A DNA stretch of 64,000 bases from Fibrobacter succinogenes. GTDB lineage: Bacteria > Fibrobacterota > Fibrobacteria > Fibrobacterales > Fibrobacteraceae. The stretch covers positions 1 to 64,000 of the forward strand of contig CACYRP010000005.1 of assembly GCA_902776765.1 (NCBI GenBank). Direction: 5' to 3'. Both the position numbers and the translations under genes were made by a program. Below are positions 1 to 64,000 of this stretch, piece by piece (the first letter of the stretch is position 1; every line of letters begins with the position of its first letter). The notes under the pieces are model-generated. The model was given only the letters and a program-made list of their open reading frames with translations, had not been told where the DNA came from and ran no database searches.

Positions 1-2570
1 GCAAGCAAGAACACCACGTACAAGCCCGAAGAGCTTTCCTCAAATTCCTTGGACGAACCGCTCAAGGTCGTACTCACGCTCGGGTAATCCTTCAACAACT
101 TCTTTGCGATAGCGCGCATTTCTTCCACACCATCTCCAATCGTCTTGCCGGGTACAAGCCCAGCCTGGATTGTCGCCGCACTAAAGCGGTTGTAACGCGG
201 GAGCGACGGCGATGCCGACTGTTCCTTATACGTGATAAAGTTATCCAAGCTCACCAATTCGCCTTTGCCATTCTTGACCGTGAGCATCGAGAGGTTTTCG
301 GGCGTATCACGGTACTGGTAACCGACAGCACCGATAATATCGTACTGGCGCCCATCCTTATAGTAATCGCCATACGTCTGGTCGTTAATCGCAAGTTGCA
401 CCGCCTGCGCAATATCGTTCACCGAGACACCTTCTTCGTTGGCCTTGTCGCGCAAAATCTCAATGTGAAGTTCCGGTTTAGTAAAGCGCAAGTTGCTGTT
501 CACCACGCTAAAGACAGGGCTCTTACTCGCGGCTTCTTCGAATTTCGGTACAAGGTCGCGCAACACTTCGATATTCGGGGCCTGCAACACAAACTGCACC
601 GGAAGGCCACCGCGCTGCGTACTGATGCTCTGCGGTTCAAACACCATCACGCGCAAGTCCGGGTATTCGTTACCGAGCACTTGAATTACACGGGCTATTT
701 CACTCTGCGGGCGACGGGCTTTCTTGTCATCGTTCAAGAAAAGTCTCATTCTGGAGTTTCCCGCATTCCAAGCTCCCGCCTGGAATTCCGTGTATTCATT
801 GGAATCGAGAATCGAAATCACTTCATCGGCAAATTCATCCGCCATACGTTTGGTACGCGAGAGATTCACACCTTCGGGCATACTCATGTTCACCATGACC
901 GCGTTTGCATCTTCGGTAGGCGCCATTTCGCTACTCATGTTATTAAAGCAGAAATAAGCTGCCAAGAAAAGTGCCGCCACAATCGGGAACAACATCAATC
1001 GCCACTTGAGGAATCCACCTAGCAAGCGCGAATAGAACTTGTTAAGCCATTCAAAGAATGGTTCCGTCCATTTATAGAACGCGCCTTTTTTCTGGAGCTT
1101 TAAGAACTTAGAGCAAAGCATTGGCGAAAGCGTAAGCGCGCACAATGTCGAAAGGAACACCGTTCCAATCATCACCGCCACAAATTCGCGGAACAAAAGC
1201 CCAGTCGTGCCGCCCAGCGCAAGCACCGGAACAAACACCGCCATGAGCACCACAGAAGTCGCAATCACGGCAAAGAAAATTTCGTTCGTTCCCGCGACAG
1301 CAGCTTGTTTCGGCGTCATGCCGTTTTCAATCTTGTGGTAAATGTTTTCCACAATCACAATAGCATCGTCCACCACAAGCCCAATTGCAAGCACCATCGC
1401 CAAAAGCGTGAGCACGTTGATACTGAACCCGCAAAGATACAGCACAAAGAAACTTCCAATCACAGACACAGGCACCACGACCATCGGGATAAACGTCGTA
1501 CGGCCTTCACGAAGGAATGCAAAGATAATCGCAATCACGAGCACAAACGCAATGAAGATTGTCTCCACCACTTCCTTGATGGATGCGCGAATGTTAATCG
1601 AAGTATCGCGGCCATAAAGCAGTTCTACGCCTTCGGGAATTTCACGGCGAATATCCTCGACGCGCTTGTAAAACTCGTTTGCAATTTCCACGTGGTTACT
1701 GCCCGGCTGCGCCATGAGCGCAATCGTAATCGAGTTCTTGCCGTTGCGTCTAAAACCTGTTCGCGTGTCCTTCGGTTCGTAATGGATGTCCGCTACATCA
1801 GAAATACGGATAACAGTTCCGTCTGCAGCGGTCTTTACAGCAATATTGCCAAACGATTTCGGATCGAGAATTCGACCGAGCGTTCTAATCGAAAGCGTAG
1901 TTTCGCTACCTTCGATAGAACCGGAAGGAAGCTCCAAATTTCCCTTGCTCAGAGCCGCTGACATTTCGGCACCCGAAACGCCAAGAGCCTGCATGCGAAT
2001 CGGGTCAATCCAAAGGCGCACCACCGGACGCTTTTCGCCCCAAATAGCCACTTCCGAAACACCGTTAATCGTCTGCAAGCGTTCCTTCACATGGTTGTTC
2101 GCAATTTCCGAAACTTCCATTGGGTCTAGCTTATCGCTCACCAAGCTCACCATCAAAATCGGGTCGTTATCGCTATCAGACTTATAGACGGTCGGCTCGT
2201 CAACGTCATCAGGCAAGCGACGACGCACGCGGCTTACGCGGTCGCGGATTTCGTTTGCAGCCGCTTCCAAGTCCATGCCCGTTTCAAATTCAATGCTGAT
2301 GTAAGAGAAACCATCACGGCTTGTAGAAGTGAGCGCCTTAATACCAGACGCACTGTTGATGGAGGCTTCCAAAATTTCGGTCACTTCCGCTTCCACAACC
2401 GCCGCATTAGCACCGGGGTAAGAAGTACGCACCTGAATCAACGGATAATCGACGTTCGGGTATTCACGAATACCGAGTGAGGTCAATCCAAAAAATCCGA
2501 GCAACAGGATGACAAGCGCCATCACTGTCATGAGCACAGGGCGTCGAACAGAGAGTTGGCTTACGCTCAT
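1..2570 (-). CDS. RND-family efflux permease (AcrB/MdtC-like), 3' end outside window
   Basis: Inner-membrane proton-driven pump subunit of a tripartite efflux system. About 856 codons are visible; family members are usually 1,020-1,050 residues, so the C-terminal part lies beyond the left edge. The N-terminus MSVSQLSVRRPVLMTV leads into the first membrane helix and is followed by the family motif GIREYPNVDYP. Near residue 400 a helix reads AIGLVVDDAIVIVEN and holds the paired Asp of the proton relay, as in AcrB. The ATG at 2568-2570 overlaps the TAA of the adaptor gene (TAATG), so the two are translationally coupled. Substrate cannot be told from sequence; the HAE1-type multidrug class is most likely. 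Confidence 0.93.
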   Translation of the reverse strand, partial: MSVSQLSVRRPVLMTVMALVILLLGFFGLTSLGIREYPNVDYPLIQVRTSYPGANAAVVEAEVTEILEASINSASGIKALTSTSRDGFSYISIEFETGMDLEAAANEIRDRVSRVRRRLPDDVDEPTVYKSDSDNDPILMVSLVSDKLDPMEVSEIANNHVKERLQTINGVSEVAIWGEKRPVVRLWIDPIRMQALGVSGAEMSAALSKGNLELPSGSIEGSETTLSIRTLGRILDPKSFGNIAVKTAADGTVIRISDVADIHYEPKDTRTGFRRNGKNSITIALMAQPGSNHVEIANEFYKRVEDIRREIPEGVELLYGRDTSINIRASIKEVVETIFIAFVLVIAIIFAFLREGRTTFIPMVVVPVSVIGSFFVLYLCGFSINVLTLLAMVLAIGLVVDDAIVIVENIYHKIENGMTPKQAAVAGTNEIFFAVIATSVVLMAVFVPVLALGGTTGLLFREFVAVMIGTVFLSTLCALTLSPMLCSKFLKLQKKGAFYKWTEPFFEWLNKFYSRLLGGFLKWRLMLFPIVAALFLAAYFCFNNMSSEMAPTEDANAVMVNMSMPEGVNLSRTKRMADEFADEVISILDSNEYTEFQAGAWNAGNSRMRLFLNDDKKARRPQSEIARVIQVLGNEYPDLRVMVFEPQSISTQRGGLPVQFVLQAPNIEVLRDLVPKFEEAASKSPVFSVVNSNLRFTKPELHIEILRDKANEEGVSVNDIAQAVQLAINDQTYGDYYKDGRQYDIIGAVGYQYRDTPENLSMLTVKNGKGELVSLDNFITYKEQSASPSLPRYNRFSAATIQAGLVPGKTIGDGVEEMRAIAKKLLKDYPSVSTTLSGSSKEFEESSSGLYVVFLL

Positions 2571-3661
2571 TACTCCACCTCGTAATTGATCGAGTGACGC
2601 AAACCTTTAATCTTTACATCTGCGCCTGGACGCAAGCTCACAATGCCGGAAACAATGACCGTATCGCCCACATCAAGGCCCGAAAACACCTGCACGGACA
2701 TCGGGGTACGAAGTCCAGTCGTAATATGCTTAATCTTTGCCTTGCCGCCTTGGCTTACAAACACGTAAGCACCTTCCCTATCGAGAATCATCGCTTCGGA
2801 CGGAATCGTAAAGCTCTGCACGTTGCTTGCTTCCATAGCGACATTCACGCTCACAAAGCTACCCGCAATGAATTCGCCCTTGGAGTTATCGACATCGACC
2901 ATCACGCGGCGAGTGCGACTGCTTTCAGAAATCACGGCATCCAGTGCAGAAACAACGCCTTCTTTTTCAACATGGCGTTCAGCATCCTTGAGCGCAATCT
3001 TGTCGCCGACCTTGATTACAGAAGCGTAACGCTGCGGGAGCGCAAACTTCGCCTTGAGGCGGTTCACTTCGCTGAGCTCAGCAATCGGCGTTCCTGAGTT
3101 GAGCCAGGCGCCCACGGACACATCGACAAATCCAAGTTTGCCGCTAAACGGAGCGCGGACTTCGGTTTTTGCAAGTTGAGCGCGAATCAGTTCCACGCTT
3201 GCCTGCGCCGATTTGAGCGAAGCCTCGGCAGATTCCAAGTCCTGCTTTGTGGCACCATTCTTTTCAAAAAGACCGCGAATGCGTTGTTCCTTTTGCTCAG
3301 CAAGCATCCGGTTCGATTCTGCCTGCTTGAGTTGCGCACGGAGTTCAGAATCATCAATCTTAGCAAGGAGCGCGCCCTTCTTGACTACAGCGCCATCCTT
3401 TGCAGTAAGGCTCACCAAGCGGCCAGACATCGCCGCCGAGAGCGATACGCTGTTCCTCGGCACGAGAGTCGCCATAGTCTGGAAACTTTTGCCCTGCGAA
3501 GAAAGCTCAGCCACATAGCCTTCGACATTGAGCACTCGCTGGGCGCCAGCCTTTTTACCGCCATTACCTTTTCCACCAGGAGCTCCCTTAGCGGAATCAT
3601 CTTTACCCCCACATGCAACAAGAAGTAGAGAAGTCAATGTAACAACAAGAAGCTTTTTCAT
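2570..3661 (-). CDS. RND efflux periplasmic adaptor (membrane fusion protein), lipoprotein
   Basis: Periplasmic adaptor that links the RND permease to an outer-membrane channel. It has a lipoprotein signal with lipobox LLVAC (Cys17), then a Gly/Lys linker. Next come a biotinyl-lipoyl-like segment (PRNSVSLSAAMSGRLVSL), an alpha-helical hairpin rich in Ala/Glu/Gln (about residues 105-165), and the second lipoyl half containing VRAPFSGKLG. Beta-barrel and membrane-proximal domains follow (FVSVNVAMEASN, then GLRTPMSVQVFSGLDVGDTVIVSG). At 363 residues it is normal for the family. No outer-membrane channel gene is next to it within the window. A short period-7 array (3673-3692) lies just upstream of the start. 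Confidence 0.93.
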   Translation of the reverse strand: MKKLLVVTLTSLLLVACGGKDDSAKGAPGGKGNGGKKAGAQRVLNVEGYVAELSSQGKSFQTMATLVPRNSVSLSAAMSGRLVSLTAKDGAVVKKGALLAKIDDSELRAQLKQAESNRMLAEQKEQRIRGLFEKNGATKQDLESAEASLKSAQASVELIRAQLAKTEVRAPFSGKLGFVDVSVGAWLNSGTPIAELSEVNRLKAKFALPQRYASVIKVGDKIALKDAERHVEKEGVVSALDAVISESSRTRRVMVDVDNSKGEFIAGSFVSVNVAMEASNVQSFTIPSEAMILDREGAYVFVSQGGKAKIKHITTGLRTPMSVQVFSGLDVGDTVIVSGIVSLRPGADVKIKGLRHSINYEVE

Positions 3662-3672
3662 AGTAGGAAATG

Positions 3673-3692
3673 GGTTAGTGATTAGTGGTTAG
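3673..3692. repeat. Period-7 degenerate array (TTAGTGR type)
   Basis: About three units with 7-bp spacing (TTAGTGA, TTAGTGG, TTAG) lie 11 bp upstream of the adaptor start. Read in the gene's direction the strand is CTAACCA-like, the orientation seen at other gene 5' ends in this window. Confidence 0.6.
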
Positions 3693-3797
3693 ACGTTTTT
3701 CGCGTATTTAGACGCTTGAATACTGAAAAAGGTTGCTTAAAGTTTTTGGCTCCAAAAATAAGTTTTTTGGTTACACAATCGTGGCCTCACCACCTTT

Positions 3798-3823
3798 AAA
3801 CACGAGCTCCGCTCGTGTTTTTT
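3798..3823. terminator. Hairpin terminator-like inverted repeat
   Basis: Perfect 10-bp arms (AAACACGAGC and GCTCGTGTTT) around a TCC loop. The longer T run follows on the plus strand, although both neighbouring genes are minus. It sits after the 3' end of the 3858-4565 gene and may stop readthrough toward the efflux genes. Confidence 0.5.
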
Positions 3824-3831
3824 CCTAAGCC

Positions 3832-3860
3832 CCTACAACCTATAACCTATTACCTACTTA
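3832..3860. repeat. Period-7 degenerate array (CCTATAA type)
   Basis: Units CCTACAA, CCTATAA, CCTATTA and CCTACTT are spaced 7 bp apart. The array runs into the stop codon of the 3858-4565 gene. On the gene's own strand it reads as repeated TAGG/GTAG after the TAA. Confidence 0.65.
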
Positions 3861-4565
3861 AAACTTCACATTCATGAAGAGTGCACCGCCATCCTGATAA
3901 AATTCCGGTTCGAACTGCACTCGGCTAGAGAAAGACCTGGACGAAGTAGCGCGGTAAATGCGCACTGCATCAAGCATAGAAACCACACGGTTCAAAATCA
4001 ACGCACCGACAGAAACTTGGAACACAATGCGGCTCACGCGGAAATGACGCATGCGGCTCTTGAATTCTTCGATATGCTCCGTCGTTTCAGGATTGTCAGA
4101 ACTCCCCCAATCCCACAAGATATCTTTCGAAAACTCCTCGTCGATGTTCTTGCCAGAACGGATCATAGCCTGATTGTAATCCTCGTTCATATCCGGCGAA
4201 GAATTCTGACCGAACACGCCAGAGCGGCTGCGATAAGAACCCACCGTATTCAAAAGCGAAACATTCTTGCCGCCAGTAAATCCCGCATGGCGAACGGCGT
4301 AATTATGGGCAGACGTCACATAGCAGTCCCCCACCACATAAGAACCAATAGCGGTAACCCACAGAGCTAAATCAGTCCACACGAAAGGACGCACAAACTT
4401 CTGTTCGCCCAAATAAAGCTCGCCCATACCCGGCAAAAGAGCCGAAGCACCAACAGCCAAGAACACGTTTTTATCACTGTTCTTGTAAACGTTTTGGTCA
4501 ACGCTCACCACAATCTGCGAGAATGCAGCGACAGACGCAAGCAGTATGGCAAGAATGATGCGCAT
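3858..4565 (-). CDS. Exported DUF5683-like membrane protein, short paralogue
   Basis: Function unknown. The start chosen is the ATG at 4563-4565 (MRIILAILLASVAAFS), which gives a clean signal peptide and overlaps the TAA of the upstream gene (TAATG). A start 30 nt further upstream would bury the signal peptide. After the signal comes ASALLPGMGELYLGEQKFVRPFVW, the proline/glycine membrane-surface motif of the DUF5683 type, also present in the upstream gene. Two to three hydrophobic segments are visible, the last near IVFQVSVGALILNRVVSMLDAV. The protein ends VQFEPEFYQDGGALFMNVKF, compatible with an outer-membrane strand. It looks like a shortened duplicate of its upstream neighbour and is probably made with it. 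Confidence 0.75.
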   Translation of the reverse strand: MRIILAILLASVAAFSQIVVSVDQNVYKNSDKNVFLAVGASALLPGMGELYLGEQKFVRPFVWTDLALWVTAIGSYVVGDCYVTSAHNYAVRHAGFTGGKNVSLLNTVGSYRSRSGVFGQNSSPDMNEDYNQAMIRSGKNIDEEFSKDILWDWGSSDNPETTEHIEEFKSRMRHFRVSRIVFQVSVGALILNRVVSMLDAVRIYRATSSRSFSSRVQFEPEFYQDGGALFMNVKF

Positions 4566-5998
4566 TAGAATCCCCAATTTGCACGAACAGTCCAACCGAA
4601 GGAATCCTTGAACGACATGCCACTATCGAAATGCAAGCGTTCATACCAAGAGACGTCTTCTTCGTAAAGGACTTTGTTATGGGCGTTAGCCGTAAGGGCT
4701 GCATCAACAGCAGAAACGATATGGTTCAAAATAAGTCCACCGATGAACCACACCTGCCTGTCGGCATAATCGTTGGCTTTGCTGCGCATGTCGCGATACT
4801 TGTTCAAGTGTTTGGATTCACCCAGCGGAACAACTTCAGCAGCATCGTCTTCGAGATTCAAATCGTTGATCAAAGTTCCACCATCCTTAACATCATCCCA
4901 ACCTCGCACATAAGAACCTTCTGAAATCAACTGGAACAACTCGGATTCTTTGGCGAAAGATCTTTTGAAATCTCTCATTTCATCACCAAGTTTTTTGTTT
5001 TTGTCATTAAACCTGTTGTAATGCTGTTCGCTACCAGCAAACAATTCATTTTCTTGATAGCATGCGGAAGCATCACCATAGATAGCTTCGCAGAACGACT
5101 TGCGAGTGTTCATATAGCGATTACGGAACGTCGAAGGATAGAGCGAACCACCGGCATTGTAGAGATCTCGCATAGCACGTTCATAACGACCAATCGAGAA
5201 GTGTTCCTTCGCAAACTTTTTGTACTTGTCAACCTGCTGATTATACTTGTAAATGGAGTTGTAACCCCAGCCACTCCACAAGAACACTTCCAATGCAATA
5301 TAGACTCCACCACGGACGTAAGTCGAGGTATTGCCACCCACATACATTTGGCCTGCACCCGGCACCAAGAGAGAAAGGAACAAAGCCTTGCGCGGATTCT
5401 TATAACGGCCCTTCATTTCGTCAATACCGTTAACCTTGGAAACCTTTACCGGTCCAAGCAATTCGCGACGGCTCATGCTGTTAGACGAAGCAGCAACAGA
5501 GCTGCTGCTCAAGTTCGTAAGGCCAGCGGCCTGTGCTTGTGCTAAAGAATCTGCCTTACGGGTAGAATCGGCAAGCGCACGGACCCTTTCGGCTTCGGCA
5601 ATAGCAGCTTCACGCATCAAGGAATCCCGTGTTGCAGAATCAAGAACCGCCGTATCGACCGTTGCTACAGCAGGAGCCACATCTACTGCCGACGACATGG
5701 CATCCGCAACAGAAGAGCTAGACACAAGCGGAGCAAGCGATGAGGAGCTCGCAGGTACAACCACCGCAACAGACGAAGAACTCATGACAACCGTAGCAGA
5801 GCTCGACAGCGTTACTGGAGCAGGCGTCTGGACCGCTGCGGAACTTGCAGGTGCAGCCGGAACAGGATTTTCCACAGCCGGAGCCGCAGGAACACCGACT
5901 TCTTTTTCAAATTCATCGAAGAGGTCTCGCACTTGAGCAAAGGAGACCTGGGCGAGAGATAAACCAAAAACCAAGGGTAAAAGAACAAACTTGCGCAT
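4565..5998 (-). CDS. Exported DUF5683-like protein with polyserine/alanine linker
   Basis: Function unknown. Signal peptide MRKFVLLPLVFGLSLAQVSFA is followed by a roughly 150-residue low-complexity linker of Ser, Ala, Pro and Val with repeated SSS runs, typical of Fibrobacter envelope proteins. The conserved part begins near residue 200 (KNPRKALFLSLLVPGAGQMY), the DUF5683-type motif, with a hydrophobic segment and a later one at VWFIGGLILNHIVSAVDAAL. The middle region is charged and Tyr-rich (YKKFAKEHFSIGRYERAMRDL), possibly a helical repeat. The C-terminus (SFGWTVRANWGF) ends on an aromatic residue like an outer-membrane strand. The stop overlaps the start of the shorter relative downstream. 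Confidence 0.75.
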   Translation of the reverse strand: MRKFVLLPLVFGLSLAQVSFAQVRDLFDEFEKEVGVPAAPAVENPVPAAPASSAAVQTPAPVTLSSSATVVMSSSSVAVVVPASSSSLAPLVSSSSVADAMSSAVDVAPAVATVDTAVLDSATRDSLMREAAIAEAERVRALADSTRKADSLAQAQAAGLTNLSSSSVAASSNSMSRRELLGPVKVSKVNGIDEMKGRYKNPRKALFLSLLVPGAGQMYVGGNTSTYVRGGVYIALEVFLWSGWGYNSIYKYNQQVDKYKKFAKEHFSIGRYERAMRDLYNAGGSLYPSTFRNRYMNTRKSFCEAIYGDASACYQENELFAGSEQHYNRFNDKNKKLGDEMRDFKRSFAKESELFQLISEGSYVRGWDDVKDGGTLINDLNLEDDAAEVVPLGESKHLNKYRDMRSKANDYADRQVWFIGGLILNHIVSAVDAALTANAHNKVLYEEDVSWYERLHFDSGMSFKDSFGWTVRANWGF

Positions 5999-6030
5999 GC
6001 CTCTAAAATAGCAAAAAATGTTGTCAAAAC

Positions 6031-6058
6031 AAAAAGCCCCAGACTCAAATCTGGGACT
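6031..6058 (-). terminator. Rho-independent terminator of the MBG-repeat gene
   Basis: On the minus strand, arms AGTCCCAGA and TCTGGGGCT (one wobble pair) around a short loop are followed by TTTTTGTTTTG. It lies directly after the 3' end of the 6085-8979 gene. Confidence 0.8.
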
Positions 6059-6084
6059 TTCTACAACAAAACTCTATAAAAAAG

Positions 6085-8979
6085 CTATTTAATACGGATA
6101 CGTTGCGTAGATGCGCCAATGCGTACCATATAAATGCCCGCATTCGAAACCGGAATTTCAAAGTTCGGAGAATCAACAACGCCCTGGCGAACGACCTTGC
6201 CATTCATATCGATGACTGCAAAACGCTTTCCTGCCGTAGCACCGCTGACCAGAATCTGACGATTCATAGAAGAAAGTCCAAACGCCTTAACATCCTTGAC
6301 GCGAGCAATAGAAGTTTCCTGATCGGTAATCTTGAACGAGCCTTCAAGAACAACGACGAAGTTGACATTATCGAAGTTAGGTGAAATATTGACAAAGTCC
6401 GTCGCCACAAGTCCCATAGAATATTCTCCAAGGTCCTTTTCGGTCATGGACATTTCGCCCTTGTAAGAAACAAATTCCTTTCTGTATGCAAATTCTTCAG
6501 ACAACCAGGGTTCGCCAGGAATACGCATAGGACTTACATCAAAGCTCTTCTGGATTGTGATTTCTTCACCATCTTGATACATTGCAGTAATGTTTTCCCC
6601 ATAAATCGCAACGGTAATCTTTTGAGCGCAAGGCTTAATCCTAAAACTACCTTGACGAATCTTAACAGAATAATTCGAACTCGGTTTTTCTTTAGCAAAT
6701 GCTGCTGAAATAGCATAAGTTTCATCGTCCGGGAGCACGTTTTCGCCGGCCTGACGCTTCAGAACCAGTTCCGGAAGCACATCGCCATTAAGAAGTCCTT
6801 CAACTTTATATTCGAACTTTTCCGGATCCGCTTCACTATAGAACTTGGAAGTATCGGCAACCGTCACGGTCACTACCTTCGGCAACACCGTAAGAATATT
6901 TGCAACATATTTGGTTACGGTATAATTCTTATTGCTCAGAGCCCTTTGATCGAATGTGAGCGCATAATCGCCAGCATCGAGGAGGCCTGTCTTGTTAAGA
7001 GTAACATGAATGTTACCAAGTTCATCACCATCCAAAAGACTATCAGCAAACCACGTAAAGTCAGTCGGAATTTCATCACCATAAGTGATAGTATCGGGAT
7101 TAGCGGTAACCACCAACTTTCTCTGATCAATTTGCAAGACACCATCTGTAATATTGAACGTCACATTGGGATAGTTCACAGACGTATTCTTGAATGCACT
7201 GGCAGTAAGCCCCATAGCGTACTTGCCTGCATCCTTACCCGAAGCAATGGAATCGCCAGTATATTCGACAAACTTGAGAGAGTAAGCTTTGTTATTGGTA
7301 GATATATCAAAGCCCTGCACTGTATGTTCCTTACCATCGTACTGAAGCGATTCGGTATGGCCCTTAATCGTAACCACAATTTTGTCATTGTTGGCTGTGA
7401 TAGTCAATAGGCCATCAGTGGTACTCACAATGTAGTTCGGGTTTGATTCAGCATCGACAGTTGCGGTAATAACGTATTCACCGGCATTTTCGCCAGGTTC
7501 ACGCATCAAGGCAACACCCTTCAATTCATCTTGCACACCACCAAGCGTTACAATACCGTCGACAGTGTAAATCAATTCCGGATCTTTTTCGCCATACTTT
7601 TTCGTGACACTCGTTACGTTCAAAGTAACAGCTTTCGGTGTAATCGTAAGAGTACTCGGCACAGAAGTCAATGTGTAGTTAGGATTAGCGCCTTCAGCAA
7701 AACTAAGGTTCACGTCATATGTACCAATGTTTTCACCTTCGTCACGAGTAATTTTAGCACCATTAAGAGATTCACCTTCTACAAGGCCATCCACGGTATA
7801 CTTAAACTCCGGGTCCTTGTCGCCATAAATCTTTTCAGCTTTTACAAGAGCGACAGTCGCATCCTTTGGTTTAACCGAAAGCGTACCGTTCGTAGTCGTC
7901 ACTTTGTAGTTGGGGTTAGACACGGCATTCACGCTTGCAGAAATGGCATACTCGCCTACATTTTCAAGACCTGTTGAAGAGCACTTTGAGCAAGTAATCG
8001 AAACATCGTTCAAGACATCGTCACCAACAAGTCCCGTTGCCTTGTAAGTGAATTCTGGAGTTGCATCGCCATAAGTTTTCGAGACATCATCAACCGTTAC
8101 TACTGCAGATGCTGGCTGAATAACAAGCGTTCCATAAACGGCATAAATGTAATAATCTTTAGTTTCCACGCAATAAGCTGCATCACATTCACTTGCCTTG
8201 CCAGGCTTATCGGCAAGGAGTTTACCATCAAGAGAAACATTAATGAGATAGTTACCAACATCATCACCAGATTCTCGAGACAAAGTTATTTCACCTAACT
8301 TGCTATAATCGGCAGGGGCGATATTTCCATGGATAGCATATTCAAACTTCGGATCATCTTTACCATAGGTTTTTCCGATGCTTGCTACTACAATATGAAT
8401 TTTTGTCTTGGTGATAACCATCGACGCAGGATCGATAATGAAATCGTAATTGGGGAAGAGAGTGGTCAAATTTACAGATGGATCTTTGGAGATCTTAAAC
8501 TTTGCACCGACTTCTTCTTCACCATCGGCAACAACCAATTTTAAATTTTTATTCAAATCCGTGATGAAATGATCCAAAGTATCTGCATTTAGAGTGTTCA
8601 TTTCACTATCATCATCAATAGTCCAAGTCAGGTCTGGAATTTTTCCACCCAACTCTTTTTCTACATCGTCAATAACGATATGAACGACCTTAGGAGTAAT
8701 ATCAAATTTTTTCGTGACAACATCACCATTACTCAAAGTGATTGTTACGGAACCAGTCTCAGAACCGGCATTTATATTTTTACCGTAAGTTACCTCGGCA
8801 AAGTCGGACTCAAAAAACTCATCGTTACCACATATAACTTTTTTAACGGTGGGTTTCACCTGATTACCAGTAAAGTCCAAATTAGTAGTCGATATGTTGA
8901 CAGAACATTCATCGGCCGCAAAAACACCTGAAAACGCCGCAGAGGCGGCAAGAGCCAGCATTGCAATTTTTTTAATCAT
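6085..8979 (-). CDS. Large secreted MBG-repeat protein with C-terminal sorting module
   Basis: Probable cell-surface or secreted protein; role unknown. The start chosen is ATG 8977-8979 (MIKKIAMLALAASAAFSGVFA), which leaves AGAGAG upstream as ribosome site; the longer frame begins with TTG. After the signal peptide come at least six immunoglobulin-like repeats of the MBG/YGX type. They are marked by KTYGKDDPKFEYAI, KTYGDATPEFTYKA, KIYGDKDPEFKYTV, KKYGEKDPELIYTV, ITYGDEIPTDFTWF and KFYSEADPEKFEYK. The last 75 residues (QILVSGATAGKRFAVIDMNG, then GIYMVRIGASTQRIRIK) form a beta-sandwich tail like type IX secretion C-terminal domains. Similar tails occur in the 27757 and 17646 genes. It appears to be a single-gene transcript with its own promoter and terminator. 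Confidence 0.85.
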   Translation of the reverse strand: MIKKIAMLALAASAAFSGVFAADECSVNISTTNLDFTGNQVKPTVKKVICGNDEFFESDFAEVTYGKNINAGSETGSVTITLSNGDVVTKKFDITPKVVHIVIDDVEKELGGKIPDLTWTIDDDSEMNTLNADTLDHFITDLNKNLKLVVADGEEEVGAKFKISKDPSVNLTTLFPNYDFIIDPASMVITKTKIHIVVASIGKTYGKDDPKFEYAIHGNIAPADYSKLGEITLSRESGDDVGNYLINVSLDGKLLADKPGKASECDAAYCVETKDYYIYAVYGTLVIQPASAVVTVDDVSKTYGDATPEFTYKATGLVGDDVLNDVSITCSKCSSTGLENVGEYAISASVNAVSNPNYKVTTTNGTLSVKPKDATVALVKAEKIYGDKDPEFKYTVDGLVEGESLNGAKITRDEGENIGTYDVNLSFAEGANPNYTLTSVPSTLTITPKAVTLNVTSVTKKYGEKDPELIYTVDGIVTLGGVQDELKGVALMREPGENAGEYVITATVDAESNPNYIVSTTDGLLTITANNDKIVVTIKGHTESLQYDGKEHTVQGFDISTNNKAYSLKFVEYTGDSIASGKDAGKYAMGLTASAFKNTSVNYPNVTFNITDGVLQIDQRKLVVTANPDTITYGDEIPTDFTWFADSLLDGDELGNIHVTLNKTGLLDAGDYALTFDQRALSNKNYTVTKYVANILTVLPKVVTVTVADTSKFYSEADPEKFEYKVEGLLNGDVLPELVLKRQAGENVLPDDETYAISAAFAKEKPSSNYSVKIRQGSFRIKPCAQKITVAIYGENITAMYQDGEEITIQKSFDVSPMRIPGEPWLSEEFAYRKEFVSYKGEMSMTEKDLGEYSMGLVATDFVNISPNFDNVNFVVVLEGSFKITDQETSIARVKDVKAFGLSSMNRQILVSGATAGKRFAVIDMNGKVVRQGVVDSPNFEIPVSNAGIYMVRIGASTQRIRIK

Positions 8980-9011
8980 AAACCACTCTCTTTTAATCAA
9001 ACCCTAAGAAA

Positions 9012-9038
9012 AATATAATTTTTTACTTACTTTTTCAA
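9012..9038 (-). promoter_or_regulatory. Candidate promoter of the MBG-repeat gene
   Basis: On the minus strand TTGAAA (9033-9038) is followed 15 bp later by TATATT (9012-9017), or 17 bp later by TATTTT, about 35 bp ahead of the start codon. The spacing is short, hence modest confidence. Confidence 0.4.
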
Positions 9039-9081
9039 CTATCGATACCGTTAAAACGTTGTAAAATGGTGCAATAACAGC

Positions 9082-9108
9082 AAAAAACCGTCCCCCGAAA
9101 GGGACGGT
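9082..9108 (-). terminator. Terminator of the rpsF-rpsR-rplI operon
   Basis: On the minus strand a perfect 8-bp stem (ACCGTCCC / GGGACGGT) is followed by TTTTTT. It lies about 115 bp after the rplI stop codon. Confidence 0.85.
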
Positions 9109-9221
9109 CTGTAAGATTTACAGTGAATCTGAAGAGAATTACTTTTGGGTGCTACGCACCCGTCCGTAACTGCACCTCGGTCATAAAGCCAAACTAGTTT
9201 GACCTTGCGACTCTCGGTTTG

Positions 9222-9668
9222 TTACTTCTCAGCGACCACCCAAACCTTGACCTGTGCTTCAACGTCGCTGAAGACCTTGACAGTCACGGTGTAAACACCG
9301 AGCTGCTTGATCGGTTCAGCAAGGTCGATCTGAGCACGAGAAACCTTGACACCAGCCTTGGTGATTGCTTCAGCGATGTCACCTGCGGTCACAGAACCGT
9401 AGAGACGTTCGCCTTCAACAACGCGGCGTTCGAGGTTGACAGAAACCTGAGAAAGCTTTGCAGCAACATCGCCAGCAGCAGCGAGTTCCTTCTGGAACTG
9501 AGCTTCAACAGCAGCGCGGTTGTTTTCGATTTCGAGCTTGGCTTCCTTAGTTGCACGAACAGCGAGCTTGCGCGGGAAGAGGTAGTTACGTGCGTAACCA
9601 TCCTTAACCTTCACGACGTCGAGCATCTTGCCCAAGTGGGGGACGTTAGCCTTAAGAATAATTTCCAT
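9222..9668 (-). CDS. rplI: 50S ribosomal protein L9
   Basis: Binds 23S rRNA at the base of the L1 stalk and helps keep reading frame. It has 148 residues, the usual length. The N-terminal RNA-binding domain MEIILKANVPHLGKMLDVVKVKDGYARNYLFPRKLA contains the family signature. A long helix (about residues 41-75) then joins a C-terminal domain ending in TVKVFSDVEAQVKVWV. Last gene of the S6-S18-L9 operon, 16 nt after rpsR. Confidence 0.98.
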   Translation of the reverse strand: MEIILKANVPHLGKMLDVVKVKDGYARNYLFPRKLAVRATKEAKLEIENNRAAVEAQFQKELAAAGDVAAKLSQVSVNLERRVVEGERLYGSVTAGDIAEAITKAGVKVSRAQIDLAEPIKQLGVYTVTVKVFSDVEAQVKVWVVAEK

Positions 9669-9684
9669 AGTCTAGTTCCTCCTA

Positions 9685-9936
9685 TTAGCGCATGCTGTCC
9701 GAAACGAACGGGAGAATAGCCATCTGACGGGCACGCTTGATAGCTTCGTTCAGCATACGCTGATACTTAGCGGAAGTGCCAGAAATGCGGCGCGGGATGA
9801 TCTTGCCACGTTCAGAGATAAAGCGACGAAGAGTCTTTTCGTCCTTGTAGTCAATGAACTTGACGTTGTTCTCGGTGAACCAGCAAGTTTTCTTGCGGCG
9901 AATACGAGTAGCCTGCTTCTTATCTTCAAAAGCCAT
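9685..9936 (-). CDS. rpsR: 30S ribosomal protein S18
   Basis: Small-subunit protein that pairs with S6 on the 16S rRNA platform. The 83 residues carry the signature from [20 protein letters not shown] to [20 protein letters not shown]. The ATG overlaps the TAA of rpsF (TAATG), so S6 and S18 are translationally coupled. [10 protein letters not shown] near the N-terminus has a single Cys, so there is no zinc-binding variant. Confidence 0.98.
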
Positions 9937-10307
9937 TATTCAGCCTCCCCTTCTTCTGCGTCAACCGGAATGATTTCTTCGGTTGTCTGTGCCTGAGTCT
10001 GGTCGTAAACGATTTCGCTCATCGGATAATCAGCGAGGGTCATCCAACGGAGAACGTTTTCGTTAAGCTTGAGAGCGGCTTCCATAGCAGCGACTGTTGC
10101 AGCTTCTGCCTTGTAGTAGAAGATGACATAGTAGCCGTGCTGGCGCTTGTTGATTGTGTAAGCGAGCTTGCGCTTGCCCCAGTCGTCACGGCGGAGAATT
10201 TCGCCGTTACCGCTAGTGATGTTCTTGCCGATGGTCTCGACTTCAGCCTTGATAGCGTCGTCAGAGATCATAGCGTCGATGATCACCATCGTTTCGTATT
10301 GTCTCAT
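9936..10307 (-). CDS. rpsF: 30S ribosomal protein S6
   Basis: Small-subunit platform protein, partner of S18. It has 123 residues: the ferredoxin-like core runs from [20 protein letters not shown] through [23 protein letters not shown] to [10 protein letters not shown], with an acidic C-terminal tail rich in Glu ([10 protein letters not shown]). AAGGGA upstream of the ATG serves as ribosome site. First gene of the operon; a strong promoter and a folded leader precede it. Confidence 0.98.
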
Positions 10308-10380
10308 AATGAGTCCCTTTGGTCTATCGCCCGGAAACCGACATTGGCTCCGGGAGGGTTCCGAATAATTCGGTGGCGAT
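10308..10380 (-). promoter_or_regulatory. Structured rpsF leader (candidate S6:S18 autoregulatory site)
   Basis: The minus-strand leader folds on inspection. AUCGCC near the expected transcript start pairs with GGCGAU some 45 nt later. It encloses a small CCGAAU/AUUCGG hairpin and a CCCGGA/UCCGGG stem. rpsF leaders that bind the S6:S18 complex are known in many bacteria. Whether this one matches that motif needs a covariance-model search. Confidence 0.55.
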
Positions 10381-10409
10381 AATATAGAAAAAAGGGATTT
10401 TTATGTCAA
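10381..10409 (-). promoter_or_regulatory. Sigma70-type promoter of rpsF operon
   Basis: On the minus strand a perfect -35 TTGACA (10404-10409), a 17-bp spacer and -10 TATATT (10381-10386). The predicted start falls at the base of the leader structure. Confidence 0.85.
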
Positions 10410-10525
10410 ACCACGGGGGGAAGTTGGGAGTGAGGAGTGTGGAGAGGAGAGTGGTTAGAGAAAGCCTTCCTGAACAATAAGCGATAATCCACGATTTTTA
10501 TAATCGCGGCAAAGCAGCCTAATTT

Positions 10526-10562
10526 TAACCTATAACCTGAAACCTAACACCTATAACCTATT
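10526..10562. repeat. Period-7 degenerate array (CCTATAA type) at a gene 3' end
   Basis: Units CCTATAA, CCTGAAA, CCTAACA, CCTATAA and CCTATTA, 7 bp apart, run into the stop codon of the 10561-11619 gene. On the coding strand the array is TAATAGG, TTATAGG, TGTTAGG and so on. Confidence 0.75.
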
Positions 10563-11619
10563 AAATGCCGAACTGGAGACCGACAAATCCGGCTACAGCC
10601 CATTCCTTGACGCCACGATTGAAATAGCGCTGGAAAATCATTTCAAAAGAAACCCACATAGAACGTAGGTTGTTGCCAGCCCAAGGCCAAGCTTCACGCA
10701 AGTTAAAAGCAACCCCAGGACTGAAAGACACCTGTTGAGCCCATGACAAATTAAACTCATAAGCAGCAGCAGCGCTAAGTCCCAAGTAACGGAAAATGAC
10801 AAGCCCCATGCCTGCTTCTACTCCAAAAGTGAAGCCATCGAGCGAAAACATTTTTTCGCAATTTTTTTCGATTTGTAGCGAATCTGAACCATCAACGCTA
10901 GGAGCTCCGACATCAGCCGCATCCCCAAGCGCCCCATTCTTCGAGCCTCCATCGCGAAGTTCCTTACGGAATTCCGAAAGGTCGGTCGTTTCTAATCCGA
11001 ACAAAGGAGAAATATAAAAGTCAGCACCCGTAAAGCCTCGATGGAAACGAACGTTCAAGCGGTAGCGCTGATACATGAGCATGACATCGCTATCCAAAGT
11101 TCCACCAAAAAAGCGCACATCAAGACCGCCAGTAATAAAATCTTTGTAATGGTATTCCAACTGGCCCTGCCACACGCCCAAACAATCGCAATCCTTGGAA
11201 GCATTAAATAGCCCCGCCCCAACGCCAACAGAAAGGCCTTCACCTAGAAATGCGGACTGATGCGGCAGAGGGACATTGCACTCTTCCTTGCGAACGGGCT
11301 TTGCCGATTCCGGCATAATAACGTAAACCGTATCTACAACAGTGTCTCGTACAACCGCGTTTTTTTCTGTATTTTCTGCAACTTCGGAAGTCGGCGCAAC
11401 AGAAGACGTTGAAATAGGAACCAACGTCGCCGATGGTGAAGCTGGCGCCACCGAAGCGGGCGCATTCGTTGATTTATCCACGGACTTTGGTGTAGATTTT
11501 TTTGCGACTACAGTTGTTTTCTCTTTTTTGGTCTGCGAGCGCGAACGAGCAGAACCGGAGCTTTTAGCTTCGGCATAGACATTCAGAATCAGCAAAAGAA
11601 CTAAAAAAAGAATTCGCAC
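10561..11619 (-). CDS. Exported hypothetical protein, Ser/Thr/Pro linker and beta-barrel-like domain
   Basis: Not recognised. The only plausible start is GTG at 11617-11619, giving signal peptide MRILFLVLLLILNVYAEA. Residues 20-90 are a Lys/Ser/Thr/Pro/Ala-rich linker. VVRDTVVDTVYVIMPESAK resembles the HDTL/RDTV strand repeats of the 52966-53604 gene. The remaining 240 residues have alternating beta-strand pattern (YHYKDFITGGLDVRFFGG, RYRLNVRFHRGF, FVGLQFGI at the end) and look like an outer-membrane beta-barrel. Period-7 arrays flank the gene on both sides. Confidence 0.7.
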   Translation of the reverse strand: MRILFLVLLLILNVYAEAKSSGSARSRSQTKKEKTTVVAKKSTPKSVDKSTNAPASVAPASPSATLVPISTSSVAPTSEVAENTEKNAVVRDTVVDTVYVIMPESAKPVRKEECNVPLPHQSAFLGEGLSVGVGAGLFNASKDCDCLGVWQGQLEYHYKDFITGGLDVRFFGGTLDSDVMLMYQRYRLNVRFHRGFTGADFYISPLFGLETTDLSEFRKELRDGGSKNGALGDAADVGAPSVDGSDSLQIEKNCEKMFSLDGFTFGVEAGMGLVIFRYLGLSAAAAYEFNLSWAQQVSFSPGVAFNLREAWPWAGNNLRSMWVSFEMIFQRYFNRGVKEWAVAGFVGLQFGI

Positions 11620-11637
11620 GAGTGTAATTTAATAAAT

Positions 11638-11670
11638 AGTGATTAGTGGATGGTGGTTAGTGGTTAGGTT
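11638..11670. repeat. Period-7 degenerate array (TTAGTGG type) at a gene 5' end
   Basis: Units TTAGTGG, ATGGTGG, TTAGTGG and TTAGGTT are 7 bp apart, just upstream of the GTG start of the preceding feature. On the coding strand the unit is CCACTAA. Confidence 0.65.
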
Positions 11671-11743
11671 TTCAGAGTTTGAGGAGTCTTTCATTTCGGA
11701 TTCACGGCATTTTTCGCCATCCCAATCGAGTGGAGTGTTTTCG

Positions 11744-12760
11744 TCAATGGGCAGGAATGGAATCGCCATCTCTGCCAGCCTCCACCTGTTGGATTAGAGC
11801 GTTTTCAATTTCTGCACATTTTTCGGAGACTTCATAAGACGAAAGTTCAGTAAAAGTTTCGCGAGGAGGCATAAAACTTTCGAACGTTTTTTCAATCGTC
11901 ACGGCATCGTGCACGCGAGAATGTTTAGCGTTGGGGAAATACAGACGGCGGCGTGTTTTGCGCTTGTAGTCTTTGAGCACGACCGATGAGCCATAACCGT
12001 CTAAAATATCTGCTGTGGAGAATTCCTGGCCGTAATCTTCAATAGATTTTTTCAGTTTCCGGACGATAGCAGATTTTTCAACATCCATTAAAATCCAATT
12101 GCCCACGGCATCACCACCGTGCCGAACCGTCAACAGATTTTTAGTGGTATCATACTGAACATCGGCACACTCGCTGTAACCGAATTGAAAAAAGACCGAA
12201 TCCTTCCGTTCGAGAAAAGAAACGCTTCGTGAATCGTCGCCCCAAGCATCAGCTATCGAAAAATACATTTCGTAATCCGCGCCCTGGGAAACGTTTAACC
12301 CAGCTTGCTCCAAAGGTTCGTCAGAGATTTCACCATAAGGATGAGCCATGATACACCACCCAAAAGACCATAAAAGTAGCATTGGAATTATAACCACAAG
12401 TGGCAGCAACAATTTACAATAAAGTCTTTTCGAATCAAAATTTTTGCCGAACAAGCTACAAGCAAAAAAGAATGCTATATAAAGGAGCATCACTAAAAAA
12501 GGCATCGCTATTGAAACAAAATTTTCAACCATGATGTCTTCATCGGCTTTATAAACAAAGATAACATAGCCACATACAAGGGCACACAGGAGAACGCTCC
12601 ACAAAGAAAGCCAAAGCTTTTTCAAGCGAAATTTTTCATAAAATAAAGCAAACAGGAAACCTAATAAATGAGGCAAGAATGCCAAAGAAAACACGCACAA
12701 AATGCCACAAAAGTCGGGATCGTCGTATAATTCGAGCATTTGCCAAAAGAAATTTATCAT
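11744..12760 (-). CDS. Hypothetical membrane protein
   Basis: Not recognised. The start is taken as ATG 12758-12760 (MINFFWQMLELYDDPDFCGI) because the longer frame begins with TTG. The N-terminal 145 residues hold four hydrophobic segments (ILCVFSLAFLPHLLGFLFAL, LSLWSVLLCALVCGYVIFVY, FVSIAMPFLVMLLYIAFFFA, LLLPLVVIIPMLLLWSFGW). A soluble domain of about 190 residues follows, rich in Asp/Glu/Ser, with strand-like segments (DYEMYFSIADAWGDDSRSVS). Base composition is poorer in GC than the neighbouring trpS. It has no evident operon partner. Confidence 0.6.
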   Translation of the reverse strand: MINFFWQMLELYDDPDFCGILCVFSLAFLPHLLGFLFALFYEKFRLKKLWLSLWSVLLCALVCGYVIFVYKADEDIMVENFVSIAMPFLVMLLYIAFFFACSLFGKNFDSKRLYCKLLLPLVVIIPMLLLWSFGWCIMAHPYGEISDEPLEQAGLNVSQGADYEMYFSIADAWGDDSRSVSFLERKDSVFFQFGYSECADVQYDTTKNLLTVRHGGDAVGNWILMDVEKSAIVRKLKKSIEDYGQEFSTADILDGYGSSVVLKDYKRKTRRRLYFPNAKHSRVHDAVTIEKTFESFMPPRETFTELSSYEVSEKCAEIENALIQQVEAGRDGDSIPAH

Positions 12761-12834
12761 AAAGTTCAATATACACAAAGGCCCTTGGCATAAAGCCGAG
12801 AGCCTTGTAAAATGTTTTAAAAGGGAGATGCCCG

Positions 12835-12996
12835 GTTCCTTCGACTTCGCTCAGGACAGGCTCCGCCGGGCATGACAAGCGCCGAAGCCGAGCGGTCTTA
12901 TTGGTGAGCCATAAACGACCCGTATCAACGGGTCGTGTTGGCGAAAGCGAGCGCCAATCACATATTTCTATATGATTCTAGGCGCGAGCGGTCTTA
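12835..12996. repeat. Intergenic dispersed repeats before trpS 3' end
   Basis: Three elements lie here. A TTCCTTCGACTTCGCTCAGG-type element occupies 12836-12876. GGTGAGCC followed by a hairpin of CGACCCG and CGGGTCG around TATCAA occupies 12903-12955, and a second copy lies at 45368-45419. GAGCGGTCTTATT occurs twice (about 12889 and 12985). No gene is seen. Confidence 0.65.
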
Positions 12997-13992
12997 TTAG
13001 TAAGTTCCTAACAAATGACGCACGCGGTCCATCATGACCTTTGCCTTGGCGCGAGCGCGTTCCTTACCGTAAGCGAGAATCTTTTCGATTTCGTCGGTAT
13101 GGTCGAGCAAGTAGAAGTACTTTTCGCGAGCGGCACCGAGATGTTCTTCGAGGACATTCTGGAGTTCCTGCTTGGCGTGGCCCCAGCCCATGCCGCCTGC
13201 ACGATAGCGGGCTGCAAGAGCTTCGGTCTGTTCCGGTGTTGCAAAGAGCTTGTACAACTTAAACACGTTGCAAGTATCCGGATCCTTCGGTTCTTCGATG
13301 CCCTGGGAATTCGTCACGATCTTGCCGAGACGCTTCTTGAGAGCCTTCGGTTCGAGGAAGATGTCAATATAGTTGTCGTAGGACTTGCTCATCTTGCGAC
13401 CGTCAAGACCCGGGATAACGCCAGTGGATTCCTGGAAAACCGGTTCCGGAACGGTGAACACTTCTTCGCCAAAGTGCTTATTGAACTTGATAGCGATATC
13501 GCGAGCAAATTCCACGTGCTGCTTCTGGTCCTTGCCCACCGGCACGATGTCGGCGCTGAACATAAGGATGTCGGCATCCATGAGGCACGGGTAGCAGTAA
13601 AGACCCATGTTCACGTTGGAATCCACATCAACGCCAGCAGCGGTGTTGGCTTCGACCTTTGCCTTGTAGGCGTGGGCGCGGTTCATGAAGCCCTTCGGCG
13701 TGAAGCAGCTGAGAGCCCAGCTAAGTTCAAAGATTTCAGGAATATCGCTCTGCTTGTAGAACAGGGATTCTTCTGGATTGAGGCCGAGAGCGAGCCAAGT
13801 GGCTGCGACCTTGTAGATATTTGCGCGCATTTCGGCGCCGTTCTGCACAGTCGTCAAAGCGTGATAGTCCGCAATGAAATAGACCGTGTCATAAGTCTTT
13901 GTAAGTTCAAGAGCCGGGCGGATAGCGCCCACATAATTGCCGAGATGGGGAGTACCCGTCGGCTTGATACCGGTAAGAGAAATCTTTTTCAT
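12997..13992 (-). CDS. trpS: Tryptophan--tRNA ligase
   Basis: Charges tRNA-Trp with tryptophan in the cytoplasm. It is a class Ic synthetase of normal length (331 residues from the chosen start). The start is ATG 13990-13992 (MKKISLTGIKPTGTPHLGNY) since the longer frame opens with TTG. The HIGH-type signature is PHLGN near residue 15, and the KMSKS loop is intact as GRKMSKSYDN. Other hallmarks are YFIADYHALTT, CYPCLMDADILMFSADIVPVGKDQKQHVEFARDIA and a C-terminal helical anticodon region. It reads as a single gene; the C-terminus is at RVRHLLGTY. Confidence 0.98.
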   Translation of the reverse strand: MKKISLTGIKPTGTPHLGNYVGAIRPALELTKTYDTVYFIADYHALTTVQNGAEMRANIYKVAATWLALGLNPEESLFYKQSDIPEIFELSWALSCFTPKGFMNRAHAYKAKVEANTAAGVDVDSNVNMGLYCYPCLMDADILMFSADIVPVGKDQKQHVEFARDIAIKFNKHFGEEVFTVPEPVFQESTGVIPGLDGRKMSKSYDNYIDIFLEPKALKKRLGKIVTNSQGIEEPKDPDTCNVFKLYKLFATPEQTEALAARYRAGGMGWGHAKQELQNVLEEHLGAAREKYFYLLDHTDEIEKILAYGKERARAKAKVMMDRVRHLLGTY

Positions 13993-14348
13993 AGGGTGCA
14001 ATTTAGGAAATTTTAGGAAACCGTAAGCGTAAAACCATTGCGAAGCATCGCAAATCTACCGCGAACCAAGAACAAAATGCGTCACCACAACGCCCCAAAA
14101 AGCTGTTTTTGCACATTAAAAGTTCGCTCGCACCTGATTTTCCGTCTAATTAGTTTAATTTATCCAAACAATTAACGTAAGAAACGCACAATCCATACGT
14201 AAAAATCGCCAGAAATCAGCGATAAATATTTCAATGCACAAATTTTTTAGCAAAAAATCTCATTCTTTGCTGAAATATGTCATGTTTTATGCAATTCAGC
14301 AACAGAATGATACACATTTCGTTTCTTTTAATTACATTTCTTTTCCAA
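13993..14348. other. Divergent intergenic region between trpS and the RNase D gene
   Basis: No gene is seen in 356 bp. A perfect inverted repeat TTGCGA / TCGCAA sits at 14038-14053, ahead of trpS. A direct repeat of TTTCCTAAA (minus strand) lies just before the trpS ATG. The half nearer the RNase D gene is AT-rich and must hold its promoter, but no convincing -35/-10 pair was found. A reading frame extending the RNase D gene upstream to 14277 has no supporting ribosome site. Confidence 0.5.
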
Positions 14349-15506
14349 ATGATGAAAGACGAGAAATACATATTGGTAGATAGCGAAGAATCGCTGGCAA
14401 GTTTGCTTGCCGATTTGGAGCAATACGACATGGCCGCCGTCGATACCGAAGCGGATTCCATGTACCATTACACGGCTCGTCTCTGCCTCATCCAGATTAC
14501 CATTGGCGAACACCATTATATTGTGGACCCGCTTTGTGGGCTGGACCTTGCACCGCTGTTCAAGGCACGTGCAATGCAGACGCTGATTTTCCATGGTGCA
14601 GATTACGACCTGAGACTTTTGTGGCAGACTTACGGTTTTTCGCCGAAGAGCATTTTCGACACGATGCTCGCCGCAAAGATTTTGGGAGAACAGCACCTCG
14701 GGCTTGCCGATTTGGTCAAGGAATATTTTGGAGACGAACTCAAAAAGGAAAACCAGAGAGCCGACTGGACGATTCGACCACTTTCGCTGGACATGTGCGA
14801 ATACGCCATCCACGATACATTTTATCTACACGAACTTTGTGCGATATTAGCAGAAAAATTGCAACAAGCCGGACGCATGTGCTGGCTTACGGAACAGTGC
14901 AACGCGCTCATTGAGCATGCGAAAGCACCGAATGTACCCAAAAAGGATCCGTGGCGCATTACCGGTTCTAGCATTTACGGACCGTGCGCATTGAACATTC
15001 TCAAGCATTTGTGGGAATGGCGCGAAAAGCAGGCCGAAGAACTCGACCGTCCGCCTTACAAGGTAATGCAAGCGGAACTGATGCTCGCGATTGTCAACGC
15101 CCAAAATTCGCATTTCCCGGAAGTTGACGAAAAATTTTTGCCAAAACTCCCCCGCAACTTTAAGGGGGATCGTTTGGAATCGTTCCTCAACATGCTCCGC
15201 GAAGCAGTTGCCGAGCCTGAATGTGATTGGCCAATGCGACTCCCCAAGGCTCCACCACCGCCGGTCATTCCGCATTCGGATTTGCTCAGTGCACTCAAAG
15301 TTTGGCGTGATGAAAAAGCCGAGGAACTGAAAATCGATGCAGCGCTCCTTGCGAACAAATCGCAATTAATTTGGCTTGCCGCTCCGGGCAACATTCCTTG
15401 GCAAACCCGCTACGAAGACGCACACCTGATGCATTGGCAACAAAATATTTGGAACGAAATTTTGCGTGACAAATTGCCCACGGCAAAGCGTATTGGCGAA
15501 GAATAA
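14349..15506 (+). CDS. Ribonuclease D family 3'-5' exonuclease
   Basis: Probable 3'-5' exoribonuclease of the DEDD superfamily, acting in tRNA 3' maturation or RNA decay. The start is set at the double ATG 14349/14352 (MMKDEKYILVDSEESL). The first acidic motif is AAVDTEADSMYHY, then FHGADYDLRLLWQTYG (motif II) and a motif III region MCEYAIHDTFYLHEL, where the usual YAxxD motif reads YAIHD. Residues 195-380 contain HRDC-like helical segments (WEWREKQAEELDRPPYKVM, then WRDEKAEELKIDAALLANK). Length is about right for RNase D (370-390). The 5-FCL-like gene starts 12 nt downstream, so the two are likely cotranscribed. Confidence 0.88.
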   Translation: MMKDEKYILVDSEESLASLLADLEQYDMAAVDTEADSMYHYTARLCLIQITIGEHHYIVDPLCGLDLAPLFKARAMQTLIFHGADYDLRLLWQTYGFSPKSIFDTMLAAKILGEQHLGLADLVKEYFGDELKKENQRADWTIRPLSLDMCEYAIHDTFYLHELCAILAEKLQQAGRMCWLTEQCNALIEHAKAPNVPKKDPWRITGSSIYGPCALNILKHLWEWREKQAEELDRPPYKVMQAELMLAIVNAQNSHFPEVDEKFLPKLPRNFKGDRLESFLNMLREAVAEPECDWPMRLPKAPPPPVIPHSDLLSALKVWRDEKAEELKIDAALLANKSQLIWLAAPGNIPWQTRYEDAHLMHWQQNIWNEILRDKLPTAKRIGEE

Positions 15507-15518
15507 TAAAGGTTTTAA

Positions 15519-16103
15519 ATGGCAGCGTCCATAGTAATTGTAATCCTAGTGTTGCTGATTTTCGGCAGCAGTCCTATTGTCGAGATGATTTTGAAAATGC
15601 GCCGCATGAAAAAGGGCGACGACATTATCAAGGAACCGTGGCAAGAAATCCACGACATTCCGGGCTACCACGACGCAAGGAACATAGCCGCGTTCTACCC
15701 GCTCAAGGGCGAGCCGAATATCATGCCAATCCTTGAGGAACTAGCGATCGAGGGCCGCTTGTTGCTCCCCAAATGCGAGGGCGACGGCATCATGAACTTT
15801 TACAAAATAAGCAATCTCAAGAAGGACTTGATCAAGGGACACTATGGGATCATGGAGCCCCGCGAAGGAATCGAGAAGTTCGAAGGCGACATTCCTGTAT
15901 TCCTGGTTCCCGGCGTCAAGTTCAATTGGGACGGGAGCAGACAAGGGCACGGCAAGGGCTACTACGACAGGTTCCTCGCCAAACACCCGAATTCGTTCAA
16001 AGCAGGCATCATGACTCCGGCGCAGCTTTACAAAGAACCGCTTGAGCAAAAAGAAACCGACGTGAAGATGCACACGGTAATTGCTTGCAGAGAAAGATAC
16101 TAG
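15519..16103 (+). CDS. 5-formyltetrahydrofolate cyclo-ligase family protein with N-terminal membrane segment
   Basis: Family members convert 5-formyl-THF to 5,10-methenyl-THF using ATP. The C-terminal family signature is intact: PVFLVPGVKFNWDGSRQGHGKGYYDRFL, where GHGKGYYDRFL matches the G[RK]G.GYYDR box. AAFYPLKGEPNIMPIL matches the substrate-binding N-lobe. Odd feature: residues 1-25 (MAASIVIVILVLLIFGSSPI) form a hydrophobic anchor in place of the usual basic helix, followed by MRRMKKGDD. That suggests a membrane-tethered or divergent enzyme. At 194 residues the length is normal. AAAGG 8 nt before the ATG supports the start. Confidence 0.8.
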   Translation: MAASIVIVILVLLIFGSSPIVEMILKMRRMKKGDDIIKEPWQEIHDIPGYHDARNIAAFYPLKGEPNIMPILEELAIEGRLLLPKCEGDGIMNFYKISNLKKDLIKGHYGIMEPREGIEKFEGDIPVFLVPGVKFNWDGSRQGHGKGYYDRFLAKHPNSFKAGIMTPAQLYKEPLEQKETDVKMHTVIACRERY

Positions 16104-16191
16104 CACGCAACAAGACGAGCAAATTCTAAATTTTGAAGTTGAATAAATAGTTCCGAGTTACTGTGGCGACTTCGGCGCAGTTCTAAGTTTC

Positions 16192-16313
16192 AAGTTACTA
16201 GTTACTAGATTTTTCTTTTAGATTCTACTAGTAACTAGTAACTAGTAACTATTAACTAGTAACTAAATTCTAATAACTAGCCCGAAGGGCGAAGTAACTA
16301 TTAACTAGTAACA
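16192..16313. repeat. Long period-7 array (ACTAGTA type) upstream of SpoU gene
   Basis: Tandem AGTTACT and ACTAGTA units at 7-bp spacing form two blocks (16192-16208, 16227-16265). A short third block (16294-16313) follows CTAGCCCGAAGGGCGAAG. The unit contains the palindrome ACTAGT. This is the longest array of its class in the window and sits just before the ribosome site of the methyltransferase gene. Confidence 0.75.
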
Positions 16314-16338
16314 AAAAGAAACATGGAGAATCCAGAAA

Positions 16339-17511
16339 ATGAGTTTCAACAATGACGACAGCCGTCGCGGTTTTGGCAACGATCGCAAGCGCAATTTTGG
16401 CCGCTCCCCGCGCCCGAATTTTGACGAAAACAGGTTCAACCGCGAACACCCGGACGACGAACCGGCCAACCGCTCAGAACGCAACGATCGCGTAAATCGC
16501 AGTTTTGGCGAACGCGCAGACCGCCGCAGTTTTGAACGCGCTCCGGAACGCCGAGGTGGCATCGGAAGCCAGGCTCACCTCCGTCGCGACCGCGACAATT
16601 TCGCCAGCCGTCCGAGCCGTTTCGAAGAACGCGCAGAACACCATAGCTTAAGCGACCGCCCTACATTTGACGACCGTCGCGATTTCAACAGCGAGCGCCG
16701 CAGCTTTAACGAAAACCGCACAACACCAGATGGCGTTGTCCCCGCAGTCGGCGATGCCGATGCAGCACCGCAGGTTGCCGTCGGTGGAATCAAAGAAGTT
16801 GAAGAACTTTTGAACAAGAGCCCGCTGCAGGTCCACCGCGTGCTCTTTATGCACAAGTCCGGCAACCCGAAGCTCTATGAACTCCAGAAGCTTGCCAAAC
16901 GCGCCCATGTGCACGTTCAGCAGGTCGATTCTAAGATTCTCGATAGCTACGCCCGCCCGAACCACGGCGTTGTAGCACTCATGAACGAAAAGGAACTTCT
17001 CAACTGGATGGACGTCCGCGAAGAATTTTTCAAGGCCCGCGACACCGGCGAAAAGAAACTTATCGCTGTTGCAACCAACATCGAAGACCCGCGTAACCTT
17101 GGCGCCTGCATCCGTAGCTCGCTTGCCCTGGGTGTCGACATTCTGCTCCTCCCCGCGAAAGGAATGTGCGGCATCACACCGAGCGTCGCCCGAACCTCTG
17201 CAGGCGCCCTCGAAAAGCTCCGCATCTGCCGTCCGGACAATCTCGAAGGCGCCATTGGCGAACTCAAGATGGCCGGTTACCAGATTTTGGGACTCGATGC
17301 CGACACCGAAACAAACCTCGCCGGCTTTGACTTTGCCGACCACGTTGTTCTTGCTGTCGGCGGCGAAGACGTAGGCCTCCCCCCGTTCATCAAAAAACAG
17401 TGCGATGCCGTACTCCGCATCCCGATGAAACCCGAAGCTCATTCCTACAATGCTTCCGTTGCGCTCTCCCTCGGCCTTTACGAATACGCCCGCTTGCGCA
17501 TAAAGGCATAA
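16339..17511 (+). CDS. SpoU/TrmH-family RNA 2'-O-ribose methyltransferase with Arg-rich N-terminal tail
   Basis: SAM-dependent rRNA or tRNA ribose methyltransferase (RlmB/TrmH-like). GGAG at 16325-16328 supports this ATG. Residues 1-140 are a disordered tail rich in Arg, Asp, Asn and Phe (RRGFGNDRKRNFGRSPRP, FDDRRDFNSERRSFNENR). Residues 150-230 are the L30e-like substrate-binding domain (LQVHRVLFMHKSGNPKLYEL). The SpoU fold follows with motif 1 NIEDPRNLGACIRS (about residue 247), motif 2 VVLAVGGEDVGLPP and motif 3 PMKPEAHSYNASVALSLGLYEY, which form the knotted SAM site. The tail is much longer than in typical RlmB (about 245 residues). Exact target base cannot be told. Confidence 0.9.
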   Translation: MSFNNDDSRRGFGNDRKRNFGRSPRPNFDENRFNREHPDDEPANRSERNDRVNRSFGERADRRSFERAPERRGGIGSQAHLRRDRDNFASRPSRFEERAEHHSLSDRPTFDDRRDFNSERRSFNENRTTPDGVVPAVGDADAAPQVAVGGIKEVEELLNKSPLQVHRVLFMHKSGNPKLYELQKLAKRAHVHVQQVDSKILDSYARPNHGVVALMNEKELLNWMDVREEFFKARDTGEKKLIAVATNIEDPRNLGACIRSSLALGVDILLLPAKGMCGITPSVARTSAGALEKLRICRPDNLEGAIGELKMAGYQILGLDADTETNLAGFDFADHVVLAVGGEDVGLPPFIKKQCDAVLRIPMKPEAHSYNASVALSLGLYEYARLRIKA

Positions 17512-17577
17512 AAGTCCTTTTTTTGAGACAAAATCGCCGTTGTAAGATTGTAAACACAAACAACGCGTAAACAGAAT

Positions 17578-17607
17578 TAAACACACCTCTTTTACAGAGG
17601 TGCGTTT
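17578..17607. terminator. Hairpin between SpoU and CotH genes
   Basis: Stem CACCTCT / AGAGGTG with a 5-nt loop is extended by TAAAC / GTTTA across one mismatch, followed by TATATTT. It is a likely terminator of the methyltransferase gene, though it is only about 40 bp before the next start and could belong to that leader. Confidence 0.5.
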
Positions 17608-17645
17608 ATATTTAGGTGGGATGGATAAGGAGTGTGGATAGCTTT

Positions 17646-19490
17646 ATGTTAAAAAAAATCATATTACCATGTTGTTTTGCAGCAGGAATGTCTCTAGCGC
17701 AAACTTACGATTTGCCCATAGTCTTCGTGGACACCAAGGGTAAATGCCTCGATAATAAAGTCACCGAAAAAATTCCCGCAACCATGCGAGTACTGGACGG
17801 GAAAACAAACAATGTGGCAGACAGTGCTAAAGGCACGTTCTACAACATTGGAATCAAGGTCAGAGGCCAGTCCTCCGCCATGTTCCCCAAACCGGGTTAC
17901 GGCGTAGAAGTCCGCGATTCAACGGGTGAAAGCATGGACGTAAGTTTGTTCAACCTTCCGCCTGCAGACGACTGGGTTTTCCACGGTCCTTATGTTGACA
18001 AGAGTATGCTCCGAAATGCTCTTGCTCATTGGCTTTTTAGACAGGCAGGCCGTTACAGCCCGCGCACCAAGCATTTTGACTTGTACATCAACGGCGTTTA
18101 CCGCGGCGTGTACGTGCTCATCGAAAAAATCAAACGTGGCAAGTACCGCGTTGACGTAAGCAAGCTAAAAGAAACCGACATTGCAGGCGATAGCCTTACC
18201 GGCGGTTACATTTGGGCATTCGACAAGACCGGAACCAACACCGGTGGCGCAGGCAGTGGCCCAATTGAAAAGGAAGGATTTAGCACTTCTGACGGCTTGA
18301 ACGTCATTTTGCACTACCCCAAGAAAGAAAACATTCAAAAACAGCAGGAAAACTACCTGAAACAATATTTGAACAATCTTGAAGGCTTGTTCAAGAATGG
18401 TGGTAGCGGAAAGGGCTACGACAAGTATGTCGATGTTGGCTCTGCTGTTGACTACGTTTTGCACCAGGAAGTCACCAACAACGCAGACTCCTATTGGTGC
18501 AGCTTCTTCTTGTACAAACCCAAAGATAAGGGTGGCAAGAATGGCAAAGAACTCAAAGAAGGCAAAGTTACACTTGGCCCTCCATGGGACTTCAACCTCG
18601 CTATGAGCAATGGCAGCCAGCCCGAAAATGGTGGCGGCCAAGGCGGCGGTGGCGGCGGCATGTGGGGTGGCGGCGGCTGGGGCGGTGGCTTCGGTGGCGG
18701 CTTTGGCGGTGGCATGGGTGGCTTTAGCAGCTCAGGCAATGGCTGGCAAATTGAAAACAGCATGAAGAGCGGTGGTGGCATGATGGGAAGTTCCTTGAAG
18801 GCTCCGAACTGGCTCTTGAAAATGTGGAAAGACGCCGATTACCAGAAAGAACTGAAGGCTCGTTGGGCTGAACTCCGCAGTGGCGTTTGGCACACCAAAA
18901 CTTTAGACCTCTACTTGGATTCCATGAAGACGTACCTGAAGAGCGCTGCCGACAGAAACTTCAAGCGTTGGCCGAACTTGGGCAAGGCTAGCGGTCAAAA
19001 CGATCCTGATCCACAGCCGATGAAATTCTGCAACAGCAGTGGTGGTGGCTTTGGCATGGCCATGGGTGGCTACAATGCAACAACTTGGGACGGCGAAGTC
19101 GAACATCTCCGCAAAAAGATGAAAGAAAGAATGCAGTGGATGGACGAACAGCTTGGTTTCAAGGAACCGGCACAAGCCATCGTTACCGAACCCATTATTC
19201 ACGAACCCGATTGGCAAAAGGAACAAGACGAAAAGAATAAAGATTCCATTCCGTTGGGTATCCGCTTTGATGACTTGAGCAGACTGTCTCCGACGAACTT
19301 CTTTGTCGTCATTGGCAATTACCTCGAAGTCAATACAGATATCGGTGGAACATTTGCCATTATCGATTTGAACGGTGCTGTCTTGTACAAGACCCGAATC
19401 GAAAAGGGAAAGACCACTTTGGAAGTTCCTGCCAAGGCTAGAGACAAGCATTGGATTGCAACGCTTAACGGCAAGATGCTTTCTAAATAA
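17646..19490 (+). CDS. CotH-like kinase family secreted protein with Gly-rich insert
   Basis: CotH proteins are atypical secreted protein kinases. The start is ATG 17646 (MLKKIILPCCFAAGMSLAQ), giving a signal peptide; AAGGAG lies 13 nt upstream. The domain contains VRGQSSAMFPKPGYGVEV, YVDKSMLRNALAHWLFRQ and HFDLYINGVYRGVYVLIEKI (the usual Lys-bearing strand). The metal-binding loop GPPWDFNLAMSNG lies near residues 311-323. Immediately after it is a roughly 40-residue Gly/Trp/Phe/Met tract, then the helical C-lobe and a second smaller Gly/Met patch (SSGGGFGMAMGGYN). The last 70 residues (FFVVIGNYLEVNTDIGGTFA, AIIDLNGAVLYKTRIE) resemble the secretion tail of other exported proteins here. Confidence 0.85.
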   Translation: MLKKIILPCCFAAGMSLAQTYDLPIVFVDTKGKCLDNKVTEKIPATMRVLDGKTNNVADSAKGTFYNIGIKVRGQSSAMFPKPGYGVEVRDSTGESMDVSLFNLPPADDWVFHGPYVDKSMLRNALAHWLFRQAGRYSPRTKHFDLYINGVYRGVYVLIEKIKRGKYRVDVSKLKETDIAGDSLTGGYIWAFDKTGTNTGGAGSGPIEKEGFSTSDGLNVILHYPKKENIQKQQENYLKQYLNNLEGLFKNGGSGKGYDKYVDVGSAVDYVLHQEVTNNADSYWCSFFLYKPKDKGGKNGKELKEGKVTLGPPWDFNLAMSNGSQPENGGGQGGGGGGMWGGGGWGGGFGGGFGGGMGGFSSSGNGWQIENSMKSGGGMMGSSLKAPNWLLKMWKDADYQKELKARWAELRSGVWHTKTLDLYLDSMKTYLKSAADRNFKRWPNLGKASGQNDPDPQPMKFCNSSGGGFGMAMGGYNATTWDGEVEHLRKKMKERMQWMDEQLGFKEPAQAIVTEPIIHEPDWQKEQDEKNKDSIPLGIRFDDLSRLSPTNFFVVIGNYLEVNTDIGGTFAIIDLNGAVLYKTRIEKGKTTLEVPAKARDKHWIATLNGKMLSK

Positions 19491-19520
19491 ACTTCTGAAC
19501 GAGTTCCTCACTTAATAAAA

Positions 19521-19556
19521 ATGCCGGCTCACCGAGAGTCGGCATTTTCTTTTTCT
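19521..19556 (+). terminator. Terminator of the CotH-like gene
   Basis: Arms ATGCCGGCT and AGTCGGCAT (one wobble) around a 7-nt loop are followed by TTTCTTTTTCT, about 30 bp after the stop codon. Confidence 0.8.
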
Positions 19557-19564
19557 AGAATTTA

Positions 19565-19745
19565 ACTGGATGGGGCTAAAGCCCCAACTCTTTGGCTCAG
19601 TTATGTCCATGCAAGCATGGCCGCAACATTGACGCATTGCGTCTTGCCAAACGGCTCAGCCATGCCCGTGCAAGCACGGTCGCGGCATTCGCCTTGGGGC
19701 ATACTCGCCTTCTAAGTTGTCTTCACGCTTCGCGTTCAGGATGAC
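19565..19745. repeat. Intergenic dispersed repeats (GGCTCAG...hairpin family)
   Basis: Two tandem copies (about 19593-19637 and 19651-19693) follow the pattern GGCTCAG, CATG, CC, then a hairpin such as CCATGCAAGCATGG, then CGCGACATTCGCC. A TTCGCGTTCAGGATGAC element follows at 19722-19745. Further copies of the first family are at 45649-45692 and 56027-56070. No gene is seen between the terminator and cysK. Confidence 0.7.
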
Positions 19746-19764
19746 TTTACGCCCGAAGTATTAA

Positions 19765-20685
19765 TTACGTGTTCCAGAGCCAGGTGCTGAGGTAACGCTC
19801 GCCAGTATCCGGCAAGAGCGCCACAATGCGCTTGCCCTTGAATTCCGGGCGCTTGGCGACAGTAAGAGCGCATTCGAGAGCGGCACCCGACGAAATCCCG
19901 ACGAAGATTCCTTCTTCGGCAGCGGCAGCACGAGCGGCATCTCCCGCCTTTTCGGTGCTCGTGAGGTAGACTTCGTCAATGACCTTCGGATCGTAATTTT
20001 TCGGAACAAAGTTAGCGCCAATGCCTTGAATCTTGTGCGGGCCTGCGACACCCTTCGAAATCATCGGGGAATCGTCCGGTTCAATGGCGATAACGTAAAC
20101 GTTCGGGTTCTTTTCCTTGAGGAACTTGGCAGTGCCGGAAACAGTTCCGCCCGTACCAGCAGTCGCGATGAACACATCCACCTTGCCTTCCGTGTCACGC
20201 CAGATTTCAGGACCTGTCGTGCGGTAATGCGCTTCGGGATTTGCAGGATTGTCGAACTGTTGCGGAATAAAGCTCCCCGGATTGGCGGCCGCAATTTCAT
20301 TTGCCTTTTCGATACAGCCCGCCATGCCCTTAGCGCCTTCGGTCAGCACCACTTCGGCGCCAAGCGATTTCAAAAGCATACGGCGTTCCATGCTCATAGA
20401 ATCCGGCATCGTGAGCACGACCTTGTAGCCCTTGACGGCCCCCACATAAGCAAGGCCCACGCCCGTGTTGCCGCTAGTCGGTTCGATGATGAGAGCCCCC
20501 GGCTTGAGCTTGCCTTCGCGCTCAGCCGCTTCAATCATGCTTAACGCCACGCGGTCCTTTGCGCTACCGAGCGGGTTGAACATTTCGAGCTTTACATAGA
20601 CTTCGGCCTCGCCCTTGTTGAGCTTGTTGATACGTACCAGCGGCGTATTGCCAATCGTTTCGAGAATGTTGTTGTAAATTGCCAT
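19765..20685 (-). CDS. cysK: Cysteine synthase A (O-acetylserine sulfhydrylase)
   Basis: PLP enzyme making L-cysteine from O-acetylserine and sulfide. The PLP Lys is K43 in NPLGSAKDR. The substrate loop is PTSGNTG, the phosphate-binding loop is TAGTGGTVSG, and GISSGAAL plus LLPDTGERYLST complete the family signature. Length is 306 residues, normal for the family. It is monocistronic as far as can be seen. The ribosome site GGAG lies inside the right arm of a perfect palindrome upstream (20693-20713), implying control of translation or transcription at that point. Confidence 0.97.
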   Translation of the reverse strand: MAIYNNILETIGNTPLVRINKLNKGEAEVYVKLEMFNPLGSAKDRVALSMIEAAEREGKLKPGALIIEPTSGNTGVGLAYVGAVKGYKVVLTMPDSMSMERRMLLKSLGAEVVLTEGAKGMAGCIEKANEIAAANPGSFIPQQFDNPANPEAHYRTTGPEIWRDTEGKVDVFIATAGTGGTVSGTAKFLKEKNPNVYVIAIEPDDSPMISKGVAGPHKIQGIGANFVPKNYDPKVIDEVYLTSTEKAGDAARAAAAEEGIFVGISSGAALECALTVAKRPEFKGKRIVALLPDTGERYLSTWLWNT

Positions 20686-20692
20686 AAAAAAG

Positions 20693-20713
20693 TTCTCCGT
20701 ACTGTACGGAGAA
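20693..20713 (-). promoter_or_regulatory. Perfect palindrome covering the cysK ribosome-binding site
   Basis: Arms TTCTCCGTAC and GTACGGAGAA are separated by one base. On the cysK strand the second arm contains GGAG about 10 nt before ATG, so an mRNA hairpin would hide it. As DNA it would also suit a dimeric repressor. A TACTAGAT-like -10 lies just upstream. Confidence 0.65.
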
Positions 20714-20741
20714 CAATCTAGTATTTTTTTGATGTTTTAAG

Positions 20742-20764
20742 ACCCTCGCCTACGCGAGGGTGAC
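20742..20764. repeat. Dispersed hairpin repeat (CCCTCGCCTACGCGAGGGTGACG)-type
   Basis: Arms CCCTCGC and GCGAGGG around CTAC, then TGACG. Relatives are at 54781-54806 (GATTCCCG / CGGGAATGACG) and 55829-55852. Confidence 0.55.
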
Positions 20765-20834
20765 GAATGATTTTGTCGCAATGGATTCTATCAGGTGGTA
20801 CTCACCCTCCAGAACGACAGAATCCGAGAATATA

Positions 20835-22079
20835 TTAATCTAGAACAGGTTGGAGTAAATTCGCATATATATTTTCACACACGCTTGCCTGCTGGCTGAG
20901 AATAGCATCGAGCGTGATGCCCGAGAAATTCTTAACAGCACAAGCCATTGCTAAATTCTGCAACATTTCCGATGGAGGATATTTATAGAACGAACCCGCC
21001 GTCGCTTCGCATTCCGTTCTGAACAAAGCTTCAACATTTTCTTTATACCCAGACGAATTTAAACCGCCTGAAACCATATAAAGTATTACAGAATCAGAGA
21101 CACTAAGAATCGTATTTTCAAGATGATTTTCCATAGGCATATCAATATTATGCATTAGCCCTTGTTCTTCGCTATATACCTTGACATCGCAACGAGGTGC
21201 ATCAGCGCGTACATTATACTTTTCCGGAGAAGTTTTAAAAACATACCGTGCCGCACTATAGATGAGCAGGTCATTAGTTTCTGTTACTACAGATTTTGAG
21301 GGGAAAGCCATCGCAAGGCTATCCAATACAGCGCGTTCATCATCAGAGACATTCAATGTTTCGACATCCGGCTTTATGATAAAAGAACGATTCGTGCTTG
21401 TGTCGATACCAGCTGCAGGCGTTGAAGGCAATTCATGTTGCATAGCGGTCGTATCAATACCAACAGCAATATTGTCACAGATTTCAGCAGATTCTCTTGA
21501 AAACTCCGTCACAATTGAATCGAAAACAACCTCAGAAACAGGACCTTTCGATTCGCAGTTTATTCCATCACTACATACCGTTACAGTATCAGTCTTTGAC
21601 AAATAACAAAATGCTTTGAAGGTTCCGCCATAATTGCAAGCGCCTTCAGGAGAATCAACGACAATTCCCGAAGCACAAGATTTTTTGAAAACATTATAAA
21701 CGCTATCGCAAGCATCACCAAAATTTGTTATCATCATCGATTTTTCAAACATGTGAGCATGGGCAACGCTAAACCGAGCCATAAATCCCCTATTGTACGC
21801 AGAACAAGACGCCTCAGCACCATATTCTTCACCATAGACAGAGACTTCACCACGAGTAAGTGCCAAAACCTGAGTAGGCTTTGTCGTAAAATCAATCGAA
21901 TAGCTAGGAACATACGAACTAGATAAATTCGTTTCAACAGAGCTCGACGACATTACCGAAGAACTGCTATTAATCGCCACCGTACTAGGATCAATAGCAG
22001 CGCCGCTCAACGAATCATCGGAGCAGCCCATCATCGCGAGAATGCCCGCAGCGATAGTTAATTTGATTGCATTATTCAT
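20835..22079 (-). CDS. Fibrobacter-type lipoprotein coupled to TIGR02147 regulator
   Basis: Function unknown. Lipoprotein signal MNNAIKLTIAAGILAMMGC (Cys19) is followed by a Ser-rich linker (INSSSSVMSSSSVETNLSSS). The mature part has many Cys residues (CSAYNRGF, CDSVYNVFKKSCASG, CNYGGTFKAFC, CSDGINCESKG), suggesting disulfides in the periplasm or on the surface. The C-terminal half is helical, rich in Asp/Ser/Ala. Its ATG lies inside the end of the upstream regulator gene (8-bp overlap), so translation is coupled. Such lipoprotein/TIGR02147 pairs recur in Fibrobacter genomes. Confidence 0.75.
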   Translation of the reverse strand: MNNAIKLTIAAGILAMMGCSDDSLSGAAIDPSTVAINSSSSVMSSSSVETNLSSSYVPSYSIDFTTKPTQVLALTRGEVSVYGEEYGAEASCSAYNRGFMARFSVAHAHMFEKSMMITNFGDACDSVYNVFKKSCASGIVVDSPEGACNYGGTFKAFCYLSKTDTVTVCSDGINCESKGPVSEVVFDSIVTEFSRESAEICDNIAVGIDTTAMQHELPSTPAAGIDTSTNRSFIIKPDVETLNVSDDERAVLDSLAMAFPSKSVVTETNDLLIYSAARYVFKTSPEKYNVRADAPRCDVKVYSEEQGLMHNIDMPMENHLENTILSVSDSVILYMVSGGLNSSGYKENVEALFRTECEATAGSFYKYPPSEMLQNLAMACAVKNFSGITLDAILSQQASVCENIYANLLQPVLD

Positions 22080-22905
22080 GGGATTCCTCCTTCACATTTT
22101 TTGTCAATGGAAACAACTGAAGATTCAGTCGATAAACTTGATTGAGATTTTCGTATTCCGCAGCGATACTCACCGCCTTGCGGATAAACACATCCATTTC
22201 TTGCGAAATGCGGGCGTAAGCCTCTTCGCAAACTCCTAGCGTCACGCCCGTGATATGGCGTTCTTCCGAAGGGAACTTGTCAACAGCAATTTTTGCAAGC
22301 GAGGCCATTTCTTTGTGCATCGCACGAATCGCAATAGGCACTGATTCCTTGGAACCGATTACCGTCTTTTCGGTTTGCACGTACGTATGTTCCGCCTCGC
22401 GCTTGAGAAAACCCGTCTGCACGAGGAACGCAAGCGAATCACGCACCTGTTCTGCAGAAATCACCTGATGGCATGCCTTCGCCATTTCAAGCGGCCTCTT
22501 TCCAGGCATCATCGGAGCGAGTTCACGAATCGTCGGGTTCTTCCACGAATCATAAAAGCGGAACGCTTCTGCATCGACGACACGCACCTTGTGCTCGCTA
22601 GCGATATTCTGCATTTCAAGGAGAGCTTCTTTTTTCGCATCATCTTTTGTGGCATTGCCAAAACGAACCATCTCTTGGAAATACGCACACTCGTAGCCCA
22701 CAAGGCCCATCGCATGCGCCACCTGTTCCATTTTGACCAAACTCAAACTGCTCTTGCCATCGCATACAAGTTTCAAATAAACCGGCGACTTGAACCCCGC
22801 CAGTTTGGAAAATTCCCGCCACGAAAACGCGCTCGTCCTTTTACGCTCTTCGTAAAAGTCCTGCATGTAAAGGCGATAATCTTTGTATTCAGTTATCGGA
22901 CGCAT
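22072..22905 (-). CDS. TIGR02147 family protein (DUF4423-like putative regulator)
   Basis: Member of a paralogous family expanded in Fibrobacter, thought to be transcriptional regulators but not characterised. N-terminal signature MRPITEYKDYRLYMQDFYEERKRT is followed by a helix-turn-helix-like segment (FSWREFSKLAGFKSPVYLKLVCDGKSSLS), then YECAYFQEMVRFGNAT. The DUF4423-like core reads FYDSWKNPTIREL, FLVQTGFLKREAEHTYVQTEK and ITGVTLGVCEEAYARISQEMD. At 277 residues it is typical. It overlaps the downstream lipoprotein gene by 8 bp; a period-7 array abuts its start. Confidence 0.92.
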   Translation of the reverse strand: MRPITEYKDYRLYMQDFYEERKRTSAFSWREFSKLAGFKSPVYLKLVCDGKSSLSLVKMEQVAHAMGLVGYECAYFQEMVRFGNATKDDAKKEALLEMQNIASEHKVRVVDAEAFRFYDSWKNPTIRELAPMMPGKRPLEMAKACHQVISAEQVRDSLAFLVQTGFLKREAEHTYVQTEKTVIGSKESVPIAIRAMHKEMASLAKIAVDKFPSEERHITGVTLGVCEEAYARISQEMDVFIRKAVSIAAEYENLNQVYRLNLQLFPLTKNVKEESHE

Positions 22906-22940
22906 AGGTAAATAGGTTATAGGTATTAGGTTTTAGGGGT
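22906..22940. repeat. Period-7 degenerate array (TAGGTTA type) at TIGR02147 start
   Basis: Units TAGGTAA, ATAGGTT, ATAGGTA, TTAGGTT and TTAGGGG directly precede the start codon. On the gene's strand it reads CCTAAAA, CCTAATA, CCTATAA, the orientation used at 5' ends. The AT-rich 150 bp beyond it, up to the rubrerythrin promoter, hold a GATAC / GTATC dyad at 23062-23076. Confidence 0.7.
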
Positions 22941-23095
22941 TTCACATGAATAAATATAAAGATTCGCGAAATAAAAATCAATATCAAAATGATACAAAAT
23001 TAAAGATTTTTACAAAATTTATGCAAAAATTTAAACATATTTTCAATTTTAAAATCTAAAAGATACACAACGTATCATTTAGCGAAAAAAACTTT

Positions 23096-23124
23096 TTGAA
23101 GACTATTCCAAAAAAGATTATATT
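23096..23124 (+). promoter_or_regulatory. Promoter of rubrerythrin gene
   Basis: TTGAAG (23096-23101), a 17-bp spacer and TATATT (23119-23124), about 30 bp before the start codon; GAGGG at 23146-23150 is the ribosome site. Confidence 0.75.
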
Positions 23125-23154
23125 AACGACAACAACCTATTACACGAGGGATTT

Positions 23155-23694
23155 ATGGCAAACAAATACGCAGGCACACAAACCGAAAAGAACCTTGAAG
23201 CCGCATTCGCCGGCGAATCACAGGCTCGCAACAAGTACACCTACTTTGCAAGCCGCGCCAAAAAGGACGGATTCGAACAGATCGCAGCTTTGTTCCAGAA
23301 GACTGCCGACAACGAAAAAGAACACGCTAAGCTTTGGTTCAAGGAACTCGAAGGCATCGGCGACACCGCACAGAACCTGAAAGCTGCCGCTGACGGCGAA
23401 AACTACGAATGGACGGACATGTACGAAGGTTTTGCAAAGACCGCCGAAGAAGAAGGCTTCACCGCCCTCGCCGCCAAGTTCCGCAAAGTCGCCGCCATCG
23501 AAAAGATGCACGAAGAACGCTACCGCGCCCTCCTCAAGAACGTGGAAACCGCACAAGTGTTCGAAAAGAGCGAAGTCAAGGTCTGGGAATGCCGCAACTG
23601 CGGACACATCGTCGTGGGCACCAAGGCCCCGGAAGTCTGCCCCGTCTGCGCCCACCCACAAGCCTACTTCGAAGTACATGAGGAAAATTTCTAA
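23155..23694 (+). CDS. rbr: Rubrerythrin
   Basis: Non-haem diiron peroxidase that reduces hydrogen peroxide in anaerobes. The ferritin-like four-helix domain supplies the iron ligands in [51 protein letters not shown] and MHEERY. The C-terminal rubredoxin-like domain has two CxxC knuckles, WECRNCGHI and [11 protein letters not shown], which bind the Fe(Cys)4 centre. Length is 179 residues, normal for the family. Single gene with clear promoter. The spare reading frames on this stretch are overlaps of this gene. Confidence 0.97.
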
Positions 23695-23890
23695 GAGCCG
23701 AGTGTTGCGCCGAAATGCTTGCATTTCGGCATAACCGAGGCGAAAGGAAACGCGCTTTAGCGCCATTACTAAGAGCCGAACGCCGCAAAAACATGCTTGC
23801 ATGTTTTTATGGCAGAGGCGACAAGAAACGCGCTTGCGCCACTTCTAAGAGCCGAATGCTGCAGATTTAATCGAGAAACGCGGCGAATCG
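23692..23890. repeat. Tandem hairpin repeat array after rubrerythrin
   Basis: Two full copies and a partial third of a unit of about 77 bp begin TAAGAGCCGA at 23692, 23769 and 23847. Each full copy holds a hairpin centred on ATGCTTGCAT (CCGAAATGCTTGCATTTCGG; AAACATGCTTGCATGTTT) and ends GAGGCGA...AACGCGCTT. Another copy lies inside a coding region at 54810-54866. No gene is seen. Confidence 0.75.
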
Positions 23891-23929
23891 TATTACGAGA
23901 TGCCGCGAGACTTAATGCGAGATTGCACG

Positions 23930-23958
23930 CCGCCAACTTAACGTTGGCGGTGTTTTTT
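23930..23958 (+). terminator. Rho-independent terminator
   Basis: Stem CCGCCAAC / GTTGGCGG, 5-nt loop, then TGTTTTTT. It is the likely end of the rubrerythrin transcript, placed after the hairpin repeats. Confidence 0.8.
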
Positions 23959-23986
23959 GTGAAAACCGCGTAAAAAAGCAGATTTT

Positions 23987-24079
23987 ACACTTTTATCTTG
24001 ATAAAAATGTATTCCAACAACACTTTTATCAAGATATTTTTGTATTTACACTACACTTTTATCGAGATAATTCTGTATT
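23987..24079 (+). promoter_or_regulatory. Three 33-bp iterated dyad sites upstream of the AAA ATPase
   Basis: Copies start at 23987, 24020 and 24053, exactly 33 bp apart. Conserved positions are ACACTTTTATC, two variable bases, GATA, four variable bases, then TGTATT. The first copy is nearly a perfect palindrome (ACACTTTTATC against GATAAAAATGT); in the others the left half is fixed and the right half drifts. The last copy ends about 50 bp before the ATPase start, next to a TATATATTTATAGT stretch that could be the -10 region. A repressor- or ATPase-binding array is likely. Confidence 0.7.
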
Positions 24080-24131
24080 TTCGACCTTTTTTATATATAT
24101 TTATAGTGTAGAATGCTAAAAAGAGGTTGCT

Positions 24132-25448
24132 ATGGAACGATTCGCGATGCAACAGCTAGTGCGTTGGAAAACTCGTAAAGATCGAAAACCACTGATAATC
24201 CGGGGAGCAAGGCAAACCGGGAAAACATGGTTGTTGAAGGAATTCGGCAAAACAGCCTTTACTGATACAGTCTATATTAACTTTGAAAACGAGCCACGCC
24301 TACGCGACCTGTTCTCTGAAAATTTCGACACAAAGCGAATCATCACCACAATCGAACTCAGTTATGGGAAAAAAATCAATCCCGCTGACACGCTTATTAT
24401 TTTCGATGAAATCCAAGCTGCCGAGGGAGGCTTAACCTCGCTCAAGTATTTCTGCGAAGACGCTCCGCAATATGCCATCGTTGCAGCAGGATCTCTTCTT
24501 GGAATCGCATTCCATTCAGGCACCTCGTTCCCTGTAGGCAAAGTGTCTTTTCTCGATTTGGCCCCCTTGTCTTTCTTTGAATTTCTGTACGCAGCCAAAA
24601 AAGAAATGCTTTGCGATGCCATCCAGGAAAAACAATGGAAAACGCTAGCGCCGTTCCATGATGAGCTGCTTAACTTGCTACGAACATACATGTTTGTTGG
24701 CGGAATGCCCGAAGTCGTACAAAAATGGATTGACACCGATGATTATTTCGAGGCAAGAGAAACTCAACGCGAAATATTGCGAGCCTATGCAGCGGATTTT
24801 TCAAAGCATGCTCCCAAAGAACAGGTGCCTCGCTTGAATATGGTTTGGGATAGTCTTCCAGCACAACTCAGCAAGGAAAACAAGAAGTTTGTGTATGGAA
24901 TTATTCGCGAAGGCGCCCGTGCCAAGGATTTTGAAATAGCTATTGAATGGCTTTGTGATTGCGGCCTGGTGTTGAAATCCCACCGCATCAAGGAACCTCG
25001 GATGCCGTTAAAAGCGTATCAAGATCAAAACGTGTTCAAATTGTTCATGTTAGATGTCGGTTTGCTCGGAGCCTCTGTTGGGCTAGATGCAAGAACCTTG
25101 ATTGACGGAAACAAGATTTTTACGGAATTCAAAGGAGCTATGACAGAACAGTTAGTAATGCAAGAACTGACCTGCACAAACCCTGATTACCTTGGATATT
25201 GGACAAACGAACGAAGTACATCCGAAGTAGATTTTGTTTTGCAGAAGAACGGGGCGATCGTCCCCATTGAAGTCAAGTCTGGAGAGAATCTAAGTTCGCG
25301 CAGTTTTACCCTGTTCTGCGACAAGTTCAAGCCCGATTTAGCGATAAAAACATCGATGTTACCGTTCCACGACAATGAAAATATGCTGAATGTACCGCTG
25401 TATGGGATTGCGACGGTTGAAACTTTGACAAAGTCGGGAAAAAAGTGA
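24132..25448 (+). CDS. AAA_14/DUF4143 family ATPase
   Basis: Predicted P-loop ATPase of unknown biological role, common as a single gene in anaerobes. Walker A is IRGARQTGKTWLLKEF (about residues 24-39) and Walker B is DTLIIFDEIQAA (about 90-101). FYGSL-type sensor region reads AIVAAGSLLGIA. The C-terminal DUF4143 part contains FMLDVGLLGASVGL, FKGAMTEQLVMQELTC and GYWTNERSTSEVDFVLQKNGAIVPIEVKSG, resembling a PD-(D/E)xK-type nuclease core (E, D, EVK). Length is 438 residues, normal. AAGAGG precedes the ATG. The 33-bp repeat array is directly upstream. Confidence 0.93.
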   Translation: MERFAMQQLVRWKTRKDRKPLIIRGARQTGKTWLLKEFGKTAFTDTVYINFENEPRLRDLFSENFDTKRIITTIELSYGKKINPADTLIIFDEIQAAEGGLTSLKYFCEDAPQYAIVAAGSLLGIAFHSGTSFPVGKVSFLDLAPLSFFEFLYAAKKEMLCDAIQEKQWKTLAPFHDELLNLLRTYMFVGGMPEVVQKWIDTDDYFEARETQREILRAYAADFSKHAPKEQVPRLNMVWDSLPAQLSKENKKFVYGIIREGARAKDFEIAIEWLCDCGLVLKSHRIKEPRMPLKAYQDQNVFKLFMLDVGLLGASVGLDARTLIDGNKIFTEFKGAMTEQLVMQELTCTNPDYLGYWTNERSTSEVDFVLQKNGAIVPIEVKSGENLSSRSFTLFCDKFKPDLAIKTSMLPFHDNENMLNVPLYGIATVETLTKSGKK

Positions 25449-25547
25449 GGAATGACTTGACGGAGCCTTCTTTTTACTTGAATATTTGGGCGTTGGGGAA
25501 TTGCGGGAATGATATTTGCGACCTTAAACACGCAATTAGCATTCTCA

Positions 25548-25710
25548 GCATCCAGGTTTTTAAGGGCGGAGCCCTTAGGCGAAGGGGTGGCGGAAGACCC
25601 GGCCTAGCAAAGTGAGACTGGATCCTTTCCTTCGACAAGCTCAGGACAAGCTCAGTTTCACGCCTCAGGATGACGAGGCCGGGGCTGAAGACAGGGGGAA
25701 ACCTCCCCCT
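25548..25710. repeat. Left copy of a direct repeat flanking the pectate lyase-like gene
   Basis: It begins CATCCAGGTTTTTAAGGGCG, continues through GAGCCCTTAGGC and CGCCTCAGGATGACGA, and ends with GCCGGGGCTGAAGACAGGGGG and a AGGGGGA / TCCCCCT hairpin. The same ordered blocks recur at 27499-27670 after the gene. The 299 bp between the ATPase stop and the next start hold no gene. Confidence 0.75.
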
Positions 25711-25747
25711 CATTTTATTATACTATACCTAACTGTTGGAGGAGAAT

Positions 25748-27493
25748 ATGGTTAACAAGTTCACTTTTGCATTAGGTTTTGCTTTGGCTGCCGCACAGTC
25801 ATTCGGTGCGGTTTACTACGTGGCGACCGACGGTAGCGACAGTGCGGCGGGTACAAAGGACAAGCCCTTCGCAACGCTCAACAAGGCGAACACCGTGGTG
25901 CATGCGGGCGATACCGTGTGGGTTCGCGGCGGCATCTACGACCTGCGCGATACTGTCTTTTTTGCACGGTACAAAATGACTGCGGCAATTATCCTGACGG
26001 CAAGCGGCGAGAGCGACGACAACCGCATCCATTACCTAGCTTACCCGGGGGAGCGCCCGATTTTTGACGGCACAAACTTGCCCGTGGCCGCAGGCACGGA
26101 CCATAGCGACGGCACGCCTGCAGGCGCCATGTACACGTCACCCATCGTGATTTCGGCAAAGTACCTGCACCTGAAAGGTTTCGAAGTCCGGAACACGCCC
26201 ATGAAGCACAACTCGAACTCCGGCGTATTCCTCTACGGGAGCAAGCACATCTTCTTGGAAAATATGGACAGCCACCACAATGCAGGCCCCGTTTTTTTTG
26301 CCAACGACGGCGCACCGGATGGCGGCGGTCATATTTTTTTGAATTGCGACGCGCACGATAACTACGACCCCTTGGGCTGGCAGGGCGACGGCGAAAATGC
26401 CGACGGCTTCGGCGCGCACTACCAGGAACCCGGCCAGGGCGATACCACCAAGTTCATCGGGTGCCGCGCTTGGTGGAACAGCGATGACGGTTTCGACTTC
26501 ATCAACCAGGAATTCCCTGTGGTGCTGGAAAACTGCTACGCCATGGGGAACGGTTACAGCGACTACGGGCGCGGCAACCCGAAGAACGGCAACGGGCACG
26601 GCATCAAGATGGGCGAAAGCACCCTCGGCGGCGGGCGGCATATCATCAAGTTCTGCGCCGCTTGGAAAAACAAGTCTACGGGATTTTACGCGAACTACAC
26701 CGGCGTAGGCAGCAAGTGGCTCAACAATACGTCGTACATGAACAAGGACCGCGAATTTGCCATGGCATCGACGCTTTTTGATTCCAAAGGGAACCGCATT
26801 GCCGATATTGCGCCGCTCACCGGCGACAATGCACATGTGCTCAAGAACAACATCGCCTTCCCGAACAAGAATTCGCAAATCGGGGAGTGCTGGGAAAAGA
26901 TTGAAAGCCAGGGCATAGACCATTATGTAGAATGCCCCGCCGGCGAAAACAACACCTGGAGCCTGAAACTCGACTTGACGGTCGACGACTTCGTGAGTCT
27001 CGATGATCCAAGCATGACCGTCACGGGCAAGGACCTCTCGACGATTCCGGGAATCTTGGGCCCGCGCAACGCTGACGGCAGCCTGCCCGACGTGGGCTTC
27101 TTGAAACTCAAGAAAGGGAGCCGCGCCATCGATAAGGGCGAAAATCTCGGATTCCCATTTGCGGGCGAAGCGCCTGACCTGGGAGCGTTTGAATACGGAA
27201 TGCCCTCGAGCAGCTCCGCCGCAGTACCAAGCAGTTCAAACGCAGAGTCCAGCAGCGCGGCAAGCAATTCATCAAGTTCAACCGCAGTTTCTATCGCGAC
27301 ACTCCTAGACAATTCCACAGATGTCGCGAGTCCGGCAATGGTGTTTGATTTGCAAGGGCGTCATTTGGGAACTTTACCGGCAACCCAATTGTGCGGCAAG
27401 TCCATGAACGAGGCGCTTCGGGCGCATTTAAAAACGTCAGGTGCATACATAATAAAACGCAGACCAAAGTTGCAAAGAGTCATTGTAAAATAG
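25748..27493 (+). CDS. Secreted polysaccharide lyase family 9-like pectate lyase
   Basis: Probable pectate or exopolygalacturonate lyase acting outside the cell by beta-elimination. The start is ATG 25748 (MVNKFTFALGFALAAAQSFG) with GGAGGAG just upstream; the longer frame opens with TTG. After the signal peptide, YYVATDGSDSAAGTKDKPFATL opens a right-handed beta-helix. The PL9 calcium site is recognisable as DGENADGFG and WWNSDDGFDFI (about residues 244-251), with HGIKMGE following where the catalytic Lys lies. A Ser-rich linker (SSSSAAVPSSSNAESSSAAS) leads to a degenerate secretion tail (MVFDLQGRHLGTLPA, YIIKRRPKLQRVIVK). Much more GC-rich than the genes either side, and bracketed by direct repeats. 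Confidence 0.85.
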   Translation: MVNKFTFALGFALAAAQSFGAVYYVATDGSDSAAGTKDKPFATLNKANTVVHAGDTVWVRGGIYDLRDTVFFARYKMTAAIILTASGESDDNRIHYLAYPGERPIFDGTNLPVAAGTDHSDGTPAGAMYTSPIVISAKYLHLKGFEVRNTPMKHNSNSGVFLYGSKHIFLENMDSHHNAGPVFFANDGAPDGGGHIFLNCDAHDNYDPLGWQGDGENADGFGAHYQEPGQGDTTKFIGCRAWWNSDDGFDFINQEFPVVLENCYAMGNGYSDYGRGNPKNGNGHGIKMGESTLGGGRHIIKFCAAWKNKSTGFYANYTGVGSKWLNNTSYMNKDREFAMASTLFDSKGNRIADIAPLTGDNAHVLKNNIAFPNKNSQIGECWEKIESQGIDHYVECPAGENNTWSLKLDLTVDDFVSLDDPSMTVTGKDLSTIPGILGPRNADGSLPDVGFLKLKKGSRAIDKGENLGFPFAGEAPDLGAFEYGMPSSSSAAVPSSSNAESSSAASNSSSSTAVSIATLLDNSTDVASPAMVFDLQGRHLGTLPATQLCGKSMNEALRAHLKTSGAYIIKRRPKLQRVIVK

Positions 27494-27498
27494 CAAAA

Positions 27499-27670
27499 GC
27501 ATCCAGGTTTTTAAGGGCGGAGCCCTTAGGCCACTTCGGCCCTTTACTTCGACTAACTCAGCACAGGCTTAAGCTCAGGGACCCTACAAAGTTGGTGAGC
27601 CTGTCGAACCACGCCTCAGGATGACGATGCGGGAAAGCCGGGGCTGAAGACAGGGGGATTTCTCCCCCAC
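27499..27670. repeat. Right copy of the direct repeat flanking the pectate lyase-like gene
   Basis: Same block order as 25548-25710, starting 6 bp after the stop codon. The middle differs (extra TTCGACTAACTCAGCACAGG-like segment), while the ends match closely, finishing with a GGGGGA / TCCCCC hairpin. Confidence 0.75.
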
Positions 27671-27702
27671 CTTATCAAAAATTCTTGTCATTTTTTTAGC
27701 AA

Positions 27703-27731
27703 CAAAAAATCCCCTTCCGTGAGGAAAGGGA
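27703..27731 (-). terminator. Terminator of the 27757 gene
   Basis: On the minus strand CCCTTTCC / GGAAGGGG (one wobble), 4-nt loop, then ATTTTTTG. It lies 26 bp after the stop codon. Confidence 0.8.
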
Positions 27732-27756
27732 CCGTTTTTATTTTAAAGCAGTTTGC

Positions 27757-29253
27757 TTAGCGGACTTGCATCTTCAGGAGCTGAGAAGCAGAACCCTGCT
27801 GTACACGGACAACGTAGTTTCCGCTAGGAATCGTTCCGAAATCATGTGCGAAGCTGCCAGAAGCAACCGTTTCGCTATGGCTTTCGACGGTGTTTCCCAT
27901 CATGTCGATAACCTGAACCTTCACGAGGCCAGCCTTAGCGACAGACACATGCAAAGTGCGGCCTTGGACAGAAGCCTTGAAGTTAGCACGAGCGGCGCCA
28001 ACCGAAATAGCACTCTTAGTAGGCAATGTTCCAACGCACTTCACGTTGTCGATTGCCAATTCAGTTCCTAGGTTTGCTGCAGAGACCTTTTCGTCCACCA
28101 CCCAAGTCAACTTGGATACCTTGGCCCAAGAGAACGCCACAATGCTGCTCGGAGCGGCTTCGGCAACCCATTCCGGCTGTTCCATGGTAGAAACAGTCAC
28201 AGTCTTCCAAGCAGTAGCCTTACCCTGATCAGCGGCAACATGTTCGTAGCCAGCATTCGCCTTGACACCAGTCACGGAGCTACGCATATGGTGGCCTGAG
28301 CCCTTATAGCTATACTGGATTGCGGTACAACCAGAAAGCGTACCAGCATCGAAAGCAACTTCCATACCCACGGACGGATAAGTCGTGTCACCCGGAGTAA
28401 TGCCAGAAATGCCCTGCATTGCGATGTAGGAATTGCCAGCTTCCGTCACGAGCATATCCCAAGTGCCTTTTGCATCCTGTGCGTTGGTGAAAGATCCACC
28501 TGCATCGTACAAGTACCAGTAAGCGGTCTTGCTAAGGCTTTCGGCAGTAGCGTTACCATCTTCAAAGTCATCAATCACGACAGCAGAAGACGCAACAGGC
28601 GGCTTTTCAGTGCTTGAGCTACCACCACCAGCATAGCCGGCGCAGTTCACATCGTCAATGTAGAGATAATCGGCAGAAGCTTCGCCCTTGACTTCCCATG
28701 CAAGCTGGACCACGCTAGCCATCTTCAAAGCAACCGTAGTTCCCCAGCCTTTATCCTGAGCAAGCCCAGAAACCGCAACAGAAGCGGTTTTCCAAGTTGT
28801 GCTTCCGGTAATAGCCTTCGAATGTCTGTTATATTCGGTCAACGCACCTTCTTCGTCACCCTTCATCGTGGCCTTAAGGTTGTGACCGGCACCCTTGTAC
28901 TTATAAGAAATTGTCGTACAACCAGAAAGACCGCCCTCAACATTCAAGCCAAGCGTTACATAAGGATCATAAGGATTATCGCCCTGAACGAGCTTGATGC
29001 CAGTCAACCCAGCACCATACTTAGAACCATCTGCAGCAGCATCCTCAATCACAACAACAGTGCCGTACTTGTCTTCCGAATTCGTGTAAGACGAAGCACC
29101 CTTGTCATTTTTATCGTTAAAGGCATACCAGGCATCTTCTTTGCCAGTTTTAGAAAGACCATCACCGTCTTCAAAGTCGTCGATGTTAGCCGTAGTTTGG
29201 GCCGAAGCCATAGCCGCTGTTGCACACAGCGTAAATAGGATTTTCTTATCCAT
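27757..29253 (-). CDS. Secreted protein with two carbohydrate-binding-like modules and C-terminal sorting tail
   Basis: Probably a surface or secreted glycan-binding protein; no catalytic domain is recognised. Signal peptide MDKKILFTLCATAAMASAQ. Two similar modules of about 180 residues each start with IDDFEDGD/GN and W-containing strands (DAWYAFNDKNDKGASSYTNS; TAYWYLYDAGGSFTNAQDA). Each carries the GCTTISYKYKGAGHNL / GCTAIQYSYKGSGHHM motif and ends with LYIDDVNCAG / LAIDNVKCVG, as in CBM11-like folds. A 75-residue tail (VKVQVIDMMGNTVESHSE, GNYVVRVQQGSASQLLKMQV) matches type IX-like sorting domains. GGAGGAAG upstream of the ATG and a promoter at 29279-29307 suggest an abundant monocistronic product. 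Confidence 0.82.
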   Translation of the reverse strand: MDKKILFTLCATAAMASAQTTANIDDFEDGDGLSKTGKEDAWYAFNDKNDKGASSYTNSEDKYGTVVVIEDAAADGSKYGAGLTGIKLVQGDNPYDPYVTLGLNVEGGLSGCTTISYKYKGAGHNLKATMKGDEEGALTEYNRHSKAITGSTTWKTASVAVSGLAQDKGWGTTVALKMASVVQLAWEVKGEASADYLYIDDVNCAGYAGGGSSSTEKPPVASSAVVIDDFEDGNATAESLSKTAYWYLYDAGGSFTNAQDAKGTWDMLVTEAGNSYIAMQGISGITPGDTTYPSVGMEVAFDAGTLSGCTAIQYSYKGSGHHMRSSVTGVKANAGYEHVAADQGKATAWKTVTVSTMEQPEWVAEAAPSSIVAFSWAKVSKLTWVVDEKVSAANLGTELAIDNVKCVGTLPTKSAISVGAARANFKASVQGRTLHVSVAKAGLVKVQVIDMMGNTVESHSETVASGSFAHDFGTIPSGNYVVRVQQGSASQLLKMQVR

Positions 29254-29278
29254 TCTTCCTCCATGTTTGTCAGGCTAT

Positions 29279-29307
29279 AATCTAATTTCAACAACGTTAA
29301 AAGTCAA
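29279..29307 (-). promoter_or_regulatory. Promoter of the 27757 gene
   Basis: On the minus strand TTGACT (29302-29307), 17-bp spacer, TAGATT (29279-29284), followed by a 25-bp leader and GGAGGAAG. Confidence 0.55.
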
Positions 29308-29470
29308 GCAGTTTATTAACATACTTTTATATCGTAATTCACTTTTTTACCATTTTTTTGATTCATCTTTATTTTTTTATCCGTTACCGCAGCCTGCTCA
29401 TTCACCTTTTAGTCGAATTTCGAGGTTGACGGAATTTTTTTATAGACAGAAAACAAATTATATTTCTATT

Positions 29471-30622
29471 ATGTCCCCCATTCGGCAACTCCCCTGCTGT
29501 TTTTTGTTTACGCTCGCACTGGGCGGTTTTGGGGAGTGCACGGCAGCGAATTTGGACGGAATTTTTGATGCGGGCTGGACGACCGCTTACCAATCAGCGG
29601 ATTCCATCAACCACTTGCACGTGCGATTGCATGCGCTCGGTATGGAGCAGGTTGTGTTGCAATATGCGGCGGTTGAAAAGACGCATTTGTATTACCCTTC
29701 GCAACTGGATTTTTTGCAGGACACGCAATACAAGAACAACCAACTTTTCCCCAAAAGTATTGAAGCGGCGAAGGCAGCCGGGAACAAGCTCTGGCTTGGG
29801 CTTTATTACGATGGCGAAAATTGGTACACTCCGCCAACTGTTTCGCAACTCGACACACTCGCTGCACGGAACTTGAAAGTGCTCAACGAACTGCATTCGC
29901 TTTACGGGAACGAAACCGTAATTGAAGGGGTTTATATTCCGCAGGAGATTGCACGCTATTATTGGGACAGGCTTCGGGACGATGCAACTGTGGCTGCACT
30001 TGCAACGCATTTTTTGATTCCAGTCACGCAAGCCGCTCAAGCGAAAGGCTGGAAAGTCATGGCCGCACCGTTTTACAACCAGAACTTGGAAACGCCCGAA
30101 AAGCTGCAAGCGTTTTTCGAACAACTTTTCGCAGCAGGGTTCAAGCCGGATGTTATCGCCGTGCAAGATGGCGTCGGCGCGAGCGATGCGGGGAAAGTTC
30201 ACGCGGACATTTCGACTGTCGGCAATTACGAACGTACTGTTGCTAAAGTTTGTTCTAAATACAGTATCGATTTTTGGGTGGACATGGAATTGTTCCGCAC
30301 GGATGATTCGCATGCACTTGCAGATAGCGCAAGGCTTTCGGCGCAATTGGATACGGCTCGCGCCGCAGGAGCGTCAAAAGTGATTGCATACGATTTGGCT
30401 GTGCTTGGAAATGCCGGATTAGATTCGCTCGAAAAATGGTTTCCACGAGACACATCGCAGGCGACAGAATCGATTTTTGAGATTCGCGGAAACGACCAAC
30501 GCGGAAATCGCCAAAACGGGAATCGCCACAGTCCAAGCAAGTCGCAAAAGTATGGCGGTCCGCACAATAAAGAAATACGATATTACAAACTGAACGGTGC
30601 AAGAGTAAAGACAAGCGAATAA
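29471..30622 (+). CDS. DUF4434-like exported TIM-barrel protein
   Basis: Probable glycoside-hydrolase-like exported protein of unknown specificity. The start is ATG 29471 (MSPIRQLPCCFLFTLALGGFG); the frame stays open far upstream but overlaps the divergent gene there. After the signal, GIFDAGWTTAYQSADSINHL, VVLQYAAVEKTHLYYPSQL, LWLGLYYDGENWYTPP, IEGVYIPQEIARYYW, VMAAPFYNQNLETPEKL, PDVIAVQDGVGASDAG and DFWVDMELFR follow the order of DUF4434 (beta/alpha)8 strands, with acidic residues at strand ends. The C-terminal 45 residues are Asn/Gly/Arg-rich and unstructured. A small lipoprotein gene follows 33 bp downstream. Confidence 0.75.
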   Translation: MSPIRQLPCCFLFTLALGGFGECTAANLDGIFDAGWTTAYQSADSINHLHVRLHALGMEQVVLQYAAVEKTHLYYPSQLDFLQDTQYKNNQLFPKSIEAAKAAGNKLWLGLYYDGENWYTPPTVSQLDTLAARNLKVLNELHSLYGNETVIEGVYIPQEIARYYWDRLRDDATVAALATHFLIPVTQAAQAKGWKVMAAPFYNQNLETPEKLQAFFEQLFAAGFKPDVIAVQDGVGASDAGKVHADISTVGNYERTVAKVCSKYSIDFWVDMELFRTDDSHALADSARLSAQLDTARAAGASKVIAYDLAVLGNAGLDSLEKWFPRDTSQATESIFEIRGNDQRGNRQNGNRHSPSKSQKYGGPHNKEIRYYKLNGARVKTSE

Positions 30623-30655
30623 TTTATTATTATTTTCAAACAAAAAAGGAGAATT

Positions 30656-31264
30656 ATGAAAAAATTTATCTTATTCATCACATTTACCTTCGCCCTCTTC
30701 TTTGCGGGTTGTGCAGGATCCAGCAGCAGCAATCCTTCATACACAAACTATCGTTTCTTGACGGGCAATCTGTATCTCCATACAGAAATTCCAGTACCCA
30801 CAGAAATTGATCTTAAATTCATCAACAAAAATCACGATTACAAATACGCAAAACCGATTTACACCTATGAAAGAAGCCTCTCCGCTTTTTCATTTATCAA
30901 AGACGATGTCATTACAAGAATTAGGGCAATGGCCCCAAGGTTTATGAAAGCCGATACAAACTTTCACCCTGCTGAAAACTTGAGCGATTCAGAGTATATC
31001 GACTTTTATATCAAATACGTTCTTACACATTACTACCCATCGACATCCAAAGAGGATGCAATCTACAACAGTGAGCTCAACTACGGTTACAATTGTCATT
31101 ATCCCAAGGATCCTGACATCATTCATTGCGTAGCGCTTCGCATAACGCCCCAAAGAAATTTTGTCGCCATAGAAATGACCGCTCCGACAAGATCCGAAGA
31201 GAATGTCAAAGACTGGATTGTACCCACAATCGAAAGCGTTGACGAAAAAATGGTGCAGAAATAA
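30656..31264 (+). CDS. Hypothetical lipoprotein
   Basis: Not recognised. The lipobox is FFAGC (Cys19) after MKKFILFITFTFALFFAGC, then SSSS. The mature protein is Tyr- and Lys-rich (NHDYKYAKPIYTYERSLSAF) with a single CHYPKDPDIIHC pair that could form a disulfide. GGAG (AAAAAAGGAGAATT) precedes the ATG. The DUF4419 gene begins 18 bp downstream, so the two probably form an operon and may act together in the envelope. Confidence 0.65.
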   Translation: MKKFILFITFTFALFFAGCAGSSSSNPSYTNYRFLTGNLYLHTEIPVPTEIDLKFINKNHDYKYAKPIYTYERSLSAFSFIKDDVITRIRAMAPRFMKADTNFHPAENLSDSEYIDFYIKYVLTHYYPSTSKEDAIYNSELNYGYNCHYPKDPDIIHCVALRITPQRNFVAIEMTAPTRSEENVKDWIVPTIESVDEKMVQK

Positions 31265-31282
31265 ACCTCTATATATCGGGTC

Positions 31283-32359
31283 ATGAATAATTTTTTTTTC
31301 ATCTTGTTTTTTGCAATTGGGCTTGGGACCGCTGCAGCTGACGCAATTGTCAAGGACAAAAAAGTCAAAGAGAGCAAGCCCAAATACGCCATGACCGAAA
31401 TCATGAATTTTGATGGTCAGCAAGTTCTTTTGGAAGAACGAACCGATAAAAAGTTTATCCAAGATTTATATATCGACGATTACAAATTTCCACACCCTTT
31501 TGTTGCCATGGTCGGGACCGCTTTTGCGAATCACCACTCTATCGAGATTTATCCCGATGACATTTGGCTTTTGATTATGGACGGAATCCGTCTGCATGTC
31601 AAAAACAATCGCGATAAGTTTAAAGATAAATTCGTAAAAAACGAAGCAGACACAAATCTTGTCATAAACGACAATGCGCTTACTTTGCAATCGCCACCTA
31701 GCGCATGGAAAAAGAACATTGCACAAATATACGATTCACTTTACCAAAAACTCCCGGAAGAAACAAGAAATACATTCGATATCGATTTCTCCACTTCCAC
31801 GGCAATTGACAAGTTTGTTGCAAAAGCAACGCTTATGGCCATCAGCTCGGAATATTACTCTTACTCCCTACACACTTTGTGCGGGATTCCTCAAATTATC
31901 ATCAAAGGGGAAAAGCGAGATTGGCAAAAACTGAAAGATTCATTCGATAATCTTACGCTTATTTTCGACATGCCTTGGTGGGCAGAGCAACTCGATCCAA
32001 TTCTAAATGAATTTATCCAATCTTTCAACAACAAGATTAACATGAAATTTTGGAGAGGAATCTACAAATATTTTCCAGAGGATCTCGGTTGCGGAGCTAC
32101 CCCGCACATCAACGGATGGATAACAAAATTCTTCCCCTACAATATAAATGGAGAACAGGAACACAGAACCAATTGGAACGAACAAATCCAATACAAAGAC
32201 ATCTCCAACGGGAAAAACGACGTTTTTGTCACATGGAATCAACTGGGCAAAGAAACTTATTTACTATTATCCACCGGATTTTGGGGCGTGACCATCGATC
32301 CCAAAACAAAGCGATTGAAAACCATCCGCGGATACGCGCTGACGAAGGATAGGGATTAG
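31283..32359 (+). CDS. DUF4419 domain protein with signal peptide
   Basis: Function unknown; DUF4419 is found in fungi and scattered bacteria. Signal peptide MNNFFFILFFAIGLGTAAADA. The domain is recognisable from HHSIEIYPDDIWLLIMDGI (usual H-P-D-D-W box) and from LCGIPQIIIKGEKRDWQKLKDSF, the strongly conserved CGIP...G...DW signature. GCGATPHINGWITKFFPY completes it. Length of 358 is typical. AT-rich relative to the flanks. Its stop codon overlaps that of the convergent small gene. Confidence 0.8.
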   Translation: MNNFFFILFFAIGLGTAAADAIVKDKKVKESKPKYAMTEIMNFDGQQVLLEERTDKKFIQDLYIDDYKFPHPFVAMVGTAFANHHSIEIYPDDIWLLIMDGIRLHVKNNRDKFKDKFVKNEADTNLVINDNALTLQSPPSAWKKNIAQIYDSLYQKLPEETRNTFDIDFSTSTAIDKFVAKATLMAISSEYYSYSLHTLCGIPQIIIKGEKRDWQKLKDSFDNLTLIFDMPWWAEQLDPILNEFIQSFNNKINMKFWRGIYKYFPEDLGCGATPHINGWITKFFPYNINGEQEHRTNWNEQIQYKDISNGKNDVFVTWNQLGKETYLLLSTGFWGVTIDPKTKRLKTIRGYALTKDRD

Positions 32360-32544
32360 TTTTTTTTCGTCAATTTGCCGCCAGCGATGAGCACCAAAAA
32401 GGCGGCACCGCCTACACCCACAATTTTCTTGATATCGCTCCAAAATTCGCGACGCTTTTCTTTGCAGGATTTGCAAAGTTTTTCAGAGTCGTAAGCTTTA
32501 TCGCAGCCGCATTTTTTGCATGTATTCCACAATTTTTGAAGCAT
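32356..32544 (-). CDS. Small zinc-ribbon-like membrane protein
   Basis: Not recognised; 62 residues. The start is ATG 32542-32544 because AAGGAC lies at the right distance; the frame is open to 32679 but without support. Two CxxC pairs (TCKKCGCDKAYDSEKLCKSCK) suggest a small zinc knuckle, followed by a charged stretch and one membrane segment (IVGVGGAAFLVLIAGG). Convergent with, and overlapping by 4 bp, the DUF4419 gene. It sits between that gene and hsdR. Confidence 0.55.
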   Translation of the reverse strand: MLQKLWNTCKKCGCDKAYDSEKLCKSCKEKRREFWSDIKKIVGVGGAAFLVLIAGGKLTKKN

Positions 32545-32670
32545 AGTCAAAGTCCTTATTTTTGGGGGTCGTGAAGCATTTTTAAAATACCAATTTTTGT
32601 TAGGAAAGGGAGTAATGGGAATCACAATTTTTGGGGGGATGGCATCCTCACCCAAACTTTTATATTTTTG

Positions 32671-32700
32671 AAAATCCACGGCGTCAAAGCCGTGGATTTT
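32671..32700 (-). terminator. Terminator of hsdR
   Basis: Perfect 12-bp arms AAAATCCACGGC and GCCGTGGATTTT around a 6-nt loop, immediately after the hsdR stop codon. Being A/T-flanked on both sides it could work in either direction. It marks the left end of the defence operon. Confidence 0.85.
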
Positions 32701-35700
32701 TCAGTTCACTCCGCCGCGAATCCAACCATACCCTTGCACAGCCATATCAATAAAATGGTTCAAGAGCAAATTGCTCTTAGCATTGAATAGGTCGATGTCG
32801 TAGCAGTCTGGCAGATGCGGAGGATCTATAGAATCAAGAACATCGTCAATGGTTTTCTTGACTTTAGCCCGAGTCTGTTCGTCCTTGAACCAATCCACCA
32901 CAAGAATTTTTTGACGATTGTCATGCAACTTGTGGAACAGAGCCTTAGAAGTTAGCAAGACTTCCTGTTCCTGCGCCTTCGTCAGCTTTTTTCCCATCAC
33001 GAGAAGGTCGAATATTTCGAGTTCTTCGTCACTCAGGCCCATTGTCGCCGAGCGAGAATCTTCCTTTTTCAATTCTTCAACGAGTTTTACCAGCTGCTCG
33101 TAGTAATCTTCATTCTCGGTGCCGCCCGCATTGTAGCGGTTGATAATGTTGCGGAACCGTTCCGAGAACTTGATGCGCGTGACATTGCGGTTTATCATTT
33201 GCCGTAAGGCCTTCTCGATAAACTCTTTCAAGTCGTTAATTTCGATGGCCTTGTATTTTGTCTGCTTGATTTCCTTACGCAATCCTTCAGCATCAATTTT
33301 AGAGAGGTCTATCAGTTTGGAGCCGCGCATGTACGACCCAGCTGCAGATACATCACGAATTTCGGTTGCGTCATCAATCTTCACGCTTTCCGACGAGACG
33401 CTACTATCCAGCAAATCGCCCATGCGTTTGCGGGCCTTTTCAATCTTTTCATCGTCAATAAGCCTGAAGAATAGTCCGTGCAAATAAACAAGCGGGCTGA
33501 ACTTTGGGTTGTTCCAGTTGCGTTCGAAAATTTCCGGCTTAGATGCTTCGTAAAGATTCATCAGCGTGTTCAGAATGACCTTGAACTTGTTGACATCCTC
33601 ATCAACAGAAATGATGGTGTCGTAAGCGTTGCGGAATTCATCCAGCTTATCGAATGTGGACGCTCCGTCCAGAATTTTCTCGATATTGATATTCCGTTCC
33701 AACAGGAATTTATCGGCTTCGTCAATGCAAGCGTCAATATAGCCGATCAATTCGTCAATGTCCTTGGCTGGGAATTCAGTGCCGTCATCGCCAATGGCGT
33801 ATGCGGCCAACGCCTGCTTCATAAACTTAAATACGTTCACGTAATCGACGATGATACCGCACGGTTTTCCCGGATACACACGGTTCGCCCTTGCGATGGC
33901 CTGCATCAGCGTGTGATTCTTCATCGGCTTGTCAAGGTAAAGCGTAGAAAGGTTCGGAACGTCGAAACCCGTTAGCCACATGGCGCATACAAAAACCAAT
34001 TGCAAGTTATCTTCGGGATCCTTGTAGCGGTCCTCGATATCTTTGCCCTCAGGCGTAATCTCGTTCATTTTCTTGCGATGAGCCGTAATGTCGAGCCCCT
34101 GCGCCTTGAACTTTTCGTTTTCATCCGCTTCTTCCGAGACAATGACCGCCATCTCTACTTTATCCATGTAGTTCAATATGGCGGTCAGGCGGTTGTAATC
34201 CTCACTATCCTTGACAACGTTATTCCGTTCGATGGTCAGCGCGGTCTTTTCTTTTTTCCAGTAATGCTGAACCTTGTCAAACATCTTTACTGCGGTGAAC
34301 TTGTCCACCGAAACGACCATACCCTTGCCGAGGAACCCACGACGTGGGAAATGATGTGCAATATCCCTAGCAATTTTATCCAGGCGGTCTTCGCGCTTGA
34401 TGACTTCTAAAATGCGGGAACTAGAATTTTCAAGCAGTCTGGCTTCGGCATCGTTCAGATTTTCATCTTCGATAATCGTCACGACATCGTCGTCGAGGAA
34501 GTTGTTTTGCAAACCCACTTCAGGAACGCGGCGGCTATAGAACAGCGGCACCGTCGAGCCGTCTTCCACAGACTGCGCGAAGTTGTATTCCGAAACATAG
34601 TCGCCAAACCACTGGTTCGTCAGGCGCTTGCTCCCCAATAGCGGCGTCCCCGTAAACGCAACGAAGTTCGCGTTCGGCAATGCTGTGCGCATATTTTCGG
34701 CAAGTGTCTTGTATTGCGTGCGGTGCGCCTCATCCACCAACACGAAAATATCATCGCGGGTAGAAAGGACAGGGTATTTTTTACCCTTGTCGTAACCGAA
34801 CTTATGAATCAGCGTGAATATAAAAGGCTTATTCCCTTGCAAGTATTCGCGAAGCTGTTCGCCGTTCTTGGGCTGGCATTCATCTTGCGGGCCGATGATT
34901 TCTGTCCGCAAGAAGTTCTTGTAAATTTGCGTATCAAGGTCTTCGCGGTCGGTGATAATAAGGAACGTGAAGTTGCCACTGAACTTGCGTTTGACTTTGC
35001 GGGCAAACATCGCCATCGAGTAGCTCTTACCGCTCCCTTGCGTATGCCAGAATACGCCCAACTTGCCGTCCAGTTCCTTACGATTCTCTACGGCGCGACA
35101 CAAGTTATTCACACCCATAAACTGGTGATTCTTGGCGATAATCTTTATGGACCCGTTCTGGAACAGGATGAAGTTTTCGATGTAGTCAATGAGCGTTGCC
35201 TTGTCGAGCAAACTCCTGACCATGTATTGCGCGCTTACGCCCTCGCCGCGGATATGCTTGCGGTCAATCTTGTCGTCTTCGCTTTTCTTGAGCCATTCGA
35301 AGAAGTAATCGTAGCTTGCGTTGAACGCACCCAGTTTGGTTTCAAAGCCGTTCGAAAGAACGCACACCTGGTTCAGGGCGAACAAGTTCGGGATTTCTTT
35401 CCGGTAATCCTGGAGGTTCTTGTTGTAAGCCTCTTCAATCTTGACGGTGCTGTTCTTCAGTTCGATAAAGACTAGCGGCAATCCGTTGACAAACACCAGA
35501 ACATCGGGGCGGCGAAAGTGATAGTGTCCCTGAATCCACATCTGCGAAACGGCAGTAAACGTGTTGTTCTCGGGGTTGGCAAAATCGATAAGCGACACAT
35601 CACCAAAATCCGGCTTGCCGTCCTTGACAAACGGAACGCGCACACCGTCGCGGATTTTCTTGTAGAGTGCGTAATTTGTCGCCGTCATGTCGGTGCCGGA

Positions 35701-35955
35701 ATAGTCGCGGACCAAATCCTGCGCAATTTCGTCTAGTTTGTTTGCGGGAATTTCGGGATTGAGCCTCGCGAGCGACTCGCGCAAAACAACAGGCAACACG
35801 CACTGCTTTTTGCTAGAACGCCCCGTGCCATCGGGCAACACATCCATCTTTTCCGGAGACGGGTCGCAACGGACCACATCGTAACCGAACTCCGGCGATT
35901 CCAGCATCTGGAGAATCGCCTGCTCGATATCGTCTTCGGAAATAAAGGACTTCAT
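32701..35955 (-). CDS. hsdR: Type I restriction enzyme, R (endonuclease/translocase) subunit
   Basis: DNA-translocating restriction subunit that works with HsdM and HsdS. Residues 1-250 form the nuclease domain with the D...ELK core in DVLVFVNGLPLVFIELKN (about residue 160). SF2 helicase motifs follow: motif I HTQGSGKSYSM (about 305), motif II VLVDEAHRTQ (about 407), motif III FVAFTGTPL, and motif VI-like MQAIARANRVYPG with GFDVPNLSTLYLDKPM before it. The C-terminal 250 residues are helical and bind the methyltransferase. Length 1,084 fits the family. Unusually it is separated from hsdM-hsdS by five genes and begins 9 nt after an AbiEii-type toxin gene, so it probably shares that gene's transcript. 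Confidence 0.95.
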   Translation of the reverse strand: MKSFISEDDIEQAILQMLESPEFGYDVVRCDPSPEKMDVLPDGTGRSSKKQCVLPVVLRESLARLNPEIPANKLDEIAQDLVRDYSGTDMTATNYALYKKIRDGVRVPFVKDGKPDFGDVSLIDFANPENNTFTAVSQMWIQGHYHFRRPDVLVFVNGLPLVFIELKNSTVKIEEAYNKNLQDYRKEIPNLFALNQVCVLSNGFETKLGAFNASYDYFFEWLKKSEDDKIDRKHIRGEGVSAQYMVRSLLDKATLIDYIENFILFQNGSIKIIAKNHQFMGVNNLCRAVENRKELDGKLGVFWHTQGSGKSYSMAMFARKVKRKFSGNFTFLIITDREDLDTQIYKNFLRTEIIGPQDECQPKNGEQLREYLQGNKPFIFTLIHKFGYDKGKKYPVLSTRDDIFVLVDEAHRTQYKTLAENMRTALPNANFVAFTGTPLLGSKRLTNQWFGDYVSEYNFAQSVEDGSTVPLFYSRRVPEVGLQNNFLDDDVVTIIEDENLNDAEARLLENSSSRILEVIKREDRLDKIARDIAHHFPRRGFLGKGMVVSVDKFTAVKMFDKVQHYWKKEKTALTIERNNVVKDSEDYNRLTAILNYMDKVEMAVIVSEEADENEKFKAQGLDITAHRKKMNEITPEGKDIEDRYKDPEDNLQLVFVCAMWLTGFDVPNLSTLYLDKPMKNHTLMQAIARANRVYPGKPCGIIVDYVNVFKFMKQALAAYAIGDDGTEFPAKDIDELIGYIDACIDEADKFLLERNINIEKILDGASTFDKLDEFRNAYDTIISVDEDVNKFKVILNTLMNLYEASKPEIFERNWNNPKFSPLVYLHGLFFRLIDDEKIEKARKRMGDLLDSSVSSESVKIDDATEIRDVSAAGSYMRGSKLIDLSKIDAEGLRKEIKQTKYKAIEINDLKEFIEKALRQMINRNVTRIKFSERFRNIINRYNAGGTENEDYYEQLVKLVEELKKEDSRSATMGLSDEELEIFDLLVMGKKLTKAQEQEVLLTSKALFHKLHDNRQKILVVDWFKDEQTRAKVKKTIDDVLDSIDPPHLPDCYDIDLFNAKSNLLLNHFIDMAVQGYGWIRGGVN

Positions 35956-35964
35956 GCCATAAAA

Positions 35965-37062
35965 TTAACTCTTTAGCAACTCAAAAGCACGAAACCAGTA
36001 ATAAAAAGCCTCAGGATTTGACTTTTTCAGCTTATTTAGCTTGGTCCATACAGCCAAATCCGAACCTACAGAAGCCTCGATTTTCACCTCTGCAAGATTT
36101 TTCGCATTGGCAGAAGTGTATTTTTCAGGAACAAAAAATCCTTTCAAAAGACATGCCGACAAATACGCAATCTTAGACGAATCAACAACCGCATTACTTA
36201 ATCCATAACGATTCCCATAAACAAAGCTCTGCAACTTAGGAATCCCATGATTCAATAACGAAAAACGTTCTTTATCAGAATATCCATTTGTTCCTATGCA
36301 CAAAGCCGTATTTATTGAATCCATCAGAACATCCTCAACACCAATTTTTAAGTTGCGATAATCCAACTCTACAGAAGCATTTTTCTTATAGACCTCAAAA
36401 ACATTTTCAAAATTATCTAGAGAATCAAACAAGCTAGCCACATCAAACAATTGCTTCATAATTTCCAAAGAACAGTCCCTATCGTTTCCAGCCTTGTCCT
36501 TTTTGAAATAGGGGATCCCGGTTGTATTCGGAGCAAACGCGGCAAGTTTATCGCCAAGGATATCGGATTTTGAGGGAACATTGACCCAAACGTTTTTACC
36601 TTCAGTTTTCAAAAAAGGACTCTGTACAGCCTTATTCTCAACTTGTTTATAAGGAGAATCTTCCAAAAGAACATCGAGCAACACATAATCGCTCCGACTC
36701 CCATTATAAGCGACTTGGTAATTATACTTTGCGTGCATCTTAGGAACATTGAATCTCGATTTTCTATTAACAAGCTCCGGCTTTTCAAACCCGTAATCCC
36801 GGGCATACACGTCTATAAACCTTTCAACATCTGTACCCGGAGCACAAATAATATCAATATCAACCGACAGACGCTTCTCAGTATTGAAATGCAGCATCAA
36901 ACACGAACCGCCCTTGAAAACAAACGGACAACCGCTACGAGCCAACGCCTCAAGTAAAGAAAACGCACGGATAGTCTTTTCAAGTAACGCTACATCAGAA
37001 ATCCGATACTTCTTTGATACAAACGCTATCCAATCCCTCGTCCTACTTTCTGGAGAAATCAT
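35965..37062 (-). CDS. AbiEii/AbiGii-type nucleotidyltransferase (toxin-like)
   Basis: DUF1814-family nucleotidyltransferase, the toxin half of AbiE abortive-infection systems. The NTase core is clear: PFVFKGGSCLMLHFNTEKRLSVDIDIIC holds the GGS motif and the D-x-D metal pair. PSKSDILGDKLAAFAPNTTG is the motif III/IV region with the conserved Lys/Asp, and DCSLEIMKQLFDVASLFDS follows. At 365 residues it is longer than the second copy at 43752. GAGGTG precedes the ATG. It lies between an AbiEi-like gene (88 bp upstream) and hsdR (9 bp downstream). Confidence 0.88.
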   Translation of the reverse strand: MISPESRTRDWIAFVSKKYRISDVALLEKTIRAFSLLEALARSGCPFVFKGGSCLMLHFNTEKRLSVDIDIICAPGTDVERFIDVYARDYGFEKPELVNRKSRFNVPKMHAKYNYQVAYNGSRSDYVLLDVLLEDSPYKQVENKAVQSPFLKTEGKNVWVNVPSKSDILGDKLAAFAPNTTGIPYFKKDKAGNDRDCSLEIMKQLFDVASLFDSLDNFENVFEVYKKNASVELDYRNLKIGVEDVLMDSINTALCIGTNGYSDKERFSLLNHGIPKLQSFVYGNRYGLSNAVVDSSKIAYLSACLLKGFFVPEKYTSANAKNLAEVKIEASVGSDLAVWTKLNKLKKSNPEAFYYWFRAFELLKS

Positions 37063-37150
37063 TTACGCACCTCTTTTTACAATCATATGATATATACATA
37101 ATGATTTCTCCCAGCGCAATAGGTGCAACTGTTAGCCACAAAGGGTGGGA

Positions 37151-37873
37151 TTAAGCGATGTCCGCAAGCAGAGATTCAACCTCTTTCAGCTTATTTCTTC
37201 TGCCTGCGTAACGTTTTAAAGCCTTCACATTTATATCGTATAAATCAAAAGCTTTCTGATACACATAAACAGTTTCCATACCGCGAAGAAAATAGAATTC
37301 ATTATCGCAGAGAATATCAACGAGAATTTTTTCGAGCCTCGGTGCATCGAGCTTATCCGTTTTATTTAAAGGACTCTGGCTGACTAGGTTTTTAACGACA
37401 ATAATTTTTTTTGACGAGGAAAAATATTCCATTGTCTCTAGCGACGGATTCTTTAGGACAATCCTTTTTTCAGGTTCATTAAGCCGATCTGCAACAGCAT
37501 CGACCACATCCTTTTCGGCTTCAACAATTACGAAATTCACTGTCGGAACATGTTGCGTAAAATAAGCGAGTTCCTTTACATTCCAAGCACACAATTGAGC
37601 GAAAGGAAAGTTCTGCTTTAAAAACGAATACAGTTTTTTTTCAGCAAGAGAGGATTCTGTTCGAAAAACATTCTTTTGTGATTCGGCAATTTCGTACACA
37701 TCATCACCCACCTTTACCAATTGCTTTTTAGCAACCATTTTCTGGATGGCGTTATGCACCGACATCAGCGAATACTCAACTTTTGAATTGAACAAAGAAA
37801 CAAGAAGTTCCTCTAAATGGAATTTCCTATTGTTTTTCAGTGCAAAATCCTTAATGTCCAAATCAACGTTCAT
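37151..37873 (-). CDS. AbiEi-like antitoxin/regulator (DUF6577-like)
   Basis: Probable partner of the adjacent nucleotidyltransferase. The start is ATG 37871-37873 (MNVDLDIKDFALKNNRKFHL); a TTG 6 nt upstream is less likely. The N-terminal 75 residues look like a winged helix (LEELLVSLFNSKVEYSLMSVHNAIQKMVAKKQLVKVGDDVYEI). A mixed alpha/beta C-terminal domain (FIVEAEKDVVDAVADRL, then KIIVVKNLVSQSPL) ends in a basic helical tail (VKALKRYAGRRNKLKEVE). AbiEi proteins are repressors of their own operon. Two matching inverted repeats lie just upstream, which fits that role. The assignment rests on position and fold, not a strong motif. Confidence 0.7.
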   Translation of the reverse strand: MNVDLDIKDFALKNNRKFHLEELLVSLFNSKVEYSLMSVHNAIQKMVAKKQLVKVGDDVYEIAESQKNVFRTESSLAEKKLYSFLKQNFPFAQLCAWNVKELAYFTQHVPTVNFVIVEAEKDVVDAVADRLNEPEKRIVLKNPSLETMEYFSSSKKIIVVKNLVSQSPLNKTDKLDAPRLEKILVDILCDNEFYFLRGMETVYVYQKAFDLYDINVKALKRYAGRRNKLKEVESLLADIA

Positions 37874-37897
37874 AACCAATATAAATATAGTTCGTAT

Positions 37898-37922
37898 TTG
37901 TCAAAAAATCAAGTAATTTGAC
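37898..37922 (-). promoter_or_regulatory. Inverted repeat ahead of AbiEi-like gene (site 1)
   Basis: TTGTCAAA (37898-37905), 11-bp spacer, then TTTGAC (37917-37922). It lies 25 bp before the start codon and shares both arms and spacer length with site 2. Confidence 0.55.
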
Positions 37923-38029
37923 GTTTTAAACATATTTTTATACATTTAAAATTGCTTATTTTTGCAAATATACGGTCATTTTCAATTAAAAAGTGACAAA
38001 AATGCAAAACACTATTATGAAAATATTTT

Positions 38030-38056
38030 TTGTCAAAAATTTGTTAAATTTGACAA
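38030..38056 (-). promoter_or_regulatory. Inverted repeat ahead of AbiEi-like gene (site 2)
   Basis: Perfect 8-bp arms TTGTCAAA and TTTGACAA with an 11-bp spacer, between the last AbiTii gene and the AbiEi-like gene. A GTGACAAAAATG half-site lies between the two sites (near 37992). As RNA this repeat could also end the upstream transcript, but it lacks a good U run. Confidence 0.55.
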
Positions 38057-38085
38057 CACACAAAAAATACATCTAAACACATAAT

Positions 38086-38964
38086 TCATCCCAAAATTGA
38101 GGCGATTTGGGCGATTATCCCTGCAGCAACCACGTTCCCAGTGATGTTTTGGCAGATGCTGTCAATCTTATGCAAGACCTTCCGTATACTAGATTCATCT
38201 TTTTGTGCAATCATGTCCTTAATTCCGGAAATGTCGGAACTTAACCCATTTTCTTGAACTTCCGGCAAATGAAGAGCTTTGATATTCTGTGAAATTTGGT
38301 CTATTAAATCGGTAACTTTTGCAAAATCAAGACCATTATTTATTGTAGCGGAAGAGTTTGTCATGTTTCCAATAAAGTTATTTCCGTTAGAAGGGGCATT
38401 AAAGACGTTTGTTATTGATATATTTTGAGCTTTGTTCAACTCGCTATTTGTAAATTCAAGATTTTCTCCCCAGATTCCATCTTCGCCTAATTTCAGAGCC
38501 CATTCCAAAAGAATATTTTTTACTCTAAAAATAATTCCTTCCAACTGGTAAGCTGAAATATTTTTCCTTCCATCAGAGATATAATTATGAGGAAAAATCT
38601 CTTGCATGATTTTTATCTGTTCCGTTGTTAATTTAACATGAAACCATTTTCCACTCTCGGAACAAATAACTTCTAATTCCTTAATCGGTTGAGAAACAGT
38701 ATGCTCTGCCAAATAAGTATTATTAGGTAATGATACAGAATGCCATCTATATCCATTACATAATTCTAAATCAATGTGAATAACCCGATAAATAGGAATA
38801 TTTTCAGAATTTTCTTGATAACCATCTAGTTCATTTTTACAAAAATCAACCATTTCAGCAATGTTTAACTTACGCGCAATTGCGTACGCCTTTAGAAGCA
38901 ACTGACTACAAGGTATAGAATGATTTAGGCAGTCATTTTGTAAATCAAGAACACTTTTGCTCAT
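38086..38964 (-). CDS. AbiTii-domain protein, copy 1
   Basis: AbiTii is one half of the lactococcal AbiT phage-abortive system; its mechanism is not known. The N-terminal signature is clear: VLDLQNDCLNHSIPCSQLLLKAYAIARKLNIAEMVDFCKNELDGY. A beta-rich middle has LYRVIHIDLELCNGYRW-like strands, then ILLEWALKLGEDGIWGENLEF. A short Asn/Gly/Ser motif (ITNVFNAPSNGNNFIGNMTNSSATINN, about residues 187-213) links to a C-terminal helical domain that ends in a hydrophobic helix (GNVVAAGIIAQIASIL). AT-rich. AGGA precedes the ATG. Last of three tandem paralogues, 28 bp after copy 2. Confidence 0.85.
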   Translation of the reverse strand: MSKSVLDLQNDCLNHSIPCSQLLLKAYAIARKLNIAEMVDFCKNELDGYQENSENIPIYRVIHIDLELCNGYRWHSVSLPNNTYLAEHTVSQPIKELEVICSESGKWFHVKLTTEQIKIMQEIFPHNYISDGRKNISAYQLEGIIFRVKNILLEWALKLGEDGIWGENLEFTNSELNKAQNISITNVFNAPSNGNNFIGNMTNSSATINNGLDFAKVTDLIDQISQNIKALHLPEVQENGLSSDISGIKDMIAQKDESSIRKVLHKIDSICQNITGNVVAAGIIAQIASILG

Positions 38965-38992
38965 TATAATCCTATAGATATTTTTTTGAATA

Positions 38993-39877
38993 TTACAATG
39001 AAGAAAGATAACTCGTTATAGTCGTTCCAATAGACCAAAATCCAGAAGAAACAGCACCCATTGCGATATTTTTTAACGTTTCAATAACAGAACTTTCATC
39101 TCGATTTCCGATAGACCGTTCCAATAGTTCTACCTTTTCTTTCAAAGCAACAACCTTTTCAGAATCGGCAGTTTGCGCTTTTTCTAGTTCTTTCTTGACT
39201 TGATCAACAATCTTTTTTAAAGAATCAAAATCTATTTTGCCATTGTTATTAACAGTAGCAGATGAATTCGTCATTTTTCCAACTACATTTGCACCGTTGA
39301 CATTTCCATTGATAATAATAGTCATCGTTTTAGCAATTTCCTTTTCTTTTTCTGAAAAAATGTAATCTTCTCCAAGAATACCCTTTCGCTCTAAATCAAT
39401 AGACCAATCCAAAATCTGATTTTTTACAGCGTCAAGAATCCTTACCAATTGAGTTTTTGAGAAAAAAGCCTTGATCTCAGTATCAAAAAACATATTTGAA
39501 TTTTTTATAAGTTCTCGTTGTAATTCAAATGGGACCACGGTATTTAATACAGAGTCTTCTACATCAAGAAATTTCTGCATTTCCCCAACAGATAAAAATA
39601 TTGGTCCCTTCAGCAATTTGGAATATATTCCTGTCGAAGGAATTTGAAAAGGAATCCAACCTCGCATAGGATTAAAGGCTTTATATGTCAAATCAACATA
39701 ACGAATATCGGGAAGTTCATCAATGTTTTTATAGCCATTTATTTCATTCTTCAGAAAATCAACCATCTCTTTTTGCTCAAGTTTTTGAGCAATGAAATAT
39801 GCTTTCTGAAAAAGATTCGCATAGGACAAAGCTGGATTTAAACATTCCTTCTGTAATTCTATAACCAGTTTAGCCAT
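38993..39877 (-). CDS. AbiTii-domain protein, copy 2
   Basis: Same layout as copy 1: VIELQKECLNPALSYANLFQKAYFIAQKLEQKEMVDFLKNEINGY at the N-terminus, then ILDWSIDLERKGILGEDYIF. The linker IIINGNVNGANVVGKMTNSSATVNN follows, and then a longer helical region with heptad-like charge (FDSLKKIVDQVKKELEKAQ, VVALKEKVELLERSIGNRDE). A Gly/Ser-rich hydrophobic end (MGAVSSGFWSIGTTITSYLSSL) could insert in a membrane or pack as an oligomer helix. The start lies 3 bp after the stop of copy 3, so expression is tightly coupled. Confidence 0.85.
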   Translation of the reverse strand: MAKLVIELQKECLNPALSYANLFQKAYFIAQKLEQKEMVDFLKNEINGYKNIDELPDIRYVDLTYKAFNPMRGWIPFQIPSTGIYSKLLKGPIFLSVGEMQKFLDVEDSVLNTVVPFELQRELIKNSNMFFDTEIKAFFSKTQLVRILDAVKNQILDWSIDLERKGILGEDYIFSEKEKEIAKTMTIIINGNVNGANVVGKMTNSSATVNNNGKIDFDSLKKIVDQVKKELEKAQTADSEKVVALKEKVELLERSIGNRDESSVIETLKNIAMGAVSSGFWSIGTTITSYLSSL

Positions 39878-39880
39878 AAA

Positions 39881-40531
39881 CTATCCCTGTGTTTGGATAT
39901 TTGAAATAGAGTCTTTGAGTTCACCGGCTATATTTGAATTAGAAACATTTCCGTTAATGATGATTTGAATAGAAGGGATGTTTTTTACTCGATTTTGTTC
40001 GTCGCTGGAAAAGGTAAGGTTTTCGCCTAAAATGCCTTCTTTTTCCAATTTCAAAGCCCAATCTAGAACAAGTTTACGGACTAAGTGAAGAATCGATGTA
40101 ACTTGTCCTGCCATAAAAATTTGGCGAACAGGCAGAGGCTTGGGCATGTCAATAATTTGGTAAATAGCCACTTGTTCATCGTAATTCAGCCGAATATGCA
40201 ACATTTTTTCTTTGGATTCTTCTATTTTTTCAATTTCTGCAATAGATCCAACAACAGAGTGCATAGACCAAGGATTTCCCGCAGGAAACGATACAGGTTC
40301 CCATCGTTTAGAAGATTCTTTATAGGCTTCTGTATTTACAGGAATACGTCGATATGAGGGTATAAGCGATCTTTCAACTCCTGCATAACCATTTATTTCT
40401 CTAGTACAGAAATCCGCCATATCTGTGATGGACAGTTTCGAGGCTATGGCGTAAGCTTTCAGAAGCAGATAGTAGCAAGAAATCTTATCGTCTAAACATG
40501 CTTGCTGTAAGTCAAGAACCATTTTTGCCAT
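39881..40531 (-). CDS. AbiTii-domain protein, copy 3 (lacks C-terminal helical domain)
   Basis: The N-terminal domain matches copies 1 and 2: VLDLQQACLDDKISCYYLLLKAYAIASKLSITDMADFCTREINGY, then LVLDWALKLEKEGILGENLTF. The Asn/Gly linker is present (IIINGNVSNSNIAGELKDSI) but the protein stops right after it at residue 216, so the helical C-terminal domain seen in the other two is absent. It reads as a clean stop followed 3 bp later by copy 2, not as a broken frame. It may act as a regulator or subunit of the longer copies. It follows hsdS by 8 bp. Confidence 0.85.
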   Translation of the reverse strand: MAKMVLDLQQACLDDKISCYYLLLKAYAIASKLSITDMADFCTREINGYAGVERSLIPSYRRIPVNTEAYKESSKRWEPVSFPAGNPWSMHSVVGSIAEIEKIEESKEKMLHIRLNYDEQVAIYQIIDMPKPLPVRQIFMAGQVTSILHLVRKLVLDWALKLEKEGILGENLTFSSDEQNRVKNIPSIQIIINGNVSNSNIAGELKDSISNIQTQG

Positions 40532-40539
40532 AAAATTAC

Positions 40540-41748
40540 CTATACCGCGAGTTTGCCGTTCATGAGGCGGGGCAAGAGCAGGTCGCGCTGTTTGATATTG
40601 TTCTTGTTCTGTTTGGTTAGCAAATAAATTTCTTCGAAAATCGGTTTTGCAATAGAATCAAATCGCTTTATAATCTCATTTGATGGCTTGGCAATTTTCA
40701 TTGATTTTATTTTGGGGACATTTACTCTTTGGCGGCCATCCGCTCCATTCATACTTAAAATAGCCGTTTGCCTAAAATACTGAGATCTAGCAAAACAGTA
40801 AACATAATATGGGGATAATTCTTTTGACCGTAATACAATAAATTCGGTTGATCCTGTTGCTGTTTCGCCATCATCTAAACACTGAACAAAGCCTGTTTTA
40901 CCATTTTCTAGGCAAGGCGTAATACGAGCAACAAGTGTATCGCCATTTTGAGAATGAGACCCACTAGGATTGTCAACTAGCTGAATGCAATTTTCATCCA
41001 CAATCATAGAATCCGTTGATAAAGCTTCCATGGGAATGCTCTTTACCTGGATACCCTTTTTTACCGGAAGTAATGGATCTACATCAATAAGATCACTTAA
41101 GCGTTTTTCGCTCCATCCCCTGGGGATTCCGTTTTCGAGCGAGGTGGTTTCGTGGCCGGGGAAGCGGAAGCGAGCAAACCATTCTTTGTAAAGGTTCTCC
41201 GCCATCTGTTCCAAAATTTTGATTCGCTTGTTGTTGTTTTCTATCAGGTTGTCGTAAGCGGAGAGAATGGAAACAACTTTATCCTGAATATCTCTTTTCG
41301 GAATAAAAAGCTTGTAATTCTTTAGGATATCAATTGTCAGGGCTGCTTGAGAAGACCCAATACACCTATTAACAAGAGAATCTTTCCCAAATTTTGATGA
41401 AATCCAATAATACAAATACTTAGATGACAGTTCCTTGGAAAAATTTCTCATCCAAGTTAAATTACCGTCTTTAAAATAGAATTGTTCATCTTTTACAATA
41501 TATGGGATACCAACTGTTCCGACAGAAGTTAATAGCAAGTCCCCCTTTTGGGGAACTCCGAACTTTTTCTTTATGGTTTCATAAACTTCAGGTTCAATAT
41601 AAAGAGGCTCAGATATTTCTTGCCCATTATTTTTTTCAATAATTTCCTTTGACCTGTAAAAAGGAACTCCCTTTTCAACGTATTGTTCTGCAAAGATTCT
41701 CTTGCTAGATGTTATTGAGCAATAATTACCTAGAGTTACATATTCCAT
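40540..41748 (-). CDS. hsdS: Type I restriction enzyme, S (specificity) subunit
   Basis: DNA-sequence recognition subunit for the methyltransferase and restriction complex. The start is ATG 41746-41748 (MEYVTLGNYCSITSSKRIFA). Two target-recognition domains are seen. The first includes KKFGVPQKGDLLLTSVGTVG, the second SHSQNGDTLVARITPCLENG. Each is followed by a conserved helix pair (FIPKRDIQDKVVSILSAYDNLIENNNKRIKILEQMAENLYKEWFARFRF in the centre, and SNEIIKRFDSIAKPIFEEIYLL near the end). Length is about 402 residues, normal. AT-rich second-domain codons contrast with hsdM. The three AbiTii genes follow closely in the same transcript. Confidence 0.93.
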   Translation of the reverse strand: MEYVTLGNYCSITSSKRIFAEQYVEKGVPFYRSKEIIEKNNGQEISEPLYIEPEVYETIKKKFGVPQKGDLLLTSVGTVGIPYIVKDEQFYFKDGNLTWMRNFSKELSSKYLYYWISSKFGKDSLVNRCIGSSQAALTIDILKNYKLFIPKRDIQDKVVSILSAYDNLIENNNKRIKILEQMAENLYKEWFARFRFPGHETTSLENGIPRGWSEKRLSDLIDVDPLLPVKKGIQVKSIPMEALSTDSMIVDENCIQLVDNPSGSHSQNGDTLVARITPCLENGKTGFVQCLDDGETATGSTEFIVLRSKELSPYYVYCFARSQYFRQTAILSMNGADGRQRVNVPKIKSMKIAKPSNEIIKRFDSIAKPIFEEIYLLTKQNKNNIKQRDLLLPRLMNGKLAV

Positions 41749-41758
41749 AATCAAGTCT

Positions 41759-41825
41759 CTCTGGATCCTTCGACTTCGCTCGGGATGACACTTCCTATTG
41801 TCTACCGTTTACTTCCTACTATTTA
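41759..41825. repeat. Dispersed repeat plus period-7 array between hsdS and hsdM
   Basis: TGGATCCTTCGACTTCGCTC and GGGATGAC (41761-41789) are followed by CTTCCTA, TTGTCTA, CCGTTTA, CTTCCTA, CTATTTA at 7-bp spacing, which run into the hsdM stop codon. A housekeeping-type intergenic repeat thus lies inside the restriction operon. Confidence 0.65.
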
Positions 41826-43561
41826 AACAATCCCTTCAAATTCTCAGCTATTTCCTTTTCCAACTTCTTCGCTTCGGCGCTTAGTTTCGTGAAGTCGTCG
41901 TTCAGCCCAAGCATGGTCTGCTTGAATTCTTCTTCGGTCATGCCGTCATCTTCAATCACCACGCCCACGTAGCGGCCGGCGTTCAGCGAGTAATCCTGGT
42001 CCTTGATTCCGTCTTCGCCATCGATTTTTGCGACCTTGCAGAGTCCGATTACGTCCTGGTATTTGCCGTCGGGGAACCGTTCGGTGAGCCAGTCGATTTG
42101 CGCCTGCCAGTAATCCTTGGTTTTGACTTCCTTGTCGTCGCTGCTTGCGGGCGCGTTCTTGAGACTTTCCTTGTATTCCTTGAGCAAGTCCTTGAACGAC
42201 TGCGTATCGCCTTCGTAGAGTCGGCTGATGACGGCGAGGTTCTTTATCTGCTCGTCGCTAAACTTGCGGTGCGCCCTGTCCACCTGCGTAAACACGTTGC
42301 GCGCGTCAATGAAAAGGATTTCGTCTTTCTTTTTGCTGTTTGCCTTTTGCTTGTCGAAGAACCAGAGCGTTGCCGGGAGCGTCACCGAGTTGAACATATT
42401 CGAGGGCAGCGTCACCATCTGGCTGATGATTCCTTCTTCGACCATTTTTTTGCGGATTTCGTATTCGCTCTTGCCTGCATCGCTTGCGGAATTCGCCATG
42501 ACGAGTGCCGCCTTGCCGTTTTCGTTCAGCGCGGTCGCAAAATAGCCAATCCAAAGGTAGTTTGCGTTAGGCACAGTTTCCTTTTTGTCGGAGCCCTTCT
42601 TTGCGGACTTTGTCGCGTTGCGCGGCACGCCGTATGTGCTGAAGCGTTCGTCTTTCTGGACTTTTTCGACAACGACTTCATCGACGTTGAACGGCGGGTT
42701 TGCCATCACGTAATCGAATTGCCCCACTGCATTGTAGGGGTCGCTGTAGAAGGAGTTCGCCTCGGTGATTTCGCCACGCACGTTGTTCAAGAGCAGGTTC
42801 ATCTTCGCGAGCTTTACGGTGTCGGGTTCTTTTTCTACGCCGTAGCAGCGGAAATTCATCGCCGTGTCGTTTTCGGCGCTGGCATTGTGGCGGTGCATGT
42901 AGCGGGCCGCCTGCACGAACATACCGCCCGAACCGCAAGCGGGGTCCAGGAATTTCTTGTTGATGCCGTGGGGCTGCAACACGTTCACCATGTAGCGCAC
43001 GACTGTTGCGGGCGTATAGAATGTTCCGCCGTCCTTGCCTTCGGCCAATGCAAAGTTGCCCAAGAAATATTCGTAGATTTCACCGAACAGATCGATGCTG
43101 ATATCTTCGGGAATGTCCTTGAACACACGCACGATTTTCGAGAGCAGTTCCGGTTCTTCTTCGGGAACAAGCTGTGCATAGACATCCTTGGGGAGAACGC
43201 CTTCCATCTTTTCGTTTTCTTCTTCGATGGCCTTCATCGCCTTCTTTACAAGGGTTGCCTTCTTGGCATCGTCCGGAGCGTCGTTGATGGTGTCGAAGTA
43301 GGCACATTCCGGCAGGTAGAAACCGCACTTTTCGATGGAAATATCTTTCAGGGTGCGGGCACGGCGCGTGCCCTTGAGCTTTTCGAACTCGGCGTTGATT
43401 TCGTCCTTGTGCTGCTTGTACAAAATGTCGGCATAGCGCAAAAAGATGAGGCCCAAAATCGGCTGCCCGTACTTGTTTGCGGCAAGGTGCGCACCCGCGC
43501 GGAGCATGTCGGCAGAATGCCAAAGGCGGTCTTTCAAGTTCTTAAGTTCAACGTCGGTCAT
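41819..43561 (-). CDS. hsdM: Type I restriction-modification, M (DNA adenine methyltransferase) subunit
   Basis: SAM-dependent N6-adenine methyltransferase subunit. The N-terminal helical domain starts MTDVELKNLKDRLWHSADMLR and includes GQPILGLIFLRYADILY. The SAM motif I is KKFLDPACGSGGMFVQA (about residue 205) and the catalytic motif IV is FDYVMANPPFNVDEV (about residue 286). GTFYTPATVVRYMV lies before motif I as usual. The C-terminal coiled region (FTKLSAEAKKLEKEIAENLKGL) contacts HsdS and HsdR. At 580 residues it is in range. GC-rich and host-like in codon use, unlike the AT-rich Abi genes downstream. AGGAG precedes the ATG. A long open frame on the other strand is only its shadow. Confidence 0.96.
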   Translation of the reverse strand: MTDVELKNLKDRLWHSADMLRAGAHLAANKYGQPILGLIFLRYADILYKQHKDEINAEFEKLKGTRRARTLKDISIEKCGFYLPECAYFDTINDAPDDAKKATLVKKAMKAIEEENEKMEGVLPKDVYAQLVPEEEPELLSKIVRVFKDIPEDISIDLFGEIYEYFLGNFALAEGKDGGTFYTPATVVRYMVNVLQPHGINKKFLDPACGSGGMFVQAARYMHRHNASAENDTAMNFRCYGVEKEPDTVKLAKMNLLLNNVRGEITEANSFYSDPYNAVGQFDYVMANPPFNVDEVVVEKVQKDERFSTYGVPRNATKSAKKGSDKKETVPNANYLWIGYFATALNENGKAALVMANSASDAGKSEYEIRKKMVEEGIISQMVTLPSNMFNSVTLPATLWFFDKQKANSKKKDEILFIDARNVFTQVDRAHRKFSDEQIKNLAVISRLYEGDTQSFKDLLKEYKESLKNAPASSDDKEVKTKDYWQAQIDWLTERFPDGKYQDVIGLCKVAKIDGEDGIKDQDYSLNAGRYVGVVIEDDGMTEEEFKQTMLGLNDDFTKLSAEAKKLEKEIAENLKGLFK

Positions 43562-43690
43562 AGGAACTCCTATATCGAGAGGAAATATACGTAAATAAGC
43601 CTGTCAGAGATTGCTTCGACCCCTTACTGGGCCTCGCAATGACGCAAAAGAAGCCGGGAAGGACTGGAGAAAAAGTGCAGATGGAAAAAA

Positions 43691-43738
43691 TTTCAACGAA
43701 ATACGGAAAATGTTTAGATATTCCGAAATTCGTTGAAA
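43691..43738. promoter_or_regulatory. Large inverted repeat between hsdM and the second AbiE pair
   Basis: Arms of 18 bp (TTTCAACGAAATACGGAA and TTCCGAAATTCGTTGAAA, 16 of 18 paired) flank a 12-bp spacer. It lies 130 bp upstream of hsdM and 14 bp after the AbiEii stop. It has no U run, so it is more likely a protein-binding or recombination site than a terminator. The remaining DNA here includes a dispersed CCTCGCAATGACG-type repeat (43607-43642). Confidence 0.55.
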
Positions 43739-43751
43739 CCAATCAAAGAAA

Positions 43752-44612
43752 TTACTTATCCATCGCAACTACATATCGTGATAATTGTTCTTTGATAAAT
43801 TTCCAAACCGAGTCAAATTCAAGACTGTCTTTATAATGTATTTTCCCCAGAAATCCTTTCCAAAGGAGGTTCATTCTTTCGTTGTTTCCAAAATCAGAGG
43901 CAAAGAAAACACTATCCGAATTCACGATTGTATTCCTATTCCGAAAGGTCTTTTGAATCGCTTGTGTCAAGCAATCTTGATCAAAAGTATAATTCATCAG
44001 AATGTTGTAAACATCGAAAAAATCTTTCATTCTTGAATTCTGTTCAGCAAGCTCCACCATACTCTGAAACTTTTCGGCAATAACAGTTTCTAGCGGATAC
44101 GTAAAGAGCGTGGCTGACGGGGAGTCTTTCAAAATGCAGGGAAACGGTAATAACTGAGGAGCTGGGAAAATAATATCTCCGAACCCGAAATCCACGGTAA
44201 TATGCTGACGAATAGAATCTAGATATGCCTTAAAACGAACCCGCACACCATGATATTCTTTAATTTCTGCGATTGACTCAGCCATAACTGAATTCACATC
44301 AAAAATGGCTCCGTCTTCGGCACATTCAATTTGGCATATTTCAGTAACGGCATCACTAATATCTTGCATATTGTTGGAAATTCTATTCGCACTAAAATCC
44401 ATGTCCAAAGTAGGCCTTGCCATGAATTTTTCATAGGCGAATAGCAAAGTTCCGCCTTTCAAGCAAAAGTTGTTTTTGTAGGAGCTTTGTGCAAGTCTGT
44501 ACAAAAAACGCTCGTGAAAATAACGTGTAAGAATCACTTGAAAATCCACGCCAATTTTCTTCGATGTGTTATGCAGTTTTTCACGAACAGAATGAGCGAT
44601 GTTTTTAGCCAT
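43752..44612 (-). CDS. AbiEii-type nucleotidyltransferase toxin, second copy
   Basis: Toxin half of a second AbiE-type module. The start is ATG 44610-44612 (MAKNIAHSVREKLHNTSKKI), one base after the stop of the AbiEi gene. Motifs are FCLKGGTLLFAYEKFMARPTLDMDFSA (GG-T/S and D-x-D), VDFGFGDIIFP, PLETVIAEKFQSMVELAEQNSRMKDFFDVYNIL (the conserved K and K-DxxD segment). At 286 residues it is the usual AbiEii length. Sequence is clearly different from the copy at 35965, so the two are not a recent duplication. Confidence 0.92.
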   Translation of the reverse strand: MAKNIAHSVREKLHNTSKKIGVDFQVILTRYFHERFLYRLAQSSYKNNFCLKGGTLLFAYEKFMARPTLDMDFSANRISNNMQDISDAVTEICQIECAEDGAIFDVNSVMAESIAEIKEYHGVRVRFKAYLDSIRQHITVDFGFGDIIFPAPQLLPFPCILKDSPSATLFTYPLETVIAEKFQSMVELAEQNSRMKDFFDVYNILMNYTFDQDCLTQAIQKTFRNRNTIVNSDSVFFASDFGNNERMNLLWKGFLGKIHYKDSLEFDSVWKFIKEQLSRYVVAMDK

Positions 44613-44613
44613 G

Positions 44614-45174
44614 TCATACTCCCATTGCCAGGTACATTTCAAGCGTCTTTGCAACTCTCAGAATTTTTGCGTACTTCATGAGCTTCTCGATATTCCTATC
44701 GTGACGCTTAAGGTAGTTCTTTATTATTTCTGTGCAGACATCAATGCCAATCTTGTTGCGGAATTTCACAGCATCGCAAACACATTTTTCGATGTCAAAA
44801 ATTTTGACTTTGTAGCCAGAAATGGTTTCCGTGATAACACCTATGTTCAGAGCGTTGTCAGACAGGTTATGGAGTTTAAAGTTTGGATACTGAGGCACAA
44901 CAACTTTGCGTCCCCTTTTTATGGCAATATCATACTGCTGCGGAACCTGTGTCGTGAGTTCATAATGTTCCCATGCCGAAAACATACAGAGAATTCCACC
45001 GGGAATTAGAGATTCAACATCGACCATTACATCTGCGAGAGCAATCTCTTCTGCATAAACACCGCGTTTAACACGAACCAGTTCCCCCTGCTTCGCCTTT
45101 TGGAGAGTGGCGTAATATTTCGCTCGCCCCTGCTCGCAAACCTTGCCCGCTGTTATAAATTTCTTTCTGAACAT
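44614..45174 (-). CDS. AbiEi-type antitoxin, winged-helix repressor
   Basis: Antitoxin and autorepressor of the type IV-like AbiE system. The start is ATG 45172-45174 (MFRKKFITAGKVCEQGRAKY); the frame is open to 45255 but the operator/promoter lies there. The N-terminal winged helix (ITAGKVCEQGRAKYYATLQKAKQGELVRVKRGVYA) matches the AbiEi pattern. The C-terminal part has CMFSAWEHYELTTQVPQQYDIAIKRGRKVVVP, FDIEKCVCDAVKFRNKIGIDVCTEIIKNYLKR and a last helix. Toxin gene follows after one base. A 9-bp inverted repeat lies over its -10 region. Confidence 0.88.
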   Translation of the reverse strand: MFRKKFITAGKVCEQGRAKYYATLQKAKQGELVRVKRGVYAEEIALADVMVDVESLIPGGILCMFSAWEHYELTTQVPQQYDIAIKRGRKVVVPQYPNFKLHNLSDNALNIGVITETISGYKVKIFDIEKCVCDAVKFRNKIGIDVCTEIIKNYLKRHDRNIEKLMKYAKILRVAKTLEMYLAMGV

Positions 45175-45184
45175 CTGTATTAAC

Positions 45185-45212
45185 CTACTACAAATATACA
45201 TAATTGTAGTAG
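45185..45212 (-). promoter_or_regulatory. AbiEi operator: inverted repeat over the promoter
   Basis: Perfect 9-bp arms CTACTACAA (45185-45193) and TTGTAGTAG (45204-45212) with a 10-bp spacer. On the minus strand the repeat covers TATATT (45193-45198), a good -10 about 20 bp before the start codon. AbiEi proteins are known to bind inverted repeats in their own promoter. Confidence 0.75.
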
Positions 45213-46031
45213 CTTTATACATTGAAAAGTGACTTATGGGGAAATATCCTACCATTTTATACCTGCCTGAGCCAAATAGAAGTTCACGCGATAAAATCTA
45301 TACCCGCCTTTTTTGACGGTCAAGGCGTCGGACTTCGGGTGAATTTTGCGTTAGGGATAGTGACCACGGTGAGCCAAAAGCGACTCGTATCAACGAGTCG
45401 TGTTGGCGAGAGTGAGGCGTAAGCCGAACGGTCGTTCTGTGGCGGAGCAAGGCTCCGTCGCAAGAGTTGCGCGGGGGTACCGTAGGTGCGCACGGGCGGC
45501 CTTGCGATATAGCCCGACCTTGCCCATGGGCAAGGGAACGCCCAAAAGGCAAGACTTAACTGGATTGGACTAAAGTCCCAACTTTGGGGCTCAGCAAGAA
45601 TATACAAATGCATTCGGAACTGTATGGATGGGGCAAAGCCCCTCCCAATTGGCTCAGTCATATCCATACGAGTATGGCTGCGACGTTCGCCTTAAAGGGA
45701 GTCTCCTAACGGAGGATGACGCGGTCGAACTTTACTGGATTCTTCGCTTCGCTCAGAATGACGAGAAGCACGCACGCCCGTGTTTTACTACATGGCACCC
45801 CATTGGGGTGCATGTCGTGCGACTCGGCTATAAAAATGAGCAAGCTCATTTTTGCAGCACTCGTCTTTGGCACACTTCGTGTGCCTTTTTTTTAGACTCA
45901 AAAATGGTCCTGCAAGCAGTCCCGCTTCACTCGTCATACGAAAAAGTTCCTACATTTTCCATCAGTAACATTCTCTACCGGGATCGCCATCCCGATGGAT
46001 TAACTCTCAACAAATGAGGAACAAACAAAAA
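45213..46031. repeat. Gene-free, repeat-rich boundary of the defence island
   Basis: No gene is seen in about 820 bp. In order it holds the following. A CGACTCG / CGAGTCG hairpin repeat (45368-45419) matches the one at 12903. AACTGGATTGGACTAAAG (45557 on) has its relative at 19564. A GGCTCAG hairpin element lies at 45649-45692. A CTTCGCTTCGCTCAGAATGAC element lies at 45734-45762. Hairpins occur at 45832-45853 (AAAAATGAGC / GCTCATTTTT) and 45869-45893. Short open frames across it run through these repeats and are not believed. Confidence 0.65.
45869..45893 (+). terminator. Terminator-like hairpin with T8
   Basis: GGCACAC / GTGTGCC with a TTC loop, followed by eight T on the plus strand. No plus-strand gene ends nearby, so it may insulate the downstream polyamine genes. 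Confidence 0.65.
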
Positions 46032-47306
46032 ATGGCAAGAGCATTGATTATCGGTTGTGGCGCCGTTGCCACAGTTGCTATCAAGAAGTGCTGCACCTGC
46101 AGCGAAGTTTTTAGCGAAATCTGTATCGCAAGCCGTCATCGCGAAAATTGCGAAAAGCTGGCCCAGGAACTCCGCCCGAACACAAAGACTGTCATCACGA
46201 CAGCCGCAGTAGATGCCGACAAGGCCGAGAACGTCTCTGCTCTCATCAAGCAATACAAGCCGGACCTGGTGATGAACATTGCACTTCCGTACCAGGACCT
46301 CGCCATCATGGACGCCTGCCTCGAATGCGGCGTGAACTACATGGACACAGCCAACTACGAACCGGAAAACATCGACGATCCGGAATGGCGCAAGGTTTAC
46401 GACCAGCGCTGCAAGGAAAAGGGCTTCAGCGCCTACTTCGATTACAGCTGGCAGTGGGCTTACAAAGAAAAGTTTGAAAAGGCTGGTCTCACGGCTTTGC
46501 TCGGTTCCGGCTTTGACCCGGGTGTTTCTCAGGCATATTGCGCCTACGCCTTGAAGCACCAGTTCGATACGATTGAAGAAATCGACATCCTCGACTGCAA
46601 CGGTGGCGATCACGGTTACAAGTTCGCAACCAACTTCAATCCCGAAATCAACCTCCGCGAAGTCTCTGCTCCGGGTAGCTACTGGGACACCGACGAAAAC
46701 GGCAAGGGCCACTGGGTTGAAATCCCGGCCATGAGCATCAAGCGTGAATACAACTTCGCACAGGTCGGCAAGAAGGACATGTACCTCCTCCACCACGAAG
46801 AAATTGAATCCCTCGCCCAGAACATTCCGGGCATCAAGCGCATCCGTTTCTTCATGACGTTTGGCCAGAGCTACCTCGACCACATGCGTTGCCTCGAAGA
46901 CGTGGGCATGCTCAGCACACAGCCGATCAAGTTCCAGGGTCAGGACATTGTTCCGATCCAGTTTCTCAAGGCTCTCCTCCCGGACCCGGCAAGTCTCGGC
47001 CCGCGCACGGTGGGCAAGACGAACATCGGTTGCATTTTCAAGGGTACTAAGGATGGCAAGCCGAAGACTTACTATCTGTACAACGTTTGCGACCACCAGG
47101 AATGCTACAAGGAACTCGGTAGCCAGGCTATCGCCTACACGACTGGCGTTCCGGCAATGTGCGGTGCCATGATGGTGCTCACGGGCAAGTGGAACAAGCC
47201 GGGTGTGCATACGGTCGAAGAGTTCGATCCGGATCCGTTCATGGAAGCCCTCACCAAATACGGTCTCCCGTGGAACGAAGATTTCAACCCGGTGCTTGTC
47301 GATTAG
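46032..47306 (+). CDS. Saccharopine dehydrogenase family, carboxynorspermidine synthase-like
   Basis: NAD(P)H-dependent enzyme that condenses a diamine with aspartate semialdehyde to carboxy(nor)spermidine. The start is ATG 46032 (MARALIIGCGAVATVAI), giving a Rossmann GxGxxA motif at the very N-terminus; the frame also opens 18 nt earlier. Downstream are DLVMNIALPYQDLAIMDACLECGVNYMDTANYEP, LGSGFDPGVSQAYCAYAL, DCNGGDHGYKFATNFNP and TTGVPAMCGAMMVLTGKWNKPGVHTVEEFDPDPF, all typical of CANSDH/LYS9-type enzymes. At 424 residues it is normal. It lies directly before speA, which supports a polyamine role. No carboxynorspermidine decarboxylase is seen in the window. Confidence 0.85.
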   Translation: MARALIIGCGAVATVAIKKCCTCSEVFSEICIASRHRENCEKLAQELRPNTKTVITTAAVDADKAENVSALIKQYKPDLVMNIALPYQDLAIMDACLECGVNYMDTANYEPENIDDPEWRKVYDQRCKEKGFSAYFDYSWQWAYKEKFEKAGLTALLGSGFDPGVSQAYCAYALKHQFDTIEEIDILDCNGGDHGYKFATNFNPEINLREVSAPGSYWDTDENGKGHWVEIPAMSIKREYNFAQVGKKDMYLLHHEEIESLAQNIPGIKRIRFFMTFGQSYLDHMRCLEDVGMLSTQPIKFQGQDIVPIQFLKALLPDPASLGPRTVGKTNIGCIFKGTKDGKPKTYYLYNVCDHQECYKELGSQAIAYTTGVPAMCGAMMVLTGKWNKPGVHTVEEFDPDPFMEALTKYGLPWNEDFNPVLVD

Positions 47307-47451
47307 GTAATAGGTATTAGGTGTTAGGGATTAGGTAATTAGTCGCGACTTCGTCGCCTTATACAAGGACGCACGAAGTGCGTGATTTTTTCCTAAAGGC
47401 AGCACCTATAACAAATAACCTATAACCTACAACCTGTTACCTGAGACCTAA
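47303..47451. repeat. Two opposed period-7 arrays between the dehydrogenase and speA
   Basis: The left array (47303-47342) starts on the stop codon: TAGGTAA, TAGGTAT, TAGGTGT, TAGGGAT, TAGGTAA. The right array (47404-47451) ends at the speA ATG: CCTATAA, CAAATAA, CCTATAA, CCTACAA, CCTGTTA, CCTGAGA. Between them lies a hairpin region (GCACGAAGTGCGTGATTTTTT) that may be a terminator. TAG recurs in all three frames after the stop. Confidence 0.8.
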
Positions 47452-47453
47452 AA

Positions 47454-49352
47454 ATGAAAAAATGGCGCATTGACGATTCCCGAGATCTTTACAACGTAAA
47501 GGGTTGGGGCGTAAGTTACTTTGACATTAACGACAAGGGCCACGCAACGGTTTCGCCGATCAAGAATGGCGGTCCGAGCATTGACCTTTACGAGCTCGTG
47601 CAGGAACTTTCCTTGCGCGATGTTTCGACCCCGGTGCTGCTCCGTTTCCCGGATATTCTGGACAGCCGCATCGAAAAGATTCACGAGTGCTTCACGAAGG
47701 CGACGACTGAATACGGTTACAAGGGAGGCCATTACAGCATCTTCCCGATCAAGGTGAACCAGCAGCGCGCGGTCTTGGAAGAAGTGGTGAGTCACGGTTC
47801 CAAGTTCAACATCGGGCTTGAAGCAGGTTCCAAGCCGGAACTTCACGCAGTTCTTGCGAACATGCAGAATCCGGATGCGTTGATTATCTGCAACGGCTAC
47901 AAGGACGAAGACTTTATCGAGCTTGCGCTCCTCGCACAGAAGATGGGCAAGAAGATTTTCATCGTCGTCGAAAAGATGAACGAACTTCATTTGGTCGTGG
48001 ATCTTTCTCGCCGCATCGGTGTTCGCCCGAACATCGGTATTCGCATCAAGCTTGCAAGCTCTGGCAGCGGCAAGTGGGAAGAATCCGGCGGATACCACAG
48101 CAAGTTCGGCCTCAACAGTTCTGAACTTTTGGAAGCTCTCGACTTCATCAAAGAAGAGAAGATGGAAGACTGCATGAAGCTCATCCACTTCCACTTGGGA
48201 AGTCAGATTACGAACATTCGCCATATCAAGAATGGACTCCGCGAAGTGTCGCAGTTCTACGTCCAAATTAGAAAGATGGGCATGGGCCTTGAATTTGTGG
48301 ACGTTGGCGGCGGCCTCGGCGTGGATTACGACGGTACACGCAGTTCTAACGCGAGCTCCGTGAACTATTCCATCCAGGAATACGCAAACGACGTTGTGTA
48401 CGCGATGTACGAAGCTTGCGAAAACGGCAATGTTCCGCACCCGAACATTATTGCGGAATCGGGTCGTGCACTTTCGGCACACCATTCCATCTTGGTGTTC
48501 AACGTTTTGGAAACGGCGGGCCAGGCATTCTTTGACGAGAGCGTTCACGAAATTAGCGATGACGCCCCTGCAGAATTGAAGGACTTGTACAGCATTTACA
48601 AGGGACTTTCGCCGAAGAACTTGCTCGAAAGCTGGCACGATGCCATGCAGATTAACGACGACACCTTGAGTGGTTTCAAGATGGGCGACGTAGATTTGCA
48701 GACCCGCGCCATGAGCGAACGCTTGTTCTGGAGCATTGCCCGCAAGGTAGATTTACTTGCCCGCGACTTGCGCCATCCGCCTTATGAATTGAGCGAACTC
48801 CCGCGTCTCTTGGCCGAAAAGTACTTCTGCAACTTTAGTTTGTTCCAGAGCTTGCCGGACAGCTGGGGCGTCGATCAGGTGTTCCCGATTATGCCGATCC
48901 AGCGTTTGGACGAAGAACCGACTATCGAAACGACCATTCAGGACGTGACTTGCGATAGCGATGGCAAGATTGACATGTTCGTTCGCGGTGGCGAAGTGGC
49001 CCGCACCATTCCGCTCCACCCGATTAAGAAGGACGAACCGTACTTTATCGCGGTTTACCTCGTCGGCGCATACCAAGAAATTCTCGGTGACCTCCACAAC
49101 CTCTTTGGCGATACGAACGCTGTGCACATTGTCTGCAATGAAAACGGCGGCTACGACATCGACAAGGTGATTGATGGTGAATCCGTGGAAGACGTGCTCG
49201 ACTACGTGAACTTCAGCGACAAGGCTCTTGTCCGCAACATGGAAAACTGGGTCACGCGCTCTGTGAAGGAAGGAAAGATTACGCTTCAGGAAGGCAAGGA
49301 ATTTCTGAACATCTATCGCTCCGGACTTTACGGGTACACGTATCTGGAGTAA
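47454..49352 (+). CDS. speA: Biosynthetic arginine decarboxylase
   Basis: PLP enzyme converting arginine to agmatine, first step of putrescine synthesis from arginine. Fold III (alanine-racemase-like) decarboxylase; the PLP Lys is in HYSIFPIKVNQQRAVLEEV (about residue 104). GLEAGSKPEL, LIICNGYKDEDFIELALLA, KFGLNSSELLEAL, HFHLGSQITNIRHIK and VDVGGGLGVDYDG are family boxes. The C-terminal part includes YFCNFSLFQSLPDSWGVDQVFPIMPIQRL. Length of 632 matches SpeA. No ribosome site is seen; a period-7 array fills that place. Confidence 0.96.
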   Translation: MKKWRIDDSRDLYNVKGWGVSYFDINDKGHATVSPIKNGGPSIDLYELVQELSLRDVSTPVLLRFPDILDSRIEKIHECFTKATTEYGYKGGHYSIFPIKVNQQRAVLEEVVSHGSKFNIGLEAGSKPELHAVLANMQNPDALIICNGYKDEDFIELALLAQKMGKKIFIVVEKMNELHLVVDLSRRIGVRPNIGIRIKLASSGSGKWEESGGYHSKFGLNSSELLEALDFIKEEKMEDCMKLIHFHLGSQITNIRHIKNGLREVSQFYVQIRKMGMGLEFVDVGGGLGVDYDGTRSSNASSVNYSIQEYANDVVYAMYEACENGNVPHPNIIAESGRALSAHHSILVFNVLETAGQAFFDESVHEISDDAPAELKDLYSIYKGLSPKNLLESWHDAMQINDDTLSGFKMGDVDLQTRAMSERLFWSIARKVDLLARDLRHPPYELSELPRLLAEKYFCNFSLFQSLPDSWGVDQVFPIMPIQRLDEEPTIETTIQDVTCDSDGKIDMFVRGGEVARTIPLHPIKKDEPYFIAVYLVGAYQEILGDLHNLFGDTNAVHIVCNENGGYDIDKVIDGESVEDVLDYVNFSDKALVRNMENWVTRSVKEGKITLQEGKEFLNIYRSGLYGYTYLE

Positions 49353-49448
49353 TGGGGTGTGAGGTCGGTGCTAAAGCACCTTTGGGGTCGCTACGCTTTG
49401 GGCTAAGGCTAAAGTCCATACCTCACTCCTTTAAGTCTTGAGATATCA

Positions 49449-50306
49449 ATGGAACGGAATAATTACAAGATTGCGATTTTGCTTGCTACGTACAATGGCG
49501 GCAAATACATTTGGGAACAGCTTGAATCGCTGTTCCAGCAATCTTGCGGTGATTTCCATTTATACATCCGCGACGACGGATCCAAAGACGACACGCTAAA
49601 AATCGTCGAGGAATATCGTCAAAAGTTTTCGGACCGCATCACGGTCCTTGAAGATTCGCAAAAGCATAAGGGAGCAGCAAAGTCCTTTATGACTTTATTG
49701 CAAGAAGTCGATTCCGATTACTACATGTTCTGCGACCAAGACGATATTTGGTTGCCGAATAAAGTGGAATTGACTTTTGCGAGAATGAAAGAAATTGAGG
49801 GAACCGCGGAAAATTCAGCCGGGACTGCAAACGCAGTTGGAAACGCGCCGGTTCTCGTTGCGACGGACTTGAAAGTTGTCGACGAGCAACTCTCCCCCAT
49901 CAAAAATTCTTTCAACGCTGACTTGAAAATTGATGTTTTCCGCAAGCACCCGGAATTAATCTGCGTGCGCCATGTGGTTACCGGTTGCACGATGATGTTC
50001 AACCGCGCCGCCAAAGAAGCCTCGCTCCCGATGTCGCCCCGTGCGACCATGCACGACGAATGGGTTGCTCTCAGCGTCCATTTCAAAGGCGGCATCATCT
50101 CAATTCTCGACGACGCGACGATTCTTTACCGCCAGCATACCAGCAACACTCTGGGCGCAGAACAGGCCTCCAAGGGATTTTTCGCACGCGCTTTAGCCCG
50201 CGCAGGCCAAAAGCAGTTCTTCCAAGTCGCAAAATTGCTCCACAAAGATTTCGGTTTACCGTATTTAAAGTTTTTGATGTACAAAATTTTGTATAGTTGG
50301 TTCTAG
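49449..50306 (+). CDS. Family 2 glycosyltransferase (rhamnosyltransferase-like), 1
   Basis: Probable GT-A fold glycosyltransferase for cell-surface polysaccharide. The nucleotide-sugar domain reads KIAILLATYNGGKYIWEQLESLFQQS, LYIRDDGSKDDTLKIVEEY, then the DxD-type box YYMFCDQDDIWLPNKVEL. Acceptor-side residues are VTGCTMMFNRAAKEA and MHDEWVALSVHFKGG, with RQHTSNTLG near the end. At 285 residues it is typical. First of three consecutive relatives; the next start is 5 bp after its stop. Confidence 0.93.
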   Translation: MERNNYKIAILLATYNGGKYIWEQLESLFQQSCGDFHLYIRDDGSKDDTLKIVEEYRQKFSDRITVLEDSQKHKGAAKSFMTLLQEVDSDYYMFCDQDDIWLPNKVELTFARMKEIEGTAENSAGTANAVGNAPVLVATDLKVVDEQLSPIKNSFNADLKIDVFRKHPELICVRHVVTGCTMMFNRAAKEASLPMSPRATMHDEWVALSVHFKGGIISILDDATILYRQHTSNTLGAEQASKGFFARALARAGQKQFFQVAKLLHKDFGLPYLKFLMYKILYSWF

Positions 50307-50311
50307 GTAGT

Positions 50312-51010
50312 ATGAGAAGCATTTGCATGGCGACCTACAATGGAGCCAAATACATCAAGGAACAATTAGACAGCATCATCCCGCAGCTTCGCGACGATGA
50401 CGAATTGATTGTATCCGACGACGCCTCGAAAGACGATACGTTGAAAATCGTCGAGAGCTACAACGACCCGCGCATCAAGATTTTCCACAACGAAAACCAC
50501 GGCGTGGCGCACAATTTTGAAAACGCCATGCGTCAAGCCTCCGGCGATATCATCTACTTCGCAGACCAAGATGACGTGTGGTTGCCGGGCAAGCTCGACA
50601 AGATGGAAAAATTCCTCAAAGACGGCGGCTACGACACCATACTTTGCAACTGTTCGCTCGTCGATGCCAACTTGAATGTGATCAAGGAACGCCATTACGA
50701 CGAAAAATGGCCGATGAAAAAATCGCTTTTGCGAAATATCATCAACAATTGCTGGCTCGGCGCTTGCATGTGCTTTACCAAGCAGGTGAAGGACGCCTGC
50801 ATGCCGTTCCCGCCGAAAGTCGTCGCGCACGATTTGTGGGTCTCGTATTACGCACAAAAGCATTTTAAGTGCGGCTACCAGGATGAAGTTTTGCAACTCT
50901 ACCGCCGTCACGAAAATACCGTCTCGTTCACAGGCGGCAAGAGCACGAACAGTCTCTATTTTAGAATCGCATACCGCGCCTACCTCGCGTGGCACATTCT
51001 CTGGCGTTAG
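50312..51010 (+). CDS. Family 2 glycosyltransferase, 2
   Basis: Same family as its neighbours: ICMATYNGAKYIKEQLDSII, LIVSDDASKDDTLKIVESY, IIYFADQDDVWLPGKLDKM, NCWLGACMCFTKQVKDAC, VAHDLWVSYYA, YRRHENTVSF. The start is ATG 50312; a TTG 15 bp upstream would overlap gene 1. At 232 residues it is shorter than the other two because the C-terminal helices are missing, though the catalytic core is complete. Confidence 0.93.
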   Translation: MRSICMATYNGAKYIKEQLDSIIPQLRDDDELIVSDDASKDDTLKIVESYNDPRIKIFHNENHGVAHNFENAMRQASGDIIYFADQDDVWLPGKLDKMEKFLKDGGYDTILCNCSLVDANLNVIKERHYDEKWPMKKSLLRNIINNCWLGACMCFTKQVKDACMPFPPKVVAHDLWVSYYAQKHFKCGYQDEVLQLYRRHENTVSFTGGKSTNSLYFRIAYRAYLAWHILWR

Positions 51011-51019
51011 GCGTTGAGC

Positions 51020-51961
51020 ATGAAAATTTGCATTACACTCGCAACTTATAACGGTGAAAAGTATCTTGGCGAAATGCTCGAGTCGCTCGTTCAGCAGACG
51101 AGGCCTGCCGACGTTATTATCGCAGTCGATGACGGCTCCATGGACAGCACTTGCGAGATTCTGGAAAGCTACAAAGGCAAGCTCCCGCTTGAGATTACGC
51201 GATTCGAGAAGAACAGAGGGCACCGTGCCGCATTTTCGACCGCATTGGAAAAGGCTCGCGAATTACTCGCAGACGACGATTTGATTTTCCTTGCCGACCA
51301 AGACGATATTTGGCTTCCGAATAAATTAGAAGTGATGAGTCAGAAGATTGGCGATAATTCTATGATTTTTGGCGATGCAGAAATTATCGATGGAGAAGGC
51401 AAAGTCACGGATTCATCCTGGCGCAAAAAGGCAAGCATTGTAGAACGCTTGGAACAGCAGGCGCTCCTCACTGGATACACAAACGTAACCGGTTGCATGG
51501 TTGCCTTCAAGGCAGGGCTACTCCGCTTGGCGCTCCCAATTCCGCAAAGCGTGCCCGTACATGACCAATGGATTACGCTTTGCGCCACTGCAGAAAACGG
51601 CTATCGCGCTATCGCAGATAAAGTTATTCAATACCGCATTCACGAGAGCAACGCCATCGGCGAAGGCAACAAGACATGGAGCGAAAAACTCCAGACGAAT
51701 TTGCAATGGGCCAAGGCGGTAAGAGGCTCGGAAATTTTCGAGAAACTGCCAGACGAGAGTCGTCAATTCTTGAACAAGTTCATTCAGTTCTTGGAATTGC
51801 GCTTTAACCATGCGTTTTTATCGCCTCTATGGTTCCCGTGGATTGTCAAAAACGCACGCCACATCTACCCGCAAGTTACAAGCGCAACACAAATGATAGC
51901 ACGAATTCTATTTTCATTCGTGGGCGTTTCGATCGCCAAAAAGTTTTTTCATAAGAAATAG
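51020..51961 (+). CDS. Family 2 glycosyltransferase, 3
   Basis: Third member of the cluster: ICITLATYNGEKYLGEMLESLVQQT, IIAVDDGSMDSTCEILESY, LIFLADQDDIWLPNKLEVM, NVTGCMVAFKAGLLRL, VHDQWITLCATAENG, YRIHESNAIG. The start is ATG 51020, nine bases after the previous stop; a TTG 6 bp earlier is less likely. A C-terminal hydrophobic helix (MIARILFSFVGVSIAKKFF) may tether it to the membrane. Acceptor specificity cannot be told. Confidence 0.93.
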   Translation: MKICITLATYNGEKYLGEMLESLVQQTRPADVIIAVDDGSMDSTCEILESYKGKLPLEITRFEKNRGHRAAFSTALEKARELLADDDLIFLADQDDIWLPNKLEVMSQKIGDNSMIFGDAEIIDGEGKVTDSSWRKKASIVERLEQQALLTGYTNVTGCMVAFKAGLLRLALPIPQSVPVHDQWITLCATAENGYRAIADKVIQYRIHESNAIGEGNKTWSEKLQTNLQWAKAVRGSEIFEKLPDESRQFLNKFIQFLELRFNHAFLSPLWFPWIVKNARHIYPQVTSATQMIARILFSFVGVSIAKKFFHKK

Positions 51962-52019
51962 ATGGCGGATCAAGTCCGCCATGACGAACCTCTAACGAGA
52001 AACAACAAATTACCTCCCT

Positions 52020-52856
52020 ATGATTCACGAAATTACACCGCACAAGTTGAACAACGAATTTAAGACCATTGAGCCCAAGCCCACAGATTACTTGATTATT
52101 TTCAATGGCGAACAAACGCTTTTCAAGAAAGCGGATGAAGGTGTTTACGAAATACCACGAGTGCGCGACTTCCCTAAATGTGAATGCCATTACTTGATTA
52201 GCATTGACGGTGACGCTTATTTTTTGTGCAATTCGAACTTGCCTGAAATTCCGGAAGGTTACGAGTTTCGTGGCAACCGCACATTCCGAACGCTCGAAAA
52301 TCATTTGGAACGTCTCGGCGGTGCAACTTCCGCACACATTGCCAAGTGGGAAAGTTTGAACAAATTCTGCGGCAAGTGTGGTCACCTCATGACGCGCGGC
52401 ATTAAAGAACGTTCCATGATTTGCCCAAGCTGCAAGAACACCGTTTACCCCAAGATTTCACCGGTCGTGATTGTCGCCGTGCATAACGGCAACGAACTTT
52501 TGATGGCCCGCAATTTGGACAATCCCGACAAAACGCGCATGTTCCTGATTTCTGGATTCGTGGAAATCGGTGAATCGCTGGAACAGGCGGTCAAGCGCGA
52601 AGTCCTGGAAGAAGCGGGCGTCCGCGTGAAGAACATCAAGTACTTTGGCAGCCAGCCGTGGCCGTTCTCGGAATCGCTCATTTCGGGCTACACTGCAGAA
52701 CTCGACGGTGATCCGACCATTCACATGCAAGAGGCTGAACTCGCCTGCGCCACTTGGGTCAAGCGCGAAGACATTCCCGAATACGATACGAGCGTGAGCA
52801 TCAGCAGTTGCCTCATCGAGAATTTCCGTTCGGGATATACGATTAAGGAAGAATAA
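52020..52856 (+). CDS. nudC: NADH pyrophosphatase / NAD-capped RNA hydrolase NudC
   Basis: Nudix hydrolase acting on NAD(H) and NAD-capped RNA. The zinc ribbon is FCGKCGHLMTRG and MICPSCKNTVYPKISPVVIV. The Nudix box is complete: GFVEIGESLEQAVKREVLEE followed by AGV. SQPWPFSESLISGY is the NudC-specific motif. At 278 residues it matches the family. It stands alone, with a terminator downstream at 52868-52892. Confidence 0.95.
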   Translation: MIHEITPHKLNNEFKTIEPKPTDYLIIFNGEQTLFKKADEGVYEIPRVRDFPKCECHYLISIDGDAYFLCNSNLPEIPEGYEFRGNRTFRTLENHLERLGGATSAHIAKWESLNKFCGKCGHLMTRGIKERSMICPSCKNTVYPKISPVVIVAVHNGNELLMARNLDNPDKTRMFLISGFVEIGESLEQAVKREVLEEAGVRVKNIKYFGSQPWPFSESLISGYTAELDGDPTIHMQEAELACATWVKREDIPEYDTSVSISSCLIENFRSGYTIKEE

Positions 52857-52867
52857 TTGACGAGAAC

Positions 52868-52892
52868 GCGCGGCCGAATAGCCGCGCTTTTT
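52868..52892 (+). terminator. Terminator of nudC
   Basis: Stem GCGCGGC / GCCGCGC, 6-nt loop, then TTTTT, 12 bp after the stop codon. A dispersed repeat (GTCATTCTGAGTCTCGGACG, about 52929-52948) follows before the next gene. Confidence 0.85.
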
Positions 52893-52965
52893 CATTTTTA
52901 CAAAGGAGTTCGTGCTGTCTAACCTTGCACGTCATTCTGAGTCTCGGACGAGGCGAAAAATCCAG

Positions 52966-53604
52966 TTACTTTTCCGAGGCTTTATCCGCTTTTTTCTTGG
53001 GCTTGCTCGAATTCGTTTTTGGCGTTGCATCGGGCTTGTTGGCGAGCACAACGTATAACGTATCGTGAATCACCACAGTATCGCGCACGACAAGCGTGTC
53101 GTGAACAAAAATGGTATCGTGAATACAAGCGGCATTGGCAGAACTGCTAGCAGGCACCGCAGTCATTGCTATCGTCGCAGGAACCGCCGCAGAGCTCGAC
53201 TGCGCTGCACTTGATACTGCACTCGGTAACGCGCCAGAACTAGACTGTGCGACATTCGCACTCGATGAAATCGCAACCGCAGTCGATGTCGGCATTTTTT
53301 CAATAACCGTTATCAAGGAATCGCGAACATTGCGCAAGCTATCTAACTGTTTGCGGTAACGCGTCTTGTTGCCCGGACGACGTTCTCTAGAATACTGGAC
53401 TTCTACCTTATCAATTTGCGATTCAACGCCCCTGAGCTCATCGAAAACAGGCCCTTCGCCTTTAACAGAACCTGTCGGTGTAAAGAAATTAGCAAAACTA
53501 TCAAAAAAGCCACGCTTTTCACCTTCACCCCAAACAAGATTCGTCGCAGCAAGACAAACGAGCGCAACTGCGCCACAAACCGATTTAAACTTGAAATTTT
53601 GCAT
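52966..53604 (-). CDS. Exported hypothetical protein with coiled segment, Ser/Ala linker and HDTL repeats
   Basis: Not recognised. Signal peptide MQNFKFKSVCGAVALVCLAATNLVWG. Residues 55-100 are charged and helical (VESQIDKVEVQYSRERRPGN, YRKQLDSLRNVRDSLITVIE), a possible coiled coil. Residues 105-160 are Ser/Ala/Val linker. Residues 160-190 contain HDTIFVHDTLVVRDTVVIHD, a four-fold short strand repeat also hinted at in the 10561 gene. A Lys-rich tail (KPKKKADKASEK) ends it. Likely periplasmic or envelope protein. Confidence 0.7.
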   Translation of the reverse strand: MQNFKFKSVCGAVALVCLAATNLVWGEGEKRGFFDSFANFFTPTGSVKGEGPVFDELRGVESQIDKVEVQYSRERRPGNKTRYRKQLDSLRNVRDSLITVIEKMPTSTAVAISSSANVAQSSSGALPSAVSSAAQSSSAAVPATIAMTAVPASSSANAACIHDTIFVHDTLVVRDTVVIHDTLYVVLANKPDATPKTNSSKPKKKADKASEK

Positions 53605-53635
53605 GTTTCAATAATAGAAAAAAAGAGGCCATCCC

Positions 53636-53663
53636 TTTACAAGCCCCCTAATTTTACTAAATT
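53636..53663 (+). promoter_or_regulatory. Candidate promoter of tRNA-Gly
   Basis: TTTACA (53636-53641), 16-bp spacer, TAAATT (53658-53663), 12 bp before the mature 5' end of the tRNA. Confidence 0.5.
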
Positions 53664-53675
53664 AACACTACCCAT

Positions 53676-53748
53676 GCGGGAGTAGCTCAGTTGGTAGAGC
53701 GCGACCTTCCCAAGGTCGATGTCGAGGGTTCGAGACCCTTTTCCCGCT
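53676..53748 (+). tRNA. tRNA-Gly (anticodon CCC)
   Basis: A full cloverleaf can be drawn. The acceptor stem is GCGGGAG / TTCCCGC (one G-T pair). The D arm is GCTC...GAGC with TTGGTA in the loop. The anticodon stem CGACC / GGTCG encloses TTCCCAA with anticodon CCC. The T arm is GAGGG TTCGAGA CCCTT. The discriminator base is T and CCA is not encoded. It reads glycine codon GGG. Confidence 0.95.
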
Positions 53749-53750
53749 CG

Positions 53751-53793
53751 AAAGCAAAAAACGACACCATAGAGGTGTCGTTTTTTGCTTTTA
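53751..53793 (+). terminator. Terminator of tRNA-Gly
   Basis: Long perfect inverted repeat (AAAGCAAAAAACGACACC and its complement, 18 bp) with a 5-nt loop and T-rich end, directly after the tRNA. Confidence 0.9.
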
Positions 53794-53847
53794 TTCGTAA
53801 ACAGGTCGAGAACCCGAGAAGAGGGTTCGAGACGCCCAAGCCCAACT

Positions 53848-54945
53848 TTACACTAAATACCAATCCGGCCTGATACCAAGCACAGTTTCGTCGGCGTCGA
53901 GCTCGTCCGCAGGCACATTTCGACCGACAACAAGCGCACTATCAAAGCCCGCAATTTTTGCGCCATACACATCTGTTCCGAGCGTATCGCCAATCATCAG
54001 CACACGAGAGCCCGCCGGAAGCGACCGTTTTACCTTATCCCAAATTTGGGGGAAGGGTTTGCCCAAATAAAAGGTTTCGCAGCCTTCTCCCCCATTCGCG
54101 TCGCACATGGAATCACGACGCAAGCGTTCCGAAAGCGCTCCCGAAACAGGTTCGCGAATAGTCACGCCATTTTCATCGGGGATTTTCGGCGCCCACGCAT
54201 CTGAATTGAGCACAAGAAGTATCGCACCTGGATTTCGCAAAATCTTGACTGCTTGCGCATACGTTTCGGGCGTATCCTTTGCAGACGAAATAGCTACAAT
54301 CGGCTCAGCGGGTTCAGCATCCATCGCGACAGCAGTGATTCCGCATTTTGCAAGAACATTCTTGCCCGTTTCGCGACCAATGTAATAGACTTCGTTCACT
54401 TTACGCGGAGATAAATGCGCGGCAGTTCCTGAAAATGACGCAGTTCCATTTGCAATTCTAGAAAGCGCGGCGGTTCCCAAACGCAATTGTTCTACAAGAT
54501 CCCGCAACAAGCTTCCCGACGAAATCGTTTCTTCGGTCGAAAAATCGAAACCGCGCTTGTCCGCATCTCGTGCCAAGACCTCATCGACATCGGAGGCGGC
54601 ATTGGTCACAAGGCGCAAATGCTTACCTGCACGGCGAAGCATTTTGAACCATTCCATGGCGCCAGGGTAAACAAAACTACCGCGGTTGTAAAGCGTACCG
54701 TAGCCGTCAAAGCAAAACGCATCGTAACTGTCGATGATTTCTGGCAAAGTTACGGAACGGGGCGAAACAGATTCTTTAGGAGATTCCCGGTCGGAGCCGG
54801 GAATGACGCAGGAGCCGAGAGATGCAGAAACATGCTTGCATGTTTCTATATCCGAGGCGAACAAGTCATGCCTCGAAGAGGAATGACAATCACGCTCAAT
54901 TATCTGCTTGTAACGTAGATAGATTTCTGTTTCGAATTGTTGCAT
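53848..54945 (-). CDS. HAD-IIA family hydrolase (NagD-like) with repeat-derived N-terminus
   Basis: Probable sugar-phosphate or nucleotide phosphatase. The HAD core starts near residue 70. Motif I is DAFCFDGYGTLYNRG, where the second Asp of DxD is Gly-Tyr-shifted, so activity should be checked. LRLVTNAASDVDEVL is motif II, the HAD-IIA cap follows, and YLGKPFPQIWDKVK (Lys) with RVLMIGDTLGTDVYGAKIAGFDSALV give motifs III and IV. Residues 26-63 are encoded by two dispersed repeats (54781-54866), giving ETCKHVSASLGSCVIPGSDR. Either the gene starts at the in-frame TTG 54747 or a repeat has entered the coding frame. Confidence 0.85.
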   Translation of the reverse strand: MQQFETEIYLRYKQIIERDCHSSSRHDLFASDIETCKHVSASLGSCVIPGSDRESPKESVSPRSVTLPEIIDSYDAFCFDGYGTLYNRGSFVYPGAMEWFKMLRRAGKHLRLVTNAASDVDEVLARDADKRGFDFSTEETISSGSLLRDLVEQLRLGTAALSRIANGTASFSGTAAHLSPRKVNEVYYIGRETGKNVLAKCGITAVAMDAEPAEPIVAISSAKDTPETYAQAVKILRNPGAILLVLNSDAWAPKIPDENGVTIREPVSGALSERLRRDSMCDANGGEGCETFYLGKPFPQIWDKVKRSLPAGSRVLMIGDTLGTDVYGAKIAGFDSALVVGRNVPADELDADETVLGIRPDWYLV

Positions 54946-55123
54946 TATAAATTGTTGTAGACTTTACTGGATCCTTTGCTTCGGCAGGCTCAGCACAGGC
55001 TTACTACGTTCCTCAGGATGACGTGAAAGCGGTGGATCCTATCGGTCGCGAATTCCCTACAGGATGACACGTTTGCTCATACCTCAAAGCGACGAAGTCG
55101 CTAGCTCACGCCTCATACCTAAA

Positions 55124-55786
55124 TTACGCATCACTGCGGAGGATGCCGTAGTCGCGGCCTTCTACGGGAATCACCAGTTGCAACTTCGAAAGCGTCTTGA
55201 TGTGCTTTTCAAAAACGACCTTGAAATCTTCACCGAGTTCTTCATCGTCATCGTGATCGAGATTGTAGGCAACATAGCTACCGTCAGCAAAAATCGAGAT
55301 GCAGCAATCCCAAGTGATATCGCCTTCCTGCGGCTCTTCGTCATCTTCGCGGTCCTTGCTTTCGAGCATCAGAATCGGGCGCGGAGCAGGAATCGGTTCG
55401 GCATGACCGTTTTCGAAAATAAAGTAATTGCGGCTGATGAGTTCGTGTTCCAAAGCCATTGTGCTCGACACGCGCGCAAATTCGCCACGCAAGCGATTGA
55501 TGTTTCCGAGGTCGTCTTCGTAGGGGTCCTGGAAATCTTCTGGCAGCACAATCTGGTAATAATCAAATTGCTTACCGCTAGCAGCATAGTTGTCTTGCCA
55601 GGACTGAGGCGGTTCCGGACGAATCGTCAAAAAATCTTCGAACGCATCCAGGATGTCGTTCAAGCGAGAATCCCAAGGTTTTTCCTTGAGTTCCTGAACA
55701 ATGTCCATAAAATTCTTGAGGCTTTCTTCGCCCGTCACTTGTGTTAAATCGGCACTCGGCACGCTAGATTCATCAAAGTCTGTCAT
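55124..55786 (-). CDS. Acidic cytoplasmic hypothetical protein
   Basis: Not recognised. It has 220 residues, very rich in Asp and Glu (KDREDDEEPQEGDITWD; LDHDDDEELGEDFK), and no signal peptide or membrane segment. The N-terminal half is helical (ESLKNFMDIVQELKEKPWDSRLNDILDAFEDFLTI); the C-terminal half has strands (CCISIFADGSYVAYNLDHD, LQLVIPVEGRDYGIL). Single gene between repeat-rich spacers. Confidence 0.65.
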   Translation of the reverse strand: MTDFDESSVPSADLTQVTGEESLKNFMDIVQELKEKPWDSRLNDILDAFEDFLTIRPEPPQSWQDNYAASGKQFDYYQIVLPEDFQDPYEDDLGNINRLRGEFARVSSTMALEHELISRNYFIFENGHAEPIPAPRPILMLESKDREDDEEPQEGDITWDCCISIFADGSYVAYNLDHDDDEELGEDFKVVFEKHIKTLSKLQLVIPVEGRDYGILRSDA

Positions 55787-56118
55787 AAATTATTCCTTTT
55801 ACACCACAATAATAACTTTTTAAAGGAGATTCCCGCCTACGCGGGAATGGCAATGTAATCGATTCTGCACTGGATCCTTCCCCTATCGCAGCGCTCCAGG
55901 GTCAGGATGACGTAGTCCTACATCAAGAGTGCACTAGTTCCTTCATTTCGCTACGCTCCATTCAGGATGACGTTTTCCCTGTCAACTTCCTACGAACCTC
56001 TTTCGTCTTTGGACAAGTCCCAAATGCTAGGCTCAATCATGCCCAAGCAAGCTTGGTCGCGATATTCGCCGGACGCATTTGTCGTCTATAGCCACGAAGT
56101 GGCGTTCTTTCGTCTAAC
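55787..56118. repeat. Gene-free spacer packed with dispersed repeats
   Basis: In order it holds GATTCCCGC / GCGGGAAT hairpin (55829-55852), ACTGGATCCTTCC...GTCAGGATGACG (55870-55912), TTCCTTCATTTCG...TTCAGGATGACG (55939-55974) and a GGCTCAA...CAAGCAAGCTTGG hairpin copy (56027-56070). The preceding spacer 54946-55123 has similar content. No gene is seen. Confidence 0.65.
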
Positions 56119-57033
56119 TCACCACTTCTCAATCGTTTTCACGGTGAGGCTCATGGCGATGTCTTTTTCGTAGTATGCGGGTTCGTTGATGAAAATCGGA
56201 TAGACGCTACGGCCGTCCGGTTCGCCCTCAAACAAGATGTCCTTGCCATCGAACGTGCGGAAAAGTTTGTCGCCCTTCTTGAGTTCGCGATAATCGTGAC
56301 CGTCCAATTCCGGGTGGATCATTGCTTGGATTGCGCCACCGCCTTGCGGCTTCGGATAACCCAAATCGCGTAACTGCGTATAAACTTCGACCTCAATCGG
56401 TTCGCGCTTTTGCAATTCACCGCGATTCCATTCTTCGGCAAGTTCCAGATAACGTTTCACCAATTTTTCGGAACGTTCGAAAATTTCGGCATTCAGCGTT
56501 CCGTGCTGCTGCGGCCCAATTTCAATACAAACGTCAGCCTTCGCGACCGTTCCAAAATACGGCGAAGCACGGCGTTCTTCGGGCTGGTAATAAATCCAAG
56601 CGTCTTCGAATTCTTGTGTGAGCACTGCAGAAGCCTTCATCGTGAACGGGTCACGCGTCGAAAGGATCAAGCAATAGCCCATGTTCGAACCAGTGTTGTG
56701 CACGTCCAGAATCAAGTCCGTGCGCGTGTCAGCACCCTTTGGGCCATAAAGTCGATTGAGTTCACGAGCCCTGCTAAATTCATATTGCAAAGGTTCCGCC
56801 GTCACATCCAAACAAGTCTGCGAAAACGAGCGGTTCAAATCATGGTCACGATAACGGCGATTGAGGCGCACCGCTTCCGGGTTTGCAAGCACAACATCAA
56901 CTTTCGACGATTTACAAATCGTATTGTAACATTCAGGGTGAGCCAGCCACTTTTCGACCAAACTCACGCCTGTACGTTCATTGCCATGCGTTCCGCCAGC
57001 AACGACAATCGTATTAATCTTACTCATAACCAT
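56119..57033 (-). CDS. Aspartoacylase-family zinc hydrolase
   Basis: M14-like zinc deacylase of the succinylglutamate desuccinylase/aspartoacylase group. Zinc ligands are in AGGTHGNERTG (His and Glu) and LILDVHNTGSNMGY (His). The catalytic Glu is in VCIEIGPQQHGTLNAE. RLNRRYRDHDLNRSF carries the Arg residues that bind the substrate carboxylate. Length of 304 fits aspartoacylase. The gene lies 3 bp after the MMPL exporter gene; ATG 57033 and ATG 57027 are both possible starts. The physiological substrate is unknown. Confidence 0.9.
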   Translation of the reverse strand: MVMSKINTIVVAGGTHGNERTGVSLVEKWLAHPECYNTICKSSKVDVVLANPEAVRLNRRYRDHDLNRSFSQTCLDVTAEPLQYEFSRARELNRLYGPKGADTRTDLILDVHNTGSNMGYCLILSTRDPFTMKASAVLTQEFEDAWIYYQPEERRASPYFGTVAKADVCIEIGPQQHGTLNAEIFERSEKLVKRYLELAEEWNRGELQKREPIEVEVYTQLRDLGYPKPQGGGAIQAMIHPELDGHDYRELKKGDKLFRTFDGKDILFEGEPDGRSVYPIFINEPAYYEKDIAMSLTVKTIEKW

Positions 57034-57036
57034 CCA

Positions 57037-59661
57037 TCACTTCTTCACATCTTTCTTTTTCAACCAAGAACCGCAAAAGAACATCGAGAATATAACACTT
57101 GTCACAAGGAACATAAAGATGCCCATGCAAGCAAGGTGGCCAATGCCCTGCAAACCGCGGTGTGTTGTAAAGAGGAATCCAACAAAGCCAGCAATCGTGG
57201 TCATGGAGCTAGCCATCACGTTACGGCCCGTCGTATCAAAGAGTTGACGAAGATTCATGCCTTCATTGGACTTGGAGCACCAAGAAGTGATAAAGTGAAT
57301 TGTGGCGTCAATGCCAATGCCAAGCGTCATCGGAATCACAATCACGTTGTAGATGCTGATTTTTCCAAATTCAAAGAAGTAAGTCAAAGCGCCCAGCAAT
57401 CCAAGCGTAAGGAGCGCACCCATGCCGAACGAGACGCCACCCGCCAGGAACATCGATGGTTTGCGGAACGAAATAATCAGCGTGAGGAAAATGACAAGCA
57501 CAATGACCGAGGCCAAATTAAAGCTATCGGCCTTCACCGATTCAATCACGTCCGAAAGAATGAACTGCGAGGAGAAGGTGCGCAAGCGTTCGCCATCAAA
57601 ATTCCAGTTGCCATAGCGTTCCTGGAAACGGTGTAGCGCATGGGCATCCCAACTCGGGAAGTCGCCATAAATAAAGCCAATCTTACCATATGTGCCATCT
57701 TTTTCACGAAGCAAGTCGAGTGTCCAAGACGGGACATCTTCGGCGGCAAACGGCTTTTCCACTTGAGCCAACTTGCGAAGCGTTTGCACGTTCGTTGAAT
57801 CTTCGCCTTCGGCCTTGTCAAAGACGCGCGCTTCGACTAGGTCGCGAATTTCTTCGATGACTTCAAGGCGCTTTTCCTGGGAATCCGCAGGCGGCACAAA
57901 GCTCTTGAGCGTGAGGAAGCTACCAAGCAGAGGATCCTTTTCGTCATGGAGTCGAATCATCAACGTGTCATAAAGTTTGTCAAGCTGTTCTGGCTTAGAG
58001 CCCATCACCGCCGCAGGCGTAGAGGTCACAGCGCGGTTCGTGGCGCGAGTCACCTTGGTCGAAATTTTCTTTTCGGCAGCTGGGATAACCTTATCCGTAT
58101 GCACGCGACGCAAGTTCTTCAAGTTGTGTTCAAAATCCACATGCGGAGCAAAATACAATGACACGGCGCCAAGCACAAAGCCAATCAATGCCAAACGCTT
58201 GAAAAAAACATAAATTTGCTTTTCGCTCCAAGATTTGGGCAACAGCGAATTGTTCGGAGCAGCAGGGATTCCGCCCATGCAAGCGACAAATACCGGCAAA
58301 ACAAGGACAGAAGTCATCATACTGAAGAGAACGCCCATCGATGCCACAATGCCGAATTCATAGAATCCGCGGAAGTGCGCTACCAAAAGTGTAAGGAACG
58401 CGGCAATCGTCGTGAAGCTCGCCAAGATAAACGGCTTGAGCATCTTGCGCTGCGTCTCTTCGAGAACTTCTTCCAAAGAGCTGTACTTGTTCAAAAGCTT
58501 TTGCGCATTACCCAAAATATGAATGGAATAGTCAATACCAATGCCCAAAATAATCGAGGCGACAAACACCGTAAATGGATTCAACTTGCCATAGAAAAGT
58601 GCGGTAAAAGCAAGCGTCGGGAGGCACGCATAAAGCACAGAGCCGGTCACGAGAACTGGGCCTTTGACACTCCTGAAGAAGAACGCGGTCAAGAGGAAAA
58701 TCAAGACAAGGCTAATGCCAAACGAGAAAATACTGTCGTTTGCAACTTCATCGACTTCCTTCAAGCCTTCGTAAGTTCCTTCCACCGTGAACCGCGTAGG
58801 CACCGGATATTGCTTGCTGCGGAAGTAGGCCAAAAGTTCATCGGTCTTTGCCAAAATTTTCGTCACAAATTCATAGTCCGTCGAGGGCTTAATCAACTTT
58901 GCGTTTACGACGGCATTAAAGAGAATCTTACCCGTGCTATCCGGTTCCGGAGAACCGATCAAACGGTTCTTCAAGCTATCTGGGAGATAAGCCTTCGGGT
59001 TCCATTCCCTTTTCCCCGTTTCAGGTTCTACAGTTTCTTTCTTTTTAAAGAATGCATCGAAAGCACTCACCGCTTCTTCGGGAAGGCCAAGCTCCATCGG
59101 CAAATTTGCATCGAACCAAACGCGTTCTTTTTTTGCACTCGCTTCACCATTCGCAGAATCGGCAGCTCCATCGCCCAGCAAGTCAACCACAAGCGGGCCA
59201 TTCTTGCGGCCAATTTCGAGTTGCAAATCTTCCAGGTTGTCGCGGATGTTTTCAAGGTGCTTGACCGGGAGGTACAAAAGCGCGTTGTCCTTGAAGAACT
59301 GGTTATCGTTATCCACCTGCGTAGAGACGAAATCCCCTTGCCAATTTTTGTGGATGTAATTTTGAATTGAATCTTGCAAGGCAGCGGCCAACTCCACGCT
59401 TTCACTCTGGATGGCGATCATGAATCGGTCGGTACTGCCAAAGCGTTCGTAAGATTCTTCGAGAGCCTTTACGCTCGGCGTATCTTCGGGCAAGAGGTGT
59501 GAAAGATCGGCATCCAGTTTGAGCCCCGGCTTCACAAGAATCGGGAACGCAAGGATGAGCGCAAGGATAATATAAAAAGCTAAGGCCGCATACTTATGAC
59601 GGCAAATGAGAGGGATATACCACTTGGAAAATTTTTCAGCAAATGATTTTTTCGTATTCAT
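57037..59661 (-). CDS. MMPL/RND-superfamily exporter
   Basis: Inner-membrane exporter, 874 residues with about 12 membrane helices in the RND 1+5, 1+5 arrangement. The N-terminal helix (YAALAFYIILALILAFPILV) precedes a large periplasmic loop (DADLSHLLPEDTPSVKALEE). Helices with FVASIILGIGIDYSIHILGN and IVIPMTLGIGIDATIHFITSW hold the paired GxxxDxxIH motifs of MMPL proton relays, one in each half. The lack of an adaptor and the size suggest a lipid or hydrophobic-compound exporter (HpnN-like) rather than a drug pump. Paired with the aspartoacylase gene downstream. Confidence 0.9.
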   Translation of the reverse strand: MNTKKSFAEKFSKWYIPLICRHKYAALAFYIILALILAFPILVKPGLKLDADLSHLLPEDTPSVKALEESYERFGSTDRFMIAIQSESVELAAALQDSIQNYIHKNWQGDFVSTQVDNDNQFFKDNALLYLPVKHLENIRDNLEDLQLEIGRKNGPLVVDLLGDGAADSANGEASAKKERVWFDANLPMELGLPEEAVSAFDAFFKKKETVEPETGKREWNPKAYLPDSLKNRLIGSPEPDSTGKILFNAVVNAKLIKPSTDYEFVTKILAKTDELLAYFRSKQYPVPTRFTVEGTYEGLKEVDEVANDSIFSFGISLVLIFLLTAFFFRSVKGPVLVTGSVLYACLPTLAFTALFYGKLNPFTVFVASIILGIGIDYSIHILGNAQKLLNKYSSLEEVLEETQRKMLKPFILASFTTIAAFLTLLVAHFRGFYEFGIVASMGVLFSMMTSVLVLPVFVACMGGIPAAPNNSLLPKSWSEKQIYVFFKRLALIGFVLGAVSLYFAPHVDFEHNLKNLRRVHTDKVIPAAEKKISTKVTRATNRAVTSTPAAVMGSKPEQLDKLYDTLMIRLHDEKDPLLGSFLTLKSFVPPADSQEKRLEVIEEIRDLVEARVFDKAEGEDSTNVQTLRKLAQVEKPFAAEDVPSWTLDLLREKDGTYGKIGFIYGDFPSWDAHALHRFQERYGNWNFDGERLRTFSSQFILSDVIESVKADSFNLASVIVLVIFLTLIISFRKPSMFLAGGVSFGMGALLTLGLLGALTYFFEFGKISIYNVIVIPMTLGIGIDATIHFITSWCSKSNEGMNLRQLFDTTGRNVMASSMTTIAGFVGFLFTTHRGLQGIGHLACMGIFMFLVTSVIFSMFFCGSWLKKKDVKK

Positions 59662-59739
59662 GCGTGAAAATATATTAATATTCCCACGCTACTTAAATCA
59701 AGGCCTCCGCAATTTCCGATAAACAGCGGAAAACAGAGA

Positions 59740-61674
59740 TTAATGGGGCAACATATTGTCGTTGCGCAAAAGCGAACGCAAAACTTTGCTTGCACCGACA
59801 GCATGCGACTTCCAAGAAAGCGACAAAGAATCCGAAACATGCTCAAATGAGCCATTTTTTCCTTTATACACATCATCGGATTCCAGGCCACCAGTCAACA
59901 CAGAATCGCGGAAACCGAGATAGTAAGCGTTTTGGGTATAGAATAGTGCAGGCTGTTCGGCCGGGCGTTTTTCGGTGAGCAAATCATAACCCCAAAAATG
60001 GTTCGGAGCACGCACTTGCGCCAAATCCAGAATCGTGGGGCCAATGTCCAGCTGCGAGGCAACATCTTCGCGGATCTCAAGACCTTTAAAGAGCGAGGTA
60101 TCCGCAGAGAAAATCCCCATGAAAATTTGCGCAGCCGAAACACCAAGCGGTTGCGGCACCTTGTAATCAATGGAATCCACAGGCGTATCATGGTCACCGA
60201 GAATCACGACAACCGTACGGTCAAAATCAGGCCTTGCATAAAGCGCTTCGAAAAAGCGGCCCATTTGCGCGTCCGTATAACGTAATGCATTCTTGAAACG
60301 CACCATCGCATCTTCGGGTTTTGCAGCGTAACTGTCTGGGTAACCATAAAACGGAATATGCGTAGCAATCGTATTGGCTGCAAGGAACCAAGCACTATCC
60401 GTTGGCATAGTCTTGAGCATTTCAATCGCAAGGTCCATCCCGAGACTGTCGGACGTTCCCGGAATTTTCGAGTCCTCAATAACGCGCCAGTTGTCGCCAT
60501 AAAAGCGTTCCACAAAAGGCAAAGTATGATCAAAAACAGGGTTCGAAACCGTCATGTACGCACGATGGTAATTTGTCAGATATTCCTGGAAACCTTTGAA
60601 ATGGTTCGAAGCATAGAACGCCGGCACATCGCGATTCGGGTGCGATGGGAACCCAAGGTAAGTCGAAGTTGTTCCGCGCACGGTCGGATAACTGCCACTG
60701 AACGCATTCTTGAACCAAAGCCCGCCTACAGAAGAAGCCAATTTCCACAAGTTCGGCGCAACCGAAGTATCGCCTTCGAGCATTTTGTTCAGCACGCGAC
60801 CCTTGTAAGATTCTCCGAAAATGAACACAATGTTGTACGGCTTGGTCGCCTTGTATTCATGTTGCGGCGCATTGCGGTAGCCAGGGAATTCTGCATTTGG
60901 GCGAGCACCTGCAAAATCAGCAGGCAAAAAGGCATCGAGGTCATGGACAAGTTCATCCGTAATAGAATAACCATCACGGAAAAATTCAAAAGATTCCAAC
61001 CCAGCAATGTGCAACACAGGTGCCGTCAGCGTCCACTTTCCAAGCGTAAAGCGCCAATCGATTTTAAAGGGGAAATTCGTTATGCCACGTGCACCGACCA
61101 AGAACAAAATCAAGGGAATCACTGAAAGGACAATTCCCGAAGCTAGCATAGCCACAGGAACTTTCTTATCCGAAAGCTTTGCAATGCGCTTTTCCATCAT
61201 GGTCATGCGCTTTTGACGAATCGAATACGTCACACAAAACGCGATGCCTCCGGCTAAAATCAAGAATACAAGCCCAATCCAGAGAACCGTGCCTACGCCA
61301 TCGCCACCGAGAGTCGAAACAGTTGTCTCATCCGTAATATTCGAAACATGGAAATAAGTACGAACAAAAGAATAAGAAAGACGTTGGTGATTAAAGCGGA
61401 AAATTTCGTAGTCCGCAATCGCAAAGAAAAAATAGACGACATAAAAAACAGCTAGTGCGCGAGGACTCTTCAAAAACGTGAAGATCGAAGACATCACAAG
61501 GATGGCGCCGTATGCCATAAAAACTTGCCAAATCGTTTTGCCAGCAAACATTTCGGACATCGAAAGTCCAAGCGGATCCGGCAAAGCGTAAAACAAAACA
61601 AGCATCACCGTCTGCAACAAAAGTGCTACAGACGTAATCAATATAAACGGATTTTTCAAAAGCTGTTTAATCAT
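59740..61674 (-). CDS. Membrane-bound sulfatase-fold phosphotransferase (LtaS/EptA-like)
   Basis: Polytopic membrane enzyme, probable phosphoglycerol or phosphoethanolamine transferase. The start is ATG 61672-61674 (MIKQLLKNPFILITSVALLL); upstream extension is unsupported. Five hydrophobic segments occupy residues 1-180. The sulfatase domain begins at YNIVFIFGESYKGR (metal-binding Glu), with the nucleophile Thr in YPTVRGTTSTYLGFPSH. THIPFYGYPDS and VVVILGDHDTPVD (Asp-His metal pair) follow, as in LtaS. Length of 644 is typical. It acts on envelope glycolipid or polysaccharide; the organism is Gram-negative so lipoteichoic acid is unlikely. Confidence 0.88.
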   Translation of the reverse strand: MIKQLLKNPFILITSVALLLQTVMLVLFYALPDPLGLSMSEMFAGKTIWQVFMAYGAILVMSSIFTFLKSPRALAVFYVVYFFFAIADYEIFRFNHQRLSYSFVRTYFHVSNITDETTVSTLGGDGVGTVLWIGLVFLILAGGIAFCVTYSIRQKRMTMMEKRIAKLSDKKVPVAMLASGIVLSVIPLILFLVGARGITNFPFKIDWRFTLGKWTLTAPVLHIAGLESFEFFRDGYSITDELVHDLDAFLPADFAGARPNAEFPGYRNAPQHEYKATKPYNIVFIFGESYKGRVLNKMLEGDTSVAPNLWKLASSVGGLWFKNAFSGSYPTVRGTTSTYLGFPSHPNRDVPAFYASNHFKGFQEYLTNYHRAYMTVSNPVFDHTLPFVERFYGDNWRVIEDSKIPGTSDSLGMDLAIEMLKTMPTDSAWFLAANTIATHIPFYGYPDSYAAKPEDAMVRFKNALRYTDAQMGRFFEALYARPDFDRTVVVILGDHDTPVDSIDYKVPQPLGVSAAQIFMGIFSADTSLFKGLEIREDVASQLDIGPTILDLAQVRAPNHFWGYDLLTEKRPAEQPALFYTQNAYYLGFRDSVLTGGLESDDVYKGKNGSFEHVSDSLSLSWKSHAVGASKVLRSLLRNDNMLPH

Positions 61675-61718
61675 CGTAACCAACAAAAAAGAACCGAACC
61701 GAAATATACAAAAGTTCG

Positions 61719-62093
61719 TCAAAACGCGAGTGCGTTCACCCAGTAGCAAAATGCAGTTATTGCCGAGAGCGGTGTCATCACGTATTTTTCTTTTTTGCTT
61801 TTCGAAGCGAGATTGGCAAAGCAATTCATCGTCAAATAAACAGCCAAGGCAATCCCGATAATCTTCGTGACTTTATGAGAAAACCACAAGGACATATGGC
61901 CGCCGAGTTGCAAAAGCACAACGGCAAAGAAAACTTGCAAAAGCAACTGTACCGCAAGCACAATGCGCAATTTGGCCGGGAAAACTTTAAATCGACCACC
62001 CAAGGTAAACGCACCTAGCGGCGCCCCGAGAATCAAGGCAACACTCATCACTACGACGAGCATCAGTAAAACGGCACCAATTATCGCTGTCAT
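61719..62093 (-). CDS. Small four-helix membrane protein
   Basis: Not recognised. The start is ATG 62091-62093 (MTAIIGAVLLMLVVVMSVAL); earlier in-frame codons are TTG. Hydrophobic segments lie near residues 2-26, 43-65, 74-94 and 106-122, separated by short basic loops (FKVFPAKLR, ASKSKKEKY). GGFG and proline near AFTLGGRFKVFPAKL resemble small integral-membrane proteins of unknown role. It lies 44 bp upstream of the sulfatase-fold gene on the same strand. Confidence 0.65.
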   Translation of the reverse strand: MTAIIGAVLLMLVVVMSVALILGAPLGAFTLGGRFKVFPAKLRIVLAVQLLLQVFFAVVLLQLGGHMSLWFSHKVTKIIGIALAVYLTMNCFANLASKSKKEKYVMTPLSAITAFCYWVNALAF

Positions 62094-62139
62094 CAAATTT
62101 TCCAAGTCTTTGTCTTTTACGTTTCAGAAAAGTAGTTTA

Positions 62140-64000
62140 CTATTCCTCGGAATTTTCTTCAGTCTTTACGCACCGAACAGAAAATCCGCGTTCCTTTTCG
62201 TTATAGTTTCGATCATTAATCGTAATATAGTTCCTACGATAATCAAAGAAGGCGTAAACGGCGATTTTTAAACCATCCGCTTCATTTGCTGTCCAGAAGT
62301 TTGCAAAAAGTCCATCATCGTCAAATTCAGTCTGGCTAAAATCAGCATGAGGGTCCGCATATTTTCCGTAATACGCGCCCGTCGGGATGACCGAGAATCC
62401 ATAAGGATCCGTCGATGCGCCATAACTCGACGTTTTCCAGCCCTTTGACGACATCAAGAGTCCCGAAGAACCATCAACCTTTTTCACATAATCCGCTAAA
62501 GTACGCCATTCCGTAGAATCTGGAACATGCCAGCCATCAGGGCAAATCCCTTGATGCGGAGATTGAATCTTTTCAGCAGCCCAAGAAATCCTATAGTACA
62601 TAGAGAAATCCATCGCAGCAGTCCACGAATATAACCTGCCTCCAACATCGCAATTCTTATCCTGATTATTGTAGCACCAGGATTCTCCAATCAAATTATC
62701 ATTTTCCTTGGTGTAATAATTCAGGTTTTCAGCCATCCACGTCTGAGTCCCGATAACGACCGTCTTGTATTCCTTGCCATCACGGGGGTCCTTCATCTTC
62801 CCGTAATTGACTTCGCTGTTCATGTAGTATTCTTTCGGATGGTCATAAGTCGTCGCCGGACGCCAGTAGCCATTGCCGCCATCGCAGATATAAATTTCAT
62901 TGCGCGGGGTCGTCATGAACTCTCCAGACCTCTTGGCAGTACAAGCTTTCTCATAAAGTTTTTCAGTGGAGAACATCAATCGCCATACTTCATTTTCACA
63001 GACGTAGTATTCGCCAAGATTCTTGCTATTGCCATTTTTCAGCTGAAGATAATCGCCATCATTTTCGTCCGTGCATGCACCAAAGCCATAAGCTTCGCCG
63101 ACAAACAGTCCCACATACTTTTCAAACGCAGGGACTTGAGGATTGATTTCTTCAAGCATTTGGCGAATACCGCTCATTCCATATTTGTAGGACATAATCC
63201 AGTCGGCCATCGCGACACGCATTTTTTCACTGTTGTCCCATGTTCCGTCTTCTTCGATATTATTAGCAATACTCGTAAGGCGGCTCAGAAAATCCGTTTC
63301 TTCCAAATCCCCCTGCAAGAGGATCGACGCGGCAAGCAACTTTGCATCATCCGAAGTTTTTCCAAAGATCGTCAAGTCTTCAAAAGAACGATTCGCACCG
63401 CCAAAACCGAAAGCCTTCATGATTTCCTGTTCTGCAGCCGCCTTTGCCGCAGGCACATTCTTATACAAGCCGCTCTTGGTATAAAGATACACCACACGTT
63501 TATAAATCAAATGCATCAGCACATTGATGTTTACGCTTTCGCGGTCTTTCAAGTCAACGATACCACGTAATGTCACGGGTGCCGTAGAATTTTCGAACAA
63601 GTTTTCGTTATAATAATTGCCATTGACCTGCAATTGGGCATATTGACTAGACAATGTTACCTTTGGAGAGGTAAAGCTACCTTGCTTGCCCGTCACTTCC
63701 CATTCAAAGTTTGTCCCCGTCAAATCCAGTTCTTCGTCGAGTTCAGACAATTTAACAGTGCTTCCCACCGCAAAAGGCCCCTTTTCGGCAACACCCTTAA
63801 AAGATTTTTTATTGATGGCAATCGTCTTTACGTTTTCTCCAGAACCGACGACACTTGAACTCGATTCAGTAACACTGCTAGAACTCGACTTTTGGGAACT
63901 GCTGGACTTGCCAACAGAGCTAGACGAAACCGTTTTCGAGGATGAGGATTTTTTATCGTCAGAATCAGACGAATTCACCTTGGAAGCCGACGAATCTCCA
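62140..64000 (-). CDS. FISUMP domain surface protein, 5' end outside window
   Basis: Member of the Fibrobacter succinogenes major paralogous family (TIGR02145); role unknown, probably on the cell surface. The frame runs on past the right edge without a start, so the N-terminus, likely a lipoprotein signal, is missing. The visible part starts with a polyserine linker (SSSSKTVSSSSVGKSSSSQ). A domain of about 270 residues follows (KGVAEKGPFAVGSTVKLSEL, VTLRGIVDLKDRESVNINVL). The FISUMP domain reads GKMKDPRDGKEYKTVVIGTQ, TWMAENLNYYTKEN, GGRLYSWTAAMDFSMYY, GICPDGWHVPDSTEWRTL, FWTANEADG, GFSVRCVK. All family boxes are present. Confidence 0.93.
   Translation of the reverse strand, partial: GDSSASKVNSSDSDDKKSSSSKTVSSSSVGKSSSSQKSSSSSVTESSSSVVGSGENVKTIAINKKSFKGVAEKGPFAVGSTVKLSELDEELDLTGTNFEWEVTGKQGSFTSPKVTLSSQYAQLQVNGNYYNENLFENSTAPVTLRGIVDLKDRESVNINVLMHLIYKRVVYLYTKSGLYKNVPAAKAAAEQEIMKAFGFGGANRSFEDLTIFGKTSDDAKLLAASILLQGDLEETDFLSRLTSIANNIEEDGTWDNSEKMRVAMADWIMSYKYGMSGIRQMLEEINPQVPAFEKYVGLFVGEAYGFGACTDENDGDYLQLKNGNSKNLGEYYVCENEVWRLMFSTEKLYEKACTAKRSGEFMTTPRNEIYICDGGNGYWRPATTYDHPKEYYMNSEVNYGKMKDPRDGKEYKTVVIGTQTWMAENLNYYTKENDNLIGESWCYNNQDKNCDVGGRLYSWTAAMDFSMYYRISWAAEKIQSPHQGICPDGWHVPDSTEWRTLADYVKKVDGSSGLLMSSKGWKTSSYGASTDPYGFSVIPTGAYYGKYADPHADFSQTEFDDDGLFANFWTANEADGLKIAVYAFFDYRRNYITINDRNYNEKERGFSVRCVKTEENSEE

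What the first reader, a model, noticed from the sequence alone, without database searches (positions are those of the whole stretch)
32701..43561. Type I restriction-modification locus split by five abortive-infection genes
hsdM and hsdS are followed by three AbiTii-domain genes, an AbiEi-like gene, an AbiEii nucleotidyltransferase and only then hsdR, all on one strand with mostly tiny gaps (8, 3, 28, 212, 88, 9 bp). Type I loci often carry one passenger gene; five passengers of two different abortive-infection classes suggest a layered defence where failure of restriction triggers cell shutdown. AbiTii and AbiE families are known separately; their ordered combination here is the inference.
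Basis: partly seen in the sequence, partly recalled or inferred. Interest (0 to 1): 0.85.

Follow-up and report, generated by a model that had tools for sequence, protein, structure and literature searches.

The report
Restriction locus with swappable Abi cargo
In Fibrobacter bacteria a DNA-cutting defence locus contains an exchangeable gap, here filled with three AbiTii genes and an AbiE-type gene pair that likely stop cell growth when phages get past the cutter, and relatives of these AbiTii proteins have swapped their front and rear parts.

Summary
In detail: hsdM, hsdS, three AbiTii genes, an AbiEi-like gene, AbiEii and hsdR lie on one strand with the stated gaps. The order is not fixed. 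Nine Fibrobacter genomes carry this core (HsdM 89-99%, HsdR 85-99% identical); the order recurs in one other (G095), with a different third AbiTii, and seven carry other cargo. The hsdS-hsdR gap is a cargo slot ending at the hsdR start codon. Defence genes at this position are already published. What stands out is AbiTii: in 167 Fibrobacterota genomes all 19 detected copies sit in this one slot, a tail-less gene first and a tailed one second in 7 of 7 loci, whereas in 14 loci outside the phylum AbiTii is not inside an hsd operon. AbiTii fronts and tails are shuffled at a conserved hinge predicted to be disordered. Likely mechanism: restriction first, separate growth-arrest modules behind it. 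Triggering by failed restriction is untested.

The parts
41819..43561 (-). hsdM, type I methyltransferase
   Evidence: Pfam N6_Mtase 253.1 bits, HsdM_N; orthologues 89-99% identical in 8 other genomes
40540..41754 (-). hsdS, specificity subunit (TTG start)
   Evidence: Pfam Methylase_S; PADLOC Specificity_I E=3.9e-103 over residues 9-404
35956..40539 (-). cargo slot between hsdS and hsdR
   Evidence: similarity between loci stops at the last bases of hsdS and resumes at the hsdR ATG (G001/G016)
39881..40531 (-). AbiTii-A, 216 aa, no tail
   Evidence: Pfam AbiTii 105.9 bits; first AbiTii gene and tail-less in 7 of 7 loci
39884..39964 (-). hinge motif at the C-terminus of AbiTii-A (about residues 190-216)
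   Evidence: pLDDT under 50 at 193-216; 61-76% mean pairwise identity in the last three blocks
38993..39877 (-). AbiTii-B, 294 aa, tailed
   Evidence: Pfam AbiTii 123.3 bits; residues 184-292 match PADLOC AbiTi E=1.1e-10
39236..39316 (-). hinge of AbiTii-B (about residues 188-214), place of front/tail exchange
   Evidence: pLDDT under 50 at 190-212; change of relatedness at the hinge in G079/G081/G083
38996..39235 (-). C-terminal helical tail of AbiTii-B (about residues 215-294)
   Evidence: four predicted helices; PADLOC AbiTi match
38086..38964 (-). AbiTii-C, 292 aa, tailed
   Evidence: Pfam AbiTii 108.6 bits; PADLOC AbiTi E=4.1e-9 at 184-290; replaced by a different AbiTii in G095
37151..37879 (-). 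AbiEi-like gene (DUF6577), predicted antitoxin
   Evidence: Pfam DUF6577 184.8 bits; PADLOC AbiEi E=3e-59
35965..37062 (-). AbiEii nucleotidyltransferase, predicted toxin
   Evidence: Pfam AbiEii 61.9 bits; PADLOC AbiEii E=9.2e-121; GG-x15-DID read from the sequence
32701..35955 (-). hsdR, restriction subunit
   Evidence: Pfam HSDR_N, SWI2_SNF2; NCBIfam TIGR00348 480.6 bits
43752..44654 (-). second AbiEii, upstream of hsdM
   Evidence: Pfam AbiEii 156.7 bits
44614..45255 (-). second AbiEi, upstream of hsdM
   Evidence: PADLOC AbiEi E=2.5e-53

Best explanation
[quoted passage not shown] Shown by comparison: the core is conserved while hsdS and the cargo change; the slot ends at the hsdR start codon; in the genomes searched of this phylum AbiTii occurs only here, with a tail-less gene (A) followed by a tailed gene (B); AbiTii fronts and tails are shuffled at the hinge. 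Inferred: HsdMSR cuts unmethylated phage DNA first. When a phage survives, the variable N-terminal domain of AbiTii would detect a phage or infection signal, A and B would assemble through their shared hinge motif, and the tail of B would arrest the cell, with A as restraint or nucleator. The AbiEi-like protein is predicted to silence the AbiEii nucleotidyltransferase until infection. One transcript may serve hsdS, A and B; the AbiE pair, behind a 206-212 bp gap, may have its own promoter.
For: Nine orthologous cores with different cargo; slot edges. 19 of 19 AbiTii copies in 167 genomes lie in this slot. A-then-B order with gaps of 8-14 and 0-3 bp in 7 of 7 loci. Purifying selection with allele replacement: third-base agreement 83-86% in the core but 50-55% in A and B for G000/G001. 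Front/tail mosaics: 23 and 34 of 3,916 pairs against 0 and 1 in the control split; G079/G081/G083. Modules also occur apart: AbiTii away from hsd operons in 14 loci, AbiEii outside this slot in 6 of 9 genomes, two cores without AbiTii. Hinge-plus-tail matches the AbiTi profile, and one AbiTi inhibited E. coli growth (PMC3985639 passage).
Against: No expression, toxicity or phage data. In the same paper L. lactis AbiTi and AbiTii were not toxic in E. coli, and AbiTii did not neutralise the toxic C. catus AbiTi, which speaks against a plain antitoxin role for A. In A-type NTD relatives a tailed form exists (P0078, P0079), so tail-less A is not universal. All seven Fibrobacter AbiTii loci may descend from one acquisition, so exclusivity is one event at least. 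The AbiTii domain has no recognised solved relative, so 'sensor' is a guess. Hinge conservation is weaker in B-type proteins (50-62% in the hinge blocks).
Confidence: 0.5

Rival explanations
1. Guard model like PrrC with EcoprrI: the assembled restriction enzyme holds AbiTii and/or AbiE proteins inactive, and anti-restriction proteins or failed restriction release them.
For: All AbiTii copies found in the phylum sit in one restriction core, directly after hsdS. PrrC is a precedent, and HEPN genes in restriction loci were proposed to work so (passages of PMC3710099).
Against: AbiTii occurs away from hsd operons in 14 loci; the AbiEii kind occurs outside the slot in 6 of 9 genomes; TgvAB, also embedded, needs no HsdR activity; cores keep HsdM and HsdR while AbiTii is replaced by very divergent alleles.
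Confidence: 0.2
2. The Abi genes mainly stabilise the locus: they are addiction modules that penalise loss of the restriction genes, and any phage defence is secondary.
For: AbiE is a type IV toxin-antitoxin system (PMC3985639 passages); the core carries predicted toxins of changing kind (AbiEii, DUF3990, Ntox50 family); the core with AbiTii is found at different chromosomal sites.
Against: The slot exchanges its content often, which addiction should resist; G016 and G079 carry no recognised toxin-antitoxin pair there (partial annotation).
Confidence: 0.2
3. AbiTii proteins are accessory subunits of the restriction enzyme, for example shielding it from anti-restriction proteins or modulating translocation.
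For: Exclusive linkage to this core in the phylum and fixed position right after hsdS.
Against: Two cores lack AbiTii; AbiTii exists elsewhere away from hsd operons; alleles are far more divergent than the HsdM and HsdR they would bind.
Confidence: 0.1

Closest known systems
DarTG2 between hsdS and hsdR in enteropathogenic E. coli (PMC12255303; abstract and passages seen)
   Same: A toxin-antitoxin pair embedded between hsdS and hsdR of a type I locus; the authors call that site a potential recombination hotspot.
   Different: One pair with a dedicated repressor; here AbiTii and AbiE genes, and the AbiTii proteins themselves are mosaics.
TgvAB in the type I locus of Vibrio cholerae VPI-2 (PMC11411939; abstract and passages seen)
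   Same: Two defence genes inside an hsd operon, complementary to restriction.
   Different: A type IV restriction pair acting on modified DNA; protection independent of HsdR activity.
PrrC with EcoprrI (described in passages of PMC3710099)
   Same: A growth-stopping gene inside an hsd locus as second line of defence.
   Different: PrrC is held inactive by the restriction enzyme; here no such control is shown.
AbiT of Lactococcus (AbiTi + AbiTii; PMC3985639 passages)
   Same: AbiTii domain; hinge and tail match the AbiTi profile.
   Different: There two separate genes; here AbiTi-like tails are fused behind AbiTii domains in B and C, and A stays tail-less.
AbiE type IV toxin-antitoxin (PMC3985639 passages)
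   Same: Adjacent AbiEi and AbiEii genes in that order, nucleotidyltransferase motif GG-x15-DhD (read).
   Different: The inner pair uses the DUF6577 kind of AbiEi; toxicity untested.

Membership tests
Type I restriction-modification | hsdM, hsdS and hsdR families present in one locus | tested here: met
   Pfam, PADLOC and NCBIfam matches
Type I restriction-modification | Site-specific methylation and restriction activity | not testable with these tools
   Needs methylome and plasmid or phage restriction assays
AbiTii domain family (PF18864) | Domain match over the curated cut-off | tested here: met
   105.9, 123.3 and 108.6 bits against 27.6
AbiT two-gene system | Separate abiTi and abiTii genes | tested here: not met
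   AbiTi-like sequence is found only as the C-terminal part of AbiTii-B and -C; no separate AbiTi match among the ten proteins scanned
AbiE type IV toxin-antitoxin | AbiEii nucleotidyltransferase with motifs I and II next to an AbiEi-like gene | tested here: met
   Families; GG-x15-DID (inner) and GG-x15-DMD (upstream) read, spacing as in PMC3985639
AbiE type IV toxin-antitoxin | Motif IV, +DxxD | tested here: inconclusive
   By eye: KDFFD in the upstream AbiEii; in the inner AbiEii the likely place reads KQLFD; no alignment was made
AbiE type IV toxin-antitoxin | Toxicity of AbiEii neutralised by AbiEi | not testable with these tools
   Needs expression tests
Type I loci with embedded defence cargo | Defence genes between hsdS and hsdR | tested here: met
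   same position as in PMC12255303 and PMC11411939
PrrC-type guard system | Effector held inactive by the restriction enzyme | not testable with these tools
   Needs binding and release assays
Amyloid-signalling effector | Hinge matches a known amyloid signalling motif | not tested
   No motif model was run; only peptides printed in PMC8086366 were seen

The most novel reading that the evidence does not exclude
AbiTii proteins are combinatorial two-part immune proteins: interchangeable N-terminal sensors joined to interchangeable C-terminal killing tails through a conserved, disordered, prion-like assembly hinge. The tail-less first gene nucleates or restrains the tailed second gene, and a type I restriction locus is the recombination platform that spreads and re-assorts the parts.
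Probability: 0.33. Interest if true: 0.75.

Novelty: new variant of a known kind. Interest (0 to 1): 0.55.

Why it matters
The papers seen here give AbiTii no settled mode of action. Natural front/tail mosaics in one genus say where the protein divides into parts and which part to test as sensor and which as effector. The locus also gives closely related restriction cores with different cargo, which makes the open question whether embedded Abi genes depend on the restriction enzyme directly testable.

Tried and rejected
Fixed five-gene combination: rejected; 2 of 9 cores have the order, with different third AbiTii genes.

AbiTii tied to one hsdS specificity: rejected; G000 and G095 share AbiTii-A at 98% with different hsdS, and G001 and G016 share hsdM-hsdS at 96% nucleotide identity with different cargo.

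Known amyloid signalling motif: a lead only (PMC8086366, passages and one section). No motif model was run; the prion-like reading rests on composition, conservation and predicted disorder.

Promoters and terminators: 38 promoter-like sites against 25.1 +/- 5.3 in shuffles and 17 terminator-like against 13.3 +/- 4.4; not used as evidence. The AT-rich gap before the AbiEi-like gene gives many weak inverted repeats; not interpreted.

Viral copies: a scan of viral contigs with AbiTii-B gave 51 pattern matches, none a relative. Literature: 'AbiTii' is in 2 held papers. Searches on hsd loci with embedded Abi or AbiE genes, DUF3990/DUF3791/DUF6577, AbiT and Fibrobacter defence (passages of PMC11834463; passages of PMC11514479) showed no description of this arrangement in the listings or passages seen; only an open-access library is held, so this is no proof of absence.

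The genome-collection scan used strict patterns and gave 5 loci, so gene order in other phyla is poorly sampled. In one search four cargo comparisons printed 'dS0' (A G000/G081, A G083/G001, B G000/G001, E G000/G031), which by the script means synonymous change beyond the formula; they were dropped. Two of the three B values and one of the two AbiEi-like values rest on dS above 1.5 and are rough.
Full report
What is there. Ten genes on the minus strand run from 45255 down to 32701: AbiEi, AbiEii, hsdM, hsdS, three AbiTii genes, an AbiEi-like DUF6577 gene, AbiEii and hsdR. Gaps from hsdS onward are 8, 3, 28, 206 (212 from the second possible start), 88 and 9 bp.

The slot. Searches of 80 genomes of the genus with HsdR and HsdM found matches at E of 1e-50 or below in 32 and 29 of them; nine (the window's genome included) hold orthologous cores, HsdM 89-99% and HsdR 85-99% identical. 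In one search the G083 HsdR match is split into pieces of 89% and 82%; G016 hsdR is cut by the contig end; G101 hsdM and hsdR match in two pieces each. Between hsdS and hsdR these carry: G000 A-B-C, AbiEi-like, AbiEii; G095 A-B-C', AbiEi-like, AbiEii; G001 and G101 A-B-C', DUF3791, DUF3990 and a 78-aa gene; G083 A-B-C' and an Ntox50-family protein; G081 A-B, a reverse frame and a 99% identical Ntox50-family protein; G079 A-B and two opposite-strand genes, one a YobI-like ATPase; G031 AbiEi-like and AbiEii without AbiTii; G016 a DUF6236 protein and others without AbiTii. G001 and G016 are 96% identical from before hsdM to the last bases of hsdS and align again from one base before the hsdR ATG. 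G000 and G095 match on both outer flanks, so they share a chromosomal site, yet AbiTii-C is exchanged. Ten further type I loci of the genus, picked because hsdM and hsdR matches lay about 8-12 kb apart, also have several kilobases of other genes between hsdS and hsdR; other loci (for example in G089, G094 and G005) have room for no cargo. Cargo here is therefore common in the genus but not the rule, and DarTG2 and TgvAB are published at such places.

AbiTii within this slot. A Pfam AbiTii search of 167 Fibrobacterota genomes (89 of them near-complete) hit 7, with 19 copies; by coordinates every copy lies between hsdM and hsdR of this core. In 7 of 7 the first gene (A, 213-218 aa) has no tail and starts 8-14 bp after hsdS, and the second (B, 294-300 aa) has a tail and starts 0-3 bp after A. 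Outside the phylum I looked at 12 of 108 matching plasmid records and 3 contigs of other phyla. A profile found AbiTii in 14 of these 15 loci; 13 had one copy and one Aeromonas plasmid two; none lay inside an hsd operon in the stretch held, and two had an hsdM-like gene within it. The seven Fibrobacter loci may go back to one acquisition.

Alleles are replaced. For G000 and G001, third bases of conserved codons agree at 86% (hsdM) and 83% (hsdR) but at 55% (A) and 50% (B). Selection is purifying: dN/dS 0.06-0.10 for A, 0.23-0.24 for B, 0.14-0.15 for the AbiEi-like gene, 0.09 for AbiEii, 0.16 for C', against 0.02-0.06 for hsdM and hsdR (four saturated comparisons dropped).

Parts are shuffled. 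AbiTii-B models as an N-terminal alpha/beta domain, a hinge at 190-212 with pLDDT under 50, and a helical tail (mean pLDDT 82.0, pTM 0.60). AbiTii-A models as the same kind of domain ending in the hinge (84.2, 0.80). In 36 A-type proteins the last three blocks (from residue 191) show 76, 65 and 61% mean pairwise identity against 34-56% over residues 51-150; in 49 B-type proteins the hinge blocks show 50-62% against 27-56% over that centre. Among 57 tailed proteins, 12 N-terminal clusters meet 7 tail clusters; 5 N-terminal clusters occur with more than one tail type, and one tail type occurs with 7 N-terminal clusters. Among 89 full-length proteins of the 147 found, 23 of 3,916 pairs share the front (85% or more) but not the tail (35% or less), and 34 share the tail but not the front, involving 31 proteins; a control split within the front gave 0 and 1. 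Many of the 23 pairs share one protein, P0024, so pairs are not independent. In assembled genomes G079 B follows G081 B in front and G083 B in the tail (90-100% per window), with the change at the hinge. The window's AbiTii-C also looks mosaic: its front is 59% identical to A of G101, and its tail resembles C of G083.

Mechanism. Shown: gene content, slot, exclusivity in the genomes searched, order A then B, selection, shuffling. Inferred: restriction acts first; AbiTii senses with its variable front, assembles by the hinge and acts by the tail, because hinge and tail match the AbiTi profile and an AbiTi of C. catus inhibited E. coli growth (PMC3985639 passage). Against this, L. lactis AbiTi and AbiTii were not toxic there and AbiTii did not neutralise the toxic AbiTi. 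The AbiE pairs are predicted type IV toxin-antitoxin modules. Independence of the layers is favoured because each module occurs without the others: AbiTii away from hsd operons, AbiEii of the inner kind outside this slot in 6 of 9 genomes, one of them (G119) directly upstream of another hsdR-like and hsdM-like pair, and cores without AbiTii. Whether any layer is triggered by failed restriction is unknown.

Verdict. Loci of this general kind are known; the exclusive, paired and shuffled AbiTii set is a new variant worth testing.

Noticed in passing
window 43752-45255: A second AbiEi-AbiEii pair directly upstream of hsdM, of a different kind from the inner pair; not found upstream of hsdM in G095 at the same chromosomal site.
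   Followed up: partly
L068 (G031), upstream of hsdM: Two AbiEi-like frames (88% and 34% identical to the window's upstream AbiEi) with no AbiEii match at E of 1e-6 or below: antitoxin-like genes without a recognised toxin.
   Followed up: no
L125 (G119), 331-8947: DUF6577 and AbiEii directly upstream of hsdR-like and hsdM-like genes in another family of the phylum, gap about 20 bp.
   Followed up: partly
L071 and L072 (G081, G083): A 161-aa cargo protein between the AbiTii genes and hsdR matches Ntox50, bacterial toxin 50.
   Followed up: partly
L105, L112, L114: Next to hsdS lie opposite-strand frames that look like extra hsdS halves and a possible recombinase, perhaps a phase-variable specificity system (by eye, no family search).
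   Followed up: no
L074 (G101): hsdM and hsdR match in two pieces each and C' is interrupted, so this copy may be decaying or misassembled.
   Followed up: no
protein P0044: One protein on a 1.6-kb contig joins part of an AbiTii front to a DUF3990 match; possibly a deletion or assembly chimera, yet both genes are neighbours in G001 and G101.
   Followed up: no
window 43691-43738: A 21-bp inverted repeat (86% complementary, 6-bp loop) between the upstream AbiEii and hsdM; possible operator or terminator.
   Followed up: no
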